DNA from: Endozoicomonas montiporae CL-33
GTDB taxonomy: Bacteria; Pseudomonadota; Gammaproteobacteria; Pseudomonadales; Endozoicomonadaceae
DNA: 64,000 nucleotides
Direction: 5' to 3'
Assembly: GCF_001583435.1 (NCBI RefSeq)
Contig: NZ_CP013251.1
Location: forward strand, 121,001 to 185,000
Part shown: positions 1 to 64,000 of the stretch, in pieces
How the letters are laid out: the number at the start of each line of letters is the position of its first letter
Numbering within the stretch: position 1 is the first letter of the stretch
Program-made: the position numbers and the translations under genes
Notes under the pieces: generated by a model
What the model saw: the letters and a program-made list of their open reading frames with translations, nothing else
What the model was told of the DNA's origin: nothing
Database searches by the model: none

Positions 1-310
1 ATTGTCGTAAGGCGCTGGCCGGATCATCATCCGGATTCAAACCACTGAAAACAGCTTCCCATAAGTCCATGATGTGGGAGAGTACGGCACTGTAAAGATC
101 CATTTTGCTGTTGAAGTAGTAGTGCACATTGGCTTTAGGAAGCCCGGCCCGGTTAGCAATATCCCGAATCGAAGCCCCTTTGAACCCGCTGATGACAAAT
201 TCGTCTTCAGCGGCTTTTAGTATGACCTGGATATTTTTCTGTCGGACCCGGCTGGTCTTTATTCCTGTATGCCCAATGGTGGATGCAGAAGATTGCATGA
301 CAGGTACCAT
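1..310 (-). CDS. TetR-family transcriptional regulator, C-terminus beyond window
   Basis: Reading the minus strand from an ATG at 310 gives an open frame to base 1. After about 20 variable residues a typical TetR helix-turn-helix follows (EDEFVISGFKGASIRDIA, then NRAGLPKANVHYYFNSKMDL). The motif KANVHYYFNSK is the recognition helix region; it resembles RutR/PsrA-type members with a YcdC-like C-terminal domain, but the ligand domain is cut off. An alternative start is the ATG at 298. It reads away from the window, with 187 bases between its start and the end of the flavin reductase gene on the same strand. The target and ligand are unknown. Confidence 0.85.
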   Translation of the reverse strand, partial: MVPVMQSSASTIGHTGIKTSRVRQKNIQVILKAAEDEFVISGFKGASIRDIANRAGLPKANVHYYFNSKMDLYSAVLSHIMDLWEAVFSGLNPDDDPASALRQ

Positions 311-497
311 GTTTAAGTTGTGAGTTATGACTGTCGAGTACCAATATAGACAAGGGTTACATAATTGCCATCCAACTATGCCGATTTTTAAACGTCGAAC
401 GACTTTTAAATTGAAAATAATAGTTAATATAAACTTATTATTATTCAGTGATATAGAAGGTTGTATTCAAATTATATAAATCAATCGTCGTTTTAAA

Positions 498-1226
498 TTA
501 AGGTCTTGGTGCATAGTCGAAAACATCTGAATGCATGTTTTTCCGATTAAAACCCGCATTTTCGATAACGTCAATCGTCGCATAAACCATTTGCGGCGAT
601 CCACTTAGATAGATATTGCCGTCCAGCAGCTGTTCCTTGTCAGCCAGAATGGCCTCGTAGAGTAAGCCGTGGCGGCCACACCAGTCGTCATCAGCAATAG
701 CATCACTGACAACAGGGTGGTAATGAACGCCCCTGGCTGACCATTGGATCGGCAGGTAAGGCAAATAGAAACCGGCAGGTGTTCGGGCTCCCCAATACAG
801 GTGAATGCCTTTGGCATGATTCTGGTTCAGGCAATGCTCAACCATGCTTTTCATCTGGGCAAAGCCTGTGCCGGCTGCGACAAACACCAGTGGTGTTTCC
901 GGTAATGGGTCTGGCAAAAAACAGTTCCCTGAAGGCAGGCGTACATCAACACGGCCTTTGTTCAGCTGATCAAACAGTTCGGTCGAGGTTTGACTTTCCG
1001 GCAATTGCTGCACGTGGAGCTCAATGTCTTCCTGTTGAAAGGATGGTGCAGAAGCAATAGAAAAAGCACAGGGTTGTCTGCCGGGCAAAAGAATTTCCAG
1101 GTATTGCCCGGCTCGATAAGGTGGAACGAAGCCTGAACGGGGTTTCAATTTAATCCGGTAAACGTCGGAACCTGCGGGATGCATGTCGATGACATTAAAA
1201 GCCTGTTCCGAAACGATATTACCCAT
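498..1226 (-). CDS. fre: NAD(P)H-flavin reductase-like protein (Fre family)
   Basis: This 242-residue protein has the ferredoxin-NADP reductase fold: an N-terminal flavin-binding barrel (about residues 1-100) and a C-terminal nucleotide-binding domain with VAAGTGFAQMKSM near residue 115 and YLSGSPQMVYA near 207. Fre family enzymes use NAD(P)H to reduce free flavins, which supply reduced FMN, for instance to the UbiX/UbiD system. It starts five bases after the ubiD stop on the same strand, the ubiD-fre pairing known in enterobacteria, so the two are probably cotranscribed. Oddity: the usual RPFS flavin-contact motif reads CAFS here, so the conserved arginine is missing. A dedicated reductase role is therefore inferred rather than certain. 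Confidence 0.85.
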   Translation of the reverse strand: MGNIVSEQAFNVIDMHPAGSDVYRIKLKPRSGFVPPYRAGQYLEILLPGRQPCAFSIASAPSFQQEDIELHVQQLPESQTSTELFDQLNKGRVDVRLPSGNCFLPDPLPETPLVFVAAGTGFAQMKSMVEHCLNQNHAKGIHLYWGARTPAGFYLPYLPIQWSARGVHYHPVVSDAIADDDWCGRHGLLYEAILADKEQLLDGNIYLSGSPQMVYATIDVIENAGFNRKNMHSDVFDYAPRP

Positions 1227-1231
1227 TTTGA

Positions 1232-2707
1232 TTATTCCTCTGGAAAAATACCCAGTTCATGCCAACGGTCATCGACCCTGCTTTTAATGTCATCACTCAT
1301 GGTGATGACCCTGCCCCACTCTCGCTCGGTTTCTCCCTGCCATTTATGAGTGGCATCAAAACCCACCTTTGAACCCAGACCAGCCACCGGAGAAGCAAAG
1401 TCCAGATAATCAATGGGTGTGTTTTCAATAAATACCGAGTCCCGTTTGGGGTCCATTCTTGTGGTCATTGCCCAGATGACATCGTTCCAGTCCCGTGCAT
1501 TGACATCATCGTCTGTAACAATCACGAACTTGGTGTACATAAACTGTCTGAGAAAAGACCATACTCCCAGCATAATACGCTTGGCATGACCGGGGTACTC
1601 TTTACGCATGGTGACGACCGCCATACGGTATGAACAGCCTTCCGGCGGCAGGTAGAAATCCACGATTTCAGGGAACTGTTTTTTCAGAATAGGCACAAAC
1701 ACTTCATTCAGTGCTACCCCAAGTACGGCGGGCTCATCGGGTGGACGGCCTGTATAAGTGCTGTGGTAAATCGGATTTTTACGATGGGTGATGCAGTCAA
1801 CCGTGAAGACCGGGAAGGATTCAACTTCGTTGTAATAGCCGGTGTGATCGCCATAAGGGCCTTCCTCAGCCATTTCCCCCGGATGGATATGCCCTTCCAG
1901 AACAAATTCGGCACTGGCGGGTACCTGCAGGTCGTTAGTTTTGCATTTTATCAGTTCAGTGCGGGAACCCCTCAAAAGCCCTGCAAACGCGTATTCGGAT
2001 AGTGAATCGGGTACTGGTGTAACGGCTCCCAGTATTGTCGCAGGATCTGCGCCCAGTGCGACGGAGACCGGGAAAGGTTTATCCGGATGTTTCTGTTGCC
2101 AGTCCCTAAAGTCCAGTGCGCCACCGCGATGTGAGAGCCAGCGCATGATCAGTTTGTTGGGTCCCAGAAGCTGTTGGCGATAGATTCCCAGATTCTGCCG
2201 TTCTTTTTCAGGCCCTTTGGTGATGACCAGAGGCCAGGTCACTAAAGGTGCGGCATCTCCGGGCCAGCAGGTTTGTATGGGCAGCCGGGTTAAATCAATG
2301 TCATCCCCTTTTAAAACCACTTCCTGACAGGCCGCCTTGCTGACCATCTTTGGCCCCATGTTCAGAACCTGTTTAAAGATAGGCAGTTTCTGTAAGGCGT
2401 CTTTAAACCCTTTGGGTGGATCGGGTTCTTTCAGGTAGGCGAGCAGCTGCCCCACTTCTTTCAGGGCATCCACATTCTCCTGCCCCATACCAAGGGCTAC
2501 GCGCTTTGGCGTTCCAAACAGGTTGGTGAGAACGGGTGTGTCAAAGCCTTTAGGGTTTTCAAAAAGCAGTGCCGGTCCTTTTTTTCGAAGAGTCCGGTCG
2601 CTGATTTCGGTCATTTCCAGATAGGGATCTACCTTAGCGGTAATTCGCTTCAGTTCGCCCTGCTGCTCCAGCAATTGGATAAAATCTCGAAGGTCCCTGT
2701 ATTTCAT
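1232..2707 (-). CDS. ubiD: 4-hydroxy-3-polyprenylbenzoate decarboxylase UbiD
   Basis: The 491-residue length and sequence fit UbiD, the prenylated-FMN-dependent decarboxylase of ubiquinone synthesis. The segment [18 protein letters not shown] near residue 275 is the conserved acidic cofactor and metal region, and the C-terminus [13 protein letters not shown] is typical of the family. The start at 2707 ([13 protein letters not shown]) matches family N-termini. It is followed by the fre-like gene five bases downstream. Upstream, 116 bases separate it from the end of rho on the same strand. Confidence 0.96.
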
Positions 2708-2774
2708 GGATTCTACTGCCGGGAAGGTTATCGTTATTGTGCTGAATGTTTTTTTATTGAGAAGGGAGACTATT

Positions 2775-2810
2775 CCACAGAAACAGCTGCATACAAAACT
2801 GCTTCTGTGG
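2775..2810 (-). terminator. hairpin downstream of rho
   Basis: An 8-bp inverted repeat (CCACAGAA at 2775-2782, TTCTGTGG at 2803-2810), extended by a CAG/CTG pair inside, lies 14 bases past the rho stop. It could end the rho transcript. No strong T-run follows on the minus strand, so an intrinsic terminator is only a possibility. Confidence 0.4.
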
Positions 2811-2823
2811 ACATGAAGAAGGC

Positions 2824-4083
2824 TTACTTGCGCTTCATCGCCTGGAAGAATTCTTCGTTAGTCTTGGTGTGCTTCATGCGATCCAGCAGGAATTCGATGG
2901 CCTGAATTTCGTCCATTGGGTGCAGAATCTTGCGGAGAATCCACATGCGCTGCAGCTCTTCCTCTGTGGTCAGCAGGTCTTCGCGGCGGGTACCGGACTT
3001 GTTGATGCCGATCGCCGGGAATACACGTTTTTCAGCGATGCGACGGTCGAGGTTCAGTTCCATGTTACCGGTACCTTTGAATTCCTCGAAAATCACTTCG
3101 TCCATCTTGGAGCCGGTATCTACCAGTGCGGTGGCAACGATGGTCAGGCTGCCGCCTTCTTCGATGTTACGGGCTGCACCAAAGAAACGCTTTGGACGCT
3201 CCAGTGCGTGGGCGTCCACACCACCGGTCAGTACCTTGCCGGAAGACGGGATGACGGTGTTGTAAGCACGAGCCAGACGGGTGATGGAGTCCAGCAGGAT
3301 AACAACGTCTTTTTTGTGTTCTACCAGACGCTTGGCTTTTTCCAGAACCATTTCTGCCACCTGAACGTGACGTGAAGGTGGTTCGTCAAAGGTAGATGCC
3401 ACTACTTCACCACGAACGGAACGTGCCATCTCTGTGACTTCCTCGGGACGTTCGTCAATCAGAAGTACAATCAGGTGGCATTCAGGGTTGTTGCGGGTGA
3501 TGTTTGCCGCAATGTTTTGCAGCATCAGGGTTTTACCGGCTTTAGGTGGCGATACAATCAGACCGCGCTGACCTTTACCGATCGGAGAAACCAGATCAAT
3601 AATCCGGCCTGTCAGGTCTTCTGTTGAACCGTTACCCATTTGCATAACCAGACGGTCCTGTGGAAACAGTGGGGTCAGGTTTTCAAACAGGATTTTGTTA
3701 CGGGCGTTTTCTGGCTGGTCAAAATTAATTTCATTAACTTTGAGCAGGGCGAAATAACGCTCACCTTCTTTTGGCGGGCGAATTTTGCCAGAGATGCTGT
3801 CGCCGGTTCTCAGGTTAAAACGGCGAATCTGGCTTGGGGATACATAAATATCATCTGGGCCTGCCAGATAGGAACTGTCGGCAGAGCGCAGGAAACCGAA
3901 GCCATCCTGAAGGATTTCCAGAACGCCTTCGCCAAAGATATCTTCCCCGCTGCGGGCGTGGCGCTTGAGGATGGAGAATATTACGTCCTGCTTCCGTGAA
4001 CGGGCGAGGTTGTCCAGACCCATTTCATTGGCTGTTGCCAGAAGCTCAGGAACAGATTTTTTCTTAAGTTCGGTAAGATGCAT
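2824..4083 (-). CDS. rho: transcription termination factor Rho
   Basis: This 419-residue protein has the complete Rho plan. The N-terminal domain [15 protein letters not shown] is followed by the cold-shock-like RNA-binding domain with DGFGFLRS near residue 60. The ATPase core has Walker [15 protein letters not shown] near 178, a glutamate-rich [10 protein letters not shown] stretch and Walker [17 protein letters not shown] near 262. It is the hexameric RNA helicase that ends untranslated transcripts. The trxA-rho-ubiD arrangement on one strand is conserved in pseudomonads and relatives. A long upstream gap of 505 bases separates it from trxA. Confidence 0.99.
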
Positions 4084-4255
4084 AACAGTTTGGAACGTTA
4101 TATTGAAAGGTAGTGGCCGTCGTAGTTGCAGGAAAATCAGATATTATTGAGATTATTATATTCAGGATCGCTTAATGCCGATCCCTGCGAAAGCTGTTTA
4201 CAGCCTTCCAGCTACAGCCCGATGTTTTAGGTCATGTTATTGAATTAAGTGAGTT

Positions 4256-4411
4256 ATGGCTCGAAAGAATTCAAAACAAGCCTGGCCGGAAATAATTCTG
4301 TTGACTGTCATTGTACCAATTTATGTTGCTTTGGTATCTGACACACGTCACTTCGACAGTCTATATCCTTTTCTGGAAAATAATCAAGAACTAGTGTCTC
4401 GTCAACTTTAA
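4256..4411 (+). CDS. possible small membrane protein (51 aa)
   Basis: A short frame lies in the 505-base gap between rho and trxA. It starts MARKNSKQAWPE, continues with a hydrophobic stretch IILLTVIVPIYVALV long enough for one membrane helix, and ends in a polar tail ENNQELVSRQL. Basic residues before the helix fit an N-in topology. The purine-rich AAGTGAG upstream is only a weak ribosome-binding site. No family is recognised. It runs opposite to both neighbours and could be a chance frame. Confidence 0.35.
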   Translation: MARKNSKQAWPEIILLTVIVPIYVALVSDTRHFDSLYPFLENNQELVSRQL

Positions 4412-4482
4412 TTCGGCTTTAATTCGGTTTTATTATTATTTTATCCGTTTCAGGTGTTGATAGACCTGACTAACATTGCTTT

Positions 4483-4499
4483 GACGTTCATTGAACGTC
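4483..4499 (+). terminator. small perfect hairpin after the 51-aa frame
   Basis: GACGTTC and GAACGTC form a 7-bp stem with a 3-base loop, followed by GGTTTT on the plus strand. It is a possible terminator for the small plus-strand frame 72 bases upstream. The T-run is short. Confidence 0.3.
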
Positions 4500-4526
4500 G
4501 GTTTTGATGACTGCGCCAGTCAAACC

Positions 4527-4558
4527 GCCGGATGAAAACCTCAACAATAACATCCGGC
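4527..4558 (-). terminator. hairpin downstream of trxA
   Basis: GCCGGATG (4527-4534) pairs with CATCCGGC (4551-4558) around a 16-base loop, 30 bases beyond the trxA stop. Only a short T-containing tail follows on the minus strand, so the terminator call is tentative. Confidence 0.4.
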
Positions 4559-4588
4559 CATTTCTGGCATGTGAACCCCTGATATCAA

Positions 4589-4912
4589 TCAGAGATTGCT
4601 ATCCAGAAATACGGTCAACTGGGATTTGGACAGCGCGCCGACTTTAGTGGCTTCTACATTTCCGCCCTTGAACAGCATCAGGGTCGGGATACCACGCACA
4701 CCGTATTTTGGTGGAGTCGCTTCGTTCTCATCGATGTTCAGCTTGCAGATTTTCAGCTTGCCGTCGTAGTCCTGGGCTATTTCATCCAGTACCGGAGCAA
4801 TCATTTTGCAGGGCCCGCACCACTCAGCCCAGTAATCGACCAGTACCGGTCCGTCTGCTTTCAGTACGTCCTCATCGAAGGAAGCGTCTGTCACATTGAC
4901 AATATCGCTCAT
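4589..4912 (-). CDS. trxA: thioredoxin 1
   Basis: This 107-residue thioredoxin has the active-site WCGPC at about residues 31-35, the buried aspartate region DYWAEW and the cis-proline loop [12 protein letters not shown] near 73. It reduces disulfides in cytoplasmic proteins using thioredoxin reductase. The length equals the usual 105-109. It lies upstream of rho on the same strand and divergent from ppx, with a shared 196-base promoter region. Confidence 0.98.
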
Positions 4913-5108
4913 GGAATGGATCTCCTAGCCATTTGCATTCAGTTACGAAATCATAGCAAACGGCCTGCCCGGGAAACAATTGCCGACGTTTTAAATTTGC
5001 AGGGTTTTGTACAGACAGACAATAAATAATGATCCGTTATGTGAGATAAGCCGCCTTCTGTTATGCTGAGTCCGGCTTTCAGGTAAACACACCTAGCAGT
5101 AAAGGATC

Positions 5109-6611
5109 ATGAGAGAAATCGGTCAAAGTGAGACAGACGGTCAACCGCTAGTGGCGGCTATTGATCTGGGGTCTAACAGCTTTCATATGATTGTCGCCCG
5201 GGTCGATCAGGGCGAAATCCGGCCGGTTGAGCGGCTGGGCGAAAAAGTTCAGTTGGCAGCCGGGCTGGCAAAAGATGGCAATTTGTCTGAAGCGGCAATG
5301 GAGCGCGGGCTTAACTGTCTGGCACAGTTTGCCCAATATATGAAGGGCAGAACCTTTCAGGCCATCAGAATTGTTGGCACCAATGCGCTGAGAAAAGCCA
5401 GAAACAGCGACGAATTTGTACGAAGAGCCGCCAGAATACTGCCTTATCCCATTGAAATTATTGCCGGCCGTGAAGAGGCCCGGTTGATTTATCTGGGCGT
5501 TGCCCAGACTCAGGCAGACGATAATGACCGGCGACTGGTGGTTGATATTGGCGGTGGCAGTACTGAGCTGATTGTGGGCGAGCGCTTTGAACCCAAGCTG
5601 CTGGAAAGCCTGCACATGGGTTGCGTCACGTTTAATGATCGCTTCTTTTCCGGAGGGCATTTATCCGCTGAACGTTTTCAATCTGCCTATTATGCCGCCC
5701 GGCTGGAATTGCTGAACATCGAGAAGGCCTACAGGGAACTCAGCTGGGAGGATGCCGTGGGCTCTTCCGGCTCCATTCGTACGGTCAGCTGTATTCTGCA
5801 GGCGATGGGTGAAGGCGATGTTATTACCCGGGAACTGCTGGATAAGCTGAAAAACGACCTGTTGGTGTTTAATCGCACCGATCGTATCCGCTTTCCGGGT
5901 CTGAAACCTGAGCGTCAGACCATTTTTCCAGCCGGGCTGGCTATTTTAACAGCCTGCTTCGATGCCTTTGATATTGAACAGATGCAGTATTCCGATGGCG
6001 CTCTGCGTGAAGGTGTACTGTATGACATGCTGGGTCGTGACCGGCATGAAGATGTCCGTGGACGCACCATTTCTGCCCTCATGAAACGCTATCACGTTGA
6101 CCAGACTAATGCTGAAGCTGTCCGGCAGCATGCACTGTACTGTTTTGATCAGGTGGCTGATGAGTGGGGGCTGAGCCAGAGTGAAAGAGAATTGCTGTCA
6201 TGGGCGGCACAGGTGTGCGAGATCGGTCTGGACATTTCCCACTCCCAGTACCATCGGCACGGAGCTTACCTGATACATCATTCTGACCTGATGGGTTTCA
6301 GCAAGGCGCAGCAGCATAAGCTGGCTTTATTGGTCAGAGGGCACCGACGCACAATTCCCCGTTCGCTGATTGATAGTGATGATGAAGAAGGCAGGCTGTT
6401 GAAACTGACTATCCTGCTTCGGATAGCCATTGTCTTGAATCATATTCGGGGCACTGATAACCGCTTTACCTTCTCTCTGGAGGCTGGCGATAAAAAACTG
6501 AGTGTTTCTTTTCCCAGAAAATGGCTGAAACAGCACCCTCTGACGGCGGCTGATTTTGAGCGGGAGCGAATTGAGCAGATCCGGGTAGGTTATTGGCTGG
6601 TTGTTGATTGA
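5109..6611 (+). CDS. ppx: exopolyphosphatase Ppx
   Basis: The 500-residue protein belongs to the Ppx/GppA branch of the actin-like ATPase fold. AAIDLGSNSFHMIVARV near residue 16 is the phosphate-1 motif and LVVDIGGGSTELIVG near 142 the phosphate-2 motif; the C-terminal half holds the HD-like helical domain. It releases phosphate from polyphosphate ends. The chosen ATG leaves about 15 residues before the DLGSNS motif, as in E. coli Ppx. It is divergent from trxA and convergent with a Na/phosphate cotransporter gene, so two phosphate-related genes share a terminator region. GppA is the alternative, but the length and N-terminus favour Ppx. Confidence 0.93.
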   Translation: MREIGQSETDGQPLVAAIDLGSNSFHMIVARVDQGEIRPVERLGEKVQLAAGLAKDGNLSEAAMERGLNCLAQFAQYMKGRTFQAIRIVGTNALRKARNSDEFVRRAARILPYPIEIIAGREEARLIYLGVAQTQADDNDRRLVVDIGGGSTELIVGERFEPKLLESLHMGCVTFNDRFFSGGHLSAERFQSAYYAARLELLNIEKAYRELSWEDAVGSSGSIRTVSCILQAMGEGDVITRELLDKLKNDLLVFNRTDRIRFPGLKPERQTIFPAGLAILTACFDAFDIEQMQYSDGALREGVLYDMLGRDRHEDVRGRTISALMKRYHVDQTNAEAVRQHALYCFDQVADEWGLSQSERELLSWAAQVCEIGLDISHSQYHRHGAYLIHHSDLMGFSKAQQHKLALLVRGHRRTIPRSLIDSDDEEGRLLKLTILLRIAIVLNHIRGTDNRFTFSLEAGDKKLSVSFPRKWLKQHPLTAADFERERIEQIRVGYWLVVD

Positions 6612-6628
6612 CAATGATTCATGACGGT

Positions 6629-6657
6629 CAGGCTAAAGCGAGCTGAGCTTTAGCCTG
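6629..6657. terminator. convergent hairpin between ppx and the Na/Pi cotransporter
   Basis: An 11-bp perfect stem (CAGGCTAAAGC at 6629-6639 with GCTTTAGCCTG at 6647-6657) sits exactly between two converging genes. It lacks a T-run but is well placed to stop both transcripts. Confidence 0.55.
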
Positions 6658-8466
6658 TCAGCCGATCATCTCTGGAGTGACATCGAAGTCGTGATATTCC
6701 TCACGATCTCTGGTGAGCATGATGACAGCCCCGTCAATCAGATTGGTACAGGCATCGTGGACGTGGGCGCTGTCGTTCAGAAGTGAGCTGGCCATATAGG
6801 CATCAACCTGACCGGATCGTATCAATTCATTCAGAGCTCTGTTCGTTTGTTCATCCTGTTCTCTGAGTTCCTGCTTTAACTGGTCGGTATGTTCGCGAAT
6901 ATGGCTGTATTGGCGCTTTACTCCCAACAGATCGATCAGTTTCAGAACGGATGCCAGACAAAGTCTGAGCTGGTTGTATTGCTCACGAATCTGTTCGTTT
7001 TCCGACTCGGTGTACTTACCCATATTTTTATAGATGTGTTTGACGTGCTTGATGGCCTGCACAAAATCCCTGCAGGCGACTTTCAGGGCAAACAGTTCTT
7101 GCGCCTGCTGTTTAGGTAGTCGGCCTTCCAGAGCACCAGAGTACTGAATAATATCAGCGTAAATGCCTTTAATATGGCGAATATAGAGTTCTTTAATAGT
7201 CCAGGGGTGTTCTTGTTCTTGCCGGTTAGTGATCAGCTCCTGAAGGTTGTCCGTTTTTCTTAGCTTTTCACCCGAGAGGTGAATGCTGTAACAGATAATT
7301 TCCAGAGTGTTTCGGTACAGGTGGGCACACTCACGGGTCATAGCCCGCATCGCCGTGTCTGGATAGCTGAGGGTAACAGGATTCAGATAAATGGATTTTT
7401 CAGGTTCTGTTCCATCATGACTGGCCAGGTTGAGCGGAGCGGTTGCACTTTGATCCTTGAACAATGATTGCAGCCATTTGACCATAACCCCCATGAACGG
7501 CAGCAATGTGACAATACCAATAATGTTAAAAAGGGTATGGAAAATGGCCAGCTTCAACGTGTAGTTGTCACTGGCAACACCGTGATATTCGGCGATATGG
7601 TCAACCAGACTGATCAAAGGGTTAAGCAGACTGATCGCCAGCATGGAGGTAATGACATTGAATGTCAGATGAGCAACGGCGAGTCGCTTTCCTTCAGCAT
7701 TAGCGCTAATGGCTCCCAGAATGGCTGTAATGGTTGTACCCACGTTTGAACCAATGGCAATAGCCAGTGCATTTTCATAAGAGAGCTGGCCAATAGCCAA
7801 GGCTGAAAAGGTGAGCACCATGGTGGCATTGGTTGACTGCATGATGACTGTAGCCAGCATGCCAATCATGGTGTAAACCAGTACTCCGGCGAGTCCGTCC
7901 ATGGAATACTCGGCAAGGTCAATGGCGCTTTTAAATGCTTCAAAGCCTTCTTTCATGTAGTGAATGCCGAGAAACAAAAAACCAATGCCGAGCAGAATAA
8001 AGCCAAAGCCGTTAAGGTTTTTTGCCCGCTGGGTTTTCAGTATCAGGCCAATCACCAGCATGGGCATAGCGTAGGCCGAGAGTTTTACTTTCAGGCCAAA
8101 TAAGGCAACCAGCCACGCGCCAGCTGTACTTCCCAGATTTGCTCCAAAAATAATGCCGACACCGGCAGCCAGACCAATCAGTCCGGCACTGAGAAACGAG
8201 ATAACAATAACGGAAACCAGAGAGCTGGATTGCAGAATAGCTGTTGAGACGATACCAAAGCTGAGGCTTTTCCATACCTTGTCAGTGGTTTTTTGCAGAA
8301 TATTTTCCAGCAGACCGCCGGTGAATACCTTGAAGCCCTGCTCCAGATAAACCATGCCAAACAGAAAGATCGCAACGCCTGCAGCAATGATTTTAAACTC
8401 CGGGCTGACCCAGAATCCGTAAATCAATAAGACCAGTGTTGAAGGTAAAAACAATCGACTAAGCAT
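6658..8466 (-). CDS. Na/Pi cotransporter family protein with PhoU-like tail
   Basis: The 602-residue protein has two inverted Na/Pi-cotransporter repeats. Each carries the glutamine- and serine-rich pattern: ILQSSSLVSVIVISFLSAG near residue 75 with GANLGSTAGAW, and IMQSTNATMVLTFSALAIG near 205 with GSNVGTTITAI. About nine hydrophobic segments lie before residue 345. The remaining 250 residues are helical and PhoU-like (LYRNTLEIICYSIHLSGEKLR). By family (YjbB/NptA) it moves phosphate, probably out of the cell, in a sodium-dependent way. It converges with ppx, which fits a phosphate/polyphosphate role, though regulation cannot be read from the sequence. Confidence 0.9.
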   Translation of the reverse strand: MLSRLFLPSTLVLLIYGFWVSPEFKIIAAGVAIFLFGMVYLEQGFKVFTGGLLENILQKTTDKVWKSLSFGIVSTAILQSSSLVSVIVISFLSAGLIGLAAGVGIIFGANLGSTAGAWLVALFGLKVKLSAYAMPMLVIGLILKTQRAKNLNGFGFILLGIGFLFLGIHYMKEGFEAFKSAIDLAEYSMDGLAGVLVYTMIGMLATVIMQSTNATMVLTFSALAIGQLSYENALAIAIGSNVGTTITAILGAISANAEGKRLAVAHLTFNVITSMLAISLLNPLISLVDHIAEYHGVASDNYTLKLAIFHTLFNIIGIVTLLPFMGVMVKWLQSLFKDQSATAPLNLASHDGTEPEKSIYLNPVTLSYPDTAMRAMTRECAHLYRNTLEIICYSIHLSGEKLRKTDNLQELITNRQEQEHPWTIKELYIRHIKGIYADIIQYSGALEGRLPKQQAQELFALKVACRDFVQAIKHVKHIYKNMGKYTESENEQIREQYNQLRLCLASVLKLIDLLGVKRQYSHIREHTDQLKQELREQDEQTNRALNELIRSGQVDAYMASSLLNDSAHVHDACTNLIDGAVIMLTRDREEYHDFDVTPEMIG

Positions 8467-8670
8467 AAAGCCTCATCCAGTTGCAGCTACTCAGGCTATA
8501 GGCTCATTTATCGGCGTTACCTGTCAGGCTCTACAGTCTTTCTGTGACGAATTTTATGTTTAGGGGCGGGGGAAAGAGGCGTCTTCAATTAGTCGTAAAA
8601 ATGTCATTAAAGTGTCTACTGTGGCGACCGATAATAGAAGCTCGGATTTTTGAGTAGGCGAAGATGAACA

Positions 8671-8886
8671 ATGAATGGCAGTTTAAGAGTCAAAGACAGA
8701 AATACGTTTGAAGAAGGGCGTCTGTTCCAGAGCCTGAAAACCGGTTGGGTGAAGGTGTTGATGGACAACGGAGAGGTCAGGGAGTATCGCCCGAAAGATC
8801 TTATTGCCTCCATAGACACCACGCTTCAAAAGGAATTGCAGAACGTTCCCTTCAGCACCAGAGCGGTTAAGCAAAATCGACCATAG
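8671..8886 (+). CDS. small conserved-looking protein (71 aa), function unknown
   Basis: The frame MNGSLRVKDRNTFEEGRL continues with alternating beta-like segments GWVKVLMDNGEVREYRPKDL, which looks like a small SH3/KOW-type barrel. No known family is assigned. The antisense frame over the same bases looks less protein-like. A second ATG seven bases upstream opens only a 15-codon frame that overlaps this start, so translation may be coupled or the upstream ATG may be irrelevant. A gene-poor, AT-rich stretch follows. Confidence 0.55.
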   Translation: MNGSLRVKDRNTFEEGRLFQSLKTGWVKVLMDNGEVREYRPKDLIASIDTTLQKELQNVPFSTRAVKQNRP

Positions 8887-9471
8887 TTACACGAGTGGAA
8901 AACATAGCCTTAGCCTGTAGGGCTGGCAAGTCAATTTTTCATGCACCACTGTTGGCTTACAGTTTTATCAGCTTTGCAATAATCTGAAGGCAGTTTTTTT
9001 GCATGGGATTCGAATGTCTTCATTTTTATATCATCAATAACATTATTTTTTTCAGGCGCCTGCTTCTCACTGACTCCCCTTGTTTCAAATAACTGATACA
9101 TTGAAACTATTGTGATTTTTCTCTTAAATAATTTCTAAATCAATTCTGGCAGCTATTATACAGGCTGTTGTTATTATTATTGCGAGTGAGTGTTGATGAA
9201 GGAGACACAAAGTCAGTATTAAATGTTGGTCGTATGATTGGTTTCCGGCAGTGCTGAATAGCCATCTGGTGTCATACGTCTCATCAGTGAACTGAACGGT
9301 AAATCAAAAGCTGTTTGAGTCCATATATACTCCGTTTGTGTAACCTGTCAGCAGTCATCTGGCGTTCGCGAGGTGGAAGGGTGTTGTTGAATGCTGCAGA
9401 CCTTCAGTTCACAGGCCTGCCGGTCATTTGGTAATGTACCTTCTATCTGTATTGGCTACCGAGGTAGAGTA
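8887..9471. other. AT-rich non-coding stretch upstream of the H-NS-like gene
   Basis: These 585 bases hold no convincing frame. They contain runs such as TTATTATTATTG near 9170 and a possible -10 box TATACT near 9330 on the plus strand without a good -35 partner. AT-rich DNA in front of an H-NS-type gene would suit autoregulation, but no defined site can be named. Confidence 0.4.
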
Positions 9472-9900
9472 ATGAATATATTTGAAGAACTTCATCACAG
9501 GCTAGGCAGCAAAACCAGAATTCGCTCTTTATTCAAAGATGTGAATGCCGAAGAGATGGAACGAATCATTAATCGGGTTAACGAGGTGCTGCAGGAAAAG
9601 CTCGATGAGAAAGAGGCTGAAGAAGCCAAGCGGGAAGAGAAAAAACGCAGCATCGAAGAAATCAAACAGGCAATGGCCGAGCGGGGCCTGTCTATTTCTG
9701 ATTTAAGCCTGCTGGATGAAATGGGAAAAGAATCCAGGCGCAAGCGCAACGTCAGCAAACATAACTTTGAATATCAAACCATATCGGGTGATACCGTTCG
9801 CTGGTACGGTTCAACGACAGGTCGTTTGCCAAAGGATTTTCAGGATTACCTTGATCGTACGAACAAGAAAAGAATTGACTGCATAGTTGATGATGAATAG
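9472..9900 (+). CDS. H-NS-family nucleoid protein
   Basis: From the ATG at 9472, preceded by GAGGTAG, the protein has 142 residues. Its N-terminal coiled-coil oligomerisation region (KDVNAEEMERIINRVNEVL, then a Glu/Lys-rich helix) matches the H-NS dimer domain. The C-terminal segment YQTISGDTVRWYGSTTGRLP resembles the H-NS DNA-binding loop, which normally reads W-x-G-x-G-R-x-P. Here the loop is one or two residues longer. A longer frame starts upstream at 9391, but the family N-terminus and the ribosome-binding site favour 9472. It probably binds AT-rich and horizontally acquired DNA. Confidence 0.85.
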   Translation: MNIFEELHHRLGSKTRIRSLFKDVNAEEMERIINRVNEVLQEKLDEKEAEEAKREEKKRSIEEIKQAMAERGLSISDLSLLDEMGKESRRKRNVSKHNFEYQTISGDTVRWYGSTTGRLPKDFQDYLDRTNKKRIDCIVDDE

Positions 9901-9955
9901 TTAATCGTAATTGATAAAGGACAGTGTATTATTAATAACCGAATCTGAAAACAGT

Positions 9956-10618
9956 TTAGTTTTGCAGGTTTACAATCAGGGACCGCATCCATAAAGCTAA
10001 ATCACTGATGCCATCAAGAATCAAAAATAAAAGTGCGACATCCACTGGATCAATGTGATGTTCAAACTGACAGGCATGATGCCTGATTTCTTGGCTGGTG
10101 TCTCTGAGTTCGTCAGTACAGAGCGCCAGCTGTCTGCGCAGGTTCTGCAAAGAGTGGTTATGTTGTTTTCTATAACCACTGACATTCAGCTGCTCCAGTT
10201 CATCAATACCCTGTCTGAGTTGATAGATGGTTTGTCCGAACTGACGCGCCAGCACATTAACAGGCACGATTAACTCTGGTGGCAGGTTGAGAGGTCGATA
10301 GCTCAGCCGCTCAGACAGACGACAAATTTCATGAGCCAGTGCATTCTGTATCTGCAGAGTGTTAATGACAACATCCCTGGGCTGGGAAGTAATGGAGGGT
10401 TGATGAATACGATTCAGAATTTCATGTTCCAGCTTTTCCAGCTGACCTGGAAAGGCCTTTATCCATTCCGATGATTGTGCGTTAAATGGCTGATCCGAGT
10501 TCAGACTGTGCAACTGTTGATTCAGATGAAACAGCGCATCCAACACCTGTTCACGGTGTTGCAGTAAAGGCTTGAACGGTGAGCCGGAAAACAGCTTGGC
10601 AAAGGTTTTAAGATTCAT
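9956..10618 (-). CDS. DUF47/PhoU-like protein (TIGR00153-type), divergent
   Basis: The 220-residue helical protein begins MNLKTFAKLFSGSPFKPLLQHREQV and has LEKLEHEILNRIHQ and a C-terminal HIDPVDVALLFLILDGISDLA. These match the layout of the DUF47/TIGR00153 family (typically about 225 residues, FAKSPIKPLQKH at the start and INPVDVMFLYKIIEWVGDLAD at the end). Relatives usually precede a Pit phosphate transporter gene; no pit gene is next to it here. The sequence is more divergent than most members, especially in the metal-binding E/D positions, so a regulatory or non-phosphate role is possible. Confidence 0.7.
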   Translation of the reverse strand: MNLKTFAKLFSGSPFKPLLQHREQVLDALFHLNQQLHSLNSDQPFNAQSSEWIKAFPGQLEKLEHEILNRIHQPSITSQPRDVVINTLQIQNALAHEICRLSERLSYRPLNLPPELIVPVNVLARQFGQTIYQLRQGIDELEQLNVSGYRKQHNHSLQNLRRQLALCTDELRDTSQEIRHHACQFEHHIDPVDVALLFLILDGISDLALWMRSLIVNLQN

Positions 10619-10708
10619 GAAGGCTCTATCGACCGGTTATCCAGCCAAATGAGCTTACAGAAGCTGTTCACGATCTTATTGAGGGCTGCAAATGTCGATA
10701 AATTGCCC

Positions 10709-10769
10709 CTGTTTTTTGATCTCATTCGTTACGTAGCACCACTACGTGCCTCATGAGATCAAAAAACAG
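10709..10769. repeat. 61-bp double palindrome (17-bp outer and 6-bp inner stem)
   Basis: CTGTTTTTTGATCTCAT (10709-10725) is perfectly complementary to 10753-10769. Inside, ACGTAG (10731-10736) pairs with CTACGT (10742-10747). The T6/A6 tracts are part of the stem rather than a tail. It lies 75 bases beyond the trhP stop, in front of nothing on that side, so it may work as a terminator or be a REP-like mobile palindrome. Confidence 0.75.
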
Positions 10770-10843
10770 CAACAATTTCTCATCATTTTCGCTTTCCTCA
10801 AAAGATCATGAGCAGCTTCTCAGAGCTGTTCATGAAAACCGGG

Positions 10844-12166
10844 TTACTGAGGAAGGTTGCGCACCAGCAGTGACATTTCGTCAGGCTGAACACCTTCGGG
10901 CACAGGGATTTTCACCTGATGGCCGGAGCCCGGAGCCACAGAAACGGATTCACCGTGTTTGTTCTCGATATTGTCCAGAGTGAAGGCTACGTTACCTTTT
11001 GGTGTCATCAGTTCCATGGTATCGCCGGTTTCGAAGCGGTTCTTAACATCCACAGTGACCTGCTGTCCGTCGAAATCCAGAATATCCCCGACAAACTGCT
11101 GCTTGTTGCCTCGTGAGTTGCCGGTTTCATAATTCTGGTATTCATCATGCACATGACGACGGTAGAAGCCTTCGGTAAAGCCTCTGTTTGCCAGATTTTC
11201 CAGTGTGTCCATTGCACTCATATCAAATGGACGTCCAGCGGCGGCATCGTCGATGGTTTTGCGATATACCTGTGCCGTTCGTGCAACGTAGTAGAACGAT
11301 TTGGTACGACCTTCGATTTTCAGCGAGTGAATCCCCATATCGGTCAGACGATGCACGTGTTGTACTGCGCGCAGGTCTTTGGAATTCATGATGTAAGTGC
11401 CGTGTTCATCTTCAAAAGCGGGCATGTACTGGTCCGGGCGACCTTTTTCCTGCAGAAGAACGATCTGGTCAGTGGGGGCGCCCTGCCCCAGAGTTGGCTC
11501 AACGGTTTCCGGTTTTGCCAGTGGTATCACTTCGCCGGTGTAGCTCTCTGTCGCTGCATGAGGCTGATATTCCCAGCGGCAGGCATTGGTGCAGGTGCCC
11601 TGGTTCGGATCACGCTTGTTGATGTATCCGGACAGAAGACAACGGCCGGAGTAAGCAATGCACAGGGAGCCATGGACAAACACCTCGATTTCCATCTCCG
11701 GTGCTTCTTCCCGAATCTCCTGAATTTCATCCAGAGACAGCTCCCGGGACAGAATGATGCGCTCAACGCCCTGTTTTGCCCAGAACTTAACAGTGGCAAA
11801 GTTCACCACGTTTGCCTGTACTGACAGATGCACAGGCATATCCGGCCAGGTTTCACGAACCATCATGATCAGGCCGGGATCCGACATAATCAAAGCGTCC
11901 GGCTTCATTGCGATCACCGGTTCCATATGTTTCAGAAAGGTTTTTACTTTGCTGTTATGGGGTGCGAGGTTGCTGGCGAGATAGAACTTCTTACCCTGGG
12001 CATGGGCTTCGTTAATGCCGTTTTCAAGGTTTTCCAGCTTGAAGTCATTGTTGCGAACACGCAGGCTATAGCGCGGCTGGCCAGCGTATACCGCGTCGGC
12101 ACCGTAAGCGAAAGCGTAACGCATGTTTTTTAAAGTGCCAGCGGGAGAAAGAAGTTCTGGTTTCAT
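10844..12166 (-). CDS. trhP: tRNA 5-hydroxyuridine modification protein TrhP (YegQ), U32 family
   Basis: The 440-residue protein starts MKPELLSPAGTLKNMRYAFAYGADAVYAG, the hallmark of the U32 family. It has the cysteine cluster SGRCLLSGYINKRDPNQG followed by TCTNACRWEY near residues 170-195, which binds an Fe-S cluster. In E. coli YegQ/TrhP makes 5-hydroxyuridine at tRNA position 34 using prephenate. Length and C-terminal barrel (KNRFETGDTMELMTP) agree with YegQ rather than the shorter UbiU/UbiV. It stands alone, 139 bases from its nearest same-strand neighbour downstream of 12305. Confidence 0.92.
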   Translation of the reverse strand: MKPELLSPAGTLKNMRYAFAYGADAVYAGQPRYSLRVRNNDFKLENLENGINEAHAQGKKFYLASNLAPHNSKVKTFLKHMEPVIAMKPDALIMSDPGLIMMVRETWPDMPVHLSVQANVVNFATVKFWAKQGVERIILSRELSLDEIQEIREEAPEMEIEVFVHGSLCIAYSGRCLLSGYINKRDPNQGTCTNACRWEYQPHAATESYTGEVIPLAKPETVEPTLGQGAPTDQIVLLQEKGRPDQYMPAFEDEHGTYIMNSKDLRAVQHVHRLTDMGIHSLKIEGRTKSFYYVARTAQVYRKTIDDAAAGRPFDMSAMDTLENLANRGFTEGFYRRHVHDEYQNYETGNSRGNKQQFVGDILDFDGQQVTVDVKNRFETGDTMELMTPKGNVAFTLDNIENKHGESVSVAPGSGHQVKIPVPEGVQPDEMSLLVRNLPQ

Positions 12167-12304
12167 AGATTTGATTGATGCTGTTTGCAGGACAGGGGGC
12201 GCATTATATCAGCGAGAAAGTCCGGGGAAATAAGCAGTTTTGCAAACAGCTCCGGGAGTAGTCAGGTGTTTATGGGGTCAACTACCTGACTTATCGACAC
12301 TCAT

Positions 12305-12625
12305 TCAGATATCGAATGTTTGCATAAGGCGAGTGCCGTCTTTCATGCACAGGTGAACATGAACCCTGCGCCAGAGCACGTTACCTTCTTTAATCATCAC
12401 CCTTGCCATAGGGCCTGCCGGAGTCAGGTCAGCAGTTACAACAATTTTTCCACCACACTCGTGCTGAAACTCGGCCGAGGCGCCTTTATCCAGATAAACC
12501 TGAACGGCCAGTTCTTCAGCCTGCACGGCTTCCGGCGTAGAGAAGCGTTCGTTTAATACTTCAATCTGGTCGAAAACGGTGGCTGTTTCGTTTGAAGCTT
12601 CAGATAACGTGTTGTTGTATATCAT
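12305..12625 (-). CDS. hypothetical protein (106 aa)
   Basis: The protein starts MIYNNTLSEASNETATVFDQ and contains ELAVQVYLDKGASAEFQHECGG, VVTADLTPAGPMARVMIKEG and LWRRVHVHLCMKDGTR. It looks like a compact alpha/beta cytoplasmic protein with two cysteines and no signal or membrane segment. I do not recognise the family. It lies between trhP and rpmG on the same strand, separated from both by more than 100 bases. Confidence 0.65.
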   Translation of the reverse strand: MIYNNTLSEASNETATVFDQIEVLNERFSTPEAVQAEELAVQVYLDKGASAEFQHECGGKIVVTADLTPAGPMARVMIKEGNVLWRRVHVHLCMKDGTRLMQTFDI

Positions 12626-12742
12626 GGTCAGTCAAAGCTCTTCTGAGAGGATTGTGCGCGCTTATGATGAAGAAATAGCTCGCACTGGTCGAGAGGGTTT
12701 GTACTGAAAACGATTACAAGTTGTATTTTTTTCGGACATAAA

Positions 12743-12776
12743 AAAACCAGACCGGATGACATCGGGTCTGGTTTTT
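12743..12776 (-). terminator. rho-independent terminator of rpmBG
   Basis: ACCAGACC (12746-12753) pairs with GGTCTGGT (12765-12772) around a short loop. A-rich and T-rich flanks on either side give a T-run on both strands. It begins 16 bases past the rpmG stop. Confidence 0.85.
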
Positions 12777-12791
12777 CAGAAACCGTCGATC

Positions 12792-12959
12792 TTACTTGAT
12801 CTTGTGTTCCTTGTACTCCACGTGCTTGCGCACAACAGGATCGTACTTCTTGAATACGAGCTTGTCTGGAGTGTTACGCTTGTTCTTGTTGGTGGTGTAG
12901 TAGTGACCAGTACCAGCCGTAGAAACCAGCTTAATCTTCTCGCGAATACCTTTTGCCAT
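12792..12959 (-). CDS. rpmG: 50S ribosomal protein L33
   Basis: The 55-residue basic protein [20 protein letters not shown]... ends in [12 protein letters not shown] and is L33, a component of the large ribosomal subunit. It has no zinc-binding cysteines, so it is the C-minus form usual in proteobacteria. It follows rpmB by 20 bases on the same strand, the conserved rpmBG operon, and is followed by a strong terminator. Confidence 0.97.
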
Positions 12960-12979
12960 GACTTATTGCTCCCGCTGTC

Positions 12980-13216
12980 TTAGATTTTTTGACCGTTGGC
13001 GCGCATGTCAGCCAGAACAGCGTCGATGCCTTTCTTGTCGATGATGCGCATGCCTTTGGAGGAAACACGCAGGCGTACGAAGCGGTTTTCGCTTTCTACC
13101 CAGAAACGCTTGGAGTGCAGGTTAGGCACGAAGCGACGACGGGTTTTGTTTTGCGCGTGGGATACGTTGTTCCCGGTAACCGGGCGCTTGCCGGTAACCT
13201 GACAAACTTTGGACAT
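12980..13216 (-). CDS. rpmB: 50S ribosomal protein L28
   Basis: The 78-residue protein [29 protein letters not shown] is L28 and matches the family length. It is the first gene of rpmBG, with a candidate promoter about 210 bases upstream. Confidence 0.98.
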
Positions 13217-13552
13217 TATGATGGCCTCTCAAAGCTATCTGTCTAAACAATGATCCAGCCATCAGGCCGGAAACTAAACTGAATTCCAGAGTCTGCTTAT
13301 TTCAGCCCAAACAGCCATGAGCCAGAAAACACCGCTTTATTAAGCCCTTTATCAAGCTATAAAACCGCATTTCCGTATTAAATCATGAGCCAGAGCTCTC
13401 AGCAGTTACCCTCAAACAAAGATCGGGCTTTATACCAGAGTCAAGCCTGAATCGCAAGTTGGTCACGGGTGAACTTCTACCTACAACCCCTCTAAAATGC
13501 TGGTCTGGCAAGACATTGAGGCCATCAGCCGAGGATTTATTGTACGGTTGAC
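13217..13552. other. upstream region of rpmBG, no gene
   Basis: These 336 bases lie between the rpmB start and the radC stop. Apart from a candidate promoter at 13429-13457, nothing gene-like is visible on either strand. The roughly 200-base leader would leave room for regulation, but no defined structure is obvious. Confidence 0.5.
13429..13457 (-). promoter_or_regulatory. candidate sigma-70 promoter for rpmBG
   Basis: On the minus strand TTGCGA (13452-13457) and TATAAA (13429-13434) are separated by 17 bases. The position and spacing suit a housekeeping promoter reading into rpmB. Confidence 0.5.
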
Positions 13553-14242
13553 TTAAGTAAGCAAACCTCTTTCAGCCAGGGACACAATCTGACCCCGACC
13601 GACAATCATATGATCCAGACACTTAATGTCAATCAGTTCTAATGCCTGTTTAATGGTTTGAGTGATACGAATATCAGCCTGACTGGGTTCCGGGTCACCG
13701 CTGGGATGATTGTGGCTTAGAATCACCGCGCTGGCATTTAACGCCAGTGCCCGCTTCAGGATTTCCCTGGGATAGACCGCTGCCGAGTTGATGGTGCCGT
13801 AAAACAGCGTTTCCAGAACAATGACCCGATGGCGCGTATCCAGAAACAGACAGGCAAACTGCTCGCTGGTTTGTCCTCTGAAATGCATCTGCAGGTATTG
13901 CCGGGTATTGTCCGGGCTGGTCAGCGCGTTCCCGTGCCTTACCCTGTGTTCAAGGACTCGCTGACAGACAGCCAGAATGGCCTGCAGCTCGGCGATTTTA
14001 GCTTGTCCAAGACCCTTGAATCGTCTCAACTGGGCTGGTCTGGCCGTTAACAGCTCATCCAGAGACCCGAAGTGTTGAATCAGTGTTCGTGACAGCTCTA
14101 TGACGCCGATGCCCTTTGAGCCGGTTCGCAGCAGTATGGCAAGGAGTTCTGTATCACTTAATGACTCAGCGCCATTGCTTAATAGTTTCTCTCTGGGGCG
14201 CTCAGGAAGGGGCTGAGTGATATTGCATTGAGTGTCAGGCAT
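13553..14242 (-). CDS. radC: RadC/JAB-domain DNA repair-like protein
   Basis: From the ATG at 14242 the protein has 229 residues, close to E. coli RadC (222). ERPREKLLSNGAESLSDTEL at the start is the UPF0758 domain, a helix-hairpin-helix region follows (RFKGLGQAKIAELQAI), and the JAB metalloprotease motif HNHPSGDPEPSQAD is complete near residue 175. The frame is open further upstream to 14404, but that extension runs into a repeat element and lacks family similarity, so the shorter start is preferred. The biochemical role of RadC remains unproven despite its name. A MITE-like repeat lies upstream. Confidence 0.93.
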   Translation of the reverse strand: MPDTQCNITQPLPERPREKLLSNGAESLSDTELLAILLRTGSKGIGVIELSRTLIQHFGSLDELLTARPAQLRRFKGLGQAKIAELQAILAVCQRVLEHRVRHGNALTSPDNTRQYLQMHFRGQTSEQFACLFLDTRHRVIVLETLFYGTINSAAVYPREILKRALALNASAVILSHNHPSGDPEPSQADIRITQTIKQALELIDIKCLDHMIVGRGQIVSLAERGLLT

Positions 14243-14365
14243 GAACGGCGACTTCTTAAATTGTGCGTGTTCTTTTCTGACAAGAGAGGCGGGATAAAAT
14301 TCCGGAAATGTTGAGCAGTAAAACGACAGGCGTGACAAGGCGTGGTACAGATGCTCAAGGTATTC

Positions 14366-14543
14366 ATACCAATTCCCCTTTCTAAACATGAATTGCGCAG
14401 CCATTCTGAATCACGGGAGCTGCGTTGGAACTCCTCGCAATAGCTCGCTATTACTCGTCGTTCCGCCTTTATGCCCTTTAGGGTATTGTCCCGCGACCCA
14501 GAATAGCTTGCTCATGGTCATATTTAGAAAGCGGAATTGGTAT
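14366..14543. repeat. MITE-like element with 26-bp terminal inverted repeats, copy 1
   Basis: The left end ATACCAATTCCCCTTTCTAA (continuing to 14391) is nearly the reverse complement of the right end at 14518-14543, with two mismatches in 26 bases. The element is 178 bp and non-coding. It recurs at 48203-48361, with a 17-base internal palindrome (ATGCCCTTTAGGGTAT) present only here. Both ends abut TA, as expected for insertion by an IS630/Tc1-type transposase, but that source is inference. It fills most of the gap between radC and ptsI. Confidence 0.85.
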
Positions 14544-14610
14544 CGCTGTGCCAGCCGTCGTCACGCTTGTCTTAAATCGTGGGCTTAAATAGCGGGCTTA
14601 AATAGCGGAC

Positions 14611-16320
14611 TTAAAGAGCGAATTCGCTAACCAGCTGACGAACCGCTTCGCCGTCCTCTGCATTCAGGCACTGTTCCGCCAGTGCTTCCAGATTGGCACT
14701 GCTCTGTGCTCTCAGAACCTTCTTTATCTTCAGAACGGATGGCGCAGACATACTGAATTCATCCAGCCCGAGACCGGCCAGAATCAGTGCTGCCTGTTCA
14801 TCACCGGCAAATTCACCGCACATGCCTGTCCATTTACCAGCGGCATGAGACGCATCGATAACCCGTTTGATGGCGCGCAGTACCGAGGGTGAGAAGCTGT
14901 CATACAGGTGGGCAATGCTCTCGTTACCACGGTCAACCGCCAGAATGTACTGGGTCAGGTCGTTGGTGCCAATGCTGAAGAAGTCCAGCTGGGCAATCAG
15001 CTGATCTGCAATCATCACGGCAGCCGGAGTTTCGATCATAATGCCGACTTCGATCTGTTCATCAAAAGTCACAGCGGCTTCCCTCAGGGACGTTTTGGCC
15101 TGTTCAACATGGGCTTTCAGCTGTTTCACTTCCTGTACCGAAATCACCATTGGGAACATGATACGCAGCTTGCCAAAGGCACTGGCTCGTAAAATAGCAC
15201 GCAACTGGGTTTGCAGAATTTCAGGACGATCCAGACACATGCGAATGGCGCGCCAGCCAAGGAATGGATTCAGCTCGCTGGGCAGATCCATATAGGGCAG
15301 CTCCTTGTCGCCGCCAATATCCAGAGTGCGGATAATCACCGGCTTGTCCTGCATCGTTTCAGCCACCGCTTTATAAGCTTCAAACTGAACCTGCTCGGAA
15401 GGCATACTGCTGCGATCCATAAACAGGAACTCGGTGCGATACAGACCAATGCCCTCGGCACCATTTGCAACAGCACCTTCAGCATCTTTAGGTGTGCCAA
15501 TGTTGGCGCACAGCTCAAAGTGCTTGCCATCCAGCGTAACCGCAGGGGCATCTTTCAATTTCAGCAGTTCGCTCTTTTCCGCGATCAGCTTGTCCTGACG
15601 CTCACGAGCCTGTGTCAGCTGTTGTTCGGAAGGATTGGCAATCAGTTGATTGTTGATGGCATCTAGAATAATCAGTTCGCCGTCCTTAATGTCTGAACAG
15701 GCTTTCTGACAGCCCACCAAAGCTGGAATTTCCAGCGAGCGAGCCATAATGGCCGAGTGGGAAGTGCGACCACCAATCTCGGTGACAAAACCCAGCACCT
15801 TGTTCAGATCCAGCTGGGCAGTATCAGACGGTGTCAGGTCATTGGCGAGAATAATAGAGTTGTCGTCCAGTTCGTTCAGGCCGGTTGTCGAAATACCCAG
15901 AATGATTTTGATCATGCGGGAACCTACATCACGGAAATCGGCAACCCTTTCCCTGATATAGTCCTTATCCACTTCCAGCAGCATGTCTACATTGCTTTCA
16001 ATGGCTTTATGCAGGGCAACGGCAACAGGAAGGCCTTGCTGAATGAATTCCAGAACCTCTTCTTCCAGCGATTCATCATCAGCGATTTCCATGTGGCCTT
16101 CAAAGACTTCAGCCTCTTCTTCGCCGAGTTTTGCCAGTACATCGTTGTACAGTTTATCCAGCTGGCTAATCGCTGCAGCCTTTGCTTTTTTGAACTGATC
16201 AAACTCGGCCTGAACATTCTCTGTAGCAACGTTGTATTCCGGCAGAACCAGTTCCTGCTCAACGTGGATAACCGCTTTACCAATCGCAATGCCTTCAGAG
16301 GCAATAATTCCGTTCAACAT
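14611..16320 (-). CDS. ptsI: phosphoenolpyruvate-protein phosphotransferase (PTS Enzyme I)
   Basis: The 569-residue protein is a full-length Enzyme I. The phosphorylated histidine lies in GGRTSHSAIMARSLEIPALVG near residue 190. The PEP-binding barrel has EGIGLYRTEFLFMDR near 290, and the catalytic cysteine is in GMCGEFAGDE near 500. It passes phosphate from PEP to HPr. It lies downstream of an IS-disrupted transketolase and beyond that the HPr gene, all on the minus strand, so it probably belonged to the ascorbate/pentose PTS operon. Whether it still receives transcription through the IS inside tkt is unclear. Confidence 0.97.
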   Translation of the reverse strand: MLNGIIASEGIAIGKAVIHVEQELVLPEYNVATENVQAEFDQFKKAKAAAISQLDKLYNDVLAKLGEEEAEVFEGHMEIADDESLEEEVLEFIQQGLPVAVALHKAIESNVDMLLEVDKDYIRERVADFRDVGSRMIKIILGISTTGLNELDDNSIILANDLTPSDTAQLDLNKVLGFVTEIGGRTSHSAIMARSLEIPALVGCQKACSDIKDGELIILDAINNQLIANPSEQQLTQARERQDKLIAEKSELLKLKDAPAVTLDGKHFELCANIGTPKDAEGAVANGAEGIGLYRTEFLFMDRSSMPSEQVQFEAYKAVAETMQDKPVIIRTLDIGGDKELPYMDLPSELNPFLGWRAIRMCLDRPEILQTQLRAILRASAFGKLRIMFPMVISVQEVKQLKAHVEQAKTSLREAAVTFDEQIEVGIMIETPAAVMIADQLIAQLDFFSIGTNDLTQYILAVDRGNESIAHLYDSFSPSVLRAIKRVIDASHAAGKWTGMCGEFAGDEQAALILAGLGLDEFSMSAPSVLKIKKVLRAQSSANLEALAEQCLNAEDGEAVRQLVSEFAL

Positions 16321-16360
16321 ATCAATCTACTTCCTGAATTCCATGGCGGTTAGCCGCCGG

Positions 16361-16381
16361 AGGCAGACGTTCCGTCTGCCT
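16361..16381. terminator. hairpin between tkt and ptsI
   Basis: AGGCAGACG (16361-16369) pairs with CGTCTGCCT (16373-16381) around a 3-base loop. It has no T-run on the minus strand, so it could be an attenuating or RNA-stabilising structure between two operon genes rather than a terminator. Confidence 0.45.
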
Positions 16382-16822
16382 TCTCAAATTGATTATTTAC
16401 AAAATGGCTTCTGCTGTTTTGACAATGTTTTCAACGGTAAAGCCGAACAATTTGAACAGTTCGCCAGCGGGTGCAGACTCACCAAAGCCCTTCATGCCCA
16501 CTACCGCACCATCCAGACCCACATACTTGTACCAGTAGTCTTCAATCAGGGCTTCAACGGCAACACGGGCCTTCACTTCGGCAGGCAAAACGTGCTGACG
16601 GTATTGGGTATTCTGTTTCTCGAACACTTCAGGAGAAGGCATGGATACAACGCGAACCTTACGACCCTGTGCTGTCAGTTTGGCCGCCGCGTCCACTGCC
16701 AGAGAGACTTCGGAACCCGTCGCCAGCAGAATCAGTTCCGGTGTTCCTTCACAGTCCTTGAGGATGTAAGCCCCCCGGGCAATATCCGCCAGCTGTTGTT
16801 CATTTCGATCCTGATGCACTAG

Positions 16823-18542
16823 CCCGGATATTTCATAAACAAGCAGCAACTACCATCCCATCCTCTTAATTTTGGACTTTTCCGCAAGCCTGTTGCTCTG
16901 TTAACCATGTGAAAGACATTGCAGCCCATACTTGCTTACAGATTAGACGCTAATCAACGAATCCTGCTATTTCAGGATAACGGAAAGCCCCAGGGCTCTT
17001 TCATCTGGTTGCTATGTACCTTGATTGAGTCTTATGAAAGTTGCTACCCCGGTCGAAGTATCGGCATCTGGTAAAAGACTTCTGTCACATGCTGCAAAAG
17101 CCTCTTGAATGGGCAGCTACGCGGCAGATGAAGTTTAATTCGGTCTTTATATTCAACCACTTTGACTGCAACTTTACAGAGCTTCATGATCACCGTTGAT
17201 GGCTGCGCTTTTTCCAGCTCCGTACCTTTCAAAGTCTTGGTTCTTAACTCATAGTGCAAAACATAAGCGGCACAGGCATAAAACATTCTCAAATGGTTAG
17301 CCAAAAAGCCCTGATCGGACAATCTGTCGCCGGACAGATCACTTTTCAGATGTTTGATGAAGTTCTCATCCTGTCCTCTTGGACAGTAAAGCTCTTCATA
17401 AATTACCTCTGGAGAAGCTTCCTTCATCGACGTCACAATGAAACGAGGGTTGTCGCCTTTTTGGTTGACCTCCGCCTTGTAAATTATCCGGGTATCGATA
17501 CCTTTCCAGCTCTTGGCCTGGTATTCTGCTTCCCCGTAAAGTCTGAGCCGATCAGGTTCTGGCATGTTGTTCAGTCTTGCCAGCTCAGTCTTGACCTTCA
17601 GAGCTTGACGCGCTTCATCCAACAACTCTTTGGCTTTTGGCCGCAAAGCCGTTTTGTGGCCTGCACCTTTGCCCAGGACATAATCCGAATGAGGGGCATT
17701 CTGAACCACCCACATTAACTCTGGTTGAGCGAAGTGGCTGTCTCCCCGAACCAGTAGATGGGTTTTCGGCCACTTTTTCCGAAGCAGCCGAATGACCCGT
17801 TCGAGAATGGCTGCATTTTCCTTGCCCGTTGGGGTTTTCCCCGGACGAAGAATCGCCGTAATCAGCTTGCCGCTGAGTCCCTCAAAAATCATCAGGGGCA
17901 AGTAGCAGTAGTCCTGATATTTGGCATTAAACAGGTTCATCTGCTGGCCACCATGAGTAATGGCCGGTGTATGATCAAGATCGATAACGATCACCGGAGG
18001 TGGCAGCTTGTAACTGCTGATAAAGTGATGCACAAATGCTTCAGCCATCCTGTAAATGTCGGAGCGGGTCATAGATTGTCCCAGCCGGGTAAAAGTGGGC
18101 GCTGATGCGAGATGGTTATCGCTGTCCAACGGATTGCGACCAGTGGCCAGTTTGAACATAGGGTCTTTACGCAAACGGTTACTGTCGTTGGCATCTTCAT
18201 AGCCGCAGGCCATTTGCAGAACCCGCTGAACCAGAAGTTCTTTCAGGGAGTGGTCGATATAGGATTGATGGCGTCTGTCATTGATGGCATCAGTCATTTT
18301 GCAGATAAGACCGCTCTGCAGAATGGTTTCCCGTAGCAGCAGAGTGCCAAAGTCAGAAGATAACTCCCCACCATTGAAGTCTGCCCGGATGGTTTTTCCA
18401 TTTGAGGGATGAAAACGAAGCTGTTCTTGTGTAGATTTGGGCATGGCAAGTTCCGGTTTGCTTCTTCCGAAGCTTTCTTTTGGTCGACCCAATTATATCA
18501 AGTGATTGGGCGGAACTTGCCTCCTTTTATGAAATATTCGGG
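16823..18542 (-). mobile_element. IS1380-like insertion sequence, copy A (in tkt)
   Basis: The 1,720-bp element has ends CCCGGATATTTCATAAA (left) and the inverse of TTTTATGAAATATTCGGG (right), which are near-perfect inverted repeats. It is flanked by the 4-bp duplication CTAG (16819-16822 and 18543-18546). It encodes one transposase on the minus strand, the same direction as the disrupted gene. A second copy of equal length at 24316-26035 differs at only a handful of bases, so both insertions are recent. Confidence 0.95.
17044..18492 (-). CDS. IS1380-family DDE transposase, copy A
   Basis: The 482-residue protein has a DDE transposase core of the IS1380 type: VIVIDLDHTPAITHGGQQMN near residue 170, THLLVRGDSHFAQPELMW near 245, and a C-terminal QDENFIKHLKSDLSGDRLSD with the last acidic residue. 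It cuts and inserts the surrounding element. The true start may be the internal methionine at MPKSTQEQLRF (18444), since the first residues lie close to the element end. The reading frame is intact, so the element may still move. Confidence 0.9.
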   Translation of the reverse strand: MGRPKESFGRSKPELAMPKSTQEQLRFHPSNGKTIRADFNGGELSSDFGTLLLRETILQSGLICKMTDAINDRRHQSYIDHSLKELLVQRVLQMACGYEDANDSNRLRKDPMFKLATGRNPLDSDNHLASAPTFTRLGQSMTRSDIYRMAEAFVHHFISSYKLPPPVIVIDLDHTPAITHGGQQMNLFNAKYQDYCYLPLMIFEGLSGKLITAILRPGKTPTGKENAAILERVIRLLRKKWPKTHLLVRGDSHFAQPELMWVVQNAPHSDYVLGKGAGHKTALRPKAKELLDEARQALKVKTELARLNNMPEPDRLRLYGEAEYQAKSWKGIDTRIIYKAEVNQKGDNPRFIVTSMKEASPEVIYEELYCPRGQDENFIKHLKSDLSGDRLSDQGFLANHLRMFYACAAYVLHYELRTKTLKGTELEKAQPSTVIMKLCKVAVKVVEYKDRIKLHLPRSCPFKRLLQHVTEVFYQMPILRPG

Positions 18543-20143
18543 CTAGGTTCTGGCGGGACAGAATCAGTGCAGTAGGCGCTGTGTCGGTCTCAAGTGCTGA
18601 TTTCCATGCGACAGCCGTTTCAACCGTGTCACAGGGACGCCAGGTCACCATGTTCGGTGTCATACGCAAGTTGGCAACCTGCTCCACAGGCTGGTGGGTC
18701 GGGCCGTCTTCACCCAGACCAATGGAGTCGTGGGTATAGACGTGAATGGTGCGCTGTTTCATCAGGGCGGACATACGCAGGGCGTTGCGGGCGTATTCCA
18801 TAAACATCAGGAAGGTGCCGCCATAAGGCACAAAGCCACCGTGCAGGGCAATGCCGTTCATGATGGCACTCATACCAAACTCGCGCACACCGTAGTTCAG
18901 GTAGTTACCCGAAGCCTCTTCTCTGGAAATAGACTGACAATCTTTCCAGAAGGTCAGATTTGATGGTGCGAGATCCGCAGAGCCACCCAACAGTTCCGGC
19001 AGTTCCGGGCCAAACCGGTTGAGTGCATTCTGGGAAGCCTTGCGACTGGCAATCACCTCGCCCTTTTCCTGACAGGCTTTGATATAGGCATCGGCTTTTT
19101 CAGAAAAATCGTCTGGCAGTTCGCCTTGCATACGACGTTGGTATTCTTCAGCCAGTTGTGGGTATTCGGCGCGGTAAGCATCGAACGTCTGCTGCCATTC
19201 ATGTTGCAGGGCGGTGCCTTTTTCAATGCCGTTCCAGACGCTGTAAATGGTTTCAGGCACTTCAAAAGCTTCGCCTTTCCAACCCAGACGCTCTTTGGTC
19301 AGACGAATTTCTTCGGCACCCAAAGGCGCACCGTGGCAGTCTTCCTTACCTTCTTTATTAGGAGAACCAAAACCGATAATGGTTTTGCAGCAGATCAGCG
19401 TCGGCTTTTCCGTTTCTGCCTGAGCGGCTTCAATGGCCGCTCGAATCTGTTCCGGGTCGTGGCCGTCTACCGCACGTAATACCTGCCAGCCATAGGCTTC
19501 AAAACGCTGGGCAGTGTCGTCGGTAAACCAGCCTTCCACTTCACCGTCAATGGAAATACCGTTGTCGTCGTAGAACGCAATGAGCTTACCCAGTCCCAGT
19601 GTTCCCGCCAGCGAACAGACTTCGTGGGAAACACCTTCCATCATGCAGCCGTCACCCAGAAAGGCGTAAGTGTGGTGATCGACAATGGCATGCTGGTCAC
19701 GATTAAACTGGGCTGCCAGTGTCTTTTCCGCAATCGCCATACCTACCGCGTTGGCAATGCCCTGCCCCAGTGGCCCAGTGGTGGTTTCAATACCGGGTGC
19801 ATAACCGTATTCCGGGTGCCCCGGTGTTTTGGAGTGCAGTTGCCGAAATCCTTTCAGATCATCGATAGACAGGTCGTAGCCGGTCAGGTGCAGCAGCGAG
19901 TACAGCAGCATGGAGCCATGACCGTTGGACAGCACAAAACGGTCACGGTTGGTCCAGTCCGGATTGGCGGGGTTATGTACCAGAAACTCACGCCATAATA
20001 CTTCGGCGATATCTGCCATCCCCATTGGGGCACCCGGATGTCCGGAATTGGCTTTCTGTACAGCATCCATACTCAATGCACGGATGGCGTTAGCTCGTTC
20101 CCTGGCGGTTGTCTTTGTCATCTCTTACTCCAGAATCTTATAA

Positions 20144-20989
20144 TCAGGCGGCTGTCGTGCAGTCAGCGCCGGTAACGTACTTTTCAATCAGGCTGGCAAT
20201 GCTGTCGTCGTCATTGCTGCCAATAAACTCATCTGCAACCGATTTCAGAGTTTCGCTGCAGTTGCCCATGGCTACACCCAGACCAGCCATGCGAACCATG
20301 CTGATATCATTGTCGTTGTCGCCGACAGCAATAATATTTTCACGCTCAATGCCCCATCGTTCTGCCAGTCTCAGCAAAGTGCTGCCTTTGGTATTGCCAC
20401 TGTTGGCAATATCAATCCGGTCTACCCAGGAACGCTCACAACTGACGTCAGTCATCGTCTGAATATGCTGGTAGGCAGAAAGGAACTGTTCCTGATCAGT
20501 GTGTGATAAGACGAACTTATGAATAGTGCTGGCCGATTCCATAACGGCCAGGGCATCATCAATCTGCTTTATATTGGGTCTTACGATTTCAGGTTGTGCC
20601 TTTGCCCAGTTGGACAGCCTTTCCATATGCGGATTCAGCACTTCATAGGTCATGGCATCCTCGACATACATCAGAATGTGCATATCCCGATCACGGGCGA
20701 TTTTGATAATCCGGCGTGCCTGATCTTTTGACAGCGGGTTGCTATAAACAGGCTCTGGCTGACTGAAATCCATGATGTACGCGCCATTGCAGCAGATAGC
20801 AGGCGTATCCAGTCCCAGTTCATAATGGTAAGGGCGAACCGCGACATGATGGCGACCGGTTGCCAGTACCACTTTTGCTCCGTGTGCCCGGGCTTCCCTG
20901 ATTGCTTGTTTTGAGCTTTCCAGAATAGTGCCTTTGCTGTTGAGCAAGGTGCCGTCCAGATCAAAAGCAATTAATTTTTTGCTACCCAT
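20144..20989 (-). CDS. Cof-type HAD-IIB sugar-phosphate phosphatase
   Basis: From the ATG at 20989 (MGSKKLIAFDLDGTLLNSKG) the protein has 281 residues. The nucleophile motif DLDGT and the C-terminal VGDNDNDISMVRMAGLGVAMGN define a Cof/YidA/YbiV-like HAD phosphatase. Substrates of such enzymes are sugar phosphates or related metabolites. A methionine two codons upstream (20995) and a TTG at 21028 are alternative starts; an AGGA precedes the chosen ATG. It lies between ptsH and tkt, 23 bases from tkt, so it probably belonged to the same operon. Confidence 0.9.
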   Translation of the reverse strand: MGSKKLIAFDLDGTLLNSKGTILESSKQAIREARAHGAKVVLATGRHHVAVRPYHYELGLDTPAICCNGAYIMDFSQPEPVYSNPLSKDQARRIIKIARDRDMHILMYVEDAMTYEVLNPHMERLSNWAKAQPEIVRPNIKQIDDALAVMESASTIHKFVLSHTDQEQFLSAYQHIQTMTDVSCERSWVDRIDIANSGNTKGSTLLRLAERWGIERENIIAVGDNDNDISMVRMAGLGVAMGNCSETLKSVADEFIGSNDDDSIASLIEKYVTGADCTTAA

Positions 20990-21065
20990 CGTCATTCCTG
21001 AATGCTTGATTGGGAAAACCATTTTCAATCACGAGTATTAAGAATGGCTTTCAGAACGGTGAAAT

Positions 21066-21092
21066 AAAAAGGCAGCCATGAATGACTGCCTT
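21066..21092 (-). terminator. intrinsic terminator or attenuator after ptsH
   Basis: AAGGCAG (21069-21075) pairs with CTGCCTT (21086-21092), and on the minus strand the stem is followed by a TTTTT run. It sits just past the ptsH stop, so it would lower transcription into the HAD-tkt-ptsI part of the operon. Confidence 0.7.
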
Positions 21093-21100
21093 GTTCAAAG

Positions 21101-21361
21101 TTAACCTTCCAGCTGGGCAACAAAGTCGGTGAGGTACTTCACCGCTTCAAACTCATCCGCACCGTCTGCATGAATCTGAATCACGTCGTCTTTGCAGATG
21201 CCAGCGCCCATCAGCTTCATCAGACTTTTACCACTGACTTTTTTCTCGCCTTTCTGCACCGTGATATCGCTTTCAAACTGCTTGCAGGCTCTGACGAAGT
21301 TCTTGCCGGGACGGGTGTGCAGGCCGTTTTCGTTGACGATGGTGACTTCTACTGTTTGCAT
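21101..21361 (-). CDS. ptsH: phosphocarrier protein HPr
   Basis: The 86-residue protein MQTVEVTIVNENGLHTRPGK has the active histidine of HPr in NGLHTRP (residue 15) and the conserved serine region KKVSGKSLMKLMGAG. It accepts phosphate from Enzyme I and gives it to sugar-specific EIIA. The ATG at 21361 gives a full-length HPr; a longer upstream reading is in a different gene's frame region and is not credible. It begins 55 bases after the ulaF remnant, so this HPr was most likely dedicated to the ascorbate PTS of the same operon. Confidence 0.96.
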   Translation of the reverse strand: MQTVEVTIVNENGLHTRPGKNFVRACKQFESDITVQKGEKKVSGKSLMKLMGAGICKDDVIQIHADGADEFEAVKYLTDFVAQLEG

Positions 21362-21416
21362 GGTCTTACTTCCTGAATTCTGGTCTTGAATACTTTCTTT
21401 ATTACTTCTGGCTTTA

Positions 21417-21862
21417 CTACTTCTGACCGTAATAAGCGTTCGCGCCGTGTTTGCGCAGGTAATGCTTGTCCAGCAGGGTGCTGTCGATATCAGACAATCT
21501 TGGATTAATGGTGATGGAGCGAAATGCCATCTTGGCCACTTCTTCCATGACGACTGCATTGTGAACCGAGTCCATAGCATTCTTGCCCCAGGCAAAAGGC
21601 CCGTGCTGGAACACAATGATGCCCGGAATCGACATCGGGTCCTGATCGGCAATGGTCTCAATGATCACATTGCCGGTTTCCACTTCATATTCGCCCTGGA
21701 TTTCGTCTTCCGTCAGTGCACGGGTGCAGGGAATCTCGCCGTAAAAATAGTCGGCATGTGTCGTTCCCAGTGCCGGAACCGCACAACCTGCCTGAGCCCA
21801 GGAGGTAATGTAGGATGAGTGGGTATGAACAACTCCCCCGATCTGTTCATACGCTTTATAAA
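21417..21862 (-). pseudogene. ulaF: ulaF remnant (L-ribulose-5-phosphate 4-epimerase, C-terminal part)
   Basis: Only the last 148 or so codons of an AraD/UlaF/SgbE-type epimerase remain: [38 protein letters not shown], then [11 protein letters not shown] and a C-terminal [17 protein letters not shown]. The zinc-binding HTHS motif is present but the N-terminal third, including the start codon and substrate-binding glycines, is missing. The break coincides exactly with the end of an insertion sequence at 21863. UlaF converts L-ribulose-5-phosphate to D-xylulose-5-phosphate at the end of ascorbate catabolism. The remnant has no start of its own. Confidence 0.92.
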
Positions 21863-23557
21863 CCTAAATTCATCACTTGAGAATCCCGACTAAACTGTAA
21901 CCCCATCTGCGAAGAGGGATACAGATGATTTTTCCACCAAAATCTGTTCACCCAAAAGGTGAACTTAAAGAACTCAGCAAAAAGTGCTCAACGACCTCTC
22001 TTGAAGTGGACACGTTTGAGGGAAAAATCCATGTTGAGTGGGAACCTGGCGCATCAGTCACACCAATGGGGCAGTTACCCTTTTTTATTCAGTTTTTAAA
22101 AACAGGTTGTAGATTTGAACCATGGGTTGAAGATTGCCCTTTAACTTACAAAAGCAATAACGCACCTGAAAAAGTTAATGTAATAGGTTCCCTTTTTCTC
22201 TCAATACTCTCAGGTCACAAACGTTATGCTCATATTGGAACGTTAACCGGGGATGGAGTGAATCCCAAATTACTGGGTATGACAAAGGTAGTCAGTGATG
22301 ATTCTGCTCGTCGGGGTTTACTCAAAATAGATGAGAAAGAAGGTGTTGAATGGATGCAGCATCATTTGCAGGAATGCTATGAACCCTTATTAAAGTTACC
22401 ATGGATATTAGATGTCGACGTTACGATAAAAACCATTTACGGAAGTCAGGAAGGAGCAGAAACAGGTTATAACCCTCATAAGAAAGGGCGTCCTTCACAT
22501 ACTTATCATTCTTACATGATGGCTAATTTAAAGCTGGTTCTTGATGTTGAAGTTCAGCCCGGTGATAAAGGAAACAGTAAGCATTCATTGCCCGGTTTAA
22601 TAAATCTATTAAACCGTCTACCAAAAGAGTGTTGGCCTGAATTTGTTCGAGGTGATTGTGACTGGGGCAGTGACAGAGTGATGTCAGAACTCGAACAAGC
22701 AAATTGTGGTTATCTATTCAAAGTAAAGAAGACAGCCAACGTCAAAAAGTCCATATACCATGCGCACTGTAGCGGGGGATGGGTTCGCTACAACAGATAT
22801 TGGGAAGGCAAGGAGTCAGAATTAAAACTAGGTGGTTGGGAGAAATCAAGACGAATCATTATTGTTCGAAGAAGATTATCAGGTGATTCTCTGTTGCTGG
22901 AGAAAGAGAATAATAAGAAGCAAAAAGAAATCGCTTTTATCTCAGACCCTGAAAACATCAAACTCTTTGAGTACTCAGTATTAGTGACCAGTCTTGATAA
23001 TGACGTTGTATCCATCATAGATCATTACAGAGACAGAGCTGACTGTGAAAATAATTTTGATGAAATCAAAAATCACTGGGGATGGGGAGGTTACACAACC
23101 AAGGATATAAAGCGATGTCGTATTCTATCAAGGATGGTTGCACTGGCATATAACTGGTGGACTTTGTTTGTAAGACTGAGCAATCCTGATTCGCATAAAG
23201 AAGCAATAACCAGCAGGCCATTATTGATGAGTGCTATTGGCAAGTTAACAGAGAGTGGGCGTAAGAAAAAAATAACGATTACCAGTCAGCATAATTTGAT
23301 AAAAAAGATCCAAACAATGCAGGAAGATCTCTGTGTATTTTTTGATGCCATTAAGAAGACTGCAGCGCAGTTGACTCCAATTGATATCTGGTGCCGAATA
23401 TTAACGAGGGCTGTGTCGAAATTTTTAACAAAAGGTGAAATTATTACGCCTGTCCAGCTTATTAACTCAAGTTAAGCGAAAGCAAGGTTTAGCAGGATAG
23501 TAGCTGGCATTGCTCTCTTAGAGCGCGGTGGGTAATCGCTCAACTGCTGAATTTAGG
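21863..23557 (+). mobile_element. DDE insertion sequence at the ulaG-ulaF deletion junction
   Basis: The 1,695-bp element has inverted ends CCTAAATTCATCACTTGAG (left) and CCTAAATTCAGCAGTTGAG (right, read inward). The left end cuts into ulaF and the right end into the last codons of ulaG. No target duplication is seen: the left flank is TTTATAAA and the right flank TTCAATGG. The family is uncertain; the transposase resembles IS4/IS1380-type DDE enzymes. Its direction is opposite to the two 1,720-bp elements around it. Confidence 0.88.
21925..23475 (+). CDS. DDE transposase (IS4/IS1380-like superfamily)
   Basis: The 516-residue protein has a clear DDE core: LDVDVTIKTIYGSQEGAETG near residue 165 with the first aspartate, EFVRGDCDWGSDRVMSELE near 240 with the second, and YRDRADCENNFDEIKNHWGW near 375 with the catalytic glutamate. 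The lead-in GYNPHKKGRPSHTYHSYM is typical of its subgroup. The frame is intact. It shares no obvious close similarity with the IS1380-like transposases flanking this region and was a separate arrival. Confidence 0.88.
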   Translation: MIFPPKSVHPKGELKELSKKCSTTSLEVDTFEGKIHVEWEPGASVTPMGQLPFFIQFLKTGCRFEPWVEDCPLTYKSNNAPEKVNVIGSLFLSILSGHKRYAHIGTLTGDGVNPKLLGMTKVVSDDSARRGLLKIDEKEGVEWMQHHLQECYEPLLKLPWILDVDVTIKTIYGSQEGAETGYNPHKKGRPSHTYHSYMMANLKLVLDVEVQPGDKGNSKHSLPGLINLLNRLPKECWPEFVRGDCDWGSDRVMSELEQANCGYLFKVKKTANVKKSIYHAHCSGGWVRYNRYWEGKESELKLGGWEKSRRIIIVRRRLSGDSLLLEKENNKKQKEIAFISDPENIKLFEYSVLVTSLDNDVVSIIDHYRDRADCENNFDEIKNHWGWGGYTTKDIKRCRILSRMVALAYNWWTLFVRLSNPDSHKEAITSRPLLMSAIGKLTESGRKKKITITSQHNLIKKIQTMQEDLCVFFDAIKKTAAQLTPIDIWCRILTRAVSKFLTKGEIITPVQLINSS

Positions 23558-24315
23558 TTCAATGGTGAAGCAGTCGTCAAAACCGCGAGGGTGCTGATAT
23601 TCCATACGACCCAGGTCGGTCGGGTAGGTGTATTTGCCGCCTACCTGCCAGAAGAACGGAGCAAACTGATATTGCAGACGGTCTTTCTTCATTTCCCACA
23701 GAACCTTGATTTCACGCGGGTCGTTCTGGAAGTTTGCCCAGATGTCGTGATGGAAAGGCATCACCACCTTGGTCTTCAGGGATTCGCCCATGCGCAGGAT
23801 ATCGGAAGCAGTCATCTTGTCGGTGATACCGCGCGGGTTTTCGCCGAAGGAACCCAGGGCAACGTCAATCTGGTGTTCGTTACCGTGCTTGGCGTAGTAG
23901 TTGGAGTAGTGGGAATCACCGCTGTGGTACAGGTTGCCGCCCGGGGTCTTGATCAGGTAGTTCACTGCACGCTTGTCCATGCCGTCAGGCAGCTGGTTTT
24001 TGGCTTCAACGCCTACGGGCAGTGTGATCAGGGCTGTACGGTCGAAAGATTCCAGGGCTACAATTTCCATGTCGCCTACTTTCACGGTGTCACCGGGCTT
24101 AACTGTAATGCAACGCTCGGCTGGAACGCCCCACTCTGTCCACATTTTCACACAGGCTTCAGGGCCAATGAAGGGAACCGAGTCGTCGCAGTTTTGCAGA
24201 ACAGCAGCAGCTACGTTGATATCAATGTGGTCGTTGTGATCGTGGGTGGACAGAATGGCATCCACTTCCTTAATGGCGAATGGGTCCATTACGAAAGGAG
24301 AGGTGCGCAGGTTAG

Positions 24316-26035
24316 CCCGGATATTTCATAAACAAGCAGCAACTACCATCCCATCCTCTTAATTTTGGACTTTTCCGCAAGCCTGTTGCTCTGTTAACCA
24401 TGTGAAAGACATTGCAGCCCATACTTGCTTACAGATTAGACGCTAATCAACGAATCCTGCTATTTCAGGATAACGGAAAGCCCCAAAGCTCTTTCATCTG
24501 GTTGCTATGTACCTTGATTGAGTATTATGAAAGTTGCTACCCCGGTCGAAGTATCGGCATCTGGTAAAAGACTTCTGTCACATGCTGCAAAAGCCTCTTG
24601 AATGGGCAGCTACGTGGCAGATGAAGTTTAATTCGGTCTTTATATTCAACCACTTTGACTGCAACTTTACAGAGCTTCATGATCACCGTTGATGGCTGCG
24701 CTTTTTCCAGCTCCGTACCTTTCAAAGTCTTGGTTCTTAACTCATAGTGCAAAACATAAGCGGCACAGGCATAAAACATTCTCAAATGGTTAGCCAAAAA
24801 GCCCTGATCGGACAATCTGTCGCCGGACAGATCACTTTTCAGATGTTTGATGAAGTTCTCATCCTGTCCTCTTGGACAGTAAAGCTCTTCATAAATTACC
24901 TCTGGAGAAGCTTCCTTCATCGACGTCACAATGAAACGAGGGTTGTCGCCTTTTTGGTTGACCTCCGCCTTGTAAATTATCCGGGTATCGAGACCTTTCC
25001 AGCTCTTGGCCTGGTATTCTGCTTCCCCGTAAAGTCTGAGCCGATCAGGTTCTGGCATGTTGTTCAGTCTTGCCAGCTCAGTCTTGACCTTCAGAGCTTG
25101 ACGCGCTTCATCCAACAACTCTTTGGCTTTTGGCCGCAAAGCCGTTTTGTGGCCTGCACCTTTGCCCAAGACATAATCCGAATGAGGGGCATTCTGAACC
25201 ACCCACATTAACTCTGGTTGAGCGAAGTGGCTGTCTCCCCGAACCAGTAGATGGGTTTTCGGCCACTTTTTCCGAAGCAGCCGAATGACCCGTTCGAGAA
25301 TAGCTGCATTTTCCTTGCCCGTTGGGGTTTTCCCCGGACGAAGAATCGCCGTAATCAGCTTGCCGCTGAGTCCCTCAAAAATCATCAGGGGCAAGTAGCA
25401 GTAGTCCTGATATTTGGCATTAAACAGGTTCATCTGCTGGCCACCATGAGTAATGGCCGGTGTATGATCAAGATCGATAACGATCACCGGAGGTGGCAGC
25501 TTGTAACTGCTGATAAAGTGATGCACAAATGCTTCAGCCATCCTGTAAATGTCGGAGCGGGTCATAGATTGTCCCAGCCGGGTAAAAGTGGGCGCTGATG
25601 CGAGATGGTTATCGCTGTCCAACGGATTGCGACCAGTGGCCAGTTTGAACATAGGGTCTTTACGCAAACGGTTACTGTCGTTGGCATCTTCATAGCCGCA
25701 GGCCATTTGCAGAACCCGCTGAACCAGAAGTTCTTTCAGGGAGTGGTCGATATAGGATTGATGGCGTCTGTCATTGATGGCATCAGTCATTTTGCAGATA
25801 AGACCGCTCTGCAGAATGGTTTCCCGTAGCAGCAGAGTGCCAAAGTCAGAAGATAACTCCCCACCATTGAAGTCTGCCCGGATGGTTTTTCCATTTGAGG
25901 GATGAAAACGAAGCTGTTCTTGTGTAGATTTGGGCATGGCAAGTTCCGGTTTGCTTCTTCCGAAGCTTTCTTTTGGTCGACCCAATTATATCAAGTGATT
26001 GGGCGGAACTTGCCTCCTTTTATGAAATATTCGGG
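24316..26035 (-). mobile_element. IS1380-like insertion sequence, copy B (in ulaG)
   Basis: The second 1,720-bp copy has the same ends as the one at 16823-18542. It is flanked by the 4-bp duplication TTAG (24312-24315 and 26036-26039). It lies in the same orientation as copy A, 7.5 kb away, and differs at only about seven bases (for instance AGG/AAA near 24486 and ATA/GAG-type changes near 24990). It is thus a very recent duplicate. Confidence 0.95.
24537..25985 (-). CDS. IS1380-family DDE transposase, copy B
   Basis: This 482-residue transposase is identical to copy A except for one conservative change (KGIDTRI there, KGLDTRI here, near residue 330). Motifs and frame are intact. See the first copy for domain details; the likely start is again the internal MPKSTQEQLRF (25937). 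Confidence 0.9.
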   Translation of the reverse strand: MGRPKESFGRSKPELAMPKSTQEQLRFHPSNGKTIRADFNGGELSSDFGTLLLRETILQSGLICKMTDAINDRRHQSYIDHSLKELLVQRVLQMACGYEDANDSNRLRKDPMFKLATGRNPLDSDNHLASAPTFTRLGQSMTRSDIYRMAEAFVHHFISSYKLPPPVIVIDLDHTPAITHGGQQMNLFNAKYQDYCYLPLMIFEGLSGKLITAILRPGKTPTGKENAAILERVIRLLRKKWPKTHLLVRGDSHFAQPELMWVVQNAPHSDYVLGKGAGHKTALRPKAKELLDEARQALKVKTELARLNNMPEPDRLRLYGEAEYQAKSWKGLDTRIIYKAEVNQKGDNPRFIVTSMKEASPEVIYEELYCPRGQDENFIKHLKSDLSGDRLSDQGFLANHLRMFYACAAYVLHYELRTKTLKGTELEKAQPSTVIMKLCKVAVKVVEYKDRIKLHLPRSCPFKRLLQHVTEVFYQMPILRPG

Positions 26036-26316
26036 TTAGGCTGCAGCTTCTCAACACCCGCCATGCGCTGCATCTGGTGTTGCTTTTTCATCAGAGGATT
26101 GCCGTGGGTGCGCTTGCCGGTACCACACCAGAAATCAACACAGATGTTGGTGCTACCTTCAGACTTTACCCAGATGCCGGTGCAGCCCAGCCACCACATG
26201 GCGAACGTGCCGGGCTGAACCTGTTCCTGTTCAATCTCTTCATTCAGCCAGGTTCCCCACTCGGGGAAAGTGTTTAGGATCCAGGACTCTCTGGTAATAT
26301 CGCTGACACGGTTCAT

Positions 26317-26709
26317 CAATCAATCCTCTACTTCTAACTGGTCAAGCAGTGTTCTGCTCTGTTGTGAGCTGTTGTGATTTGCTAATCACTGTAATGACCT
26401 AAGTTGATTATTTAAAGTGATCTAAGTCAATTGTTTTCATTTGTAATCATTAAGATTGACATGAATCATCAAAAACTTGCATGGAAAAATAGAAAAACAG
26501 GCATATAAGTAACAAAAAAGTTTAATAAAATCAGATAGATATATGAATTTGTCAGATAGGGATTGAAAAAGATGCATCCAGCAAGGATTTCTAATCATTT
26601 ACAATCATAAAAATGATCATATAATCATTTATGTAATCATGGCGGCAGACAGGTAAGAACCTATATGAGCCTTGAAGAACGAGGCCGTGAATAACAATGG
26701 TGCAACGAT
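26317..26709. promoter_or_regulatory. divergent ulaG-ulaR control region
   Basis: These 393 bases between the divergent ulaG and ulaR starts are very AT-rich and hold no gene. They contain a perfect palindrome GTGATTTGCTAATCAC near 26375 and many copies of the core AATCAT, mostly in two groups (about 26375-26470 and 26590-26640). Such spaced repeats fit a DeoR-type repressor that loops DNA between distant operators, as known for E. coli UlaR. Confidence 0.6.
26590..26640. promoter_or_regulatory. AATCAT repeat cluster, probable UlaR operator
   Basis: Within 51 bases the word AATCAT occurs four times on the plus strand (CTAATCATTTAC, ACAATCATAA, TATAATCATTTATG, GTAATCATGG) and the inverse ATGAT once. 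The cluster ends 69 bases before the ulaR start. It is a candidate for autoregulation by UlaR. Confidence 0.5.
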
Positions 26710-27495
26710 ATGAACGAACAGCTCAGGCACTCGGAAATACTGAGTTACTTGAAAGAAATGGGGCAGATCAGTGTGCAGGAGCTGGTCAGCCAGTTTTCAA
26801 TTTCTCCTGCAACAGCCCGACGGGACATCAATAAATTAAACGACCTTGGGCGTTTGCATAAGGTTCGTAACGGGGCTGTTAATCTGGAGAATACACCGGA
26901 AACAGCTCAACCGGTGCCTGCACCGGTTTATCAGCTGATGAGTCCACCGGCTGACGCCGTTCATAATCCCGTAGAAAAAAACCGCATTGCAGAAGTGGCT
27001 GCCAGTCTCTGCAAAGAGGGAGAAAGTGTCATCATCAACTGTGGCACAACCGCCTTTATAATGGGCGCGAAACTGGCCGGGCGTGATGTGCAGGTTATTA
27101 CCAACTACCTGCCACTGGCAAACCACCTGATCATTGAAAAGCATGAGAAGGTCATCATCCTGGGTGGTCAGTATTATGCAGGTTCAAGCAGTACCATGAC
27201 GCCGTTTGAAGGTGATGCCCAGCTTTATTCAGCACATTACATGTTTACCAGTGGTGCCGGTCTTACTGATCAGGGGCTGACCAAGGTCGACCCCATGACA
27301 GTGATGGTTGAGCAGAGAATGCTGAAACAGGCCGACAAGCTGGTGGTGCTGGTTGACAGCAGCAAACTGGGAGTAAGGAGTGGCTTGCTGTTTTGTCGCG
27401 CCAGCGAGATAGATATTCTGATTACCGGACGGGAAGCTGATCCGGACATTCTGAAAGCCCTCGAACAAAAAGGGATAGAGATTGTATTAGCGTAG
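26710..27495 (+). CDS. ulaR: DeoR-family repressor, UlaR-type
   Basis: The 261-residue protein has the DeoR layout. An N-terminal winged helix-turn-helix reads SILSYLKEMGQISVQELV-like at residues 7-25 (here SEILSYLKEMGQISVQELVS) with FSISPATARRDINKLNDLG following. The C-terminal sugar-phosphate-binding domain has NCGTTAFIMGAKLAGRDVQV near 115 and VDSSKLGVRSGL near 217. It is divergent from ulaG, as in enterobacteria where UlaR represses ulaG and ulaA-F and responds to ascorbate-6-phosphate. It appears intact although its target operon is destroyed. Transaldolase follows 47 bases downstream. Confidence 0.9.
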   Translation: MNEQLRHSEILSYLKEMGQISVQELVSQFSISPATARRDINKLNDLGRLHKVRNGAVNLENTPETAQPVPAPVYQLMSPPADAVHNPVEKNRIAEVAASLCKEGESVIINCGTTAFIMGAKLAGRDVQVITNYLPLANHLIIEKHEKVIILGGQYYAGSSSTMTPFEGDAQLYSAHYMFTSGAGLTDQGLTKVDPMTVMVEQRMLKQADKLVVLVDSSKLGVRSGLLFCRASEIDILITGREADPDILKALEQKGIEIVLA

Positions 27496-27542
27496 GTTGG
27501 GGAGCCTGCGTTTTGAAACAGTAAAACAACCGGAGTAATTGT

Positions 27543-28493
27543 ATGAAAAGCCAGTTGGATCAACTCAGGAAGCTCACCAAAGTAGTGGCAGATACGGGAG
27601 ATATTGAGGCTATTCGCCAGTATCAACCGGTTGATGCCACCACCAACCCGTCTCTTATTCTCAAGGCCGCAGCACTGCCGGACTATCAGCCGTTGCTGAA
27701 AGAGAGCATTGAATGGGCACAGGCTCAGGGTGAAGAGGATATTGCTGCCCTTGCCTGTGACTGGCTGACTGTCAATATTGGCAAGGCCATTCTGGATGTT
27801 GTGCCCGGGCTGGTGTCAACCGAAGTGGATGCACGATTGTCTTTTGATACCGAAGCCACTGTTAAGAAAGCTCAGAAAATAATTGAGCTTTATCGCTCTA
27901 TCGGTGTGGATACAGATCGCGTCCTGATCAAAATTGCTTCTACCTGGGAAGGAATTCGTGCCGCCGAAACTCTGGAACAGCAGGGAATCCGGTGTAATCT
28001 GACGCTATTGTTTTCTTTTGCACAGGCTAAAGCGTGTGCAGATGCCGGCGTTTACCTGATCTCGCCTTTTGTCGGTCGGATAATGGACTGGTATAAAGCC
28101 AGTCAAGGCGTGGAACGTTTTGCACCGGAAGAAGATCCTGGTGTTCTTTCAGTGAGTAAGATCTACAACTATTACAAACAGAATGGCTTCAAGACGGTTG
28201 TGATGGGTGCCAGCTTCAGAAATATTGATGAAATACGACAGCTGGCAGGTTGTGACTGCCTGACCATTGCTCCGCCATTGCTGGACGAATTAAGTAATAG
28301 CAAAGAGCCTCTTGCTCATAAACTACAGAAGCCGTTTGAAATATCTGACAGACAGCCTGAAGCTATCACTGAATCCGTATTCCGCTGGGAGCACAATGAA
28401 GATGCCATGGCGACAGAAAAGCTGGCAGAAGGCATACGACTGTTTGCCAAAGATCAGCAGAAGCTGGAAGGCTTGTTGAGTAGTTACCTATAA
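27543..28493 (+). CDS. tal: transaldolase
   Basis: The 316-residue protein matches TalB-type transaldolases: [20 protein letters not shown] at the start, [16 protein letters not shown] near residue 30, the Schiff-base lysine in [17 protein letters not shown] near 130, and [20 protein letters not shown] near 220. It transfers dihydroxyacetone units between sugar phosphates. A GGAG lies seven bases before the ATG. It follows ulaR closely, so it probably shares its transcript and completes the non-oxidative pentose phosphate set with the broken transketolase. Confidence 0.97.
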
Positions 28494-28541
28494 GTAGTTA
28501 CTTGAAATAAGTCGATGGTCGATTGATCATCAGAAAGCCTA

Positions 28542-28576
28542 ACCATTCAGGGTTTTAGTTATAAACCCTGAATGGT
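28542..28576. terminator. convergent hairpin between tal and the HPr-like gene
   Basis: A perfect 14-bp stem (ACCATTCAGGGTTT at 28542-28555 with AAACCCTGAATGGT at 28563-28576) and a 7-base loop lie between two converging genes. It is probably a bidirectional terminator although T-runs are short. Confidence 0.7.
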
Positions 28577-28589
28577 GTAATCAGTGACT

Positions 28590-28835
28590 TCAATAGCCGA
28601 TGCACTCCCTGATTAAGATGACAGCCTGAGACTCATCGTCGCCTGAAATGCGTAGCGTGACGTTTTCATCCATCTTCATGGTACTGATCAGTTTTCTGCC
28701 TGACTGAATATCAACGACATTGTTGTTCGCTTCAAACATTACTTTACTGTCGAAAAGGCTGCAGACCTTCATTAGTTTGTGGTACCGGCTTGTAATGTTC
28801 CTGGCGGTTCCCGGGTTAATCGTTATGGTCTTCAT
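28590..28835 (-). CDS. HPr-like protein without the active-site histidine
   Basis: From the ATG at 28835 the protein has 81 residues: MKTITINPGTARNITSRYHK at the start, then VMFEANNNVVDIQSGRKLIS and ENVTLRISGDDESQAVILI. Order and spacing match HPr: the second half aligns well with the ptsH product of this window (DVIQIHADGADEFEAVKYL). At the position of HPr histidine 15 (GLHTRP) it has NITSRY, so threonine replaces the histidine. Phosphate transfer from Enzyme I is therefore not expected. It may be a regulatory HPr paralogue. A longer frame begins at 28901. It lies beside tal, convergent with it. Confidence 0.65.
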   Translation of the reverse strand: MKTITINPGTARNITSRYHKLMKVCSLFDSKVMFEANNNVVDIQSGRKLISTMKMDENVTLRISGDDESQAVILIRECIGY

Positions 28836-29163
28836 AATTCTGCGAGAAAGCTGTTCGCTTTCTTTCCCCCTGTATAAATGATGCATGACCTGTGCAGGCA
28901 CAGATCCGCCGTTGGTCAGACGTGTTGCTGTTATGGTTCTTGGCTGCTTGCCGCAGGTAATCCCGTTACGGCGTCAGGCATTAGAGATCTGTTTCTTGTT
29001 GTAAAAGTAGGATCATATGATCTGGTTGTGTTCATATGATTGACGATTTTGGTGTACGTTATTTTGATCTGCGTCAATTATTTCATATGAAACTGAAGCA
29101 GAAGGTGTTCATACGATCTTGTGCTGAACATAATGATGCCGCTCAGCAAACAATGAGGAAAAA
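28836..29163. other. control region between the HPr-like gene and the SorC-type regulator
   Basis: These 328 bases carry no gene. The right half holds three TCATATGA boxes and one variant, listed separately, and a near-consensus FNR/Anr box TTGATctgcGTCAA at 29064-29077. The left half shows nothing beyond the leader of the HPr-like gene. Confidence 0.5.
29013..29116. promoter_or_regulatory. repeated TCATATGA boxes, probable SorC-type operators
   Basis: The 8-bp palindrome TCATATGA occurs at 29013-29020, 29032-29039 and 29083-29090, with TCATACGA at 29109-29116. The first two are 19 bases apart. They end 48 bases before the regulator start. The SorC-family protein they precede is the most likely binder. 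Confidence 0.6.
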
Positions 29164-30138
29164 ATGGAGTCTATTGATTGCGCAGAATGTGACACGGAGC
29201 TACTGACCAGAGTTTCTATTCTTTACTATCAGGAAGGCTGGACTCAGGATCACATTGCCAGAGAGCATAAAATATCAAGGATTAAAGTCGGTCGCCTGCT
29301 GAAAAAAGCCAGGGATCATGGCATTGTCGAGATCAATATCAGGCATCACCCCGTTTACAGCACCAATCTTGAGCATCAACTGCAAAAAGCGTTCGGCTTA
29401 AAGACGGCACTGGTTGCCATTGACCAGTCATCGGAAGAAGAACAAAGAAATCAGGTGGCCCGAGTGGTGCTGAAGTACCTGTCGGACACGTTAAGGGATG
29501 GTGATGTCGTTGCTGTTGGTCAGGGACGGAATATTGCCGCTATCGCCGAGACCAGTACATTTGTTCACCCCCGTAACGTTCGTTTCGTGTCGGCTATTGG
29601 CGGTACGCATCCGGCGGGTGACGAGATCAATGCCGATCATATTTGTCGTAAGCTGGCCAAACGTTTTAACGGGGTATCCGAAACTCTCTATGCCCCGGCT
29701 TATGTTGGCTCTCCGGAACTGGTCGAACAGCTGATGCAGAACGATACCGTTAAGCAGACGCTGGATCGTGCACGCAAAGCCGATATCGGCATTGTAGGTA
29801 TCGGGGATCTCAATGAAAACAACCATACGGTGAAGTTGGACTGGTTTTCCCCACAGGAGCTTGCCAAGGTACGACGTGAGCAAGGTGCCGTGGGCGATAT
29901 GATGGGTTACGATTTTTTCCGGCTGGATGGGCAGTACGTTGAATCCGATATAAAAGGCAGAATCATAGGGCTGACGACGTCTGAACTAAAACAAATGCCG
30001 GAAGTGATTGGCATTGCCAGCGAAAGCTCGAAAGTGCTGGCTACCTTTGGCGCGCTTCAGACCGGGAGTATCAGTATACTCGCCACCACCGTTAATAATG
30101 CGCTTGCCTTACTCAGTCTGGCTGAAAAACATTTGTAG
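29164..30138 (+). CDS. SorC/DeoR-type sugar-binding transcriptional regulator
   Basis: The 324-residue protein begins with a helix-turn-helix (LYYQEGWTQDHIAREHKISR and IKVGRLLKKARDHGIVEI). The SorC-type sugar-phosphate-binding domain follows from about residue 65, with VGQGRNIAAIAE, a YAPAYVGSPELVEQL stretch and VGIGDLNENN. A GAGG lies six bases before the ATG. SorC proteins respond to phosphorylated sugars and often control nearby transport genes, but no transporter is adjacent here, so the target may be itself or lost genes. Palindromic boxes upstream suggest autoregulation. Confidence 0.9.
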   Translation: MESIDCAECDTELLTRVSILYYQEGWTQDHIAREHKISRIKVGRLLKKARDHGIVEINIRHHPVYSTNLEHQLQKAFGLKTALVAIDQSSEEEQRNQVARVVLKYLSDTLRDGDVVAVGQGRNIAAIAETSTFVHPRNVRFVSAIGGTHPAGDEINADHICRKLAKRFNGVSETLYAPAYVGSPELVEQLMQNDTVKQTLDRARKADIGIVGIGDLNENNHTVKLDWFSPQELAKVRREQGAVGDMMGYDFFRLDGQYVESDIKGRIIGLTTSELKQMPEVIGIASESSKVLATFGALQTGSISILATTVNNALALLSLAEKHL

Positions 30139-30157
30139 CCAACAGCTTTGGCATTGG

Positions 30158-30176
30158 GCCGTTTAAAACGGCTTTT
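30158..30176 (+). terminator. terminator after the SorC-type gene
   Basis: GCCGTTT (30158-30164) pairs with AAACGGC (30166-30172), followed by TTTT. It overlaps the stop codon of the large gene on the other strand, so the two genes end face to face. Confidence 0.6.
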
Positions 30177-33100
30177 GTGGAAGAAAGGTCGCTGGTAAAC
30201 CGTTGTTGCTGTAAGGGGAGGTTGAAGCATCATCGTCCGGATTGATGGGCTGCTCTGGACGGCCTGTACTGTTTGGTTGGCCATTGCTGGAAGAAAAAGC
30301 TGAAGCAGCGCCGCCCGGGTAAGAGTCTTGTCCTGAGCCGACCGTAGTGGACTGGCGATGCTGAGAATTAGACAGTAGTGGGTTTTGGCCTGGCCTAGTG
30401 AAGCGGTGCCAAACATGGCGGTTTTCGTTTTCTAATCGTTGATAACTCAGGATCAGCGTTGGCTCAGAGCGTTCATAGTCATTAAGATCCTGCCCATCTT
30501 CAACAGATTCCGCTTTAGTCTGGTTTGGGTCGGCACTGATACGGTATACACTATGACGGCCGGTTGTTTCAGATGGAGGAAGAATCAACATGATAGGCCT
30601 GCGCAGGTAGCAGGCAAGTGATTTAAGAAAAAGACGTATAGAGTTTACGATTTCGCTCTCTGCTCCACGATAATGATCTCGAAAAGAGCGAAGATGACTG
30701 ATCATTTGATTGACCGTCACAGTTCTCGGATCTATTCCGTTTTGATTAAGAGCAGTCAATAAATGCTGTATATCGGGGTTGTTTACGTTGTTTACGTTGT
30801 TTAGCAATTCATGTAAAAAAGCATTGGCAGAGACTTGAGTGGACTCTTCTTCAGAAGAAACAGTATTTTCTTCTCTGGCAAGTGATGAGAGCAGGTCAAA
30901 CAAATTACCAAAAGTTTCATACTGAAATTTCAGACTTTGTGCAAGCGACTTTGTTGCGTTGTCTGCATACTCGCGCCCGGGATCAAGAGGGTTATTGGCA
31001 TTGTCCAGTTCCATCATCAGCATAGATAACAGGCTGAGCGGTGCTGCATTGTAATGGGGCAAATTGGGCTGGTTGTTTGCGTGCAAGTTCTCGAGCATGG
31101 AAGAAATTACGCTACAGTCAGAAAGCCATTGCTGGTACAGCGCTGAATCAGTGCTTACCTGTTGTAGTGGACTTAGTGGGCCGGGAGCGCTCGCTCCTTC
31201 AGTTTCAGACGGGTTGATCAGAATTGGATTAATCAGTCTTTGCAGTTGTTGGTTAAGCGCTTGCATTCTCTCCAGAGAAGACAATTCATGTTGCTCTTGA
31301 TTTTCAAGGATAAATTTCTGCCGTTCATATTCAAAGTAAAGAATAAAAAAAAGATTGTATGTTAACCAGAGATGTTGCTCACTGCCACTATCCAAGTTTG
31401 CCATGTAGGCTTCCAACTTTTCGATATAGTTGTCGGGAAAAAATGTCATAAGGTGGTCAAGCAAATCACGCTCACCCATAAATTCAGCTGCCAGAACAGC
31501 CCAGATAAATGAAAAAATAGCATCAGGATTGTTCTCAAAGTCGAAGGTACAATGTGACAATTTGTCTTTCAGGGGGCCTTCATGCTCCTTAAATCGAGCC
31601 TTGATAGTGTAAAGAAATGATGTGGTAGAAATGTTTTTATTTTTATAACTCCCTGCTTCTTTAGATAGTGATGTTATAGTGTCAAGTATTGATGGATTGG
31701 AAAAAGATCCCAACAGGAAAAACAATGGTGATCCTGTCTGCATTAAAGCGGGAAACTGGCTGACCAGGTTTATCCATAATTGCAAATGTTTTGACGTTAA
31801 GATCGCAGTTATGCTATCGCCAAAGAGTTTATCTTTTAGCTCCTGGGCAGGGTTTGGGTTTGGAGATGGATTTTGTGTTTCTTGATTGGAACCTAGGGGA
31901 TTTATTATTATCAAACTTGCGTCTAATACATCAAACATACTCTGTTCAAGTTCCTTCTTCAGGTAACGTGCAGGTTCTTCAGGTTTTTGATAATCGTTAT
32001 GTTCCCCCTTGAGGAATTTTTCGCAATGTAAGTTGATCATTTCTGCTTTCTCCATAGTCCCCTCAAAGTTGGCATTATTTTCAACAGATTTTTGATCATA
32101 TTGTCTATCAGCTTTACCAGTAGCTATGTTATCTTTTACTGTTTTCTTGATGTTTAACTTTTCTCTTTGTATTTCTTTTCTTAAAATATCGAACGATTTC
32201 GGAAATTCAGTTGGAGTCTGTTGTTCAGGCTGCTCTGGTAATAAAGTTAGCATTGCAAATTCTGTGCTTTGTGTATCAGAATATTCTGAATTGGTTGCAC
32301 CAGAATGTGGTTTTTTCTTTTTCTTTTTCTTTTTCTTTTTCTTTTTTTCCGTTTTTTCCGTTTCTTCCGTTTCTTCCTCATACTCTTTCGGGTTATCTTG
32401 AACTTCGTTGACATAAGTTGGTGTTGTCTGGGGTGTCTGGGGTGTCTGGGGTGTCTGGGGTGATTGTACAATCATCTCCGGGTCCGTTTGAGTACCCATA
32501 TGATGTTCAGGAGGCAAGGTTTGACTTTCTGCATGAGCATGACGCTGGCTCGAATTAGTTTGTGTCTCCCGAGTGATCTGTTCAGGTTTGGGGGGTAATG
32601 CCTTCTGTGGCTGGCTTGCCTTGATTTTTTTAGCCAGCTCTTCATTTGTCGTAGCCAGCTTTTCATTTGTCGTAGCCAGCTCTTCATTTTTCTTAGCCAG
32701 CTCTTCATTTTCCGTAGCCAGCGCATTCGTCTCGCCCGTCTTTTTTTCCAGTTGTGCAGTGGTTTTTTGCAGTTCCTCCTTCAGTTGATCAATTGTGTTC
32801 TGTTGGCTCGAAACTTGCTTTTGTTGTTTTTGTAACTGACCGGAAAGATGATTATTTTCAGCTTGTAATGTTCGATTTTCACGGGTTGGTTTAGAGTTTG
32901 TTCCGGAAGATTGATCATACCAATAGTTTCGCTGTGGTATGAATTGGTGTGAAACAGAGTTGGCGGTGGAGGGCTTGGAAAAATGCCCTTGGCCGCCAGG
33001 TGCCACCAAACCAGTAACTGGTAACATCGGGTAATAATAAGTAGCTTGAGGCGCCACGAAAGGAGTCGCCGGAAGTGTCGGCGGAGTGTTTGGCCAGTAG

Positions 33101-33456
33101 GTATACTGAAGGGGGGTATTAGAGTATCGATGTAAACGTGGAAGAAAATAGCGCAGGCCATCAATTTCCAGACTGTATTGTTGTTGGTGATGCTGACCAT
33201 GTGCTGCTATCTCTATGTCCAACCCATGAGCATTGCCCGAATTATCCCTAACAATGAGCCTTGCACGTTGCCCCCAAGTGTGAATGAAACAATCAGACGG
33301 CAGTTGCAGCATATTATTGTTGACTGATATACCAAAGTTGCTTGTAAGGTATTGCAGACTATAGGCGTTAAGGTATGAACACGAGAAATATGCTGAAAAA
33401 AATAGCAAAAAGCGAAGTGTCATATTTTTTACCATTCTGAACATTTTTCTGAACAT
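30163..33456 (-). CDS. large secreted coiled-coil protein with low-complexity repeats (1097 aa), function unknown
   Basis: The N-terminus has basic residues and a hydrophobic stretch (MTLRFLLFFSAYFSCSYLNA, with methionine 12 the likely true start), which reads as a signal peptide with cleavage near residue 31. Then follow a small beta-rich domain (33-110), a Pro/Tyr-rich linker, and a coiled coil (about 194-280) built of heptad repeats ENEELAKKNEELATTNEKLA. Next come a Thr-Pro-Gln repeat (332-345), an acidic patch, a run of about a dozen lysines (371-382) and a long helical C-terminal region. Endozoicomonas-type genomes carry such proteins, but I recognise no family. A secreted or host-directed role is inference. 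No membrane anchor is visible. Confidence 0.75.
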   Translation of the reverse strand: MFRKMFRMVKNMTLRFLLFFSAYFSCSYLNAYSLQYLTSNFGISVNNNMLQLPSDCFIHTWGQRARLIVRDNSGNAHGLDIEIAAHGQHHQQQYSLEIDGLRYFLPRLHRYSNTPLQYTYWPNTPPTLPATPFVAPQATYYYPMLPVTGLVAPGGQGHFSKPSTANSVSHQFIPQRNYWYDQSSGTNSKPTRENRTLQAENNHLSGQLQKQQKQVSSQQNTIDQLKEELQKTTAQLEKKTGETNALATENEELAKKNEELATTNEKLATTNEELAKKIKASQPQKALPPKPEQITRETQTNSSQRHAHAESQTLPPEHHMGTQTDPEMIVQSPQTPQTPQTPQTTPTYVNEVQDNPKEYEEETEETEKTEKKKKKKKKKKKKPHSGATNSEYSDTQSTEFAMLTLLPEQPEQQTPTEFPKSFDILRKEIQREKLNIKKTVKDNIATGKADRQYDQKSVENNANFEGTMEKAEMINLHCEKFLKGEHNDYQKPEEPARYLKKELEQSMFDVLDASLIIINPLGSNQETQNPSPNPNPAQELKDKLFGDSITAILTSKHLQLWINLVSQFPALMQTGSPLFFLLGSFSNPSILDTITSLSKEAGSYKNKNISTTSFLYTIKARFKEHEGPLKDKLSHCTFDFENNPDAIFSFIWAVLAAEFMGERDLLDHLMTFFPDNYIEKLEAYMANLDSGSEQHLWLTYNLFFILYFEYERQKFILENQEQHELSSLERMQALNQQLQRLINPILINPSETEGASAPGPLSPLQQVSTDSALYQQWLSDCSVISSMLENLHANNQPNLPHYNAAPLSLLSMLMMELDNANNPLDPGREYADNATKSLAQSLKFQYETFGNLFDLLSSLAREENTVSSEEESTQVSANAFLHELLNNVNNVNNPDIQHLLTALNQNGIDPRTVTVNQMISHLRSFRDHYRGAESEIVNSIRLFLKSLACYLRRPIMLILPPSETTGRHSVYRISADPNQTKAESVEDGQDLNDYERSEPTLILSYQRLENENRHVWHRFTRPGQNPLLSNSQHRQSTTVGSGQDSYPGGAASAFSSSNGQPNSTGRPEQPINPDDDASTSPYSNNGLPATFLPQKPF
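32311..32348. repeat. TTTTTC hexanucleotide repeat (polylysine tract)
   Basis: About six TTTTTC units run through 32311-32348 inside the large secreted-protein gene; on its coding strand they are lysine codons. Changes by whole units would alter the lysine number by two without shifting the frame. Confidence 0.85.
32421..32462. repeat. 9-bp tandem repeat GGTGTCTGG
   Basis: Four or so copies of GGTGTCTGG lie in tandem inside the large secreted-protein gene and encode the Thr-Pro-Gln repeat. They are in frame and probably vary in number between strains. Confidence 0.85.
32630..32715. repeat. 21-bp heptad-encoding repeats in the coiled coil
   Basis: Four tandem units of about 21 bases (TAGCCAGCTCTTCATTTGTC and variants) encode successive heptads of the coiled coil. 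The unit length of three turns per repeat keeps the helix register if copies are gained or lost. Confidence 0.75.
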
Positions 33457-33740
33457 TTTTGTCTGGGTTTTTTGGCAACATTCTTACGACGTATCTCAGT
33501 ATTACTTTTTGTCCGATTGGTTGTCAGAGACGCCCATGTGCTGCGAGAGCAAAAAACATAGTTTAGAATTCGTCCGATCTAAAATAGTTGTTTTTTTGGT
33601 TATGTCCATCCATGGAATGCCGGTTATGCATGCAGGGGCAAGACAACAAAACAACAAAACAGGAGAACGACTGTTATCTTTCGGGTAATTCAGACAAAAT
33701 AGCCCGAACAAAATTCTGTACTAACTTTTCAGGAACCTCC

Positions 33741-34985
33741 ATGCAACGCTTATGCAATAAACGGATTGTCCTCGGCGTGACCGGTGGGATTGCCGCCTAT
33801 AAAAGTGCTGAGCTGATCAGGTCACTCACCAGGCTGGGTGCAGATGTCAGAGTTGTTATGACGAAAGCAGCCTGTGAGTTCATCACTCCGCTGACACTTC
33901 AGGCGCTGTCTCATAACCCGGTACACCTCGACCTGCTGGATACTCGTGCAGAAGCGGCCATGGGGCATATTGAACTGGCGAAATGGGCGGATATTGTTCT
34001 TGTTGCCCCGGCAACGGCTGATTTCATTGCCCGTCTTGCCGGTGGTCAGGCCGATGACCTGCTCACTACGTTGTGTCTGGCAACAGGCGCGCCAATCTGT
34101 CTGGCGCCTGCCATGAACCAGGGTATGTGGCGTGATGAGACCACGCAGGAAAACGTTGCAAAGCTGGCGAGCAAAGGGCTGAAAATGTTTGGCCCGGCTG
34201 ATGGCAGTCAGGCCTGCGGTGACGTGGGACCAGGTCGTATGCTGGACCCTGACGAAATCGCTGTGCATACCGCTGAAATGTTTACTCACGATATTTTCAC
34301 GGGGCAGAATGTCCTGATTACAGCAGGTCCCACCCGGGAAGACATTGATCCGGTTCGATATATTTCCAACCATAGTTCAGGAAAAATGGCCTATGCACTG
34401 GCTGAAGCCGCTGTGGAAGCGGGTGCCAGAGTGACAATGGTCAGTGGTCCGGTGACCCTCGACAAGCCTGACCGTGTGAAAGTGGTTGATGTGATCAGTG
34501 CCCGTGAAATGCACGATGCCGTTATGGACAACATTGACGACATTGATCTGTTCATTGGTTGTGCTGCCGTGAGTGATTATCGTCCGGTTGAAATCCTGAA
34601 AGACAAGATTAAGAAAGACCCCGGCAACTCTGAAGAAATTCTGGAGCTCAAGCTGGTGCGTAATCCGGATATCGTTGCGTCTGTCGCGGCGCGGGAGAAT
34701 GCTCCGTTTGTTATTGGGTTTGCGGCTGAAACCAGCCATGTCATCGAATATGCGACCAGCAAAATGCAGAAGAAAAAGCTGAATATGATTGTCGCCAATG
34801 ACGTTTCGGATCAATCCATTGGTTTTTCCAGTGATAGCAATGAAGTGACCATGCTGGCTGAAGGTATGCAAACCGCGCTCCCGAAAGCATCCAAAAAAGT
34901 GCTGGCCCGTAAGATTTTGAATGTAGCCTCTCGTGGCTACCATCAGTGGAAAAGTCATCAGTGGAAAGAAGAGCAGGAATCATGA
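33741..34985 (+). CDS. coaBC: bifunctional phosphopantothenoylcysteine decarboxylase/phosphopantothenate-cysteine ligase
   Basis: From the ATG at 33741 ([20 protein letters not shown]) the protein has 414 residues. The N-terminal flavin decarboxylase CoaC has [14 protein letters not shown] and PAMNQGMW near residue 125, and the ligase CoaB begins around [20 protein letters not shown] near 190. It makes 4'-phosphopantetheine from phosphopantothenate in coenzyme A synthesis. AGGAACC precedes this start; a longer frame upstream to 33588 is not supported. It overlaps dut by four bases (ATGA), so the two are translationally coupled. Confidence 0.96.
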
Positions 34986-35437
34986 GATCCATCAAAACCC
35001 GTATTCTGGATAACCGTCTGGGCAACGAATTCCCACTGCCTGCCCATGCGACCGATGGGTCTGCAGGCATTGATTTGCGTGTCTGTGTCGATGAAGCCAT
35101 CACACTGGAACCGGGTCAGACTGAACTGCTGCCGACTGGTATGGCGATTCATATTGAAGACCCTTCTCTGGCAGCCATGATTCTGCCTCGCTCCGGTTTG
35201 GGTCACAAACACGGCATTGTACTGGGTAACCTGATTGGTCTGATTGACTCTGATTACCAGGGACAGTTAATGGTCTCTTGCTGGAACCGTGGCAATACCA
35301 CTTTTACCGTTGAGCCGGGCGAGCGTATTGCCCAGCTGGTGCTGGTGCCTGTGGTACAGGCAGAACTGGATATTGTTGACAGTTTCGAAGAAAGTGATCG
35401 CGGTGCCGGTGGCTTTGGACATACCGGTAAACACTGA
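34982..35437 (+). CDS. dut: dUTP diphosphatase
   Basis: The 151-residue protein [20 protein letters not shown] has all five dUTPase motifs: [42 protein letters not shown] and the C-terminal [13 protein letters not shown]. It hydrolyses dUTP to dUMP and keeps uracil out of DNA. Its start codon overlaps the coaBC stop; a longer upstream start at 34946 overlaps coaBC too much to be credible. Confidence 0.97.
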
Positions 35438-35572
35438 TCAGATGTGAATGAATAATCGCTTTTGGTTAAACAATATTGGTTTTAAGTCTTGTACTATGAC
35501 CGTCGAAATGAATAATTATGCTTTCTTTTTTTGACTGGTGATTCAGACAACCATCAGTGATTCTAAAAATAA

Positions 35573-37118
<1,546 letters not shown>

Positions 37119-37142
37119 ACGTATCTTGCCTGTGTCGTCTTG

Positions 37143-37165
37143 AAAAAGCCCCGTGTGGGCTTTTT
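37143..37165 (+). terminator. intrinsic terminator after slmA
   Basis: AAAAAGCCC (37143-37151) pairs with GGGCTTTTT (37157-37165), a compact GC stem running straight into T5, 24 bases past the slmA stop. Confidence 0.9.
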
Positions 37166-37286
37166 CTGTATCCGGACACTGAACATTTCAGCCTGTTTCC
37201 TGTCGGTGACTGGAAACATTTACATATCGAGCCCTGTTTTATTCCCCCCGATAATGAAGCCTGAATAAAATCAACAGGGGAAAGGT

Positions 37287-39395
37287 ATGAAGAAGTCTCT
37301 GCTGGCTGTAAGTATCAGCGTATTGCTGGCCAGTTGTGTTTCAACACCGGAACAGTCAGCACCCGGAAATACACCATCAAACGGACAGGTTAAAGACTGG
37401 GTGGAAGTGGCGGGTGCTTTGGGAGAGCAGGAAAGCCGGTTAGCCTGTAACAATGAGTCAGGTTCAAAAGCCCACTCGGCGTTTTGTGATCTGCGCATTT
37501 TCCATATTATGACCGAAGCGTTTATCGACGGTGATGCTGATAAAGGCTTTGGCGATGGTTATGGTACCAGTCACCATCGCGGTGATCTGGCGGGGGTTAC
37601 CCAGTCGCTGGATTACATCAAGGCATCTGGTTTCAATGCCATCTGGCTGACGCCGATTTTCCATAGTGTCCCCATGGATGGTCAGGATGTCTGGGCGGAT
37701 AAACTGGATGCAACGGGTTATTACGCCAGTCATTTCTTTGAGATTGATCCCCGTTTTGGTTCTATGGACGACGTTCGTCATCTGGTTGAAGAGGCTCATG
37801 CCAGAGGATTGTACGTTTTCTTTGATGGTGTTTTCGGGCATTTCAAAAACAATGCCAGCGACTACCCTTCTCCTTCCGGACACAAACTCTCAAAAGGTGG
37901 AGAGCCACAAACCAGTATCGGTCGTCAGGCCATCTACCCACAGGATCTGGATTTCTTTAAAGAAGTGGCAACCTATTGGATTAAAGAGCTGAAGATCGAT
38001 GGCTGGCGACTGGATCAGGCCTATCAGGTGCCAGTAGAATTCTGGCCTGAACTGCGAGCTGCGGTTGAAGAGGCTTCCCGGTCAGTGACCTATGAAAATA
38101 ACGAAGGCGAAATGGTTCATCCGTTAGGCTATATGGTGGCGGAGATCTGGAATGATGCCGGTTATATTACTGAAACCGGCTATGGCACCGATGAAACGCC
38201 TGCTCTTTATTCAGCCTTTGATTTTCCGGTGAGAACCGCTGTCGTGCAAACCTTTGGCAGCGACAAGGAAGGTAACCATGGTCGTCCCGCGACCCATCTG
38301 GCCAATGCCATGGAGATGTCGGTTAACTATCCGGATCACGCCATGCCAAACCTGATGCTCAGTACCCACGATGTTCCCCGATTTGGCAATTTGCTGAAAC
38401 GTGCGCAGCTTACAGATTACGGCTCTGAAGAATACTGGGCTCGTCATCGGGCGGCCATGAGCTTTATGGCTGCGTATTCAGGCCCACTGACGCTACTGTA
38501 TAACGAAGAAACGGGGGCTCGTACGGAAGGGTTTATTCAGCCTGTTGATGACGACATTTGTGCCATGAAAGGTTTGTGTGATGATCATGTAGGGCGGATT
38601 TCAGGGCGTAATGATGCCTCGGAACTCTCTGAAGACGAAGCGGCTTTGCGACATTACTTTAATCAGTTAATGCAACTTCGTAATGACTACCCTGCATTAT
38701 CCAGAGGTGCCAGAACCCATATTCACTCCGATGACCGGATTTATATGGATCGCAAGGATCTGGACGACAGCCATCTTCTATATATTGTGAATGCCAGTGC
38801 TGATGATGTGCTGTTGAGAGTGAATGGTTCTGCGATTGGCAGCAGCGGCTCTCTGGTGGATCTGATGCATGATACAGAGGTGGTTGATGAACAGGGCATT
38901 TATACCATTCGGCTGAAAGGCTTCGAGAGTCGCTTCCTGAATATCGAATCAGCCACCGATATTCAAACCGCTGATGGGCAGGTGTCGATGATAGCCGATG
39001 ATATGGCTCGCTGTGATATGCCCGATGCTCAAGGTAAAGGCCCTCTGGGTAAAGACATGTGGGTTCGGGGAAGCTACCGGGGAGGGAATAATTTTCTTGC
39101 CACGCCGGACAGTCGAAGATTTCGCTATAAGGGAGGCAACCTGTATCAGGTCGTCGTGAACGAGCCACGTTCTACAGCCTTTTCGTTTAAGTTTGCCAGC
39201 GACAACTGGAGTCCGGAGATGGCAGTGAGCCGTTCGGCACCGGTGCAGCTGGGAACCATTCAGGATATGGCTACAGCATCTGGCTATGGCACGGAGTCCA
39301 GTATTGTGATTCCGGAAGCGGGTGAATACGTTTATAGTTTCAGAATTGATCAGGCTGGTCGTGGTGGAAGTCTGTATGTAGGGCGCTGTCAGTAA
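37287..39395 (+). CDS. alpha-amylase family lipoprotein (GH13)
   Basis: The 702-residue protein starts MKKSLLAVSISVLLASCVST: the lipobox LLASC predicts lipidation at cysteine 17. The GH13 barrel has FNAIWLTPIFHS near residue 115, the nucleophile aspartate in DGWRLDQAYQVP near 240, the acid/base glutamate in MVAEIWNDAGY near 285, and the third aspartate in LSTHDVPRFG near 360. The last 250 residues form beta-rich domains. It probably degrades starch or maltodextrin at the cell surface or in the periplasm. It is transcribed alone, ending at a strong hairpin. Confidence 0.93.
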   Translation: MKKSLLAVSISVLLASCVSTPEQSAPGNTPSNGQVKDWVEVAGALGEQESRLACNNESGSKAHSAFCDLRIFHIMTEAFIDGDADKGFGDGYGTSHHRGDLAGVTQSLDYIKASGFNAIWLTPIFHSVPMDGQDVWADKLDATGYYASHFFEIDPRFGSMDDVRHLVEEAHARGLYVFFDGVFGHFKNNASDYPSPSGHKLSKGGEPQTSIGRQAIYPQDLDFFKEVATYWIKELKIDGWRLDQAYQVPVEFWPELRAAVEEASRSVTYENNEGEMVHPLGYMVAEIWNDAGYITETGYGTDETPALYSAFDFPVRTAVVQTFGSDKEGNHGRPATHLANAMEMSVNYPDHAMPNLMLSTHDVPRFGNLLKRAQLTDYGSEEYWARHRAAMSFMAAYSGPLTLLYNEETGARTEGFIQPVDDDICAMKGLCDDHVGRISGRNDASELSEDEAALRHYFNQLMQLRNDYPALSRGARTHIHSDDRIYMDRKDLDDSHLLYIVNASADDVLLRVNGSAIGSSGSLVDLMHDTEVVDEQGIYTIRLKGFESRFLNIESATDIQTADGQVSMIADDMARCDMPDAQGKGPLGKDMWVRGSYRGGNNFLATPDSRRFRYKGGNLYQVVVNEPRSTAFSFKFASDNWSPEMAVSRSAPVQLGTIQDMATASGYGTESSIVIPEAGEYVYSFRIDQAGRGGSLYVGRCQ

Positions 39396-39424
39396 AAAGG
39401 TCAGTGTCGTTAGAGTGCTCACTG

Positions 39425-39457
39425 GAAAGGCTTCCTGTGTCGTACAGGAAGCCTTTC
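39425..39457. terminator. bidirectional terminator between amylase and pyrE
   Basis: A perfect 14-bp stem (GAAAGGCTTCCTGT at 39425-39438 with its complement at 39444-39457), loop GTCGT, lies between two converging genes. Confidence 0.85.
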
Positions 39458-39467
39458 TCCGTCTGGA

Positions 39468-40112
39468 TTACTCTACACCGTACTGCTCACGGTAAGCGCG
39501 AATAGCCGGAGCAAACTGCTTGAACGCTTCTGTGCCTTCTACGTAGGTCAGAAGGTCTTTGAGTTTGATAATACTGACAACCGGAATGCCGAAGTCGCGC
39601 TCCACTTCCTGAATCGCAGACAGTTCACCCTGCCCTTTTTCCTGACGATCCAGTGCTATCATTACAGCGGCAGGACTCGCATCTGATGGCGCAATGATCT
39701 GCATGACTTCACGCACAGCGGTTCCTGCACTGATGACGTCATCGACAATGATCGCACGGCCTTCCAGAGCAGCACCTACAATATTGCCGCCTTCGCCGTG
39801 ATCTTTCACTTCTTTACGGTTGAAGCACCAGGGGACATTACGCCCATGTTGTTCAGACAATGCTACTGCAGTCGCGGTTGCCAGCGGAATGCCTTTATAG
39901 GCGGGTCCAAACAGAATATCGAATTCGATCCCGGAATTAACCAGCGCCTGAGCATAGAACTTACCCAGTTTGCTCATGGCTTCACCGGTATTGAACAGGC
40001 CTGCATTAAAAAAGTAAGGGGATTTTCGACCGGATTTGAGCGTAAACTCACCAAATCGAATGACTTCCTGCTCCAGGGCAAACTCGATAAATTCTCTCTG
40101 GTAATCAAACAT
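39468..40112 (-). CDS. pyrE: orotate phosphoribosyltransferase
   Basis: From the ATG at 40112 ([20 protein letters not shown]) the protein has 214 residues. [11 protein letters not shown] near residue 75 and the PRPP-binding loop [17 protein letters not shown] near 120 identify OPRTase of pyrimidine synthesis. An upstream ATG (40136) adds eight residues and is less likely. It is divergent from the crc homologue, the pyrE-crc arrangement known in pseudomonads. Confidence 0.97.
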
Positions 40113-40501
40113 TAGCTTATTCAACCTGTTCCACATTGGTTAATGGCTGCGCATTCTATTCGCCGTAAGCCCTCATGTATAGCACACGGTGCGGCAATTT
40201 ATGATCATCAGTCATGTTCGGAGTGTGCTTGTCAGCCTCTGTGTATGCCTGTCTGGTGAGGAGCCGCATTTATGCGGATAAACAAAGATTTGCCGAACCT
40301 GTATGATTCGTGCGATATAGTTCCCCATTTTTTCCTGATACTGCCTATTTCGATCGGTCGAATTTGACCGGCGGCTGGTTTTGACCAGAGTGCTAAGCCG
40401 TATCAGGCAGGTCTGGCAATGGTGATGACGATACGTCGTTACTGGCCAGACTTTTGCTTTATGTCCGCAGCGTCTCTGACCCGGACAAGGTGTAGTCAAT
40501 A
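40113..40501. other. divergent pyrE-crc intergenic region
   Basis: These 389 bases hold promoters for two divergent genes. I see a small hairpin CCGCATTTATGCGG (40264-40277) and no convincing gene or promoter pair. Confidence 0.4.
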
Positions 40502-41278
40502 ATGAGAGTTATCAGTTTCAATTGCGAAGGCATTAATAACGCGCGAGAAAAAGGCCTGTTTGATTGGCTCAATGAGCAGGATGCCGACGTTATCTGTCTA
40601 CAGGACATCCGTGAGGATGACTATACGTTGGAGCAGGACAAGTTCCAGCTCGATGGTTACTTCTGCTACGCCTATGGTGGCTACCAGAGACCGGATCGGG
40701 GCGGTGTGGCGATTTATACGCGTCAGGCGCCAAAGGCCATTATCAGCGGGTTGGGTTTTCCTGAAGCGGACGAAACCGGACGTTATCTGCAGGCGGATTT
40801 CGACAAAATCAGCATTGCCAGCATCTATGTTCCGGAAGGTCACGACGACGAAAGCCAGAACTTTAAATATCGCTTCCTCGACAACTATTCTCACCATCTG
40901 AACAAGCAGCGCCGCAAGCGTCGCGAGTTTATCATGGCGGGTACCTGGAACATTGCGCATCGTAAGATCGATGTAGCCAACTGGCGTGAACAGGAAGAAA
41001 TGTCCGGTTTCCAACCTGCTGAACGTGGATGGATGGAAGGTCTGCTGGGCGATATGGGCTTTCACGACGCCTATCGTGAAATGGATCGTGAATCTGGCAA
41101 ATACAGTTTCTGGGCAGACGATTCGCTGCGTAATGACAACATGGGTATCCGACTGGACTACCAGATCATCACTGCCGGTATGCGCAGTCGTGTGCTGAAT
41201 GGTGGCATCTATAAAAACCAGACCTTCTCCAAACATGGTCCGGTGATTATCGATTACGACTGGGAGCTGAGTCTCTAA
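40502..41278 (+). CDS. crc: Crc-like catabolite repression protein (exonuclease III fold)
   Basis: The 258-residue protein MRVISFNCEGINNAREKGLF has the EEP/exonuclease III fold and aligns along its length with Pseudomonas Crc: ADVICLQDIRED, LDGYFCYAYGG, GRYLQADFDKISIASI, KQRRKRREFI and a final IIDYDWELSL. At the ExoIII catalytic GDxN position it reads AGTWN, so the aspartate is a threonine, in line with Crc having no nuclease activity. Crc works with Hfq to repress translation of catabolic mRNAs. The pyrE neighbour supports this call. Exonuclease III itself is the weaker alternative. Confidence 0.88.
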   Translation: MRVISFNCEGINNAREKGLFDWLNEQDADVICLQDIREDDYTLEQDKFQLDGYFCYAYGGYQRPDRGGVAIYTRQAPKAIISGLGFPEADETGRYLQADFDKISIASIYVPEGHDDESQNFKYRFLDNYSHHLNKQRRKRREFIMAGTWNIAHRKIDVANWREQEEMSGFQPAERGWMEGLLGDMGFHDAYREMDRESGKYSFWADDSLRNDNMGIRLDYQIITAGMRSRVLNGGIYKNQTFSKHGPVIIDYDWELSL

Positions 41279-41292
41279 GCCGGATTTTATAG

Positions 41293-41323
41293 TTAGCTCT
41301 CACGCCACAGGCGTGGGAGCTAA
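41293..41323. terminator. strong hairpin at the end of crc and the P-loop gene
   Basis: TTAGCTC...CACGCC pairs with GGCGTG...GAGCTAA over 13 of 14 positions, loop ACA. It overlaps the stop codon of the minus-strand gene and lies 15 bases past crc. There is no T-run. Confidence 0.55.
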
Positions 41324-41896
41324 ACCGGTTAACCAGTCCTGCACTTCCCCAACTCTTGCCTCTGGCGTTTCACTTTTGACCGATAACAACCTGCTGTCGG
41401 GTATTTCCAGCTCCTGAATACATCGTTTTATCCACTGGTCTACATCCTGCTGAAAAATAGGGTCAGCGGAACGCATTGTGTCTTTCTCAATGGGAAAGTG
41501 ATTGCTTGGAAGGTAAACATAGCCGTCTATCTGGTCAGAAACTTTCCGGCAAAGATGCAGCAGGTAGGGTGAAACGGTTTTTTTACAGACGGCCATCCAG
41601 TAACGTTGATAAGCCAGCAGCGCAGGAGGCCCCAGGTCAATATAACCATCCGGTGCATACAGGCTGAACCATTGCTGCATAGCGCCCAGTGCTGCTGATG
41701 TCATGGCCGTAATGGTGTTGTCCCTGTTCGGGCTGTCTTCCAGAAGAATATCCCTTGGCCGACTGTAACCCAGACTTTTGGCGGTGCTTCTGTAGTAATC
41801 GGTAAACACTGGCCAGTCATTGCCGGGATGTCGGCGCAACTGGTTGATCAGAGTCGTTTTACCGGTTCCGTGAGAGCCAATCAGTGAAATCAGCAT
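41300..41896 (-). CDS. P-loop NTPase (AAA_28/kinase-like), function unknown
   Basis: The 198-residue protein starts MLISLIGSHGTGKTTLINQL with a Walker A motif at residues 7-14. The rest (DNTITAMTSAALGAMQQWFS, GYIDLGPPALLAYQRYWM, DGYVYLPSNHFPIEKDTMRS) resembles small nucleotide or NadR-type kinases in which DGYVYLP precedes the lid. The substrate is unknown. It stands between the crc gene and REP-like palindromes, convergent with crc. Confidence 0.75.
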   Translation of the reverse strand: MLISLIGSHGTGKTTLINQLRRHPGNDWPVFTDYYRSTAKSLGYSRPRDILLEDSPNRDNTITAMTSAALGAMQQWFSLYAPDGYIDLGPPALLAYQRYWMAVCKKTVSPYLLHLCRKVSDQIDGYVYLPSNHFPIEKDTMRSADPIFQQDVDQWIKRCIQELEIPDSRLLSVKSETPEARVGEVQDWLTGLAPTPVA

Positions 41897-41949
41897 AACG
41901 ATAACAACTTGTACTGTGCTTTTAATGCGAAGCCTTGGGTCTAATTCCC

Positions 41950-42009
41950 CGCAGCTTGCTGCGAACTACTCAAGAGCTAACTTGATACCCCGGAGCTTGC
42001 TCCGGGGTA
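41950..42009. repeat. pair of REP-like palindromes
   Basis: CGCAGC-TT-GCTGCG (41950-41963) and TACCCCGGAGC-TT-GCTCCGGGGTA (41986-42009, perfect 11-bp stem) are two related hairpins 22 bases apart, each with AGC-TT-GCT at the tip. The second is followed by AGTTCATTTTAC and the first by AACTAC. They look like dispersed REP units between the P-loop gene and rph. Confidence 0.75.
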
Positions 42010-42142
42010 GTTCATTTTACAGATACAAGAGTAGTGCGGTTTTGAGACTCTGTTTGGGGAGCTGTTGAATGGGTGCTTAGCGGAGTGGATTCTTTGAACT
42101 TCAGGCAGGTTTGAATAACCAGCCTGAAGTTCAATACTGCAA

Positions 42143-42859
<717 letters not shown>

Positions 42860-43261
42860 GGTATTACCTTTTACCGCCGGAAATGGAAAGGCGAGATTAT
42901 AACCCAGACTGTCAGGAAGGCTAGAAGGCTGTCCGAGAATAGTCTGCCCTTCTGCGGTCAGTCCGGCTGGCTTCTGGCAATGCTCTTAATGATGCCGGAA
43001 GACCGGGCTTGCTGTTTTGAGGTTTGTCATCAACAATTTTCAGCCTGTAAGCCCACTTTTTTATTGATGAGATTGTTTTAATTGTGGATAAACTTCCGGA
43101 TAATCGTACAATCCGTCCCTTTTTCTCATCTGCAAGCCGACTCTGGAAGGCTTCAGGGCATTTTTTTATCGTAAAAGATGGTGATACTCCTTGTTCGGGT
43201 TGGTTCATCTTTTATTTGCTTGGCCTTGTGGTTGAGCACAATAGTTCGAAAAGAGTTATTT
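42860..43261. other. divergent rph-yicC intergenic region
   Basis: These 402 bases hold no convincing gene. A TATAAT -10 box for rph lies at 42896-42901 on the minus strand without a clear -35. A minus-strand frame at 42921-43208 has no family features. Confidence 0.4.
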
Positions 43262-44775
<1,514 letters not shown>

Positions 44776-44793
44776 GCCCTGTTACTCTCAAAT

Positions 44794-44823
44794 CTCCCTG
44801 TATCTATTTGCAGGGAGGTTTTT
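44794..44823 (+). terminator. intrinsic terminator after gmk
   Basis: CTCCCTG (44794-44800) pairs with CAGGGAG (44811-44817), followed by GTTTTT, 18 bases past the gmk stop. Confidence 0.8.
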
Positions 44824-44826
44824 CAA

Positions 44827-46095
44827 TCAATCCTGCTGTTGAACAAGCGACGACATGGCTTTTTTCAAGCATTTCCTTTCCTCAGTCGTGACCTCTTTTT
44901 TTGTAATAACCTCCAGAACGTGATTTTCATCATTATCATGTGCCGTGGCACGCAGACCGTAAAATGCGGTTTTCATACAAAAAAACTCGTTATCATCCGT
45001 TCTGTCGATTAATTGTTGTAATGTTGGTTGAAGTTGTTCGGCAGAAACCGTTACTCGCTCATAAGTAATCTGGCTAGTATTGGCATTACCTTCATAAAAA
45101 AGATGGCCTTCCAGTGATCCGGTTGATCGTTTACCCAGCTTAGGAACAGTGCCTTTGCCGTTATGCATGTCCAGATACCAGCGTTCCCTTTGTTTTGATC
45201 CTGCAAGATAACCAGGCAAATACATATACTGGTATTGATTGAAGTTCTGATCCTGATACCGGTACTCGAACATCATGTTTTCATCGCCTGGTAAAATCAC
45301 GGTCGATCCCAGTGAGATGCCGGGGTGTGAGGCAGTGATAAAAACGCTCGTTTCAGAAGGTTGTGGCACGATAGATAAATACACACCGTAAGTGTAGGTC
45401 GAAGTCTGTGGAAGCAGGTTCAGATATGACTGAATGGCAGCTTCAATCGATTGACCATTGCCTGAAAAAAAGACCTTTGTGTGAACGACCGCGTTAGAGG
45501 GCAGCTTTTTTAGCCACATATAAATAGCTGGAATAGTCGTCGATTGATCTAAAAGACAATTGTCGTTCTGATCAATATGGTGGCATTTTGATAACTGATC
45601 CGTTCTTTTTTCTAAGCGGTGGTATTCAGGAACGTAGTGCAGAGGATGCTGGGCAAGCCCGGCAGTAACAAAGCTGTTTATTGGGTAAATGAGCGACCGT
45701 CTTATTGACCAGTCCGGGTTGTGAGAAGCTGAATAGGGAATGTACTGGGAATCACCATTCATTTGACCTTTAACGCAACCAATGACGGCCTTCCAGCTGT
45801 AGTTGCCTTTTGTCTTGACCAGAATTCGTTCGTTTTCACTCTCTATAATTTCACACACAGGGTTGGAAGGTTTGTCAGGCTTTTTCTGGTGTTTAAGAAT
45901 GAGTGTGTGCTCTTTCACTTCCTCGGTTGTACTGCTGTGACATCTGAGTGAGGTTTCTCCTGTTTCGGTATCTACCTGTTCACAGTAGCTGCTGGTATCC
46001 GCTTCCAAGCCAGCTGTTTTGCCCAGAGGAAATGCATGTACTAAAGGAGTCAACAACGTCAATGCCGAGATAAAGAAATGGTTTTTATATTGCAT
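44827..46095 (-). CDS. secreted protein of unknown function (422 aa)
   Basis: The protein starts MQYKNHFFISALTLLTPLVHA, a signal peptide with cleavage after VHA. The mature part has several cysteines (SSYCEQVDTETGETSLRCHS, PVCEII, KCHHIDQNDNCLLD) that could form disulfides, and beta-rich stretches such as YTYGVYLSIVPQPSETSVFI. No family is recognised and no catalytic motif is visible. It lies between gmk and aminopeptidase P, breaking the usual gmk-rpoZ-spoT order, and faces gmk end to end. Confidence 0.75.
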   Translation of the reverse strand: MQYKNHFFISALTLLTPLVHAFPLGKTAGLEADTSSYCEQVDTETGETSLRCHSSTTEEVKEHTLILKHQKKPDKPSNPVCEIIESENERILVKTKGNYSWKAVIGCVKGQMNGDSQYIPYSASHNPDWSIRRSLIYPINSFVTAGLAQHPLHYVPEYHRLEKRTDQLSKCHHIDQNDNCLLDQSTTIPAIYMWLKKLPSNAVVHTKVFFSGNGQSIEAAIQSYLNLLPQTSTYTYGVYLSIVPQPSETSVFITASHPGISLGSTVILPGDENMMFEYRYQDQNFNQYQYMYLPGYLAGSKQRERWYLDMHNGKGTVPKLGKRSTGSLEGHLFYEGNANTSQITYERVTVSAEQLQPTLQQLIDRTDDNEFFCMKTAFYGLRATAHDNDENHVLEVITKKEVTTEERKCLKKAMSSLVQQQD

Positions 46096-46234
46096 GCTCT
46101 ATCCAACTCTAATTATTTTTGGCTTAAACAAGCGGAGCTTTTCAAGATAGGCGTAAACAGGCGTTGTGCAGAGTTGTTTGGAAGAGTTTTAAGCCTGCCC
46201 GGTTTCCAACAGAGAAAGCCGGGCAGTTTAATGG

Positions 46235-48013
46235 TCAGAACGTTTGTGTTGCTTTGTTTAACCAGTCAAGGTCATCACCACTGAGCAGTGGTGACAGTTC
46301 TTCTCGTACTTTACTGTGATATCCGTTTAACCAGTCAATTTCAGACTGGGTCAGCATCTCCCGAACAATAGGACGCGTATCCATCGGTGCCAGAGTCATG
46401 GGCACCAGTTTGTAGAATTCACCAAACTCGGTGGTGATGTCTTCAGCTACCCGCATAATATTTTCAATGCGAACACCGTGTTTGCCATTGCGGTACATGC
46501 CGGGTTCATTGGTCAGCAGCATGCCCACCTGCAAAGGCTGGTCAATCCATTTAGGGCTGACACTGTGAGGCCCTTCATGAACATTCAGGAAATAACCAAT
46601 GCCGTGACCGGTTCCGTGGTTGTAGTTTTGTCCGGCTTCCCAGACTGGCTGACGAGCCAGCATGTCCAGCTGCATGCCACGGGTGCCTTTCAGGAAGCGG
46701 GCTTTTGCCAGATTGATATGAGCCTTCAGAACCAGCGTGTAGTCCTTCTGTTCTTCTTCAGTCATCGGGCCGCAGGCAAAGGTGCGGGTAATGTCTGTGG
46801 TACCGTCCGGGTATTGTGCGCCGGAATCAACCAGCAGCAGACCTTTTGGCTCCACATTCAGGCTGGACTGCTCATCGGCACGGTAGTGGATGATGGCACC
46901 GTTGGAAGCGTAACCGGCAATCGTCGGGAAACTGGGCCCTTTAAACTCGGGTGCCTGTGCCCGGCTGGACTGTAGAAATTCATCCAGCGATAGCTCGGTG
47001 ACATTGCCGCCGGGAATATTGTTTTCCAGCCAGCGCATAAAGCGCACCATTGCAGCACCATCGCGACGGTGACAATCGCCCATACGCTCAATTTCGACAT
47101 CATTTTTGATGGCTTTCAGCAGCAGGGTCGGGCTGGCACCTTTAATGACTTTCACCGATTCCGGCAGGGCATTCACCAACCATTGGTTAGTGGACGCCGG
47201 GTTCATCAATAAACGGGTATCACTGTCCAGACTGCGAATATCATCAGCAATGGCATCATACGGCAGCAGTTCAATGCCAGATGCTTTCAGTGCCTGCAGT
47301 GCGTCTGCTTCAATGCGGCTGTTATTGACGTAGAGTTTTACCTGAGTGTCGGTCAGGAGGATATAAGACAGAAACACCGGGTTGCATTCAATGTCACTGG
47401 CACGAAGGTTCAACAGCCAGGCAATATCGTCCAGCATGGTGATCAGCAGGTGGCTGGCACCTTTCTTAGCCATACCCTGACGCACTTCTGCCATTTTTTC
47501 TTCGCGGGTTTTACCGGCAATGCTGTCGTCGTGTAGGAAGACGGAAGTGGCAGGCATGGCCGGGCGGTCCGTCCAGACTGAGTTCAGAAGGTCTTTTTCA
47601 ACCTCAATGGTTATAGCTTTGTCGGTAAAGGCAGCCAGTAATTTTTCTGTCTGATGATGATTCATGACTTTACCGTCGAAGCCAACCACACTGCCTTTGG
47701 ATAATGAGCTTGTCAGCCAGTCCGGAATGGCCGGTACTTCAGGCATGCCATCACGCATCAGCTCTATGCCCGAGTTTTCCAGCTCCTGACTGGCCTGCAG
47801 AAAATAACGACCGTCAGTCCACAGCGCTGCTTTGTCTTTCAGAACGACCACGGTTCCTGCTGATCCGGTAAAACCGGACAGCCATTCCCTGCCTGCCCAG
47901 TGATCGGAGCTGTATTCACTTTCGTGAGGGTCCGAACTGGGGATAATCCAGGCGTCAATATGGCTGGCCTCCATGGCGGCTCTCAGAGCCGAGAGCTTTT
48001 CTGGCGTGCTCAT
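46235..48013 (-). CDS. Xaa-Pro aminopeptidase (M24B family)
   Basis: From MSTPEKLSALRAAMEASHID (ATG at 48013) the protein has 592 residues, the long form with two creatinase-like N-terminal domains before the pita-bread domain, as in XPNPEP1-type enzymes. Metal ligands are visible: LLVDSGAQYPDGTTDITRTF near 410, GTGHGIGYFLNVHEGP near 480, LTNEPGMY and GVRIENIMRV near 525. It removes N-terminal residues before proline. It is a single gene on the minus strand; a MITE copy and the rpoZ promoter region lie upstream. Confidence 0.93.
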   Translation of the reverse strand: MSTPEKLSALRAAMEASHIDAWIIPSSDPHESEYSSDHWAGREWLSGFTGSAGTVVVLKDKAALWTDGRYFLQASQELENSGIELMRDGMPEVPAIPDWLTSSLSKGSVVGFDGKVMNHHQTEKLLAAFTDKAITIEVEKDLLNSVWTDRPAMPATSVFLHDDSIAGKTREEKMAEVRQGMAKKGASHLLITMLDDIAWLLNLRASDIECNPVFLSYILLTDTQVKLYVNNSRIEADALQALKASGIELLPYDAIADDIRSLDSDTRLLMNPASTNQWLVNALPESVKVIKGASPTLLLKAIKNDVEIERMGDCHRRDGAAMVRFMRWLENNIPGGNVTELSLDEFLQSSRAQAPEFKGPSFPTIAGYASNGAIIHYRADEQSSLNVEPKGLLLVDSGAQYPDGTTDITRTFACGPMTEEEQKDYTLVLKAHINLAKARFLKGTRGMQLDMLARQPVWEAGQNYNHGTGHGIGYFLNVHEGPHSVSPKWIDQPLQVGMLLTNEPGMYRNGKHGVRIENIMRVAEDITTEFGEFYKLVPMTLAPMDTRPIVREMLTQSEIDWLNGYHSKVREELSPLLSGDDLDWLNKATQTF

Positions 48014-48202
48014 CATTGCTTATTCACTCCAAATGACATCAGTCTGAATCAATTATCCGGACTATAACCCTTAATTTGCCGGAAATACCATCGGCGGTGC
48101 ATTCTGGAAATGAAACTGCGGTATAATTTGCCTCTGTGGTAAATTAAAGACGTGACGAAAATAGAATGGGCAGGCAGCGTATTTTCGGTGAATTAATGAT
48201 TA

Positions 48203-48361
48203 ATACCAATCCCGCCTTCTAAACATGAATTGCGCAGCCATTCTGAACCGCGGGAGCTGCGTTGGAACTCCTCGCAATAGCTCGCTATTGCTGTCGTTCC
48301 GCCTTGTCCCGCAATCCAGAATGACTTGCTCATGGTCATATTTAGAAGGTGGCATTGATAT
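48203..48361. repeat. MITE-like element, copy 2
   Basis: This 159-bp copy of the element at 14366-14543 has imperfect 26-bp inverted ends (about four mismatches) and the same core (GCGCAGCCATTCTGAA, GGGAGCTGCGTTGGAACTCC, TCGCAATAGCTCGCTATT). The short internal palindrome of copy 1 is absent. It lies about 170 bases upstream of rpoZ and divergent aminopeptidase P. Confidence 0.85.
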
Positions 48362-48529
48362 AACTGGTTGAATCATTTCATTTGAAAGTTCGCTCAGGCT
48401 TGTTTGAAAACAGGTCGTAAAGTAGACTCTAATGTCGGCAAAAATATATCACGTCGTAACTGGCAGCTCGTTCACTCAAGCAGCCATAGCAAAGAAAACC
48501 GTTTATTCTGAATAACGAGAGGTGAATTA

Positions 48530-48781
48530 GTGGCTCGAGTAACCGTAGAAGACTGCCTGGAAAACGTTGATAACCGTTTTGAACTGGTTATGGTTGCTTC
48601 CAAGCGCGCCCGCCAGCTGTCTATTGGTGGCAAGGACCCAAAGCTGGAATGGGAAAATGACAAGCCAACCGTAATGGCCCTGCGCGAAGTTGCTGAAGGT
48701 CTGGTAACTGCAAGCAATGTTGATGAACGTATTGTTGATGAAGACGATGCAGCTATGTTTCTGGCTGGTGTAGAAAGCTAA
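48530..48781 (+). CDS. rpoZ: RNA polymerase omega subunit
   Basis: The 83-residue protein reads [20 protein letters not shown] at the start and is omega, which helps assemble RNA polymerase and carries part of the ppGpp site. It starts with GTG, preceded by GAGAGG seven bases upstream. It is 50 bases upstream of spoT, linking the ppGpp enzyme to the ppGpp-binding subunit. Confidence 0.97.
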
Positions 48782-48831
48782 CAGTCGGGAAAGCCTCTGA
48801 TGTCCGGAATGCTGCACAGGAGGAGCGGGCT

Positions 48832-50964
48832 TTGCTGACTATCGATGAGTTTGCCGGCCGCTTGAAGTCCTACCTGACCCCTGAACAGATTAATCTTGTT
48901 CGCAGGGCTTACTATTACGCCGAACAGGCCCACGACGGGCAGATACGACGCAGTGGTGAGCCATACATCACCCATCCTCTGGAAGTGGCAGCCATTCTGG
49001 CCGACATGCACATGGACCATCACAGTTTGATGGCTGCCATGTTGCACGATGTCATCGAGGATACCGGCATTGAAAAAAGTGCCATTGTCCAACAGTTTGG
49101 TGAAATAGTGGCCGAACTGGTTGACGGGGTCAGCAAACTGACCCACATGCACTTCGAGAACAAAACCCTGGCCCAGGCCGAAAATTTCCAGAAAATGGCA
49201 CTGGCCATGGCCAAGGATATCCGGGTTATTCTCGTCAAGCTTTCAGACCGTTTGCACAATATGCGAACGCTCGGAGTTCTGCGACCGGACAAGCGTCGCA
49301 GAATTGCCCGTGAAACCCTCGATATTTATGTCCCCATCGCCAACCGTCTTGGCATGCACAACCTGCGGATCGAACTGGAAGATCTCGGATTTGAAGCCAT
49401 GCACCCCATGCGTTCACGCATGATTCGTCAGGCGGTGAAAAAGGCCCGGGGCAATCGCAGGGATCTGGTGGGCAAAGTACAAAAAGCCATTGCTGCCCGA
49501 CTGGAAGAAGAAGGCCTTAAAGGCAGAGTGGTTGGCCGGGAGAAGCATCTTTATAGTATTTATAAAAAGATGCGCAGCCAGAGCAAGTCCTTTGCTGAAA
49601 TCATGGACATGTTCGCCTTCCGCATCATTGTCGATAGCGTTGACAGCTGTTACCGCGCCTTCGGCATTGTCCATAACCTCTACAAACCCATCCCCGGTCG
49701 CTTCAAAGATTACATCGCCATTCCCAAAGCCAACGGTTACCAATCCCTGCACACCACACTGTTCGGTATGCACGGTGTTCCTGTGGAAATCCAGATTCGC
49801 ACACAGGAAATGGAAGACATGGCCAATAACGGCATTGCTGCGCACTGGCTCTATAAGTCAGGTGACGAAGCATTGTCAGGCAGTCATGCCCGTACACGAC
49901 AGTGGTTGAAAGGTGTACTGGAACTGCAGAAAAATGCCGGTGATTCGCTGGAATTTATCGAGAACGTCAAAATCGATCTGTTCCCCGACGAGGTTTACGT
50001 CTTCACACCACGAGGCGCTATTCTCGAATTACCGAAAGGTGCGACAGCGGTTGATTTTGCCTATGCCGTTCATACGGATGTTGGTAATACCTGCGTCGCC
50101 TGTCGTATTGATAAACGACTGGCGTCACTCAGTCAGCCTTTGCAAAGTGGACAGACGGTAGAGATTGTCACAGCCGAAGGTGCCAGCCCAAATGTTGCCT
50201 GGCTGAACTTTGTTCTGACCGGTAAGGCTCGTTCCAATATTCGTCACTTCCTCAAACATCAGCGTCGCAATGAATCCATTGCCCTGGGTCGTCGCCTGTT
50301 GAACAAGGCGCTGGTCAGCTTTGACACCCGGGTTGACCGATTGGATCAGTGCATACTGCAGCAGCAGTTGGAGAACTTTAAACTGAGTTCTCTGGATGAA
50401 CTGCTTGAAGACATCGGTCTGGGAAACCGCATGGCGTACATTGTTGCCCGTATGCTGGTGGAGCCTCAGGAGTCTGACGTTGAAGACAAGACGGCTCTGG
50501 ATGTAGAAGATATTGAACAATCCCTGACCATTCGCGGTACCGAAGGCATGGTGATCAGCTTTGCCAAGTGCTGCCACCCTATTCCGGGTGATCCGGTGGT
50601 GGGACATGTCAGCTCGGGTCGCGGTATTGTTATCCACACCGACAGCTGTAAGAACATTGCAGAAATTCGCCACAACCCTGAAAAGGTTCTGGAAGTCGAT
50701 TGGGATAAGAATGTGTCCGGTGAGTTCACCGTGGATCTTCAGGTTGAGCTGGAACACCACCGCGGCATGATTGCTTCTCTGGCAACCAGTATTACGGCGG
50801 TAGAAGGCAATATTGAAAAGATCAGCATGGAAGAACGTGACGCCAGCTTCTGTATGGTACAGCTTTTGGTCAACGTTAAAGACCGTGTTCATCTTGCCCG
50901 TATTATTAAACGACTGCGTGTGATTAAAGGGGTTCACTCCATCACCCGTCGCAGAGAGTCTTAA
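48832..50964 (+). CDS. spoT: bifunctional (p)ppGpp synthetase/hydrolase SpoT
   Basis: The 710-residue protein has the hydrolase HD domain (AAMLHDVIEDTGIEKSAIVQ near residue 62, RPDKRRRIARETLDIY near 147), the synthetase domain (SIYKKMRSQSKSFAEIMDMF, RFKDYIAIPKANGYQSLHTT), a TGS domain (GATAVDFAYAVHTDVG near 400) and a C-terminal ACT domain. It controls the stringent response. The start is TTG at 48832 with AGGAGG just upstream. The length matches SpoT rather than RelA, and the intact HD residues support hydrolase activity. Confidence 0.96.
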   Translation: MLTIDEFAGRLKSYLTPEQINLVRRAYYYAEQAHDGQIRRSGEPYITHPLEVAAILADMHMDHHSLMAAMLHDVIEDTGIEKSAIVQQFGEIVAELVDGVSKLTHMHFENKTLAQAENFQKMALAMAKDIRVILVKLSDRLHNMRTLGVLRPDKRRRIARETLDIYVPIANRLGMHNLRIELEDLGFEAMHPMRSRMIRQAVKKARGNRRDLVGKVQKAIAARLEEEGLKGRVVGREKHLYSIYKKMRSQSKSFAEIMDMFAFRIIVDSVDSCYRAFGIVHNLYKPIPGRFKDYIAIPKANGYQSLHTTLFGMHGVPVEIQIRTQEMEDMANNGIAAHWLYKSGDEALSGSHARTRQWLKGVLELQKNAGDSLEFIENVKIDLFPDEVYVFTPRGAILELPKGATAVDFAYAVHTDVGNTCVACRIDKRLASLSQPLQSGQTVEIVTAEGASPNVAWLNFVLTGKARSNIRHFLKHQRRNESIALGRRLLNKALVSFDTRVDRLDQCILQQQLENFKLSSLDELLEDIGLGNRMAYIVARMLVEPQESDVEDKTALDVEDIEQSLTIRGTEGMVISFAKCCHPIPGDPVVGHVSSGRGIVIHTDSCKNIAEIRHNPEKVLEVDWDKNVSGEFTVDLQVELEHHRGMIASLATSITAVEGNIEKISMEERDASFCMVQLLVNVKDRVHLARIIKRLRVIKGVHSITRRRES

Positions 50965-50971
50965 GCAACAG

Positions 50972-50995
50972 ACCCTGTTATCTGGCAGGGTTTTT
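50972..50995 (+). terminator. intrinsic terminator after spoT
   Basis: ACCCTG (50972-50977) pairs with CAGGGT (50986-50991) and runs into TTTT, eight bases past the spoT stop. Confidence 0.7.
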
Positions 50996-51086
50996 GATTC
51001 TCTTGATCTGGCTCATGATCGCCTTCAAATCCACTTGCAATATGCAGGGTCTTCCCTACTATCAAACTTTTTGGAAGGTGGAAGAT

Positions 51087-51473
51087 ATGAGTAACCGACA
51101 GATCATTAATACTGAAAGAGCTCCAAAGGCCATTGGTACCTACTCTCAGGCAGTTAAGTCCGGAACCACTGTTTATATTTCCGGTCAGATCCCTCTGGTA
51201 CCTGAAACTATGGACGTTCAGGAAGGCGACTTTAAAGACCTGACCCGTCGTTGTTTCACCAACCTTAAAGCCATTGCCGAAGCAGCAGGTGGCACTCTGG
51301 AAGATGCCGCTAAAGTGAATATCTTCCTGACCGACCTGAGCAACTTCGCTTCTGTCAATGAAGTGATGGCCGAGTTCTTCGAACAGCCCTACCCTGCACG
51401 TGCGGCTATCGGCGTAAAAGAACTGCCAAAAGGTGTACCGGTTGAAGTGGATGCTGTTCTGGAGCTTAAGTAA
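51087..51473 (+). CDS. ridA: RidA family reactive-intermediate deaminase
   Basis: From the ATG at 51087 (MSNRQIINTERAPKAIGTYS) the protein has 128 residues. The RidA signature YPARAAIGVKELPKGVPVEV, with the substrate-binding arginine, is complete near residue 103. It hydrolyses reactive enamines/imines formed by PLP enzymes. A longer upstream start is not supported; GGAAGG lies before the chosen ATG. It follows spoT as commonly seen in this group. Confidence 0.95.
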   Translation: MSNRQIINTERAPKAIGTYSQAVKSGTTVYISGQIPLVPETMDVQEGDFKDLTRRCFTNLKAIAEAAGGTLEDAAKVNIFLTDLSNFASVNEVMAEFFEQPYPARAAIGVKELPKGVPVEVDAVLELK

Positions 51474-51492
51474 TCGACAGTATTGTCTTGAA

Positions 51493-51516
51493 ACAGAGCT
51501 TCACTGGAAGCTCTGT
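51493..51516. terminator. convergent hairpin after ridA and the FMO-like gene
   Basis: ACAGAGCTTC (51493-51502) pairs with GAAGCTCTGT (51507-51516), loop ACTG. It overlaps the stop codon of the minus-strand monooxygenase gene. Confidence 0.6.
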
Positions 51517-52766
51517 TCTCCTCCTTCCCATGGCAAATCCCGATAGTCATCCGGATATCTCAGTCGCTGTTTATTGTTGATGGAAAGGGTTGAATCAACC
51601 ATCTTTGCCGGTGATTTGATGCCTGCCAGTTTTGCCAGATGACCCAGTTGTGCAATGCTTCTTCTTTGGCGAATGGAAAAGCTCACTCGCCCTGAACTTT
51701 GCAGCTCTAAATGTTCCGCCGCAAATTGACGTTGTATTGCATTAGGCAATAGTATTTTCCCCTGCAAATAGCCAGCAATCACTTTAGCCTGACAGTGATA
51801 CAGGATAAAAGGCGCGCTGGCCAATTCCATGCCTGTTACCGCTAGTTCAGGGTATCGGGGATGAAACAGGTTCAGGTAAAGTGGAGCCAAATTGTTTTTA
51901 TCGCCGGATAAGCCAATACTTGGCAGGGCTTGCCTGAAAACAGGGTCTGGCTGATAGCCTGTGCATAGAATCAGAACATCAATATCCCGCAGTTTTTTAC
52001 CATTCTCCAGAATCACGGTTCGACCATCACAGGCGACAATAGCACTTTGCCGGGTCAAGTTGTTATGTGCCCCGTAAGCCCCCTCGACGGGCTTATGCAG
52101 TTCCCGACTGCCAGAATGGGCACAAAGGTAAACCCGGCTGGCACAGTGGCTGATCTCTCTACTCAAATCTTCACCAGAGGAACCTGTACCCATCAGGGCG
52201 ACCCGTTGGTTCAGATAGGCCTCAGGCTCCCGGTAGCTGAAGCTGTGCTCAAGCCGACCGGTAAAAGGCATGAAGGCTTCAAGGTCTGGATACGTTGGGT
52301 AATGGTAGCGACTATTACAAAATATAACCGCATCAAATTCACTGAGGCTCTGGCTGGTTTGAACTTGCCAGCGTTCAGGCTGGGAGTTGGCCTCAAGCGC
52401 GAGAAAGCGATGATTGAATCGAATGTGCCTCAGAAGGTCATTATGCTCTGCAAAGCGTTGCAGGTGTGAAAATACCTGATTGTGACGGGGATAACAGGGG
52501 TAGTCATCAGGAAAGGGAAAATCGGGCAGTTCCATGATTTGCTTTGGTACATTGCATCGCAAAGAGGAATAGATGGGGGAATAAATACCGGAAACCCCGT
52601 CTCGGATATCAACCAGCGTGGATAAAGGCTGGATGGCCCAGGTACCGCCCAGACATTCACGTTGTTCATAGAGTGAAATGGAGAAGCCTGCCTTTTTGAG
52701 GATACTTCCGGTAATCAGTCCGGCTGGTCCCGCCCCAATGATAGCCACTTGTTTATAAGCGGACAT
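51501..52766 (-). CDS. FMO-like flavin-containing monooxygenase
   Basis: From the ATG at 52766 (MSAYKQVAIIGAGPAGLITG) the protein has 421 residues. The FAD motif GAGPAG near residue 11, the FMO identifying motif FTGRLEHSFSY (FxGxxxHxxxY) near 165 and a second dinucleotide motif MGTGSSGEDL near 190 define a class B flavin monooxygenase. Such enzymes oxygenate soft nucleophiles or ketones using NADPH; the substrate is unknown. An SDR gene lies 66 bases upstream on the same strand. Confidence 0.88.
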   Translation of the reverse strand: MSAYKQVAIIGAGPAGLITGSILKKAGFSISLYEQRECLGGTWAIQPLSTLVDIRDGVSGIYSPIYSSLRCNVPKQIMELPDFPFPDDYPCYPRHNQVFSHLQRFAEHNDLLRHIRFNHRFLALEANSQPERWQVQTSQSLSEFDAVIFCNSRYHYPTYPDLEAFMPFTGRLEHSFSYREPEAYLNQRVALMGTGSSGEDLSREISHCASRVYLCAHSGSRELHKPVEGAYGAHNNLTRQSAIVACDGRTVILENGKKLRDIDVLILCTGYQPDPVFRQALPSIGLSGDKNNLAPLYLNLFHPRYPELAVTGMELASAPFILYHCQAKVIAGYLQGKILLPNAIQRQFAAEHLELQSSGRVSFSIRQRRSIAQLGHLAKLAGIKSPAKMVDSTLSINNKQRLRYPDDYRDLPWEGGEQSFQ

Positions 52767-52832
52767 TCTTGTTTCCTGCCTGATTTGACTATAGATAGAA
52801 TAGACAGTAATCAAGCTGATTTGTTCTGACCT

Positions 52833-53681
52833 CTAATCTTTTTCTGGTTTGAGGTAGCCGGTTTTATAGTCAGGGTATTTAAAGACATAGCCTGTATCGA
52901 GAATTTTGCGGTTACTGCAGCGTTTACTGGATCGGGGGGGAGCAGGATGATGATCGTCCAGCTCAATATGGTACTGACTGGCAATCCAGTGCAGAACGTC
53001 GTGCATGGATGTTGGCTGATGGTCAACACCGATATAAATGGAGTCAGGTTTTTGTCCGTTAATACTCATCTGCATCAGGTGTTTAAGAATGCCGGCGCAA
53101 TCGTCCCGATGAATGCGGTTGCTGTAAATAGCAGGTGCTTTTGCACAGCCCTTTCCTTCAAGCACCCGGCTGATCAGCCGGTTTCTGCCCGGACCGTAGA
53201 TACCGGCAAAGCGAACTGATGTCGTTGGGAAACCGCTGGATAGCAACACGTCCTCGGCCTTCAACAATGTTTGTCCGGAAAACGTTTGAGGTTTGCAGTC
53301 TGAGTCTTCATCCACCCACTCTCCTTGATTCTGGTGATAGACACTGGTGCTGGAAGTAAAGAACAGGTGTTTGGGCTGAATGTTTTTCTTTTTCAGATGA
53401 TGGATGACATTCATAAGACCAGTGACGTAAGCCAGCTGGTAAAGTTCGGGTGAATGGCCATCGGCAGCTGCCGTATAAAAAACATAATCTATCCGGTTTG
53501 GCCAAATTCCAAGTGCGTCCGGATCAGCCAGATTGCCCTGAACAGGCCGAATGCCTTCAGGCAGTTGATCGATTGAGCGGCGGAGACCCCAGACATGAAA
53601 CTGGTTTGTGTTCAGCAGTTGCCGGGCCAGTTCGCATCCAACATCTCCACAACCTGCGATAAGAATGTTTGGCTTGTCCAT
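52833..53681 (-). CDS. NAD-dependent epimerase/dehydratase-like protein (YeeZ type)
   Basis: From the ATG at 53681 (MDKPNILIAGCGDVGCELAR) the protein has 282 residues. GCGDVGCELA near residue 10 is an atypical GxGxxG nucleotide motif typical of YeeZ/WcaG-like extended SDR proteins; FFTSSTSVYHQNQGEWVDED and FAGIYGPGRNRL follow the family pattern. The usual YxxxK catalytic pair is not evident, so the reaction is unknown. It may be cotranscribed with the monooxygenase downstream. Confidence 0.82.
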   Translation of the reverse strand: MDKPNILIAGCGDVGCELARQLLNTNQFHVWGLRRSIDQLPEGIRPVQGNLADPDALGIWPNRIDYVFYTAAADGHSPELYQLAYVTGLMNVIHHLKKKNIQPKHLFFTSSTSVYHQNQGEWVDEDSDCKPQTFSGQTLLKAEDVLLSSGFPTTSVRFAGIYGPGRNRLISRVLEGKGCAKAPAIYSNRIHRDDCAGILKHLMQMSINGQKPDSIYIGVDHQPTSMHDVLHWIASQYHIELDDHHPAPPRSSKRCSNRKILDTGYVFKYPDYKTGYLKPEKD

Positions 53682-53703
53682 TGTTGTTCTCAACCGTGAC
53701 TAA

Positions 53704-53718
53704 AGGGGCAATGCCCCT
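53704..53718 (-). terminator. short hairpin between small unknown genes and the SDR gene
   Basis: AGGGGC-AAT-GCCCCT is a 6-bp GC-rich stem; on the minus strand TTTAG follows. It may end the two-gene unit at 53752-54274. A second hairpin GACAACCT/AGGTTGTC spans 53744-53767 at the stop codon. Confidence 0.45.
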
Positions 53719-53751
53719 CAGTCAACTACATCAGAGCAGTACTGACAACCT

Positions 53752-53994
53752 TTATACATAGGTTGTCGCTGCATGGCTGGTAACTCTACGCTCAAAGAAT
53801 GAAATGACCTCATCAACTTTTGCGGCATAGTGCATTGGGTTTGTAACGATAAGCGATTTCATCATTTCAAACGTATTATAAGCTAATCCTTGAACACCAA
53901 ACTGATCAGGCACATCTTCAGGCTTTAAGCCGAAAATTGCCTGTACTGCTTTTAAGTCATCAACAGACATATCCATGCCACTAACAGTTTTCAA
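53752..53994 (-). CDS. small protein of unknown function (up to 80 aa)
   Basis: The frame reads MKTVSGMDMSVDDLKAVQAI and continues EDVPDQFGVQGLAYNTFEMM, then MHYAAKVDEVISFFERR. It is helical and acidic with no signal. The first codon is TTG at 53994; the in-frame ATG at 53976 (MDMSVDD) may be the real start. It overlaps the end of the next upstream gene by 14 bases in another frame, so the pair may be translationally coupled or may be one gene split by a frameshift. Confidence 0.5.
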   Translation of the reverse strand: MKTVSGMDMSVDDLKAVQAIFGLKPEDVPDQFGVQGLAYNTFEMMKSLIVTNPMHYAAKVDEVISFFERRVTSHAATTYV

Positions 53995-54274
53995 TGGCAG
54001 ATTGTGTGTCAGGATGATTTGAAGTAAAGGCTAACCGAAGCAGTTCTTTCTTTTGATAAGGTTTTGGAATCAGGGCCCCTGTCCGCTGAGAGCGTCTTTT
54101 TTCAATGCCTTTGCCTGCTACGGCTTTGGCAGACGCTGCTGTTGACATAAACTTTTGAGTGCTCTCTGGTTGTTTCACAGCACCGCTTGGTTTGTTATCA
54201 CTATTTTTTGTTTGAAGCTGAGGGCTGTACCCGGTAGCTGAAGAAGTGCCCGGGTTAAACTGACCTGGTTCCAT
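53981..54274 (-). CDS. small basic, disordered protein (97 aa), function unknown
   Basis: The protein begins MEPGQFNPGTSSATGYSPQL, is rich in Ser, Thr, Gln and Lys, and has a basic segment GIEKRRSQRTGALIPKPYQK. Its first half looks unstructured, a feature seen in secreted effectors as well as in many orphans. No family is recognised. It overlaps the following small gene. It is divergent from oxyR with 182 bases between. Confidence 0.5.
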   Translation of the reverse strand: MEPGQFNPGTSSATGYSPQLQTKNSDNKPSGAVKQPESTQKFMSTAASAKAVAGKGIEKRRSQRTGALIPKPYQKKELLRLAFTSNHPDTQSAIENC

Positions 54275-54456
54275 TTAAAATTCCTTTTACTGTATCCATG
54301 TTCAAGACGCTCTTTTGACTACGCAGTGTTGATTCAGTTCCCAGAATGACAAAAAGCATGAAAATAAAGGCTCAAGGCTGACACGGCGCGGAATATAGTT
54401 AATAATACTGGTTAAATTTACAGTGCAACTTTTTCCATCGTCGGCTTGTTTTAACT

Positions 54457-55371
54457 ATGACTCTGACTGAACTGCGATATATTGTGGCCCTTGCCCGGGA
54501 ACAGCACTTTGGCCGTGCTGCGGCTGAATGTTTTGTCAGCCAGCCCACCCTGAGTGCCGGGGTGAAAAAACTGGAAAAAGAGCTGGGCATTGAACTGTTT
54601 GAACGCACACGCAATGCCGTGCGCGTGAGTGACATGGGGCAGCGCATTATTCAGCAGGCCAGGAAAGTACTGGAAGAAGCCGATGCGGTAAAAGAGCTGG
54701 CAAAAGAAGGCAAAGACCAGCTGAGTACACCACTGCGGGTAGGAGCCATCTACACCATTGGTCCTTACTTGTTTCCGCATCTGGTGCCAAAACTGGCAGA
54801 ACTGGCATCCGACATGCCTCTTTATATAGAAGAAAACTTCACAGCCGTTCTGCGCAGAAAATTACGACAGGGTGAACTGGATGCCATTATTATTGCCCTG
54901 CCTTTCACCGAACCGGACGTCTTAACATTACCCATCTATGATGAAGCCTTCAGGATTCTTATGCCGGGTCACCATCCATGGGCAGAGCGTGAAGCCATTA
55001 ATAAAGACGAGCTGTCCAGGGATGAAGTGTTGTTGTTGGGGGAAGGTCACTGTTTCCGCGATCAGATTCTGGAAGCCTGCCCGGTACTTGGCGTGCATGA
55101 CGGCGATGACGGCTCCGGTGTGGAAGCCACTTCACTGGAAACCATTCGGCACATGGTGGCGTCAGGCATGGGTATCAGTATTCTGCCAGAGTCGGCTTTG
55201 GGCAATAATTATTATGCACCGGACGTGTTGACCTCCAAACCGTTCAGCACACCCAGACCGGAAAGAACGGTAGCACTGGCATGGCGAGCGAGCTTTCCCA
55301 GACCCAAAGCCATTGATGTGCTGGCTGCAGCACTGAAGCAATGCACTGACATCAACAGGATTGAAGATTAA
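54457..55371 (+). CDS. oxyR: hydrogen peroxide-sensing regulator OxyR
   Basis: The 304-residue LysR protein has an N-terminal helix-turn-helix (HFGRAAAECFVSQPTLSAGV) and the two redox cysteines of OxyR in GEGHCFRDQILEACPV near residue 200, nine residues apart as in E. coli (C199, C208). ATSLETIRHMVASGMGISIL is also typical. It activates peroxide defence genes. Its stop overlaps the recG start by one base, the oxyR-recG operon known from pseudomonads. A glutathione peroxidase gene lies just beyond recG. Confidence 0.96.
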   Translation: MTLTELRYIVALAREQHFGRAAAECFVSQPTLSAGVKKLEKELGIELFERTRNAVRVSDMGQRIIQQARKVLEEADAVKELAKEGKDQLSTPLRVGAIYTIGPYLFPHLVPKLAELASDMPLYIEENFTAVLRRKLRQGELDAIIIALPFTEPDVLTLPIYDEAFRILMPGHHPWAEREAINKDELSRDEVLLLGEGHCFRDQILEACPVLGVHDGDDGSGVEATSLETIRHMVASGMGISILPESALGNNYYAPDVLTSKPFSTPRPERTVALAWRASFPRPKAIDVLAAALKQCTDINRIED

Positions 55372-57455
55372 TGAGTAAGCCTCTGCACGAGATACCGGTA
55401 ACGGCACTCAAAGGTGTGGGGGCGGCTTTGGCTGAAAAGCTTGCCAGGATTCATATTCACACCTTGCAGGATTTGTTGTTTCACCTGCCGCTGCGCTATC
55501 AGGATCGCACCCGGATAACGCCGATTGGTGCGCTTCAGCCGGACGGTGACTTTGTTGTGCAGGGTAAGGTTCTGGGGGCTGAAGTAGTCATGGGGCGCAG
55601 GCGTAGCCTGTTGTGTCGTATCAGCGATGGCACAGGCAGTGCCGGTTTGCGTTTTTATCATTTCTCTGCGGCTCAGAAAAACAACCTGAAAGCGGGTGTT
55701 GAAGTACGTTGCTTTGGTGAACCACGGCGGGGAGCCTCTGGTCTGGAGTTTTACCATCCGGAGTATCGGGTTATCAAATCAGATAATCAGCTTGATGTTG
55801 AAGAGACGCTAACACCGGTTTACCCCGCGACGGAAGGCTTAACGCAGCAGCGTATCCGCAGTCTTTGCGATATGGCACTGGATAAACTGAATAATCCAGA
55901 CGCCTTACAGGACTGGCTACCCGAAGTTATTCAGCAGCAATACCGGTTAGGTGCTTTGGTGGATGCTGTGCGACTGCTGCACAGCCCTCCTCCCGACAAC
56001 TCAATGGCATTATTGGGCGAAGGCCGGCACCCTGCTCAAAGGCGACTCGCTTTCGAGGAGCTGTTGGCTCACAACCTTAGTATGCAAAAGCTTCGCACAT
56101 TGGTGCGAACCGTGAACAGTTTCCCCATGCCACCGAAACAGGAGCTGACCAAAGCTTTCCGTGAACAGCTGTCGTTTAGCCTGACGGGGGCGCAGGAACG
56201 AGTGGTGGCTGAAATCAGTCAGGACATGATGCAGCCTGAACCGATGCTTAGACTGGTTCAGGGTGATGTAGGTTCTGGCAAAACGGTGGTGGCTGCACTG
56301 GCAGCATTACAGGTGGTAGAGAATGGTTATCAGGCGGCGATCATGGCTCCGACGGAAATCCTGGCAGAGCAGCATGAACGCAACTTTAAAAACTGGTTAA
56401 AACCGCTGGGTGTGTCGGTGGCGTATTTGTCCGGTAAGACCACCGGTAAAAAACGCGAAAAAGTGTTGGAAGAAATAGCCAGCGGCGAAGCATCGGTTGT
56501 GGTCGGCACCCATGCATTGTTTCAGGATGATGTGGATTATCAGCGTCTTGGCCTTGCCATTATTGATGAGCAGCATCGTTTTGGTGTGCATCAGCGAATG
56601 GCACTACGCAGCAAAGGTGAAAGGAAGGGTGGGCAGCCTCATCAGTTGATTATGACTGCTACACCGATCCCAAGAACGCTGGCGATGAGTGCCTATGCGG
56701 ATCTTGACTGTTCAATTATCGATGAACTGCCTCCCGGGCGTACTCCCGTAAATACCGTGGTTATAGGTGACGACCGGCGTGAACAGGTGATGCAAAGACT
56801 TCGTGCAGCTTGTCTGGAGGGGCGTCAGGCGTACTGGGTCTGTACGCTGATTGATGAGTCTGAAACCCTGCAATGTCAGGCAGCAGAAGTGACGGCAGAG
56901 CAGCTTCGGGAAACCTTGCCAGAGTTATCGATCGGTCTGGTGCATGGACGAATGAAAGCCAGTGACAAGCAAGAAGTGATGGAGGCTTTTAAAGCTGGTC
57001 ATTTACATCTGCTGGTGGCGACGACAGTGATTGAAGTGGGGGTGGATGTGCCGAATGCCAGCCTGATGATTATTGAAAACCCTGAGCGCCTGGGGCTGGC
57101 GCAATTGCATCAGCTTCGCGGGCGTGTCGGGCGTGGCAATATAGCCAGCCATTGTCTTTTAATGTATCACGCACCTTTATCACAGCAGAGTCGGGAGCGT
57201 CTGCAAGTGATGCGGGACTCCAGTGATGGTTTTGTAATTGCCGAGAAAGACCTTGAGTTGAGAGGGCCGGGTGAAGTACTTGGAACACGGCAAACCGGTC
57301 TGGCACAGCTGCGTGTGGCCGAGCTGGAGCGAGACAGTGATTTGTTGGAGGATGTTCGTTCTGCCGCACAAACACTTTTGCAAGTTGCTCCGCACAATGC
57401 CGAGCCGCTGATTCTCCGTTGGTTGGGTCATGCTGAACAGTACGCTAATGTATGA
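55371..57455 (+). CDS. recG: ATP-dependent DNA helicase RecG
   Basis: The 694-residue protein has an N-terminal wedge/OB domain ([20 protein letters not shown]), Walker [16 protein letters not shown] near 300, the Walker B box [11 protein letters not shown] near 400 (DEQH), [12 protein letters not shown], and helicase motif [26 protein letters not shown]. It remodels stalled replication forks. It overlaps the oxyR stop (TAATG). Confidence 0.98.
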
Positions 57456-57555
57456 TCTGGTCTCGACCAGCGCAGATCTTACCTTCGTACAGTCGTTGAT
57501 CATCACTCAGAAATACTGTTCTATAGTCAAAAACAAATATACATTAGGAACGATC

Positions 57556-58050
57556 ATGGATTTACTGAAATATGACATGCCATTATTGAATGGTGAGCCT
57601 CATTCATTAAGCGAGTATCGCGGCAAAGTGGTACTTATTGTCAATACAGCCAGCAAATGTGGCTTTACGCCTCAGTACAAAGGGCTGGAAAGTCTTTACG
57701 AAAAGTATCGGGAAAAGGGGTTGGTCATTCTGGGCTTTCCCTGCAATCAGTTTGGTCATCAGGAGCCTGGTAACAGCAATGAAATTGGCAGTTTCTGTGA
57801 AAAAAACTACGGTGTGACGTTTCCTGTTTTTGAGAAAATCGAGGTGAATGGGGACAATACTGCGCCGTTGTATCAGGACTTGAAAGCGGCTGCTCCCGGT
57901 GTTTTGGGAACTCAAAAGATCAAATGGAATTTTACCAAGTTTCTTTTGAATCGCAGGGGCGAAGTGATAGCCCGGTATGCACCCACCACCAAACCTGAAG
58001 ATCTGGAAAGTGCTATTCTGACGGAACTTGGCTCAGAAGAACTCGTTTAA
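57556..58050 (+). CDS. glutathione peroxidase (cysteine type)
   Basis: From the ATG at 57556 ([20 protein letters not shown]) the protein has 164 residues. The catalytic triad is visible: cysteine in [12 protein letters not shown], glutamine in [12 protein letters not shown] and tryptophan in [10 protein letters not shown]. It reduces peroxides with glutathione or thioredoxin. The position shortly after oxyR-recG suggests a link to oxidative stress. An upstream in-frame start at 57430 overlaps recG and is unlikely; TTAGGAACG precedes the chosen ATG. Confidence 0.95.
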
Positions 58051-58169
58051 TCAGTCTGTTTAATAGACTGGTCGATCAGGTCGATAAGACTAAAACAAAA
58101 CGGCTCTTTTGATAAATGGTTCTTTTGAAAAATGACTCTTTTGAAAAAAGACAGCGCAATGGTGACAGC

Positions 58170-58631
58170 ATGACTGAACAGGCTCCAGAGCTTCCCGAAT
58201 CAATAGAATATGCTGGTTTCTGGACTCGCTTTGGAGCCACGCTGGTCGATACGCTCGTCTTGCTGTTGGTAACAGTACCCTTAATGATGGTGATCTACGG
58301 CAACGAGATGTGGCAGGACGGAACCAAAGTACTTGGTGGTTGGGATATTCTGATCAACTGGTTGTTTCCTGTCGTATTTGTCATTCTCTTCTGGCGCTAC
58401 AGGGGTGCAACGCCTGGTAAAATGTTGACATCGGTTCAGGTGGTTGATGCCAGAACCGGACAGATTCCGGGCTTTCGGCAATCGGCGATCAGATACCTCG
58501 GCTATTTTTTGTCAACCATTCCTCTTATGCTGGGTTTTTTCTGGATTGCAATTGATAAAAGAAAGCAGGGCTGGCACGACAAGCTGGCTGGTACGGTTGT
58601 GATTAAAAGAAAGAAAACGGATTCAACGTAA
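58170..58631 (+). CDS. RDD family membrane protein
   Basis: From the ATG at 58170 (MTEQAPELPESIEYAGFWTR) the protein has 153 residues. The RDD signature is complete: AGFWTRFGATLVDTLVLL (Arg, Asp) and a later KQGWHDKLAGTVV (Asp). Three hydrophobic segments (TLVLLLVTVPLMMVI, LINWLFPVVFVILFW, LGYFLSTIPLMLGFFWIAI) predict three membrane helices. The function of RDD proteins is mostly unknown. A terminator follows. Confidence 0.88.
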   Translation: MTEQAPELPESIEYAGFWTRFGATLVDTLVLLLVTVPLMMVIYGNEMWQDGTKVLGGWDILINWLFPVVFVILFWRYRGATPGKMLTSVQVVDARTGQIPGFRQSAIRYLGYFLSTIPLMLGFFWIAIDKRKQGWHDKLAGTVVIKRKKTDST

Positions 58632-58709
58632 GCGATTTTAACTAATTCAAAAGGACTACTTTTTTTCTAATTAAACCCCTGGTTTTCATTTAAAAAACCT
58701 TTTTATTGT

Positions 58710-58745
58710 AAAGACCTGCTGATTCAATCAACGGGTCTTTTTTTT
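58710..58745 (+). terminator. intrinsic terminator after the RDD gene
   Basis: AAAGACC (58710-58716) pairs with GGTCTTT (58734-58740), with an inner GATT/AATC pairing, and the stem runs into a T8 tract. Confidence 0.85.
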
Positions 58746-58800
58746 GGGCAGTTGCTATTGCTAGAATCCAAACAAAATAACGATAAAAACGAGAGACTGT

Positions 58801-59724
58801 ATGGAAGCTAACCTGGGTACTACGGGGGTCATAGTCCTTAATATTATTTCAGCATGCGTGATGTTCGGTGTTGCGCTTTCTCTAAAGGTTGATGACTTTA
58901 CCCGCATTATTAAAAAGCCCAAAGCGCCTGCTGTTGGAATGGTTGCCCAGTTCATGCTTTTGCCAGGGCTGAGTACGCTGGCGGCTTATCTTCTTAATAT
59001 TCCTGCAGAATACGCAGCAGGTATGATTTTGATTGCCTGCTGTCCCGGTGGCAGTATTTCCAACATGGTGACTTATCTTGCCAGAGGAAATGTAGCTGTG
59101 TCTGTCAGCATGTCGGCTGCATCGAGTGTCATGGCTATTGCCATGACTCCGTTCAACTTTGCTTTTTATGGAAGTCTATTGCCTCAGACCCGGGGAATGA
59201 TTCAGTCCATCGCCATAGATGCATCGAATATTTTATTTTTGATCGTTACCATTCTCGCGATTCCCATGATCATCGGCATGTATATTGGTAACCGCTTTCC
59301 CCGCTTTGCGACAAGCGCTGAGAAGCCATTCAGGATTTTAACCTTTACGGTATTACTGGTGGTTGTGCTGGGGATTTTGTCACAGAATCTGGAGTCTATT
59401 AAGCTGTTTGGGGTTATGCTGGCTGGCATTTTGATCGGTCAAAATGCCATGGCGATGCTGGTGGGTTATCTCTGTGCCAGAGTAACTGGCTTGCCAGTGG
59501 CTGATCAGCGCGCAATCACTTTTGAAGTGGGAATACAAAATTCTGTGCTGGGTGTTGCCATCATTGTGACGTTTTACCCGGAGATGTTCGGGATGCTACA
59601 GATCGTTGGTATGTGGGGAATGTGGCACCTTATTTCAGGTTTAACTCTGGCTCATATCTGGAGCCGTAAGAGTATTACGGCAAAAACCAAAGATGAACCG
59701 GTTCTTGAAGTCAAAGCCGGCTAA
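58801..59724 (+). CDS. bile acid:sodium symporter (BASS) family transporter
   Basis: The 307-residue protein has about nine or ten hydrophobic segments and the SBF/BASS motifs GMILIACCPGGSISNMVTYL near residue 75 and FEVGIQNSVLGVAIIV near 240. Relatives move bile acids, pantoate or other organic anions with sodium; the substrate here is unknown. It is convergent with a TetR regulator gene, which may control it. Confidence 0.92.
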   Translation: MEANLGTTGVIVLNIISACVMFGVALSLKVDDFTRIIKKPKAPAVGMVAQFMLLPGLSTLAAYLLNIPAEYAAGMILIACCPGGSISNMVTYLARGNVAVSVSMSAASSVMAIAMTPFNFAFYGSLLPQTRGMIQSIAIDASNILFLIVTILAIPMIIGMYIGNRFPRFATSAEKPFRILTFTVLLVVVLGILSQNLESIKLFGVMLAGILIGQNAMAMLVGYLCARVTGLPVADQRAITFEVGIQNSVLGVAIIVTFYPEMFGMLQIVGMWGMWHLISGLTLAHIWSRKSITAKTKDEPVLEVKAG

Positions 59725-59729
59725 ACGAC

Positions 59730-59752
59730 AGAGGGGATGTAACTCCCCCTCT
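59730..59752. terminator. convergent hairpin between BASS and TetR genes
   Basis: AGAGGGG (59730-59736) pairs with CCCCTCT (59746-59752), loop of 9 bases, between two converging stops. There is no long T-run. Confidence 0.55.
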
Positions 59753-59759
59753 CTGCTTA

Positions 59760-60401
59760 TCAGGCAGTGGCGGGTTCGTGCAGGCAGTCCTGAATCAGGG
59801 AACCCATTGCTTTCATAATCAGCTCTTTGCTCTGCTTTGCAAGGCTTGGGTTTTCGCGATTATTATTGATGTGTTCAAAGTAGGTGGTACCCATCCTGAA
59901 GACTATACGTGACAGGTTCACTAATTCATCAATACTCCACTTTGAACCATAGTATTTTAGAATGGATGAAAAACGCCTTGATATGCGCTCGTCGAATGAT
60001 TCATGAAGCTCGGACAGTTGCGGCATGGCAATCATGGCTCTGTTCAGTTCGAACTCAAGTTTATGATTGGCAGGATTGGCATATTCCTGTTCACCAATCA
60101 ATTCCAGCAACTCCCATATGCCCAGTTTATGAGAGTCAAAATTTTCATATTCGTCAAATCTCTGCATGACATCGTTAATCATGTTTTCGCACAGCGCGTA
60201 TATGACCGCTTCTTTATTAGGGTAATACTGATAAAGCGAAGCAACCGGGATTTGAGCCTTCTCGGCAATACCAACAGCTGTCAGTGATTCATAACCTTTT
60301 TCGACCAACAGAGAAGCTGTTACCTCCAGAATGGATTCAACACGTTTTTTAGAGCGAGTTTGTACTGGTGTTTTTCTGGGCTTAACGGTCGTTTTTGACA
60401 T
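59760..60401 (-). CDS. TetR/AcrR-family transcriptional regulator
   Basis: From the ATG at 60401 (MSKTTVKPRKTPVQTRSKKR) the protein has 213 residues. The helix-turn-helix SLTAVGIAEKAQIPVASLYQ continues YYPNKEAVIYALCE; the C-terminal part is a variable ligand domain. A frame to 60437 is open but lacks support. About 50-90 bases upstream is an imperfect palindrome (ATGTAACC-TT-GGTTATAT, 60475-60492), a possible operator. Target and ligand are unknown; the convergent BASS gene is the nearest candidate. Confidence 0.88.
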   Translation of the reverse strand: MSKTTVKPRKTPVQTRSKKRVESILEVTASLLVEKGYESLTAVGIAEKAQIPVASLYQYYPNKEAVIYALCENMINDVMQRFDEYENFDSHKLGIWELLELIGEQEYANPANHKLEFELNRAMIAMPQLSELHESFDERISRRFSSILKYYGSKWSIDELVNLSRIVFRMGTTYFEHINNNRENPSLAKQSKELIMKAMGSLIQDCLHEPATA

Positions 60402-60474
60402 GTAATCTATCCCCGTAGATTGATATTCAGAAGCCATAACATCTGGTCAGTAAAAACGAAGACGCCTATACATA

Positions 60475-60492
60475 TGTAACCTTGGTTATATA
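60475..60492. promoter_or_regulatory. imperfect palindrome upstream of the TetR gene
   Basis: ATGTAACC and GGTTATAT form 8-bp arms with one mismatch and a 2-base spacer, the size expected for a TetR-family operator. Confidence 0.35.
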
Positions 60493-60623
60493 AAAGTAGA
60501 TGTATATCTGGACAAATAAAGTGGTTTTGCGAAAAAAAACTCTAAAGGTATAGACCACGGTTTGCCGAGTTAGCTGAGTTATAGAGTTTGTTGTGCTGAG
60601 ACAGCAAGAAAGGAGAAAGGGGG

Positions 60624-60650
60624 GCACTGGAAACAGGGAGCCTCCAGTGC
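60624..60650 (-). terminator. hairpin after the lipoprotein gene
   Basis: GCACTGGA (60624-60631) pairs with TCCAGTGC (60643-60650), 28 bases past the lipoprotein stop on the minus strand. A short CCCCCCTTTC tail follows, so terminator function is likely but not certain. Confidence 0.45.
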
Positions 60651-60677
60651 AAAGTCAGCAGGCGAGAAGAACTGAAA

Positions 60678-61058
60678 TCAATCTTCCATTTCTTCCTGCA
60701 GAACGTAGTATTCTTCCAGACCGTTTTCCCAGTTAATACGGAGCGCTTCTTCATTTGGGCTGAAAGAACACTGACCGTTATAAGTACGACCGGACAGACC
60801 AGCGGAGAACGCGTTGTCTTCAGTACAGAATTCCTGAATACCGTTTCTGTAACCTGCGCGGTACTGAGTCACGGCCTGGTTGTTTGCTGGAGCAAGTTCA
60901 GACAGCTGTGCTGGACGACGCTGGTCAATACCTTGCTGACCATCCTGAGTACCCAGCTGCTCCCAGTTACCGGCTTCGGCCAGACTTTTTGCAGATGGCA
61001 AACTGGAACAACCAGCCAATACAACAGTAGCCGCTAAGGCAAGAGGCAAAATTCTCAT
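60678..61058 (-). CDS. lipoprotein, DUF2799-like
   Basis: From the ATG at 61058 (MRILPLALAATVVLAGCSSL) the protein has 126 residues with a lipobox VLAGC, so it should be lipidated at cysteine 17. NWEQLGTQDGQQGIDQRR and YRAGYRNGIQEFC resemble DUF2799 lipoproteins, whose role is unknown. A longer frame upstream begins at 61172 but would bury the signal peptide. It is a single-gene unit. Confidence 0.8.
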   Translation of the reverse strand: MRILPLALAATVVLAGCSSLPSAKSLAEAGNWEQLGTQDGQQGIDQRRPAQLSELAPANNQAVTQYRAGYRNGIQEFCTEDNAFSAGLSGRTYNGQCSFSPNEEALRINWENGLEEYYVLQEEMED

Positions 61059-61316
61059 TATCAGTCTCTCTCGAGGTCTATTGGAAATAGCAAAATTTCG
61101 CATGTTTAGTATCAATTCCAATAGATAATCGCAAGATGCAATAAAATCTAACACCTTCAGGTATTGATCCAAATCATCATGTAGAAACGTTTTTGTATGA
61201 AAGTGTATTGAAATTGAAGGTTTTTTAAGTTGTTGACTAATAGTGAGAGCTTGTGAAAGGCTTGGTTACAATGTGCTTTTGATGATAAAGCGGATAGGAT
61301 GGAGTAAAGAAAGCAG

Positions 61317-61344
61317 AGCCAGCTAATCAGTCAAACAGCTGGCT
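61317..61344 (-). terminator. hairpin after the FMN-barrel gene
   Basis: AGCCAGCT (61317-61324) pairs with AGCTGGCT (61337-61344), eight bases past the stop codon of the gene at 61352. The T-run is weak. Confidence 0.5.
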
Positions 61345-61351
61345 AACGCTT

Positions 61352-61819
61352 CTAGGGAATTTCCACTTCCACCCTGCGGTCGATCAACAGATTATTATCC
61401 CACTGGGCTTCACCCAGACTCTGTGCTTTGTGGGTCGTCAGCTTATAAAAACGACAGGGACTGTCCAGCAGGTAATCTTCAGGCGCGTTTGAAAAGCCCG
61501 ACTCTGTTCGTACAGAATAATGCTTTAATGCTGTCATAACACTTGAAGCATCATTACAAATTTCTACAGTACCTTCTATATATAAGGCAGATGTTTCTCT
61601 TCCATAGTCAGGTTCCTGATAAACAATAGCGACTGCATTTGGATTCTTGCTGAGAAATTCTGAGTGATGGCTTTTAATGGATGAAATCCAGTACAGGTTC
61701 CAGTGCTCGTCATACGCATACAAAAGAGGCGTAATCCAAGGGCTGTTTGCATGACAGGTAGAAAGCACACAGTATGGATTTTCACGGAGCAGTTCTGATG
61801 CGGATGTTTTATTGCTCAT
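61352..61819 (-). CDS. pyridoxamine 5'-phosphate oxidase-like FMN-barrel protein
   Basis: The 155-residue protein MSNKTSASELLRENPYCVLS has the split-barrel flavin-binding pattern: VLSTCHANSPWITPLLYAYD near residue 17 and LYWISSIKSHHSEFLSKNPN near 42. It resembles the YhbP/pyridoxamine-phosphate-oxidase-like group. Members bind FMN or F420 and often reduce or oxidise unknown substrates. An insertion sequence lies 79 bases upstream of its start. Confidence 0.82.
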   Translation of the reverse strand: MSNKTSASELLRENPYCVLSTCHANSPWITPLLYAYDEHWNLYWISSIKSHHSEFLSKNPNAVAIVYQEPDYGRETSALYIEGTVEICNDASSVMTALKHYSVRTESGFSNAPEDYLLDSPCRFYKLTTHKAQSLGEAQWDNNLLIDRRVEVEIP

Positions 61820-61898
61820 GGGGCGACCTTCTTTGTCTATTATCCAAGCCTTCTTAAGGTAGACCGATAAAGCGCTGTTGACGGAACAATCTATAAAT

Positions 61899-63623
61899 AG
61901 TGCCTGTCAGAAAACCTCTGAAAAATGGCAGTCGTTCCTGGCCGACAGAAGTTGATAACGGCTGGATTTCAGTTACCAGACGAACAAAGGATGTTTTTTG
62001 TACTGCGCTGCTCAAAATACAACCTGATTCGACTATCTACGAGCACAGTAATCTCTCATGCTTGGCATGATCAAAAGTAAACTGACGGGAGCCTGACTGA
62101 AAGGCTACTGACGATCTCTGGTCAGCAGAATTTTACCCAACCGCTTCAGGTTGCTGGCGACAACAGCCAGTGCGACATACCGCTCAAAGCCTTCTATCCC
62201 TTTATCCGGGCATTTGTCGAGACCATTCGCTTCCAGTGCGTTGATATCGGATTCAACGGCTGAGTGCTTCCTTCTTGCCCGGATAAATTCCGGGTGGCAT
62301 TCCCGTTTTTTGTCATTGGCTGACAGCCTGCCTTTCTTGGGAAGAACTGAATGCTCCAGAAGAACTTCCAGCTTTTCAAGATTGCCCGGACTCCAGAAGC
62401 CTTTGTCGTAGCTCACCTGGCTTAATGTCGGGAACCGCTTTTTGGCAGCCTCGGCCATAGGTACTGTAACCTGGTCGTCTGTTTGTTTTTGCATGACCTG
62501 ATGATGCAAAGTAAAACCGAACTGATCCTGCAACACGCAGACCCGTAACCCCAGTTCAACCGGAGTTCCGGCTTTGCCTTTGCTGATCCATTCTGTATGA
62601 GGCTCAAAGATTGAGAACACCTTCTCATTATGGGGAATCTGCTCATGTTCTATCACCCGTCGGTAAATCAGGTTTATCTGGTGACGGCTGTGGGCTATGT
62701 GGTATTTGAGGTTTTCCAGCCTTGGCTCATCCGGTTGTTTTTTCAACAGCAAGGACAAGGTCGTTTCAGCTTTGCGGACAATTGAAAGGCTGTACTTTAT
62801 GTACTCAAGGTGAGCCATTTCAATGTCGTGCTGCCGCTGCTGTTGTTTCAGTTCACAGGTTGCGCTGGAATGCTTCAGGTTTCGAGCCTTGTTGTAGCGT
62901 TTGCGATGCTGGTCTTTAAGATATTTGCTCTGACGCCAGCCCGGAAGCTGGTACTGATTGGAGAGAGCGTATGCAAACTCAATGCTTTTACGGCAAGCGT
63001 CGCTCAGAAGGCTGATATCCGTGGGGAAATGGACATCGGTTTTGACTACGAAGGAATCGGCACGGCCATGTAGCGGCTCATCTTTTTTTTAACCAGCTGG
63101 TGACCTGCATCCACCGTGACCTGGTTAATCTGATCCAGTATCTCCGGTGTGAAGAGGCTGATGTTATCCTGCAATGTTTGTATGTGGTAGGAATGGGTAC
63201 AATATGGGCCGTGACCGAGCATTTTCCGTAATGTCCCATGTTCATTAGCCAACTCTTGCAAGCGGTCATAGTCACAATTAGTGACAAGGCGCAGAGTGCC
63301 GAAAACCAGAATGTTCCAGAGGTCCATACCGGGACGACCGTTGTGCCGACTGGCAGGAATCATGTTCTCAAGCACCTGAAAAACCCTGTGTCGCAGATCA
63401 GGTGTTATCCAGATATGTTGCAGCCCCCGAAGCAGACGGGGAATGTCGTCTCTGGACTTGGGATTAAACGTGATGGCGGAGATATCAACTTCGCCCAACT
63501 GCATTTGTGGGTTGATGGTTTGGCGCATAAATGTGGAAACAGCCTGTTTTGGAAAATCTTCGAGTACTATATGGGGCTACAGGCTGCTGTTTTCAAGTGT
63601 TTGTGGGTTTTCGGACAGGCACT
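61899..63623 (-). mobile_element. ISNCY-like insertion sequence next to a stable-RNA promoter
   Basis: The 1,725-bp element has ends AGTGCCTGTCAGAAAACC (left) and AGTGCCTGTCCGAAAAC (right, read inward), with one mismatch. AAAT occurs on both sides (61895-61898 and 63624-63627), a likely 4-bp target duplication. It encodes a transposase in two overlapping frames on the minus strand. Its right end lies 60 bases upstream of the first of three stable-RNA promoters. Confidence 0.88.
62105..63528 (-). CDS. ISNCY-family transposase, split by a -1 frame change at an A8 run
   Basis: The first frame (63046-63528) reads MRQTINPQMQLGEVDISAIT to TVDAGHQLVKKK and then stops after about ten out-of-frame residues. 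One base back, the frame continues DEPLHGRADSFVVKTDVHFP through MAHLEYIKYSLS to the stop at 62105. The change falls at eight adenines (GTTAAAAAAAAGATG on the minus strand, near 63090). A ribosomal -1 slip there would give a complete transposase of about 475 residues, with DDE-like motifs GRADSFVVKTDVH, YDKGFWSPGNLEKLE and HSAVESDINALEANGLDK. Either programmed frameshifting or a simple inactivating deletion explains it. Confidence 0.75.
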
Positions 63624-63683
63624 AAATATAAAGTGTCGTCTAACTACCCGTGAAGTAAATGCAACATAACTGGAAAATGGTTG

Positions 63684-63711
63684 TTGACCCGAATCAATTT
63701 CTGCGTATACT
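63684..63711 (+). promoter_or_regulatory. stable-RNA-type promoter 1
   Basis: TTGACC (63684-63689) and TATACT (63706-63711) with a 16-base spacer, followed by ACGCCTCC, a GC-rich discriminator. Confidence 0.8.
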
Positions 63712-63829
63712 ACGCCTCCACTGATCGGGACATCACTTCCAAAGCACTTCTTCAACGAAGCCCATCTGAAGTTTCAGTCACGAATCCACAATCTGATTTC
63801 TTCTTCACTCTCTATTAAAGAGTAAGAGG

Positions 63830-63857
63830 TTGACATCAAAAACGGATTCGCTAGAAT
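63830..63857 (+). promoter_or_regulatory. stable-RNA-type promoter 2
   Basis: TTGACA (63830-63835) and TAGAAT (63852-63857) with a 16-base spacer, followed by GCACCGCCG. An AT-rich stretch with AGAGTAAGAGG lies just upstream. Confidence 0.85.
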
Positions 63858-63956
63858 GCACCGCCGCTGACCAAGACATTCAATGTTCTTCAAACGAAAC
63901 GTTGAACGGTTAGCGAGTTCGACAGCATCTTTCTTCTCTACGAAAAAAATGATCGC

Positions 63957-63984
63957 TTGACAACGAAAGTCGCCACGGTAAGAT
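63957..63984 (+). promoter_or_regulatory. stable-RNA-type promoter 3
   Basis: TTGACA (63957-63962) and TAAGAT (63979-63984) with a 16-base spacer, followed by AGGCGGCC. An A7 tract (CGAAAAAAATGA) precedes the -35 box. Confidence 0.75.
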
Positions 63985-64000
63985 AGGCGGCCTTGCTGAT

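What the first reader, a model, noticed from the sequence alone, without database searches (positions are those of the whole stretch)
14611..28835. Ascorbate-PTS island with its own HPr, Enzyme I and pentose-phosphate enzymes, dismantled by three insertion sequences
Seen: ulaG, ulaF remnant, ptsH, a HAD phosphatase, tkt and ptsI lie on one strand; ulaR and tal face away. Two genes are cut by IS copies, ulaF is truncated at a third IS. Known: UlaG and UlaF act in E. coli ascorbate catabolism, which ends in xylulose-5-phosphate, used by transketolase and transaldolase. Inference: this was one regulon that carried general PTS proteins as well as specific ones, and it is decaying, perhaps because the host no longer supplies ascorbate. 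Regulator, HPr, EI and tal still look intact, so loss is recent.
Basis: partly seen in the sequence, partly recalled or inferred. Interest (0 to 1): 0.9.

Follow-up and report, generated by a model that had tools for sequence, protein, structure and literature searches.

The report
Eroding ascorbate-use island in Endozoicomonas
A coral-associated bacterium carries a vitamin C-eating gene island that also contains its own copies of the shared sugar-uptake energy proteins, and jumping genes have recently broken it; a relative carries the same island, broken in a different way.

Summary
ulaG, the ulaF 3' part, ptsH, a Cof-type phosphatase, tkt and ptsI share a strand; ulaR and tal are divergent. 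ulaG and tkt are each cut by one IS1380-family element with clean duplications. A different element sits where ulaA-E should be; its flanks are unequal but both fit its target, so two copies probably recombined and deleted the genes between. No UlaA-family gene remains in the genome (probably E. montiporae CL-33).

Another Endozoicomonadaceae genome (G034) has the same order, tal-ulaR <> ulaG-ulaABCDEF-ptsH-HAD-tkt-ptsI, supporting one ancestral unit with its own HPr and Enzyme I. That copy decays by other lesions at another site. In 8 genus relatives checked the radC-coaBC spot has other cargo or none, so I read this as an island gained, then lost. Its EI groups with EIs linked to an N-acetylgalactosamine PTS, not the housekeeping EI.

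Cof hydrolases, tkt/tal neighbours and mobile ula islands are documented; the built-in ptsH-ptsI pair is the new variant. The ascorbate-supply explanation is untested.

The parts
14611..16320 (-). ptsI: Enzyme I, 569 aa, intact; last gene of the island
   Evidence: TIGR01417 723.7 bits over 341.7; PRK11177 807.5 bits, just under its 824 cut-off; tree
16397..16822 (-). tkt 3' piece (positions 521-652 of the 654-position model)
   Evidence: TIGR00232 167 bits; IS-A between the two pieces
16823..18542 (-). IS-A copy 1 (1720 bp) inside tkt, CTAG duplication
   Evidence: the transposase of the near-identical copy in ulaG meets NF033539 (IS1380 family)
18543..20121 (-). tkt 5' piece
   Evidence: TIGR00232 845.8 bits
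20144..20989 (-). Cof-type HAD phosphatase (YbhA/pyridoxal-phosphatase-like), intact
   Evidence: NF007821 294.9 bits over cut-off 274; a relative lies next to ulaF in G297 and in two of three Vibrio loci
21101..21361 (-). ptsH: HPr, 86 aa, GLHTRPG motif present, intact
   Evidence: PF00381 91.6 bits; 80% to G034
21417..21862 (-). ulaF 3' part (E. coli UlaF residues 81-228)
   Evidence: 66.9% identity to E. coli UlaF
21863..23557 (+). IS-B (1695 bp; best match IS1380 but below that model's cut-off); marks the loss of ulaA-E and the 5' part of ulaF; flanks unequal
23558..24315 (-). ulaG 3' piece; its last codons are replaced by the IS-B end
   Evidence: 75% to E. coli UlaG residues 91-346 of 354
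24316..26035 (-). IS-A copy 2 inside ulaG, TTAG duplication
26036..26316 (-). ulaG 5' piece
   Evidence: 84% to E. coli UlaG residues 1-94
26319..26709 (.). divergent control region between ulaG and ulaR; three of the four TAATCATT sites in the window (both strands) lie here: candidate UlaR operators, untested
26710..27495 (+). ulaR: DeoR-family repressor, intact
   Evidence: NF010034 335.6 bits over cut-off 244
27543..28493 (+). tal: transaldolase, intact; end of the island
   Evidence: TIGR00874 490.7 bits; 82% to G034

Best explanation
This is the wreck of a self-contained ascorbate-use island. In its intact form UlaA/B/C would import L-ascorbate as the 6-phosphate, with phosphate drawn from PEP through the island's own Enzyme I and HPr. 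UlaG, D, E and F would convert it to xylulose 5-phosphate, and the island's transketolase and transaldolase would feed that into glycolysis; UlaR represses the set. The island sits at a variable radC-coaBC spot and was probably acquired there. It was then inactivated by two IS-A insertions (ulaG, tkt) and by deletion of ulaA-E, most simply by recombination between two IS-B copies. Shown: order, lesions, absence of UlaA, the same order in G034 at another site, no ula genes at this spot in 8 relatives. Inferred from family knowledge: substrate, phosphate flow, order of events, acquisition rather than repeated loss.
For: Same order in G034 with matches to ulaA-F between ulaG and ptsH. No PF03611 match in the window's genome, while 4 of 14 control genomes ring, E. 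coli included. IS-A: 22 of 23 copies of 1719-1720 bp have equal 4-bp flanks, both window copies among them. IS-B: 7 of 7 other full copies have an exact 5-bp duplication of form WTNAW; the window copy has unequal flanks ATAAA/TTCAA that both fit WTNAW, a form at 2.2% of positions in the island outside the IS. dN/dS between the two island copies, where computable: 0.067 ulaG 3' piece, 0.041 ptsH, 0.049 tkt part, 0.081 ptsI C-terminus (4 of 9 comparisons, ptsH with dS 3.0 and so rough). radC-coaBC spot without ula in 8 of 8 genus genomes examined; the ninth, G004, gave no anchor match and was not examined. Two full-length tkt copies and other EI and HPr genes elsewhere.
Against: Island identity to G034 (ulaG 88%, tal 82%, ptsH 80%, HAD 71%) is not clearly above that of the one core gene compared (trhP 82%), so transfer is argued only from site and patchiness. 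dS was saturated for 5 of 9 island comparisons. G034 is a 91% complete draft in about 780 contigs; some of its lesions could be assembly errors. No intact copy of the whole island was found. No integrase or attachment site was identified at the borders (not searched for systematically). The two IS-A copies differ at 7 sites, so they are not fresh copies of each other.
Confidence: 0.78

Rival explanations
1. The ula genes and the ptsH-HAD-tkt-ptsI block are two unrelated units brought together by chance or IS-driven rearrangement in this genome only.
For: ptsH, ptsI, tkt and tal are not beside ula in E. coli, one Salmonella plasmid, three Vibrio records or G297 (6 of 6 loci without). 0 of 80 EI loci have a UlaA-G match within the fetched flanks (up to 10 kb, shorter on some contigs); one (L008) has a weak UlaR hit.
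Against: G034 has the same order and orientation at another genomic site, and the window's transposase frames found no match on that contig.
Confidence: 0.06
2. The island is ancestral in the family and was lost vertically in nearly all lineages; the window and G034 are the last remnants.
For: Identity between the two copies is close to that of a core gene; related EI/HPr loci look eroded in other members.
Against: Different neighbours in the two genomes: radC and hpl/sorC versus ArsR/ZntA-like genes and pdxY; no ula at the radC spot in 8 of 8 genus genomes examined; ulaG in 2 of 37 family genomes.
Confidence: 0.2
3. The third lesion is one IS-B insertion followed by a one-sided deletion, not recombination between two copies.
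For: IS elements can delete adjacent DNA (general knowledge); the result, one IS without a duplication, is the same.
Against: Both flanks of the window copy fit the WTNAW target; a one-sided deletion would leave one flank random, and only about 2% of positions fit.
Confidence: 0.15
4. The surviving ptsH, ptsI, HAD, ulaR and tal are still used, for example as an extra phosphate supply for other PTS transporters.
For: All five reading frames are intact; related HPr genes persist without a nearby EI in four genomes, with dN/dS 0.04-0.15 in the four pairs compared.
Against: On the minus strand they lie behind the IS elements, and the operon's first gene is cut; expression is not testable here. Intactness also follows from recent decay.
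Confidence: 0.2

Closest known systems
E. coli ula regulon (ulaR-ulaG / ulaABCDEF)
   Same: UlaR, UlaG and the A-F order (A-F seen in G034); identities 50-84% between the window pieces and E. coli
   Different: Here ulaG heads the A-F run and ulaR is divergent from it; ptsH, HAD, tkt and ptsI follow ulaF and tal follows ulaR. None of these lies beside ula in the 13-kb K-12 stretch
Ula regulons of Tolumonas, Vibrio, Haemophilus and Yersinia (PMC3219644, section 9 read)
   Same: The paper reports Cof-like hydrolases commonly inserted in these regulons, transaldolases and transketolases bracketing ula in T. auensis, and a ula regulon in a mobile island in Yersinia; I saw the Cof hydrolase in two of three Vibrio loci and in G297
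   Different: 'HPr' does not occur in the paper's main text; no ptsH-ptsI pair was found beside ula in the 6 loci I checked
aga-type (N-acetylgalactosamine) PTS island of E. cretensis and G031
   Same: Ends in a ptsH-ptsI pair whose EI is 74-75% identical to the window's
   Different: Different sugar genes: IIC and IIB over the AgaW and N-acetylgalactosamine IIB cut-offs, IID below the AgaE cut-off, AgaS, AgaZ/GatZ, AgaR, KDPG aldolase, sulfatase
EI and HPr genes inside one transporter's cluster (PMC2405797, passages)
   Same: EI and HPr encoded with a single transporter, e.g. the fructose-class PTS cluster of Haloarcula marismortui
   Different: 'ascorbate' and 'N-acetylgalactosamine' do not occur in that paper's main text

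Membership tests
ula (L-ascorbate utilisation) regulon | UlaG lactonase of the orthologous group | tested here: met
   NF008688 450.8 bits (cut-off 306) on the 3' piece alone; 75-84% to E. coli
ula (L-ascorbate utilisation) regulon | UlaR repressor adjacent to ulaG | tested here: met
   NF010034 over cut-off; adjacent and divergent
ula (L-ascorbate utilisation) regulon | UlaABC transporter present | tested here: not met
   No PF03611 (UlaA) match in the genome; UlaB and UlaC sought only in the window, none. In G034 ulaA is open (471 aa), ulaB and ulaC are partial matches. The window is a remnant, not a working regulon
ula (L-ascorbate utilisation) regulon | UlaD, E, F present | tested here: not met
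   In the window only the 3' part of ulaF remains; UlaD and UlaE were not sought in the rest of the genome
ula (L-ascorbate utilisation) regulon | Growth on ascorbate or UlaG activity | not testable with these tools
   needs culture or enzyme assay
PTS general proteins (EI, HPr) | HPr phospho-acceptor His in GLHTRP and EI full length | tested here: met
   GLHTRPG in the window HPr; EI matches TIGR01417 positions 1-564 of 565
PTS general proteins (EI, HPr) | Orthologue of the housekeeping EI | tested here: not met
   In a quick tree of 31 rows the window EI is in a five-row clade (SH-aLRT 99) apart from the genus's other EIs; window and L160 branches are long
IS1380 family | Transposase meets curated cut-off | tested here: met
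   IS-A 365.1 bits, cut-off 180; IS-B 134 bits, below cut-off, so IS-B is not filed there

The most novel reading that the evidence does not exclude
Endozoicomonadaceae have a second EI-HPr lineage that recurs inside different sugar-PTS islands (ascorbate, N-acetylgalactosamine), making each island energetically self-sufficient and able to work in hosts with poor or incompatible general PTS proteins. When the sugar genes are lost, the HPr alone or the EI-HPr pair may persist.
Probability: 0.4. Interest if true: 0.55.

Novelty: new variant of a known kind. Interest (0 to 1): 0.42.

Why it matters
General PTS proteins are usually shared by all PTS sugars of a cell. An island that brings its own pair, with relatives of that pair beside an unrelated sugar system in the same family, offers a clear test of whether phosphate relays can be kept private and moved between genomes. 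The same island caught broken in two genomes by different lesions also gives an example of probable gain followed by loss. A 2023 paper reports genes for ascorbate uptake and anaerobic degradation in two other coral-associated species, E. milleporae and P. poriteae (PMC10235432, passages), so working copies may exist.

Tried and rejected
Chance assembly of unrelated genes: rejected by the same order in G034. IS-B as a third copy of IS-A: rejected, different element. His-less HPr-like ORF at 28590-28835 as part of the island: rejected, it pairs with the SorC-type gene in G007, which has no ulaG. Broken tkt as a central-metabolism lesion: rejected, two full-length copies at 427145 and 842052. 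Truncated EI-like ORF in G007 (L157) as a second wreck of this island: rejected, 36% identity over 4-250 and no ulaG in that genome. The UlaA-type gene of G006 as the same island: rejected, it lies with IIA, IIB and split transketolase genes and that genome has no ulaG. Weak UlaG matches in G005, G013, G042, G044 and G045 (24-29% identity) were not counted as ulaG. In the HPr count I used E<=1e-20; a 48%-identical stretch in a 379-aa frame of G006 (E 7.8e-14) was left out. In one search, L065 has a transaldolase match (53%) and L038 a weak transketolase match (25%) within the EI flanks, neither with ula genes. Wider sampling: UlaG in 2 of 369 class genomes (the window's and G297) at E<=1e-60; window HPr at E<=1e-16 in 3 of 369, and neither of the other two lies beside ula in its 3-kb locus. 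A UlaG search of the plasmid collection gave 25 records, 5 of which I opened. Structure prediction and fold search were not used.

Literature: searches. 'Endozoicomonas' with 'HPr' gave 0 papers; Endozoicomonas, phosphotransferase system and ascorbate gave one, PMC10235432; ulaG/ptsH/ptsI/operon/transketolase gave one, on Streptococcus pneumoniae, seen as a listing only. 'PTS' and 'ascorb' do not occur in the main text of the E. montiporae genome paper, nor 'ascorb' in PMC5240137. On these searches only, I found no report of this island. Seen as passages: PMC4781883, PMC5240137, PMC10235432, PMC2405797; passages and section 9: PMC3219644; all others as listings.

Full report
What is there. The window is bases 121001-185000 of a single 5,430,256-base contig. 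The genome is very probably Endozoicomonas montiporae CL-33: the published assembly is 5,430,252 bp (PMC4781883, passages) and the nearest named EI matches are Endozoicomonas. The tools did not name it. On the minus strand, in reading order, lie ulaG, the 3' part of ulaF, ptsH, a Cof-type HAD phosphatase, tkt and ptsI; on the plus strand, divergent, ulaR and tal. Family models bear out the names.

Lesions. One 1720-bp IS1380-family element (IS-A; NF033539) cuts ulaG and tkt, each time with an exact 4-bp duplication. The genome holds 23 copies of 1719-1720 bp, of which 22 have equal 4-bp flanks. A different 1695-bp element (IS-B) lies between the ulaG 3' end and ulaF; E. coli UlaG aligns to residue 346 of 354 and E. 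coli UlaF only from residue 81. By the E. coli spacing about 4 kb is missing. The other 7 full-length IS-B copies all have exact 5-bp duplications of the form WTNAW. The window copy alone has unequal flanks, ATAAA and TTCAA, and both fit that form, which occurs at 2.2% of positions in the island outside the IS. The simplest reading is two IS-B insertions, one near the end of ulaG and one in ulaF, that recombined and removed what lay between. No UlaA-family gene (PF03611) is left in the genome, while E. coli and three other control genomes ring. The remaining coding pieces are free of further stops, which fits recent decay.

Was it one unit? G034, a family member coded to another genus (91% complete, about 780 contigs), has on one 15.6-kb contig: tal and the ulaR 3' part, then divergent ulaG, ulaA, and matches to ulaB, ulaC, ulaD, ulaE and ulaF, then ptsH, HAD, tkt and ptsI. 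ulaG, ulaA, HAD and tal are open. ulaB, C and D are partial, ulaE is partial with stops, ulaF is split between frames, ptsH has a stop, tkt keeps only its first part with frame breaks, ptsI only its end, and ulaR lacks its start. So the ancestral order is supported and this copy is decaying by other lesions. Because G034 is a fragmented draft, some lesions could be assembly errors. Between the two copies dN/dS is 0.04-0.08 for the four pieces where dS could be computed (4 of 9 comparisons; ptsH with dS 3.0 is rough), so the genes were probably under selection for most of their divergence.

Gain and loss. ulaG occurs in 2 of 37 family genomes; five others have only 24-29% matches. I examined the radC-coaBC spot in 8 of the 9 other genus genomes: the two genes are adjacent in four and 2.5-5.1 kb apart in four, and none has ula there; the ninth, G004, gave no anchor match. 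In G034 the island lies between an ArsR/ZntA-like pair and pdxY. Different sites and patchy presence argue for acquisition. Against this, island identity to G034 (71-88%) is not clearly above that of the one core protein compared (82%). The genome paper describes at least 452 mobile elements, about 9.07% repeats and 56 genes inactivated by insertions (PMC4781883, passages), so the damage needs no special cause such as missing ascorbate.

Redundancy. The genome has two more full-length transketolases, three other EI-type genes in frames of 577, 762 and 853 aa, and further HPr-family genes. Loss of the island need not damage central metabolism.

The EI-HPr pair. In a quick maximum-likelihood tree of 31 EI rows (17 of the 80 loci, the window, and 13 loci from whole genomes), the window EI joins those of E. 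cretensis (L008), G031 (L158), SESOKO1 (L007) and G041 (L160) in a clade with SH-aLRT 99, apart from the genus's other EIs. The window and L160 branches are long, so placement is less sure than the number suggests. In E. cretensis and G031 the pair ends a run kdgK (named by eye)-KDPG aldolase-sulfatase-ptsH-ptsI, with agaR and the aga-type transporter genes on the other strand beside it. The SESOKO1 contig is too short to show its sugar genes. In G041 the pair lies beside a truncated AgaR-like gene. In G015, G029, G032 and G037 an HPr 80-85% identical to that of E. cretensis stands without an EI in the fetched stretch. So 9 of 37 genomes carry an HPr matching the window's at E<=1e-20: 2 with ula, 2 with aga, 1 with an AgaR-like remnant, 4 without EI nearby. 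Of 80 EI loci fetched, none has a UlaA-G match within the flanks; one (L008) has a weak UlaR hit.

How it would work. From established knowledge of the Ula pathway (recalled): phosphate passes from PEP through EI, HPr, UlaC and UlaB, and UlaA delivers ascorbate 6-phosphate; UlaG opens the lactone; UlaD decarboxylates; UlaE and UlaF give xylulose 5-phosphate; transketolase and transaldolase carry it into glycolysis. The role of the Cof phosphatase is unknown. It recurs beside ula genes in G297 and two of three Vibrio loci, and Cof-like hydrolases in ula regulons are described as common (PMC3219644, section 9). That paper also records transaldolases and transketolases around ula in Tolumonas auensis and a mobile ula island in Yersinia. 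What I did not find, in the searches or in the loci checked outside this family, is the ptsH-ptsI pair inside a ula unit.

Verdict. It is a new variant of a known kind, of moderate interest, with a testable idea about private phosphate relays.

Noticed in passing
window 28590-28835 (-) with 29164-30138 (+): An 81-aa HPr-like protein (PF00381 22.9 bits, cut-off 23) whose phospho-acceptor His position aligns with Thr while Arg17 is kept, divergent from a SorC-type regulator. The pair recurs in G007 (70% and 91% identity; dN/dS 0.10 and 0.05); the HPr-like gene is found in 2 of 37 family genomes. Like Crh of Bacillus it lacks the His (recalled).
   Followed up: partly
dN/dS 0.04-0.15 in four pairs.
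   Followed up: partly
L087 and L088 (G006): A UlaA-type IIC gene with IIA, IIB and split transketolase genes lies in pieces on two contigs, with a transposase-like frame (by eye) at one edge: perhaps another IS-hit PTS island.
   Followed up: no
window radC-coaBC spot, 14303-33588; L219, L225, L226, L230: Variable spot in the genus: ula island, HPr-like/SorC pair, what looks by eye like a toxin-antitoxin pair (G007), or a large ORF (window, G005, G009), depending on the genome; about 5 kb not annotated in G003.
   Followed up: partly
window 30163-33456 (-): A 1097-aa protein with a poly-Lys stretch and a coiled-coil-like region (by eye); no NCBIfam match at 1e-5; 33-36% relatives at the same spot in G005 and G009.
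   Followed up: no
L157 (G007:C1:1806001-1826000), 10506-11534: A 342-aa truncated EI-like ORF near what look by eye like transposase genes.
   Followed up: no
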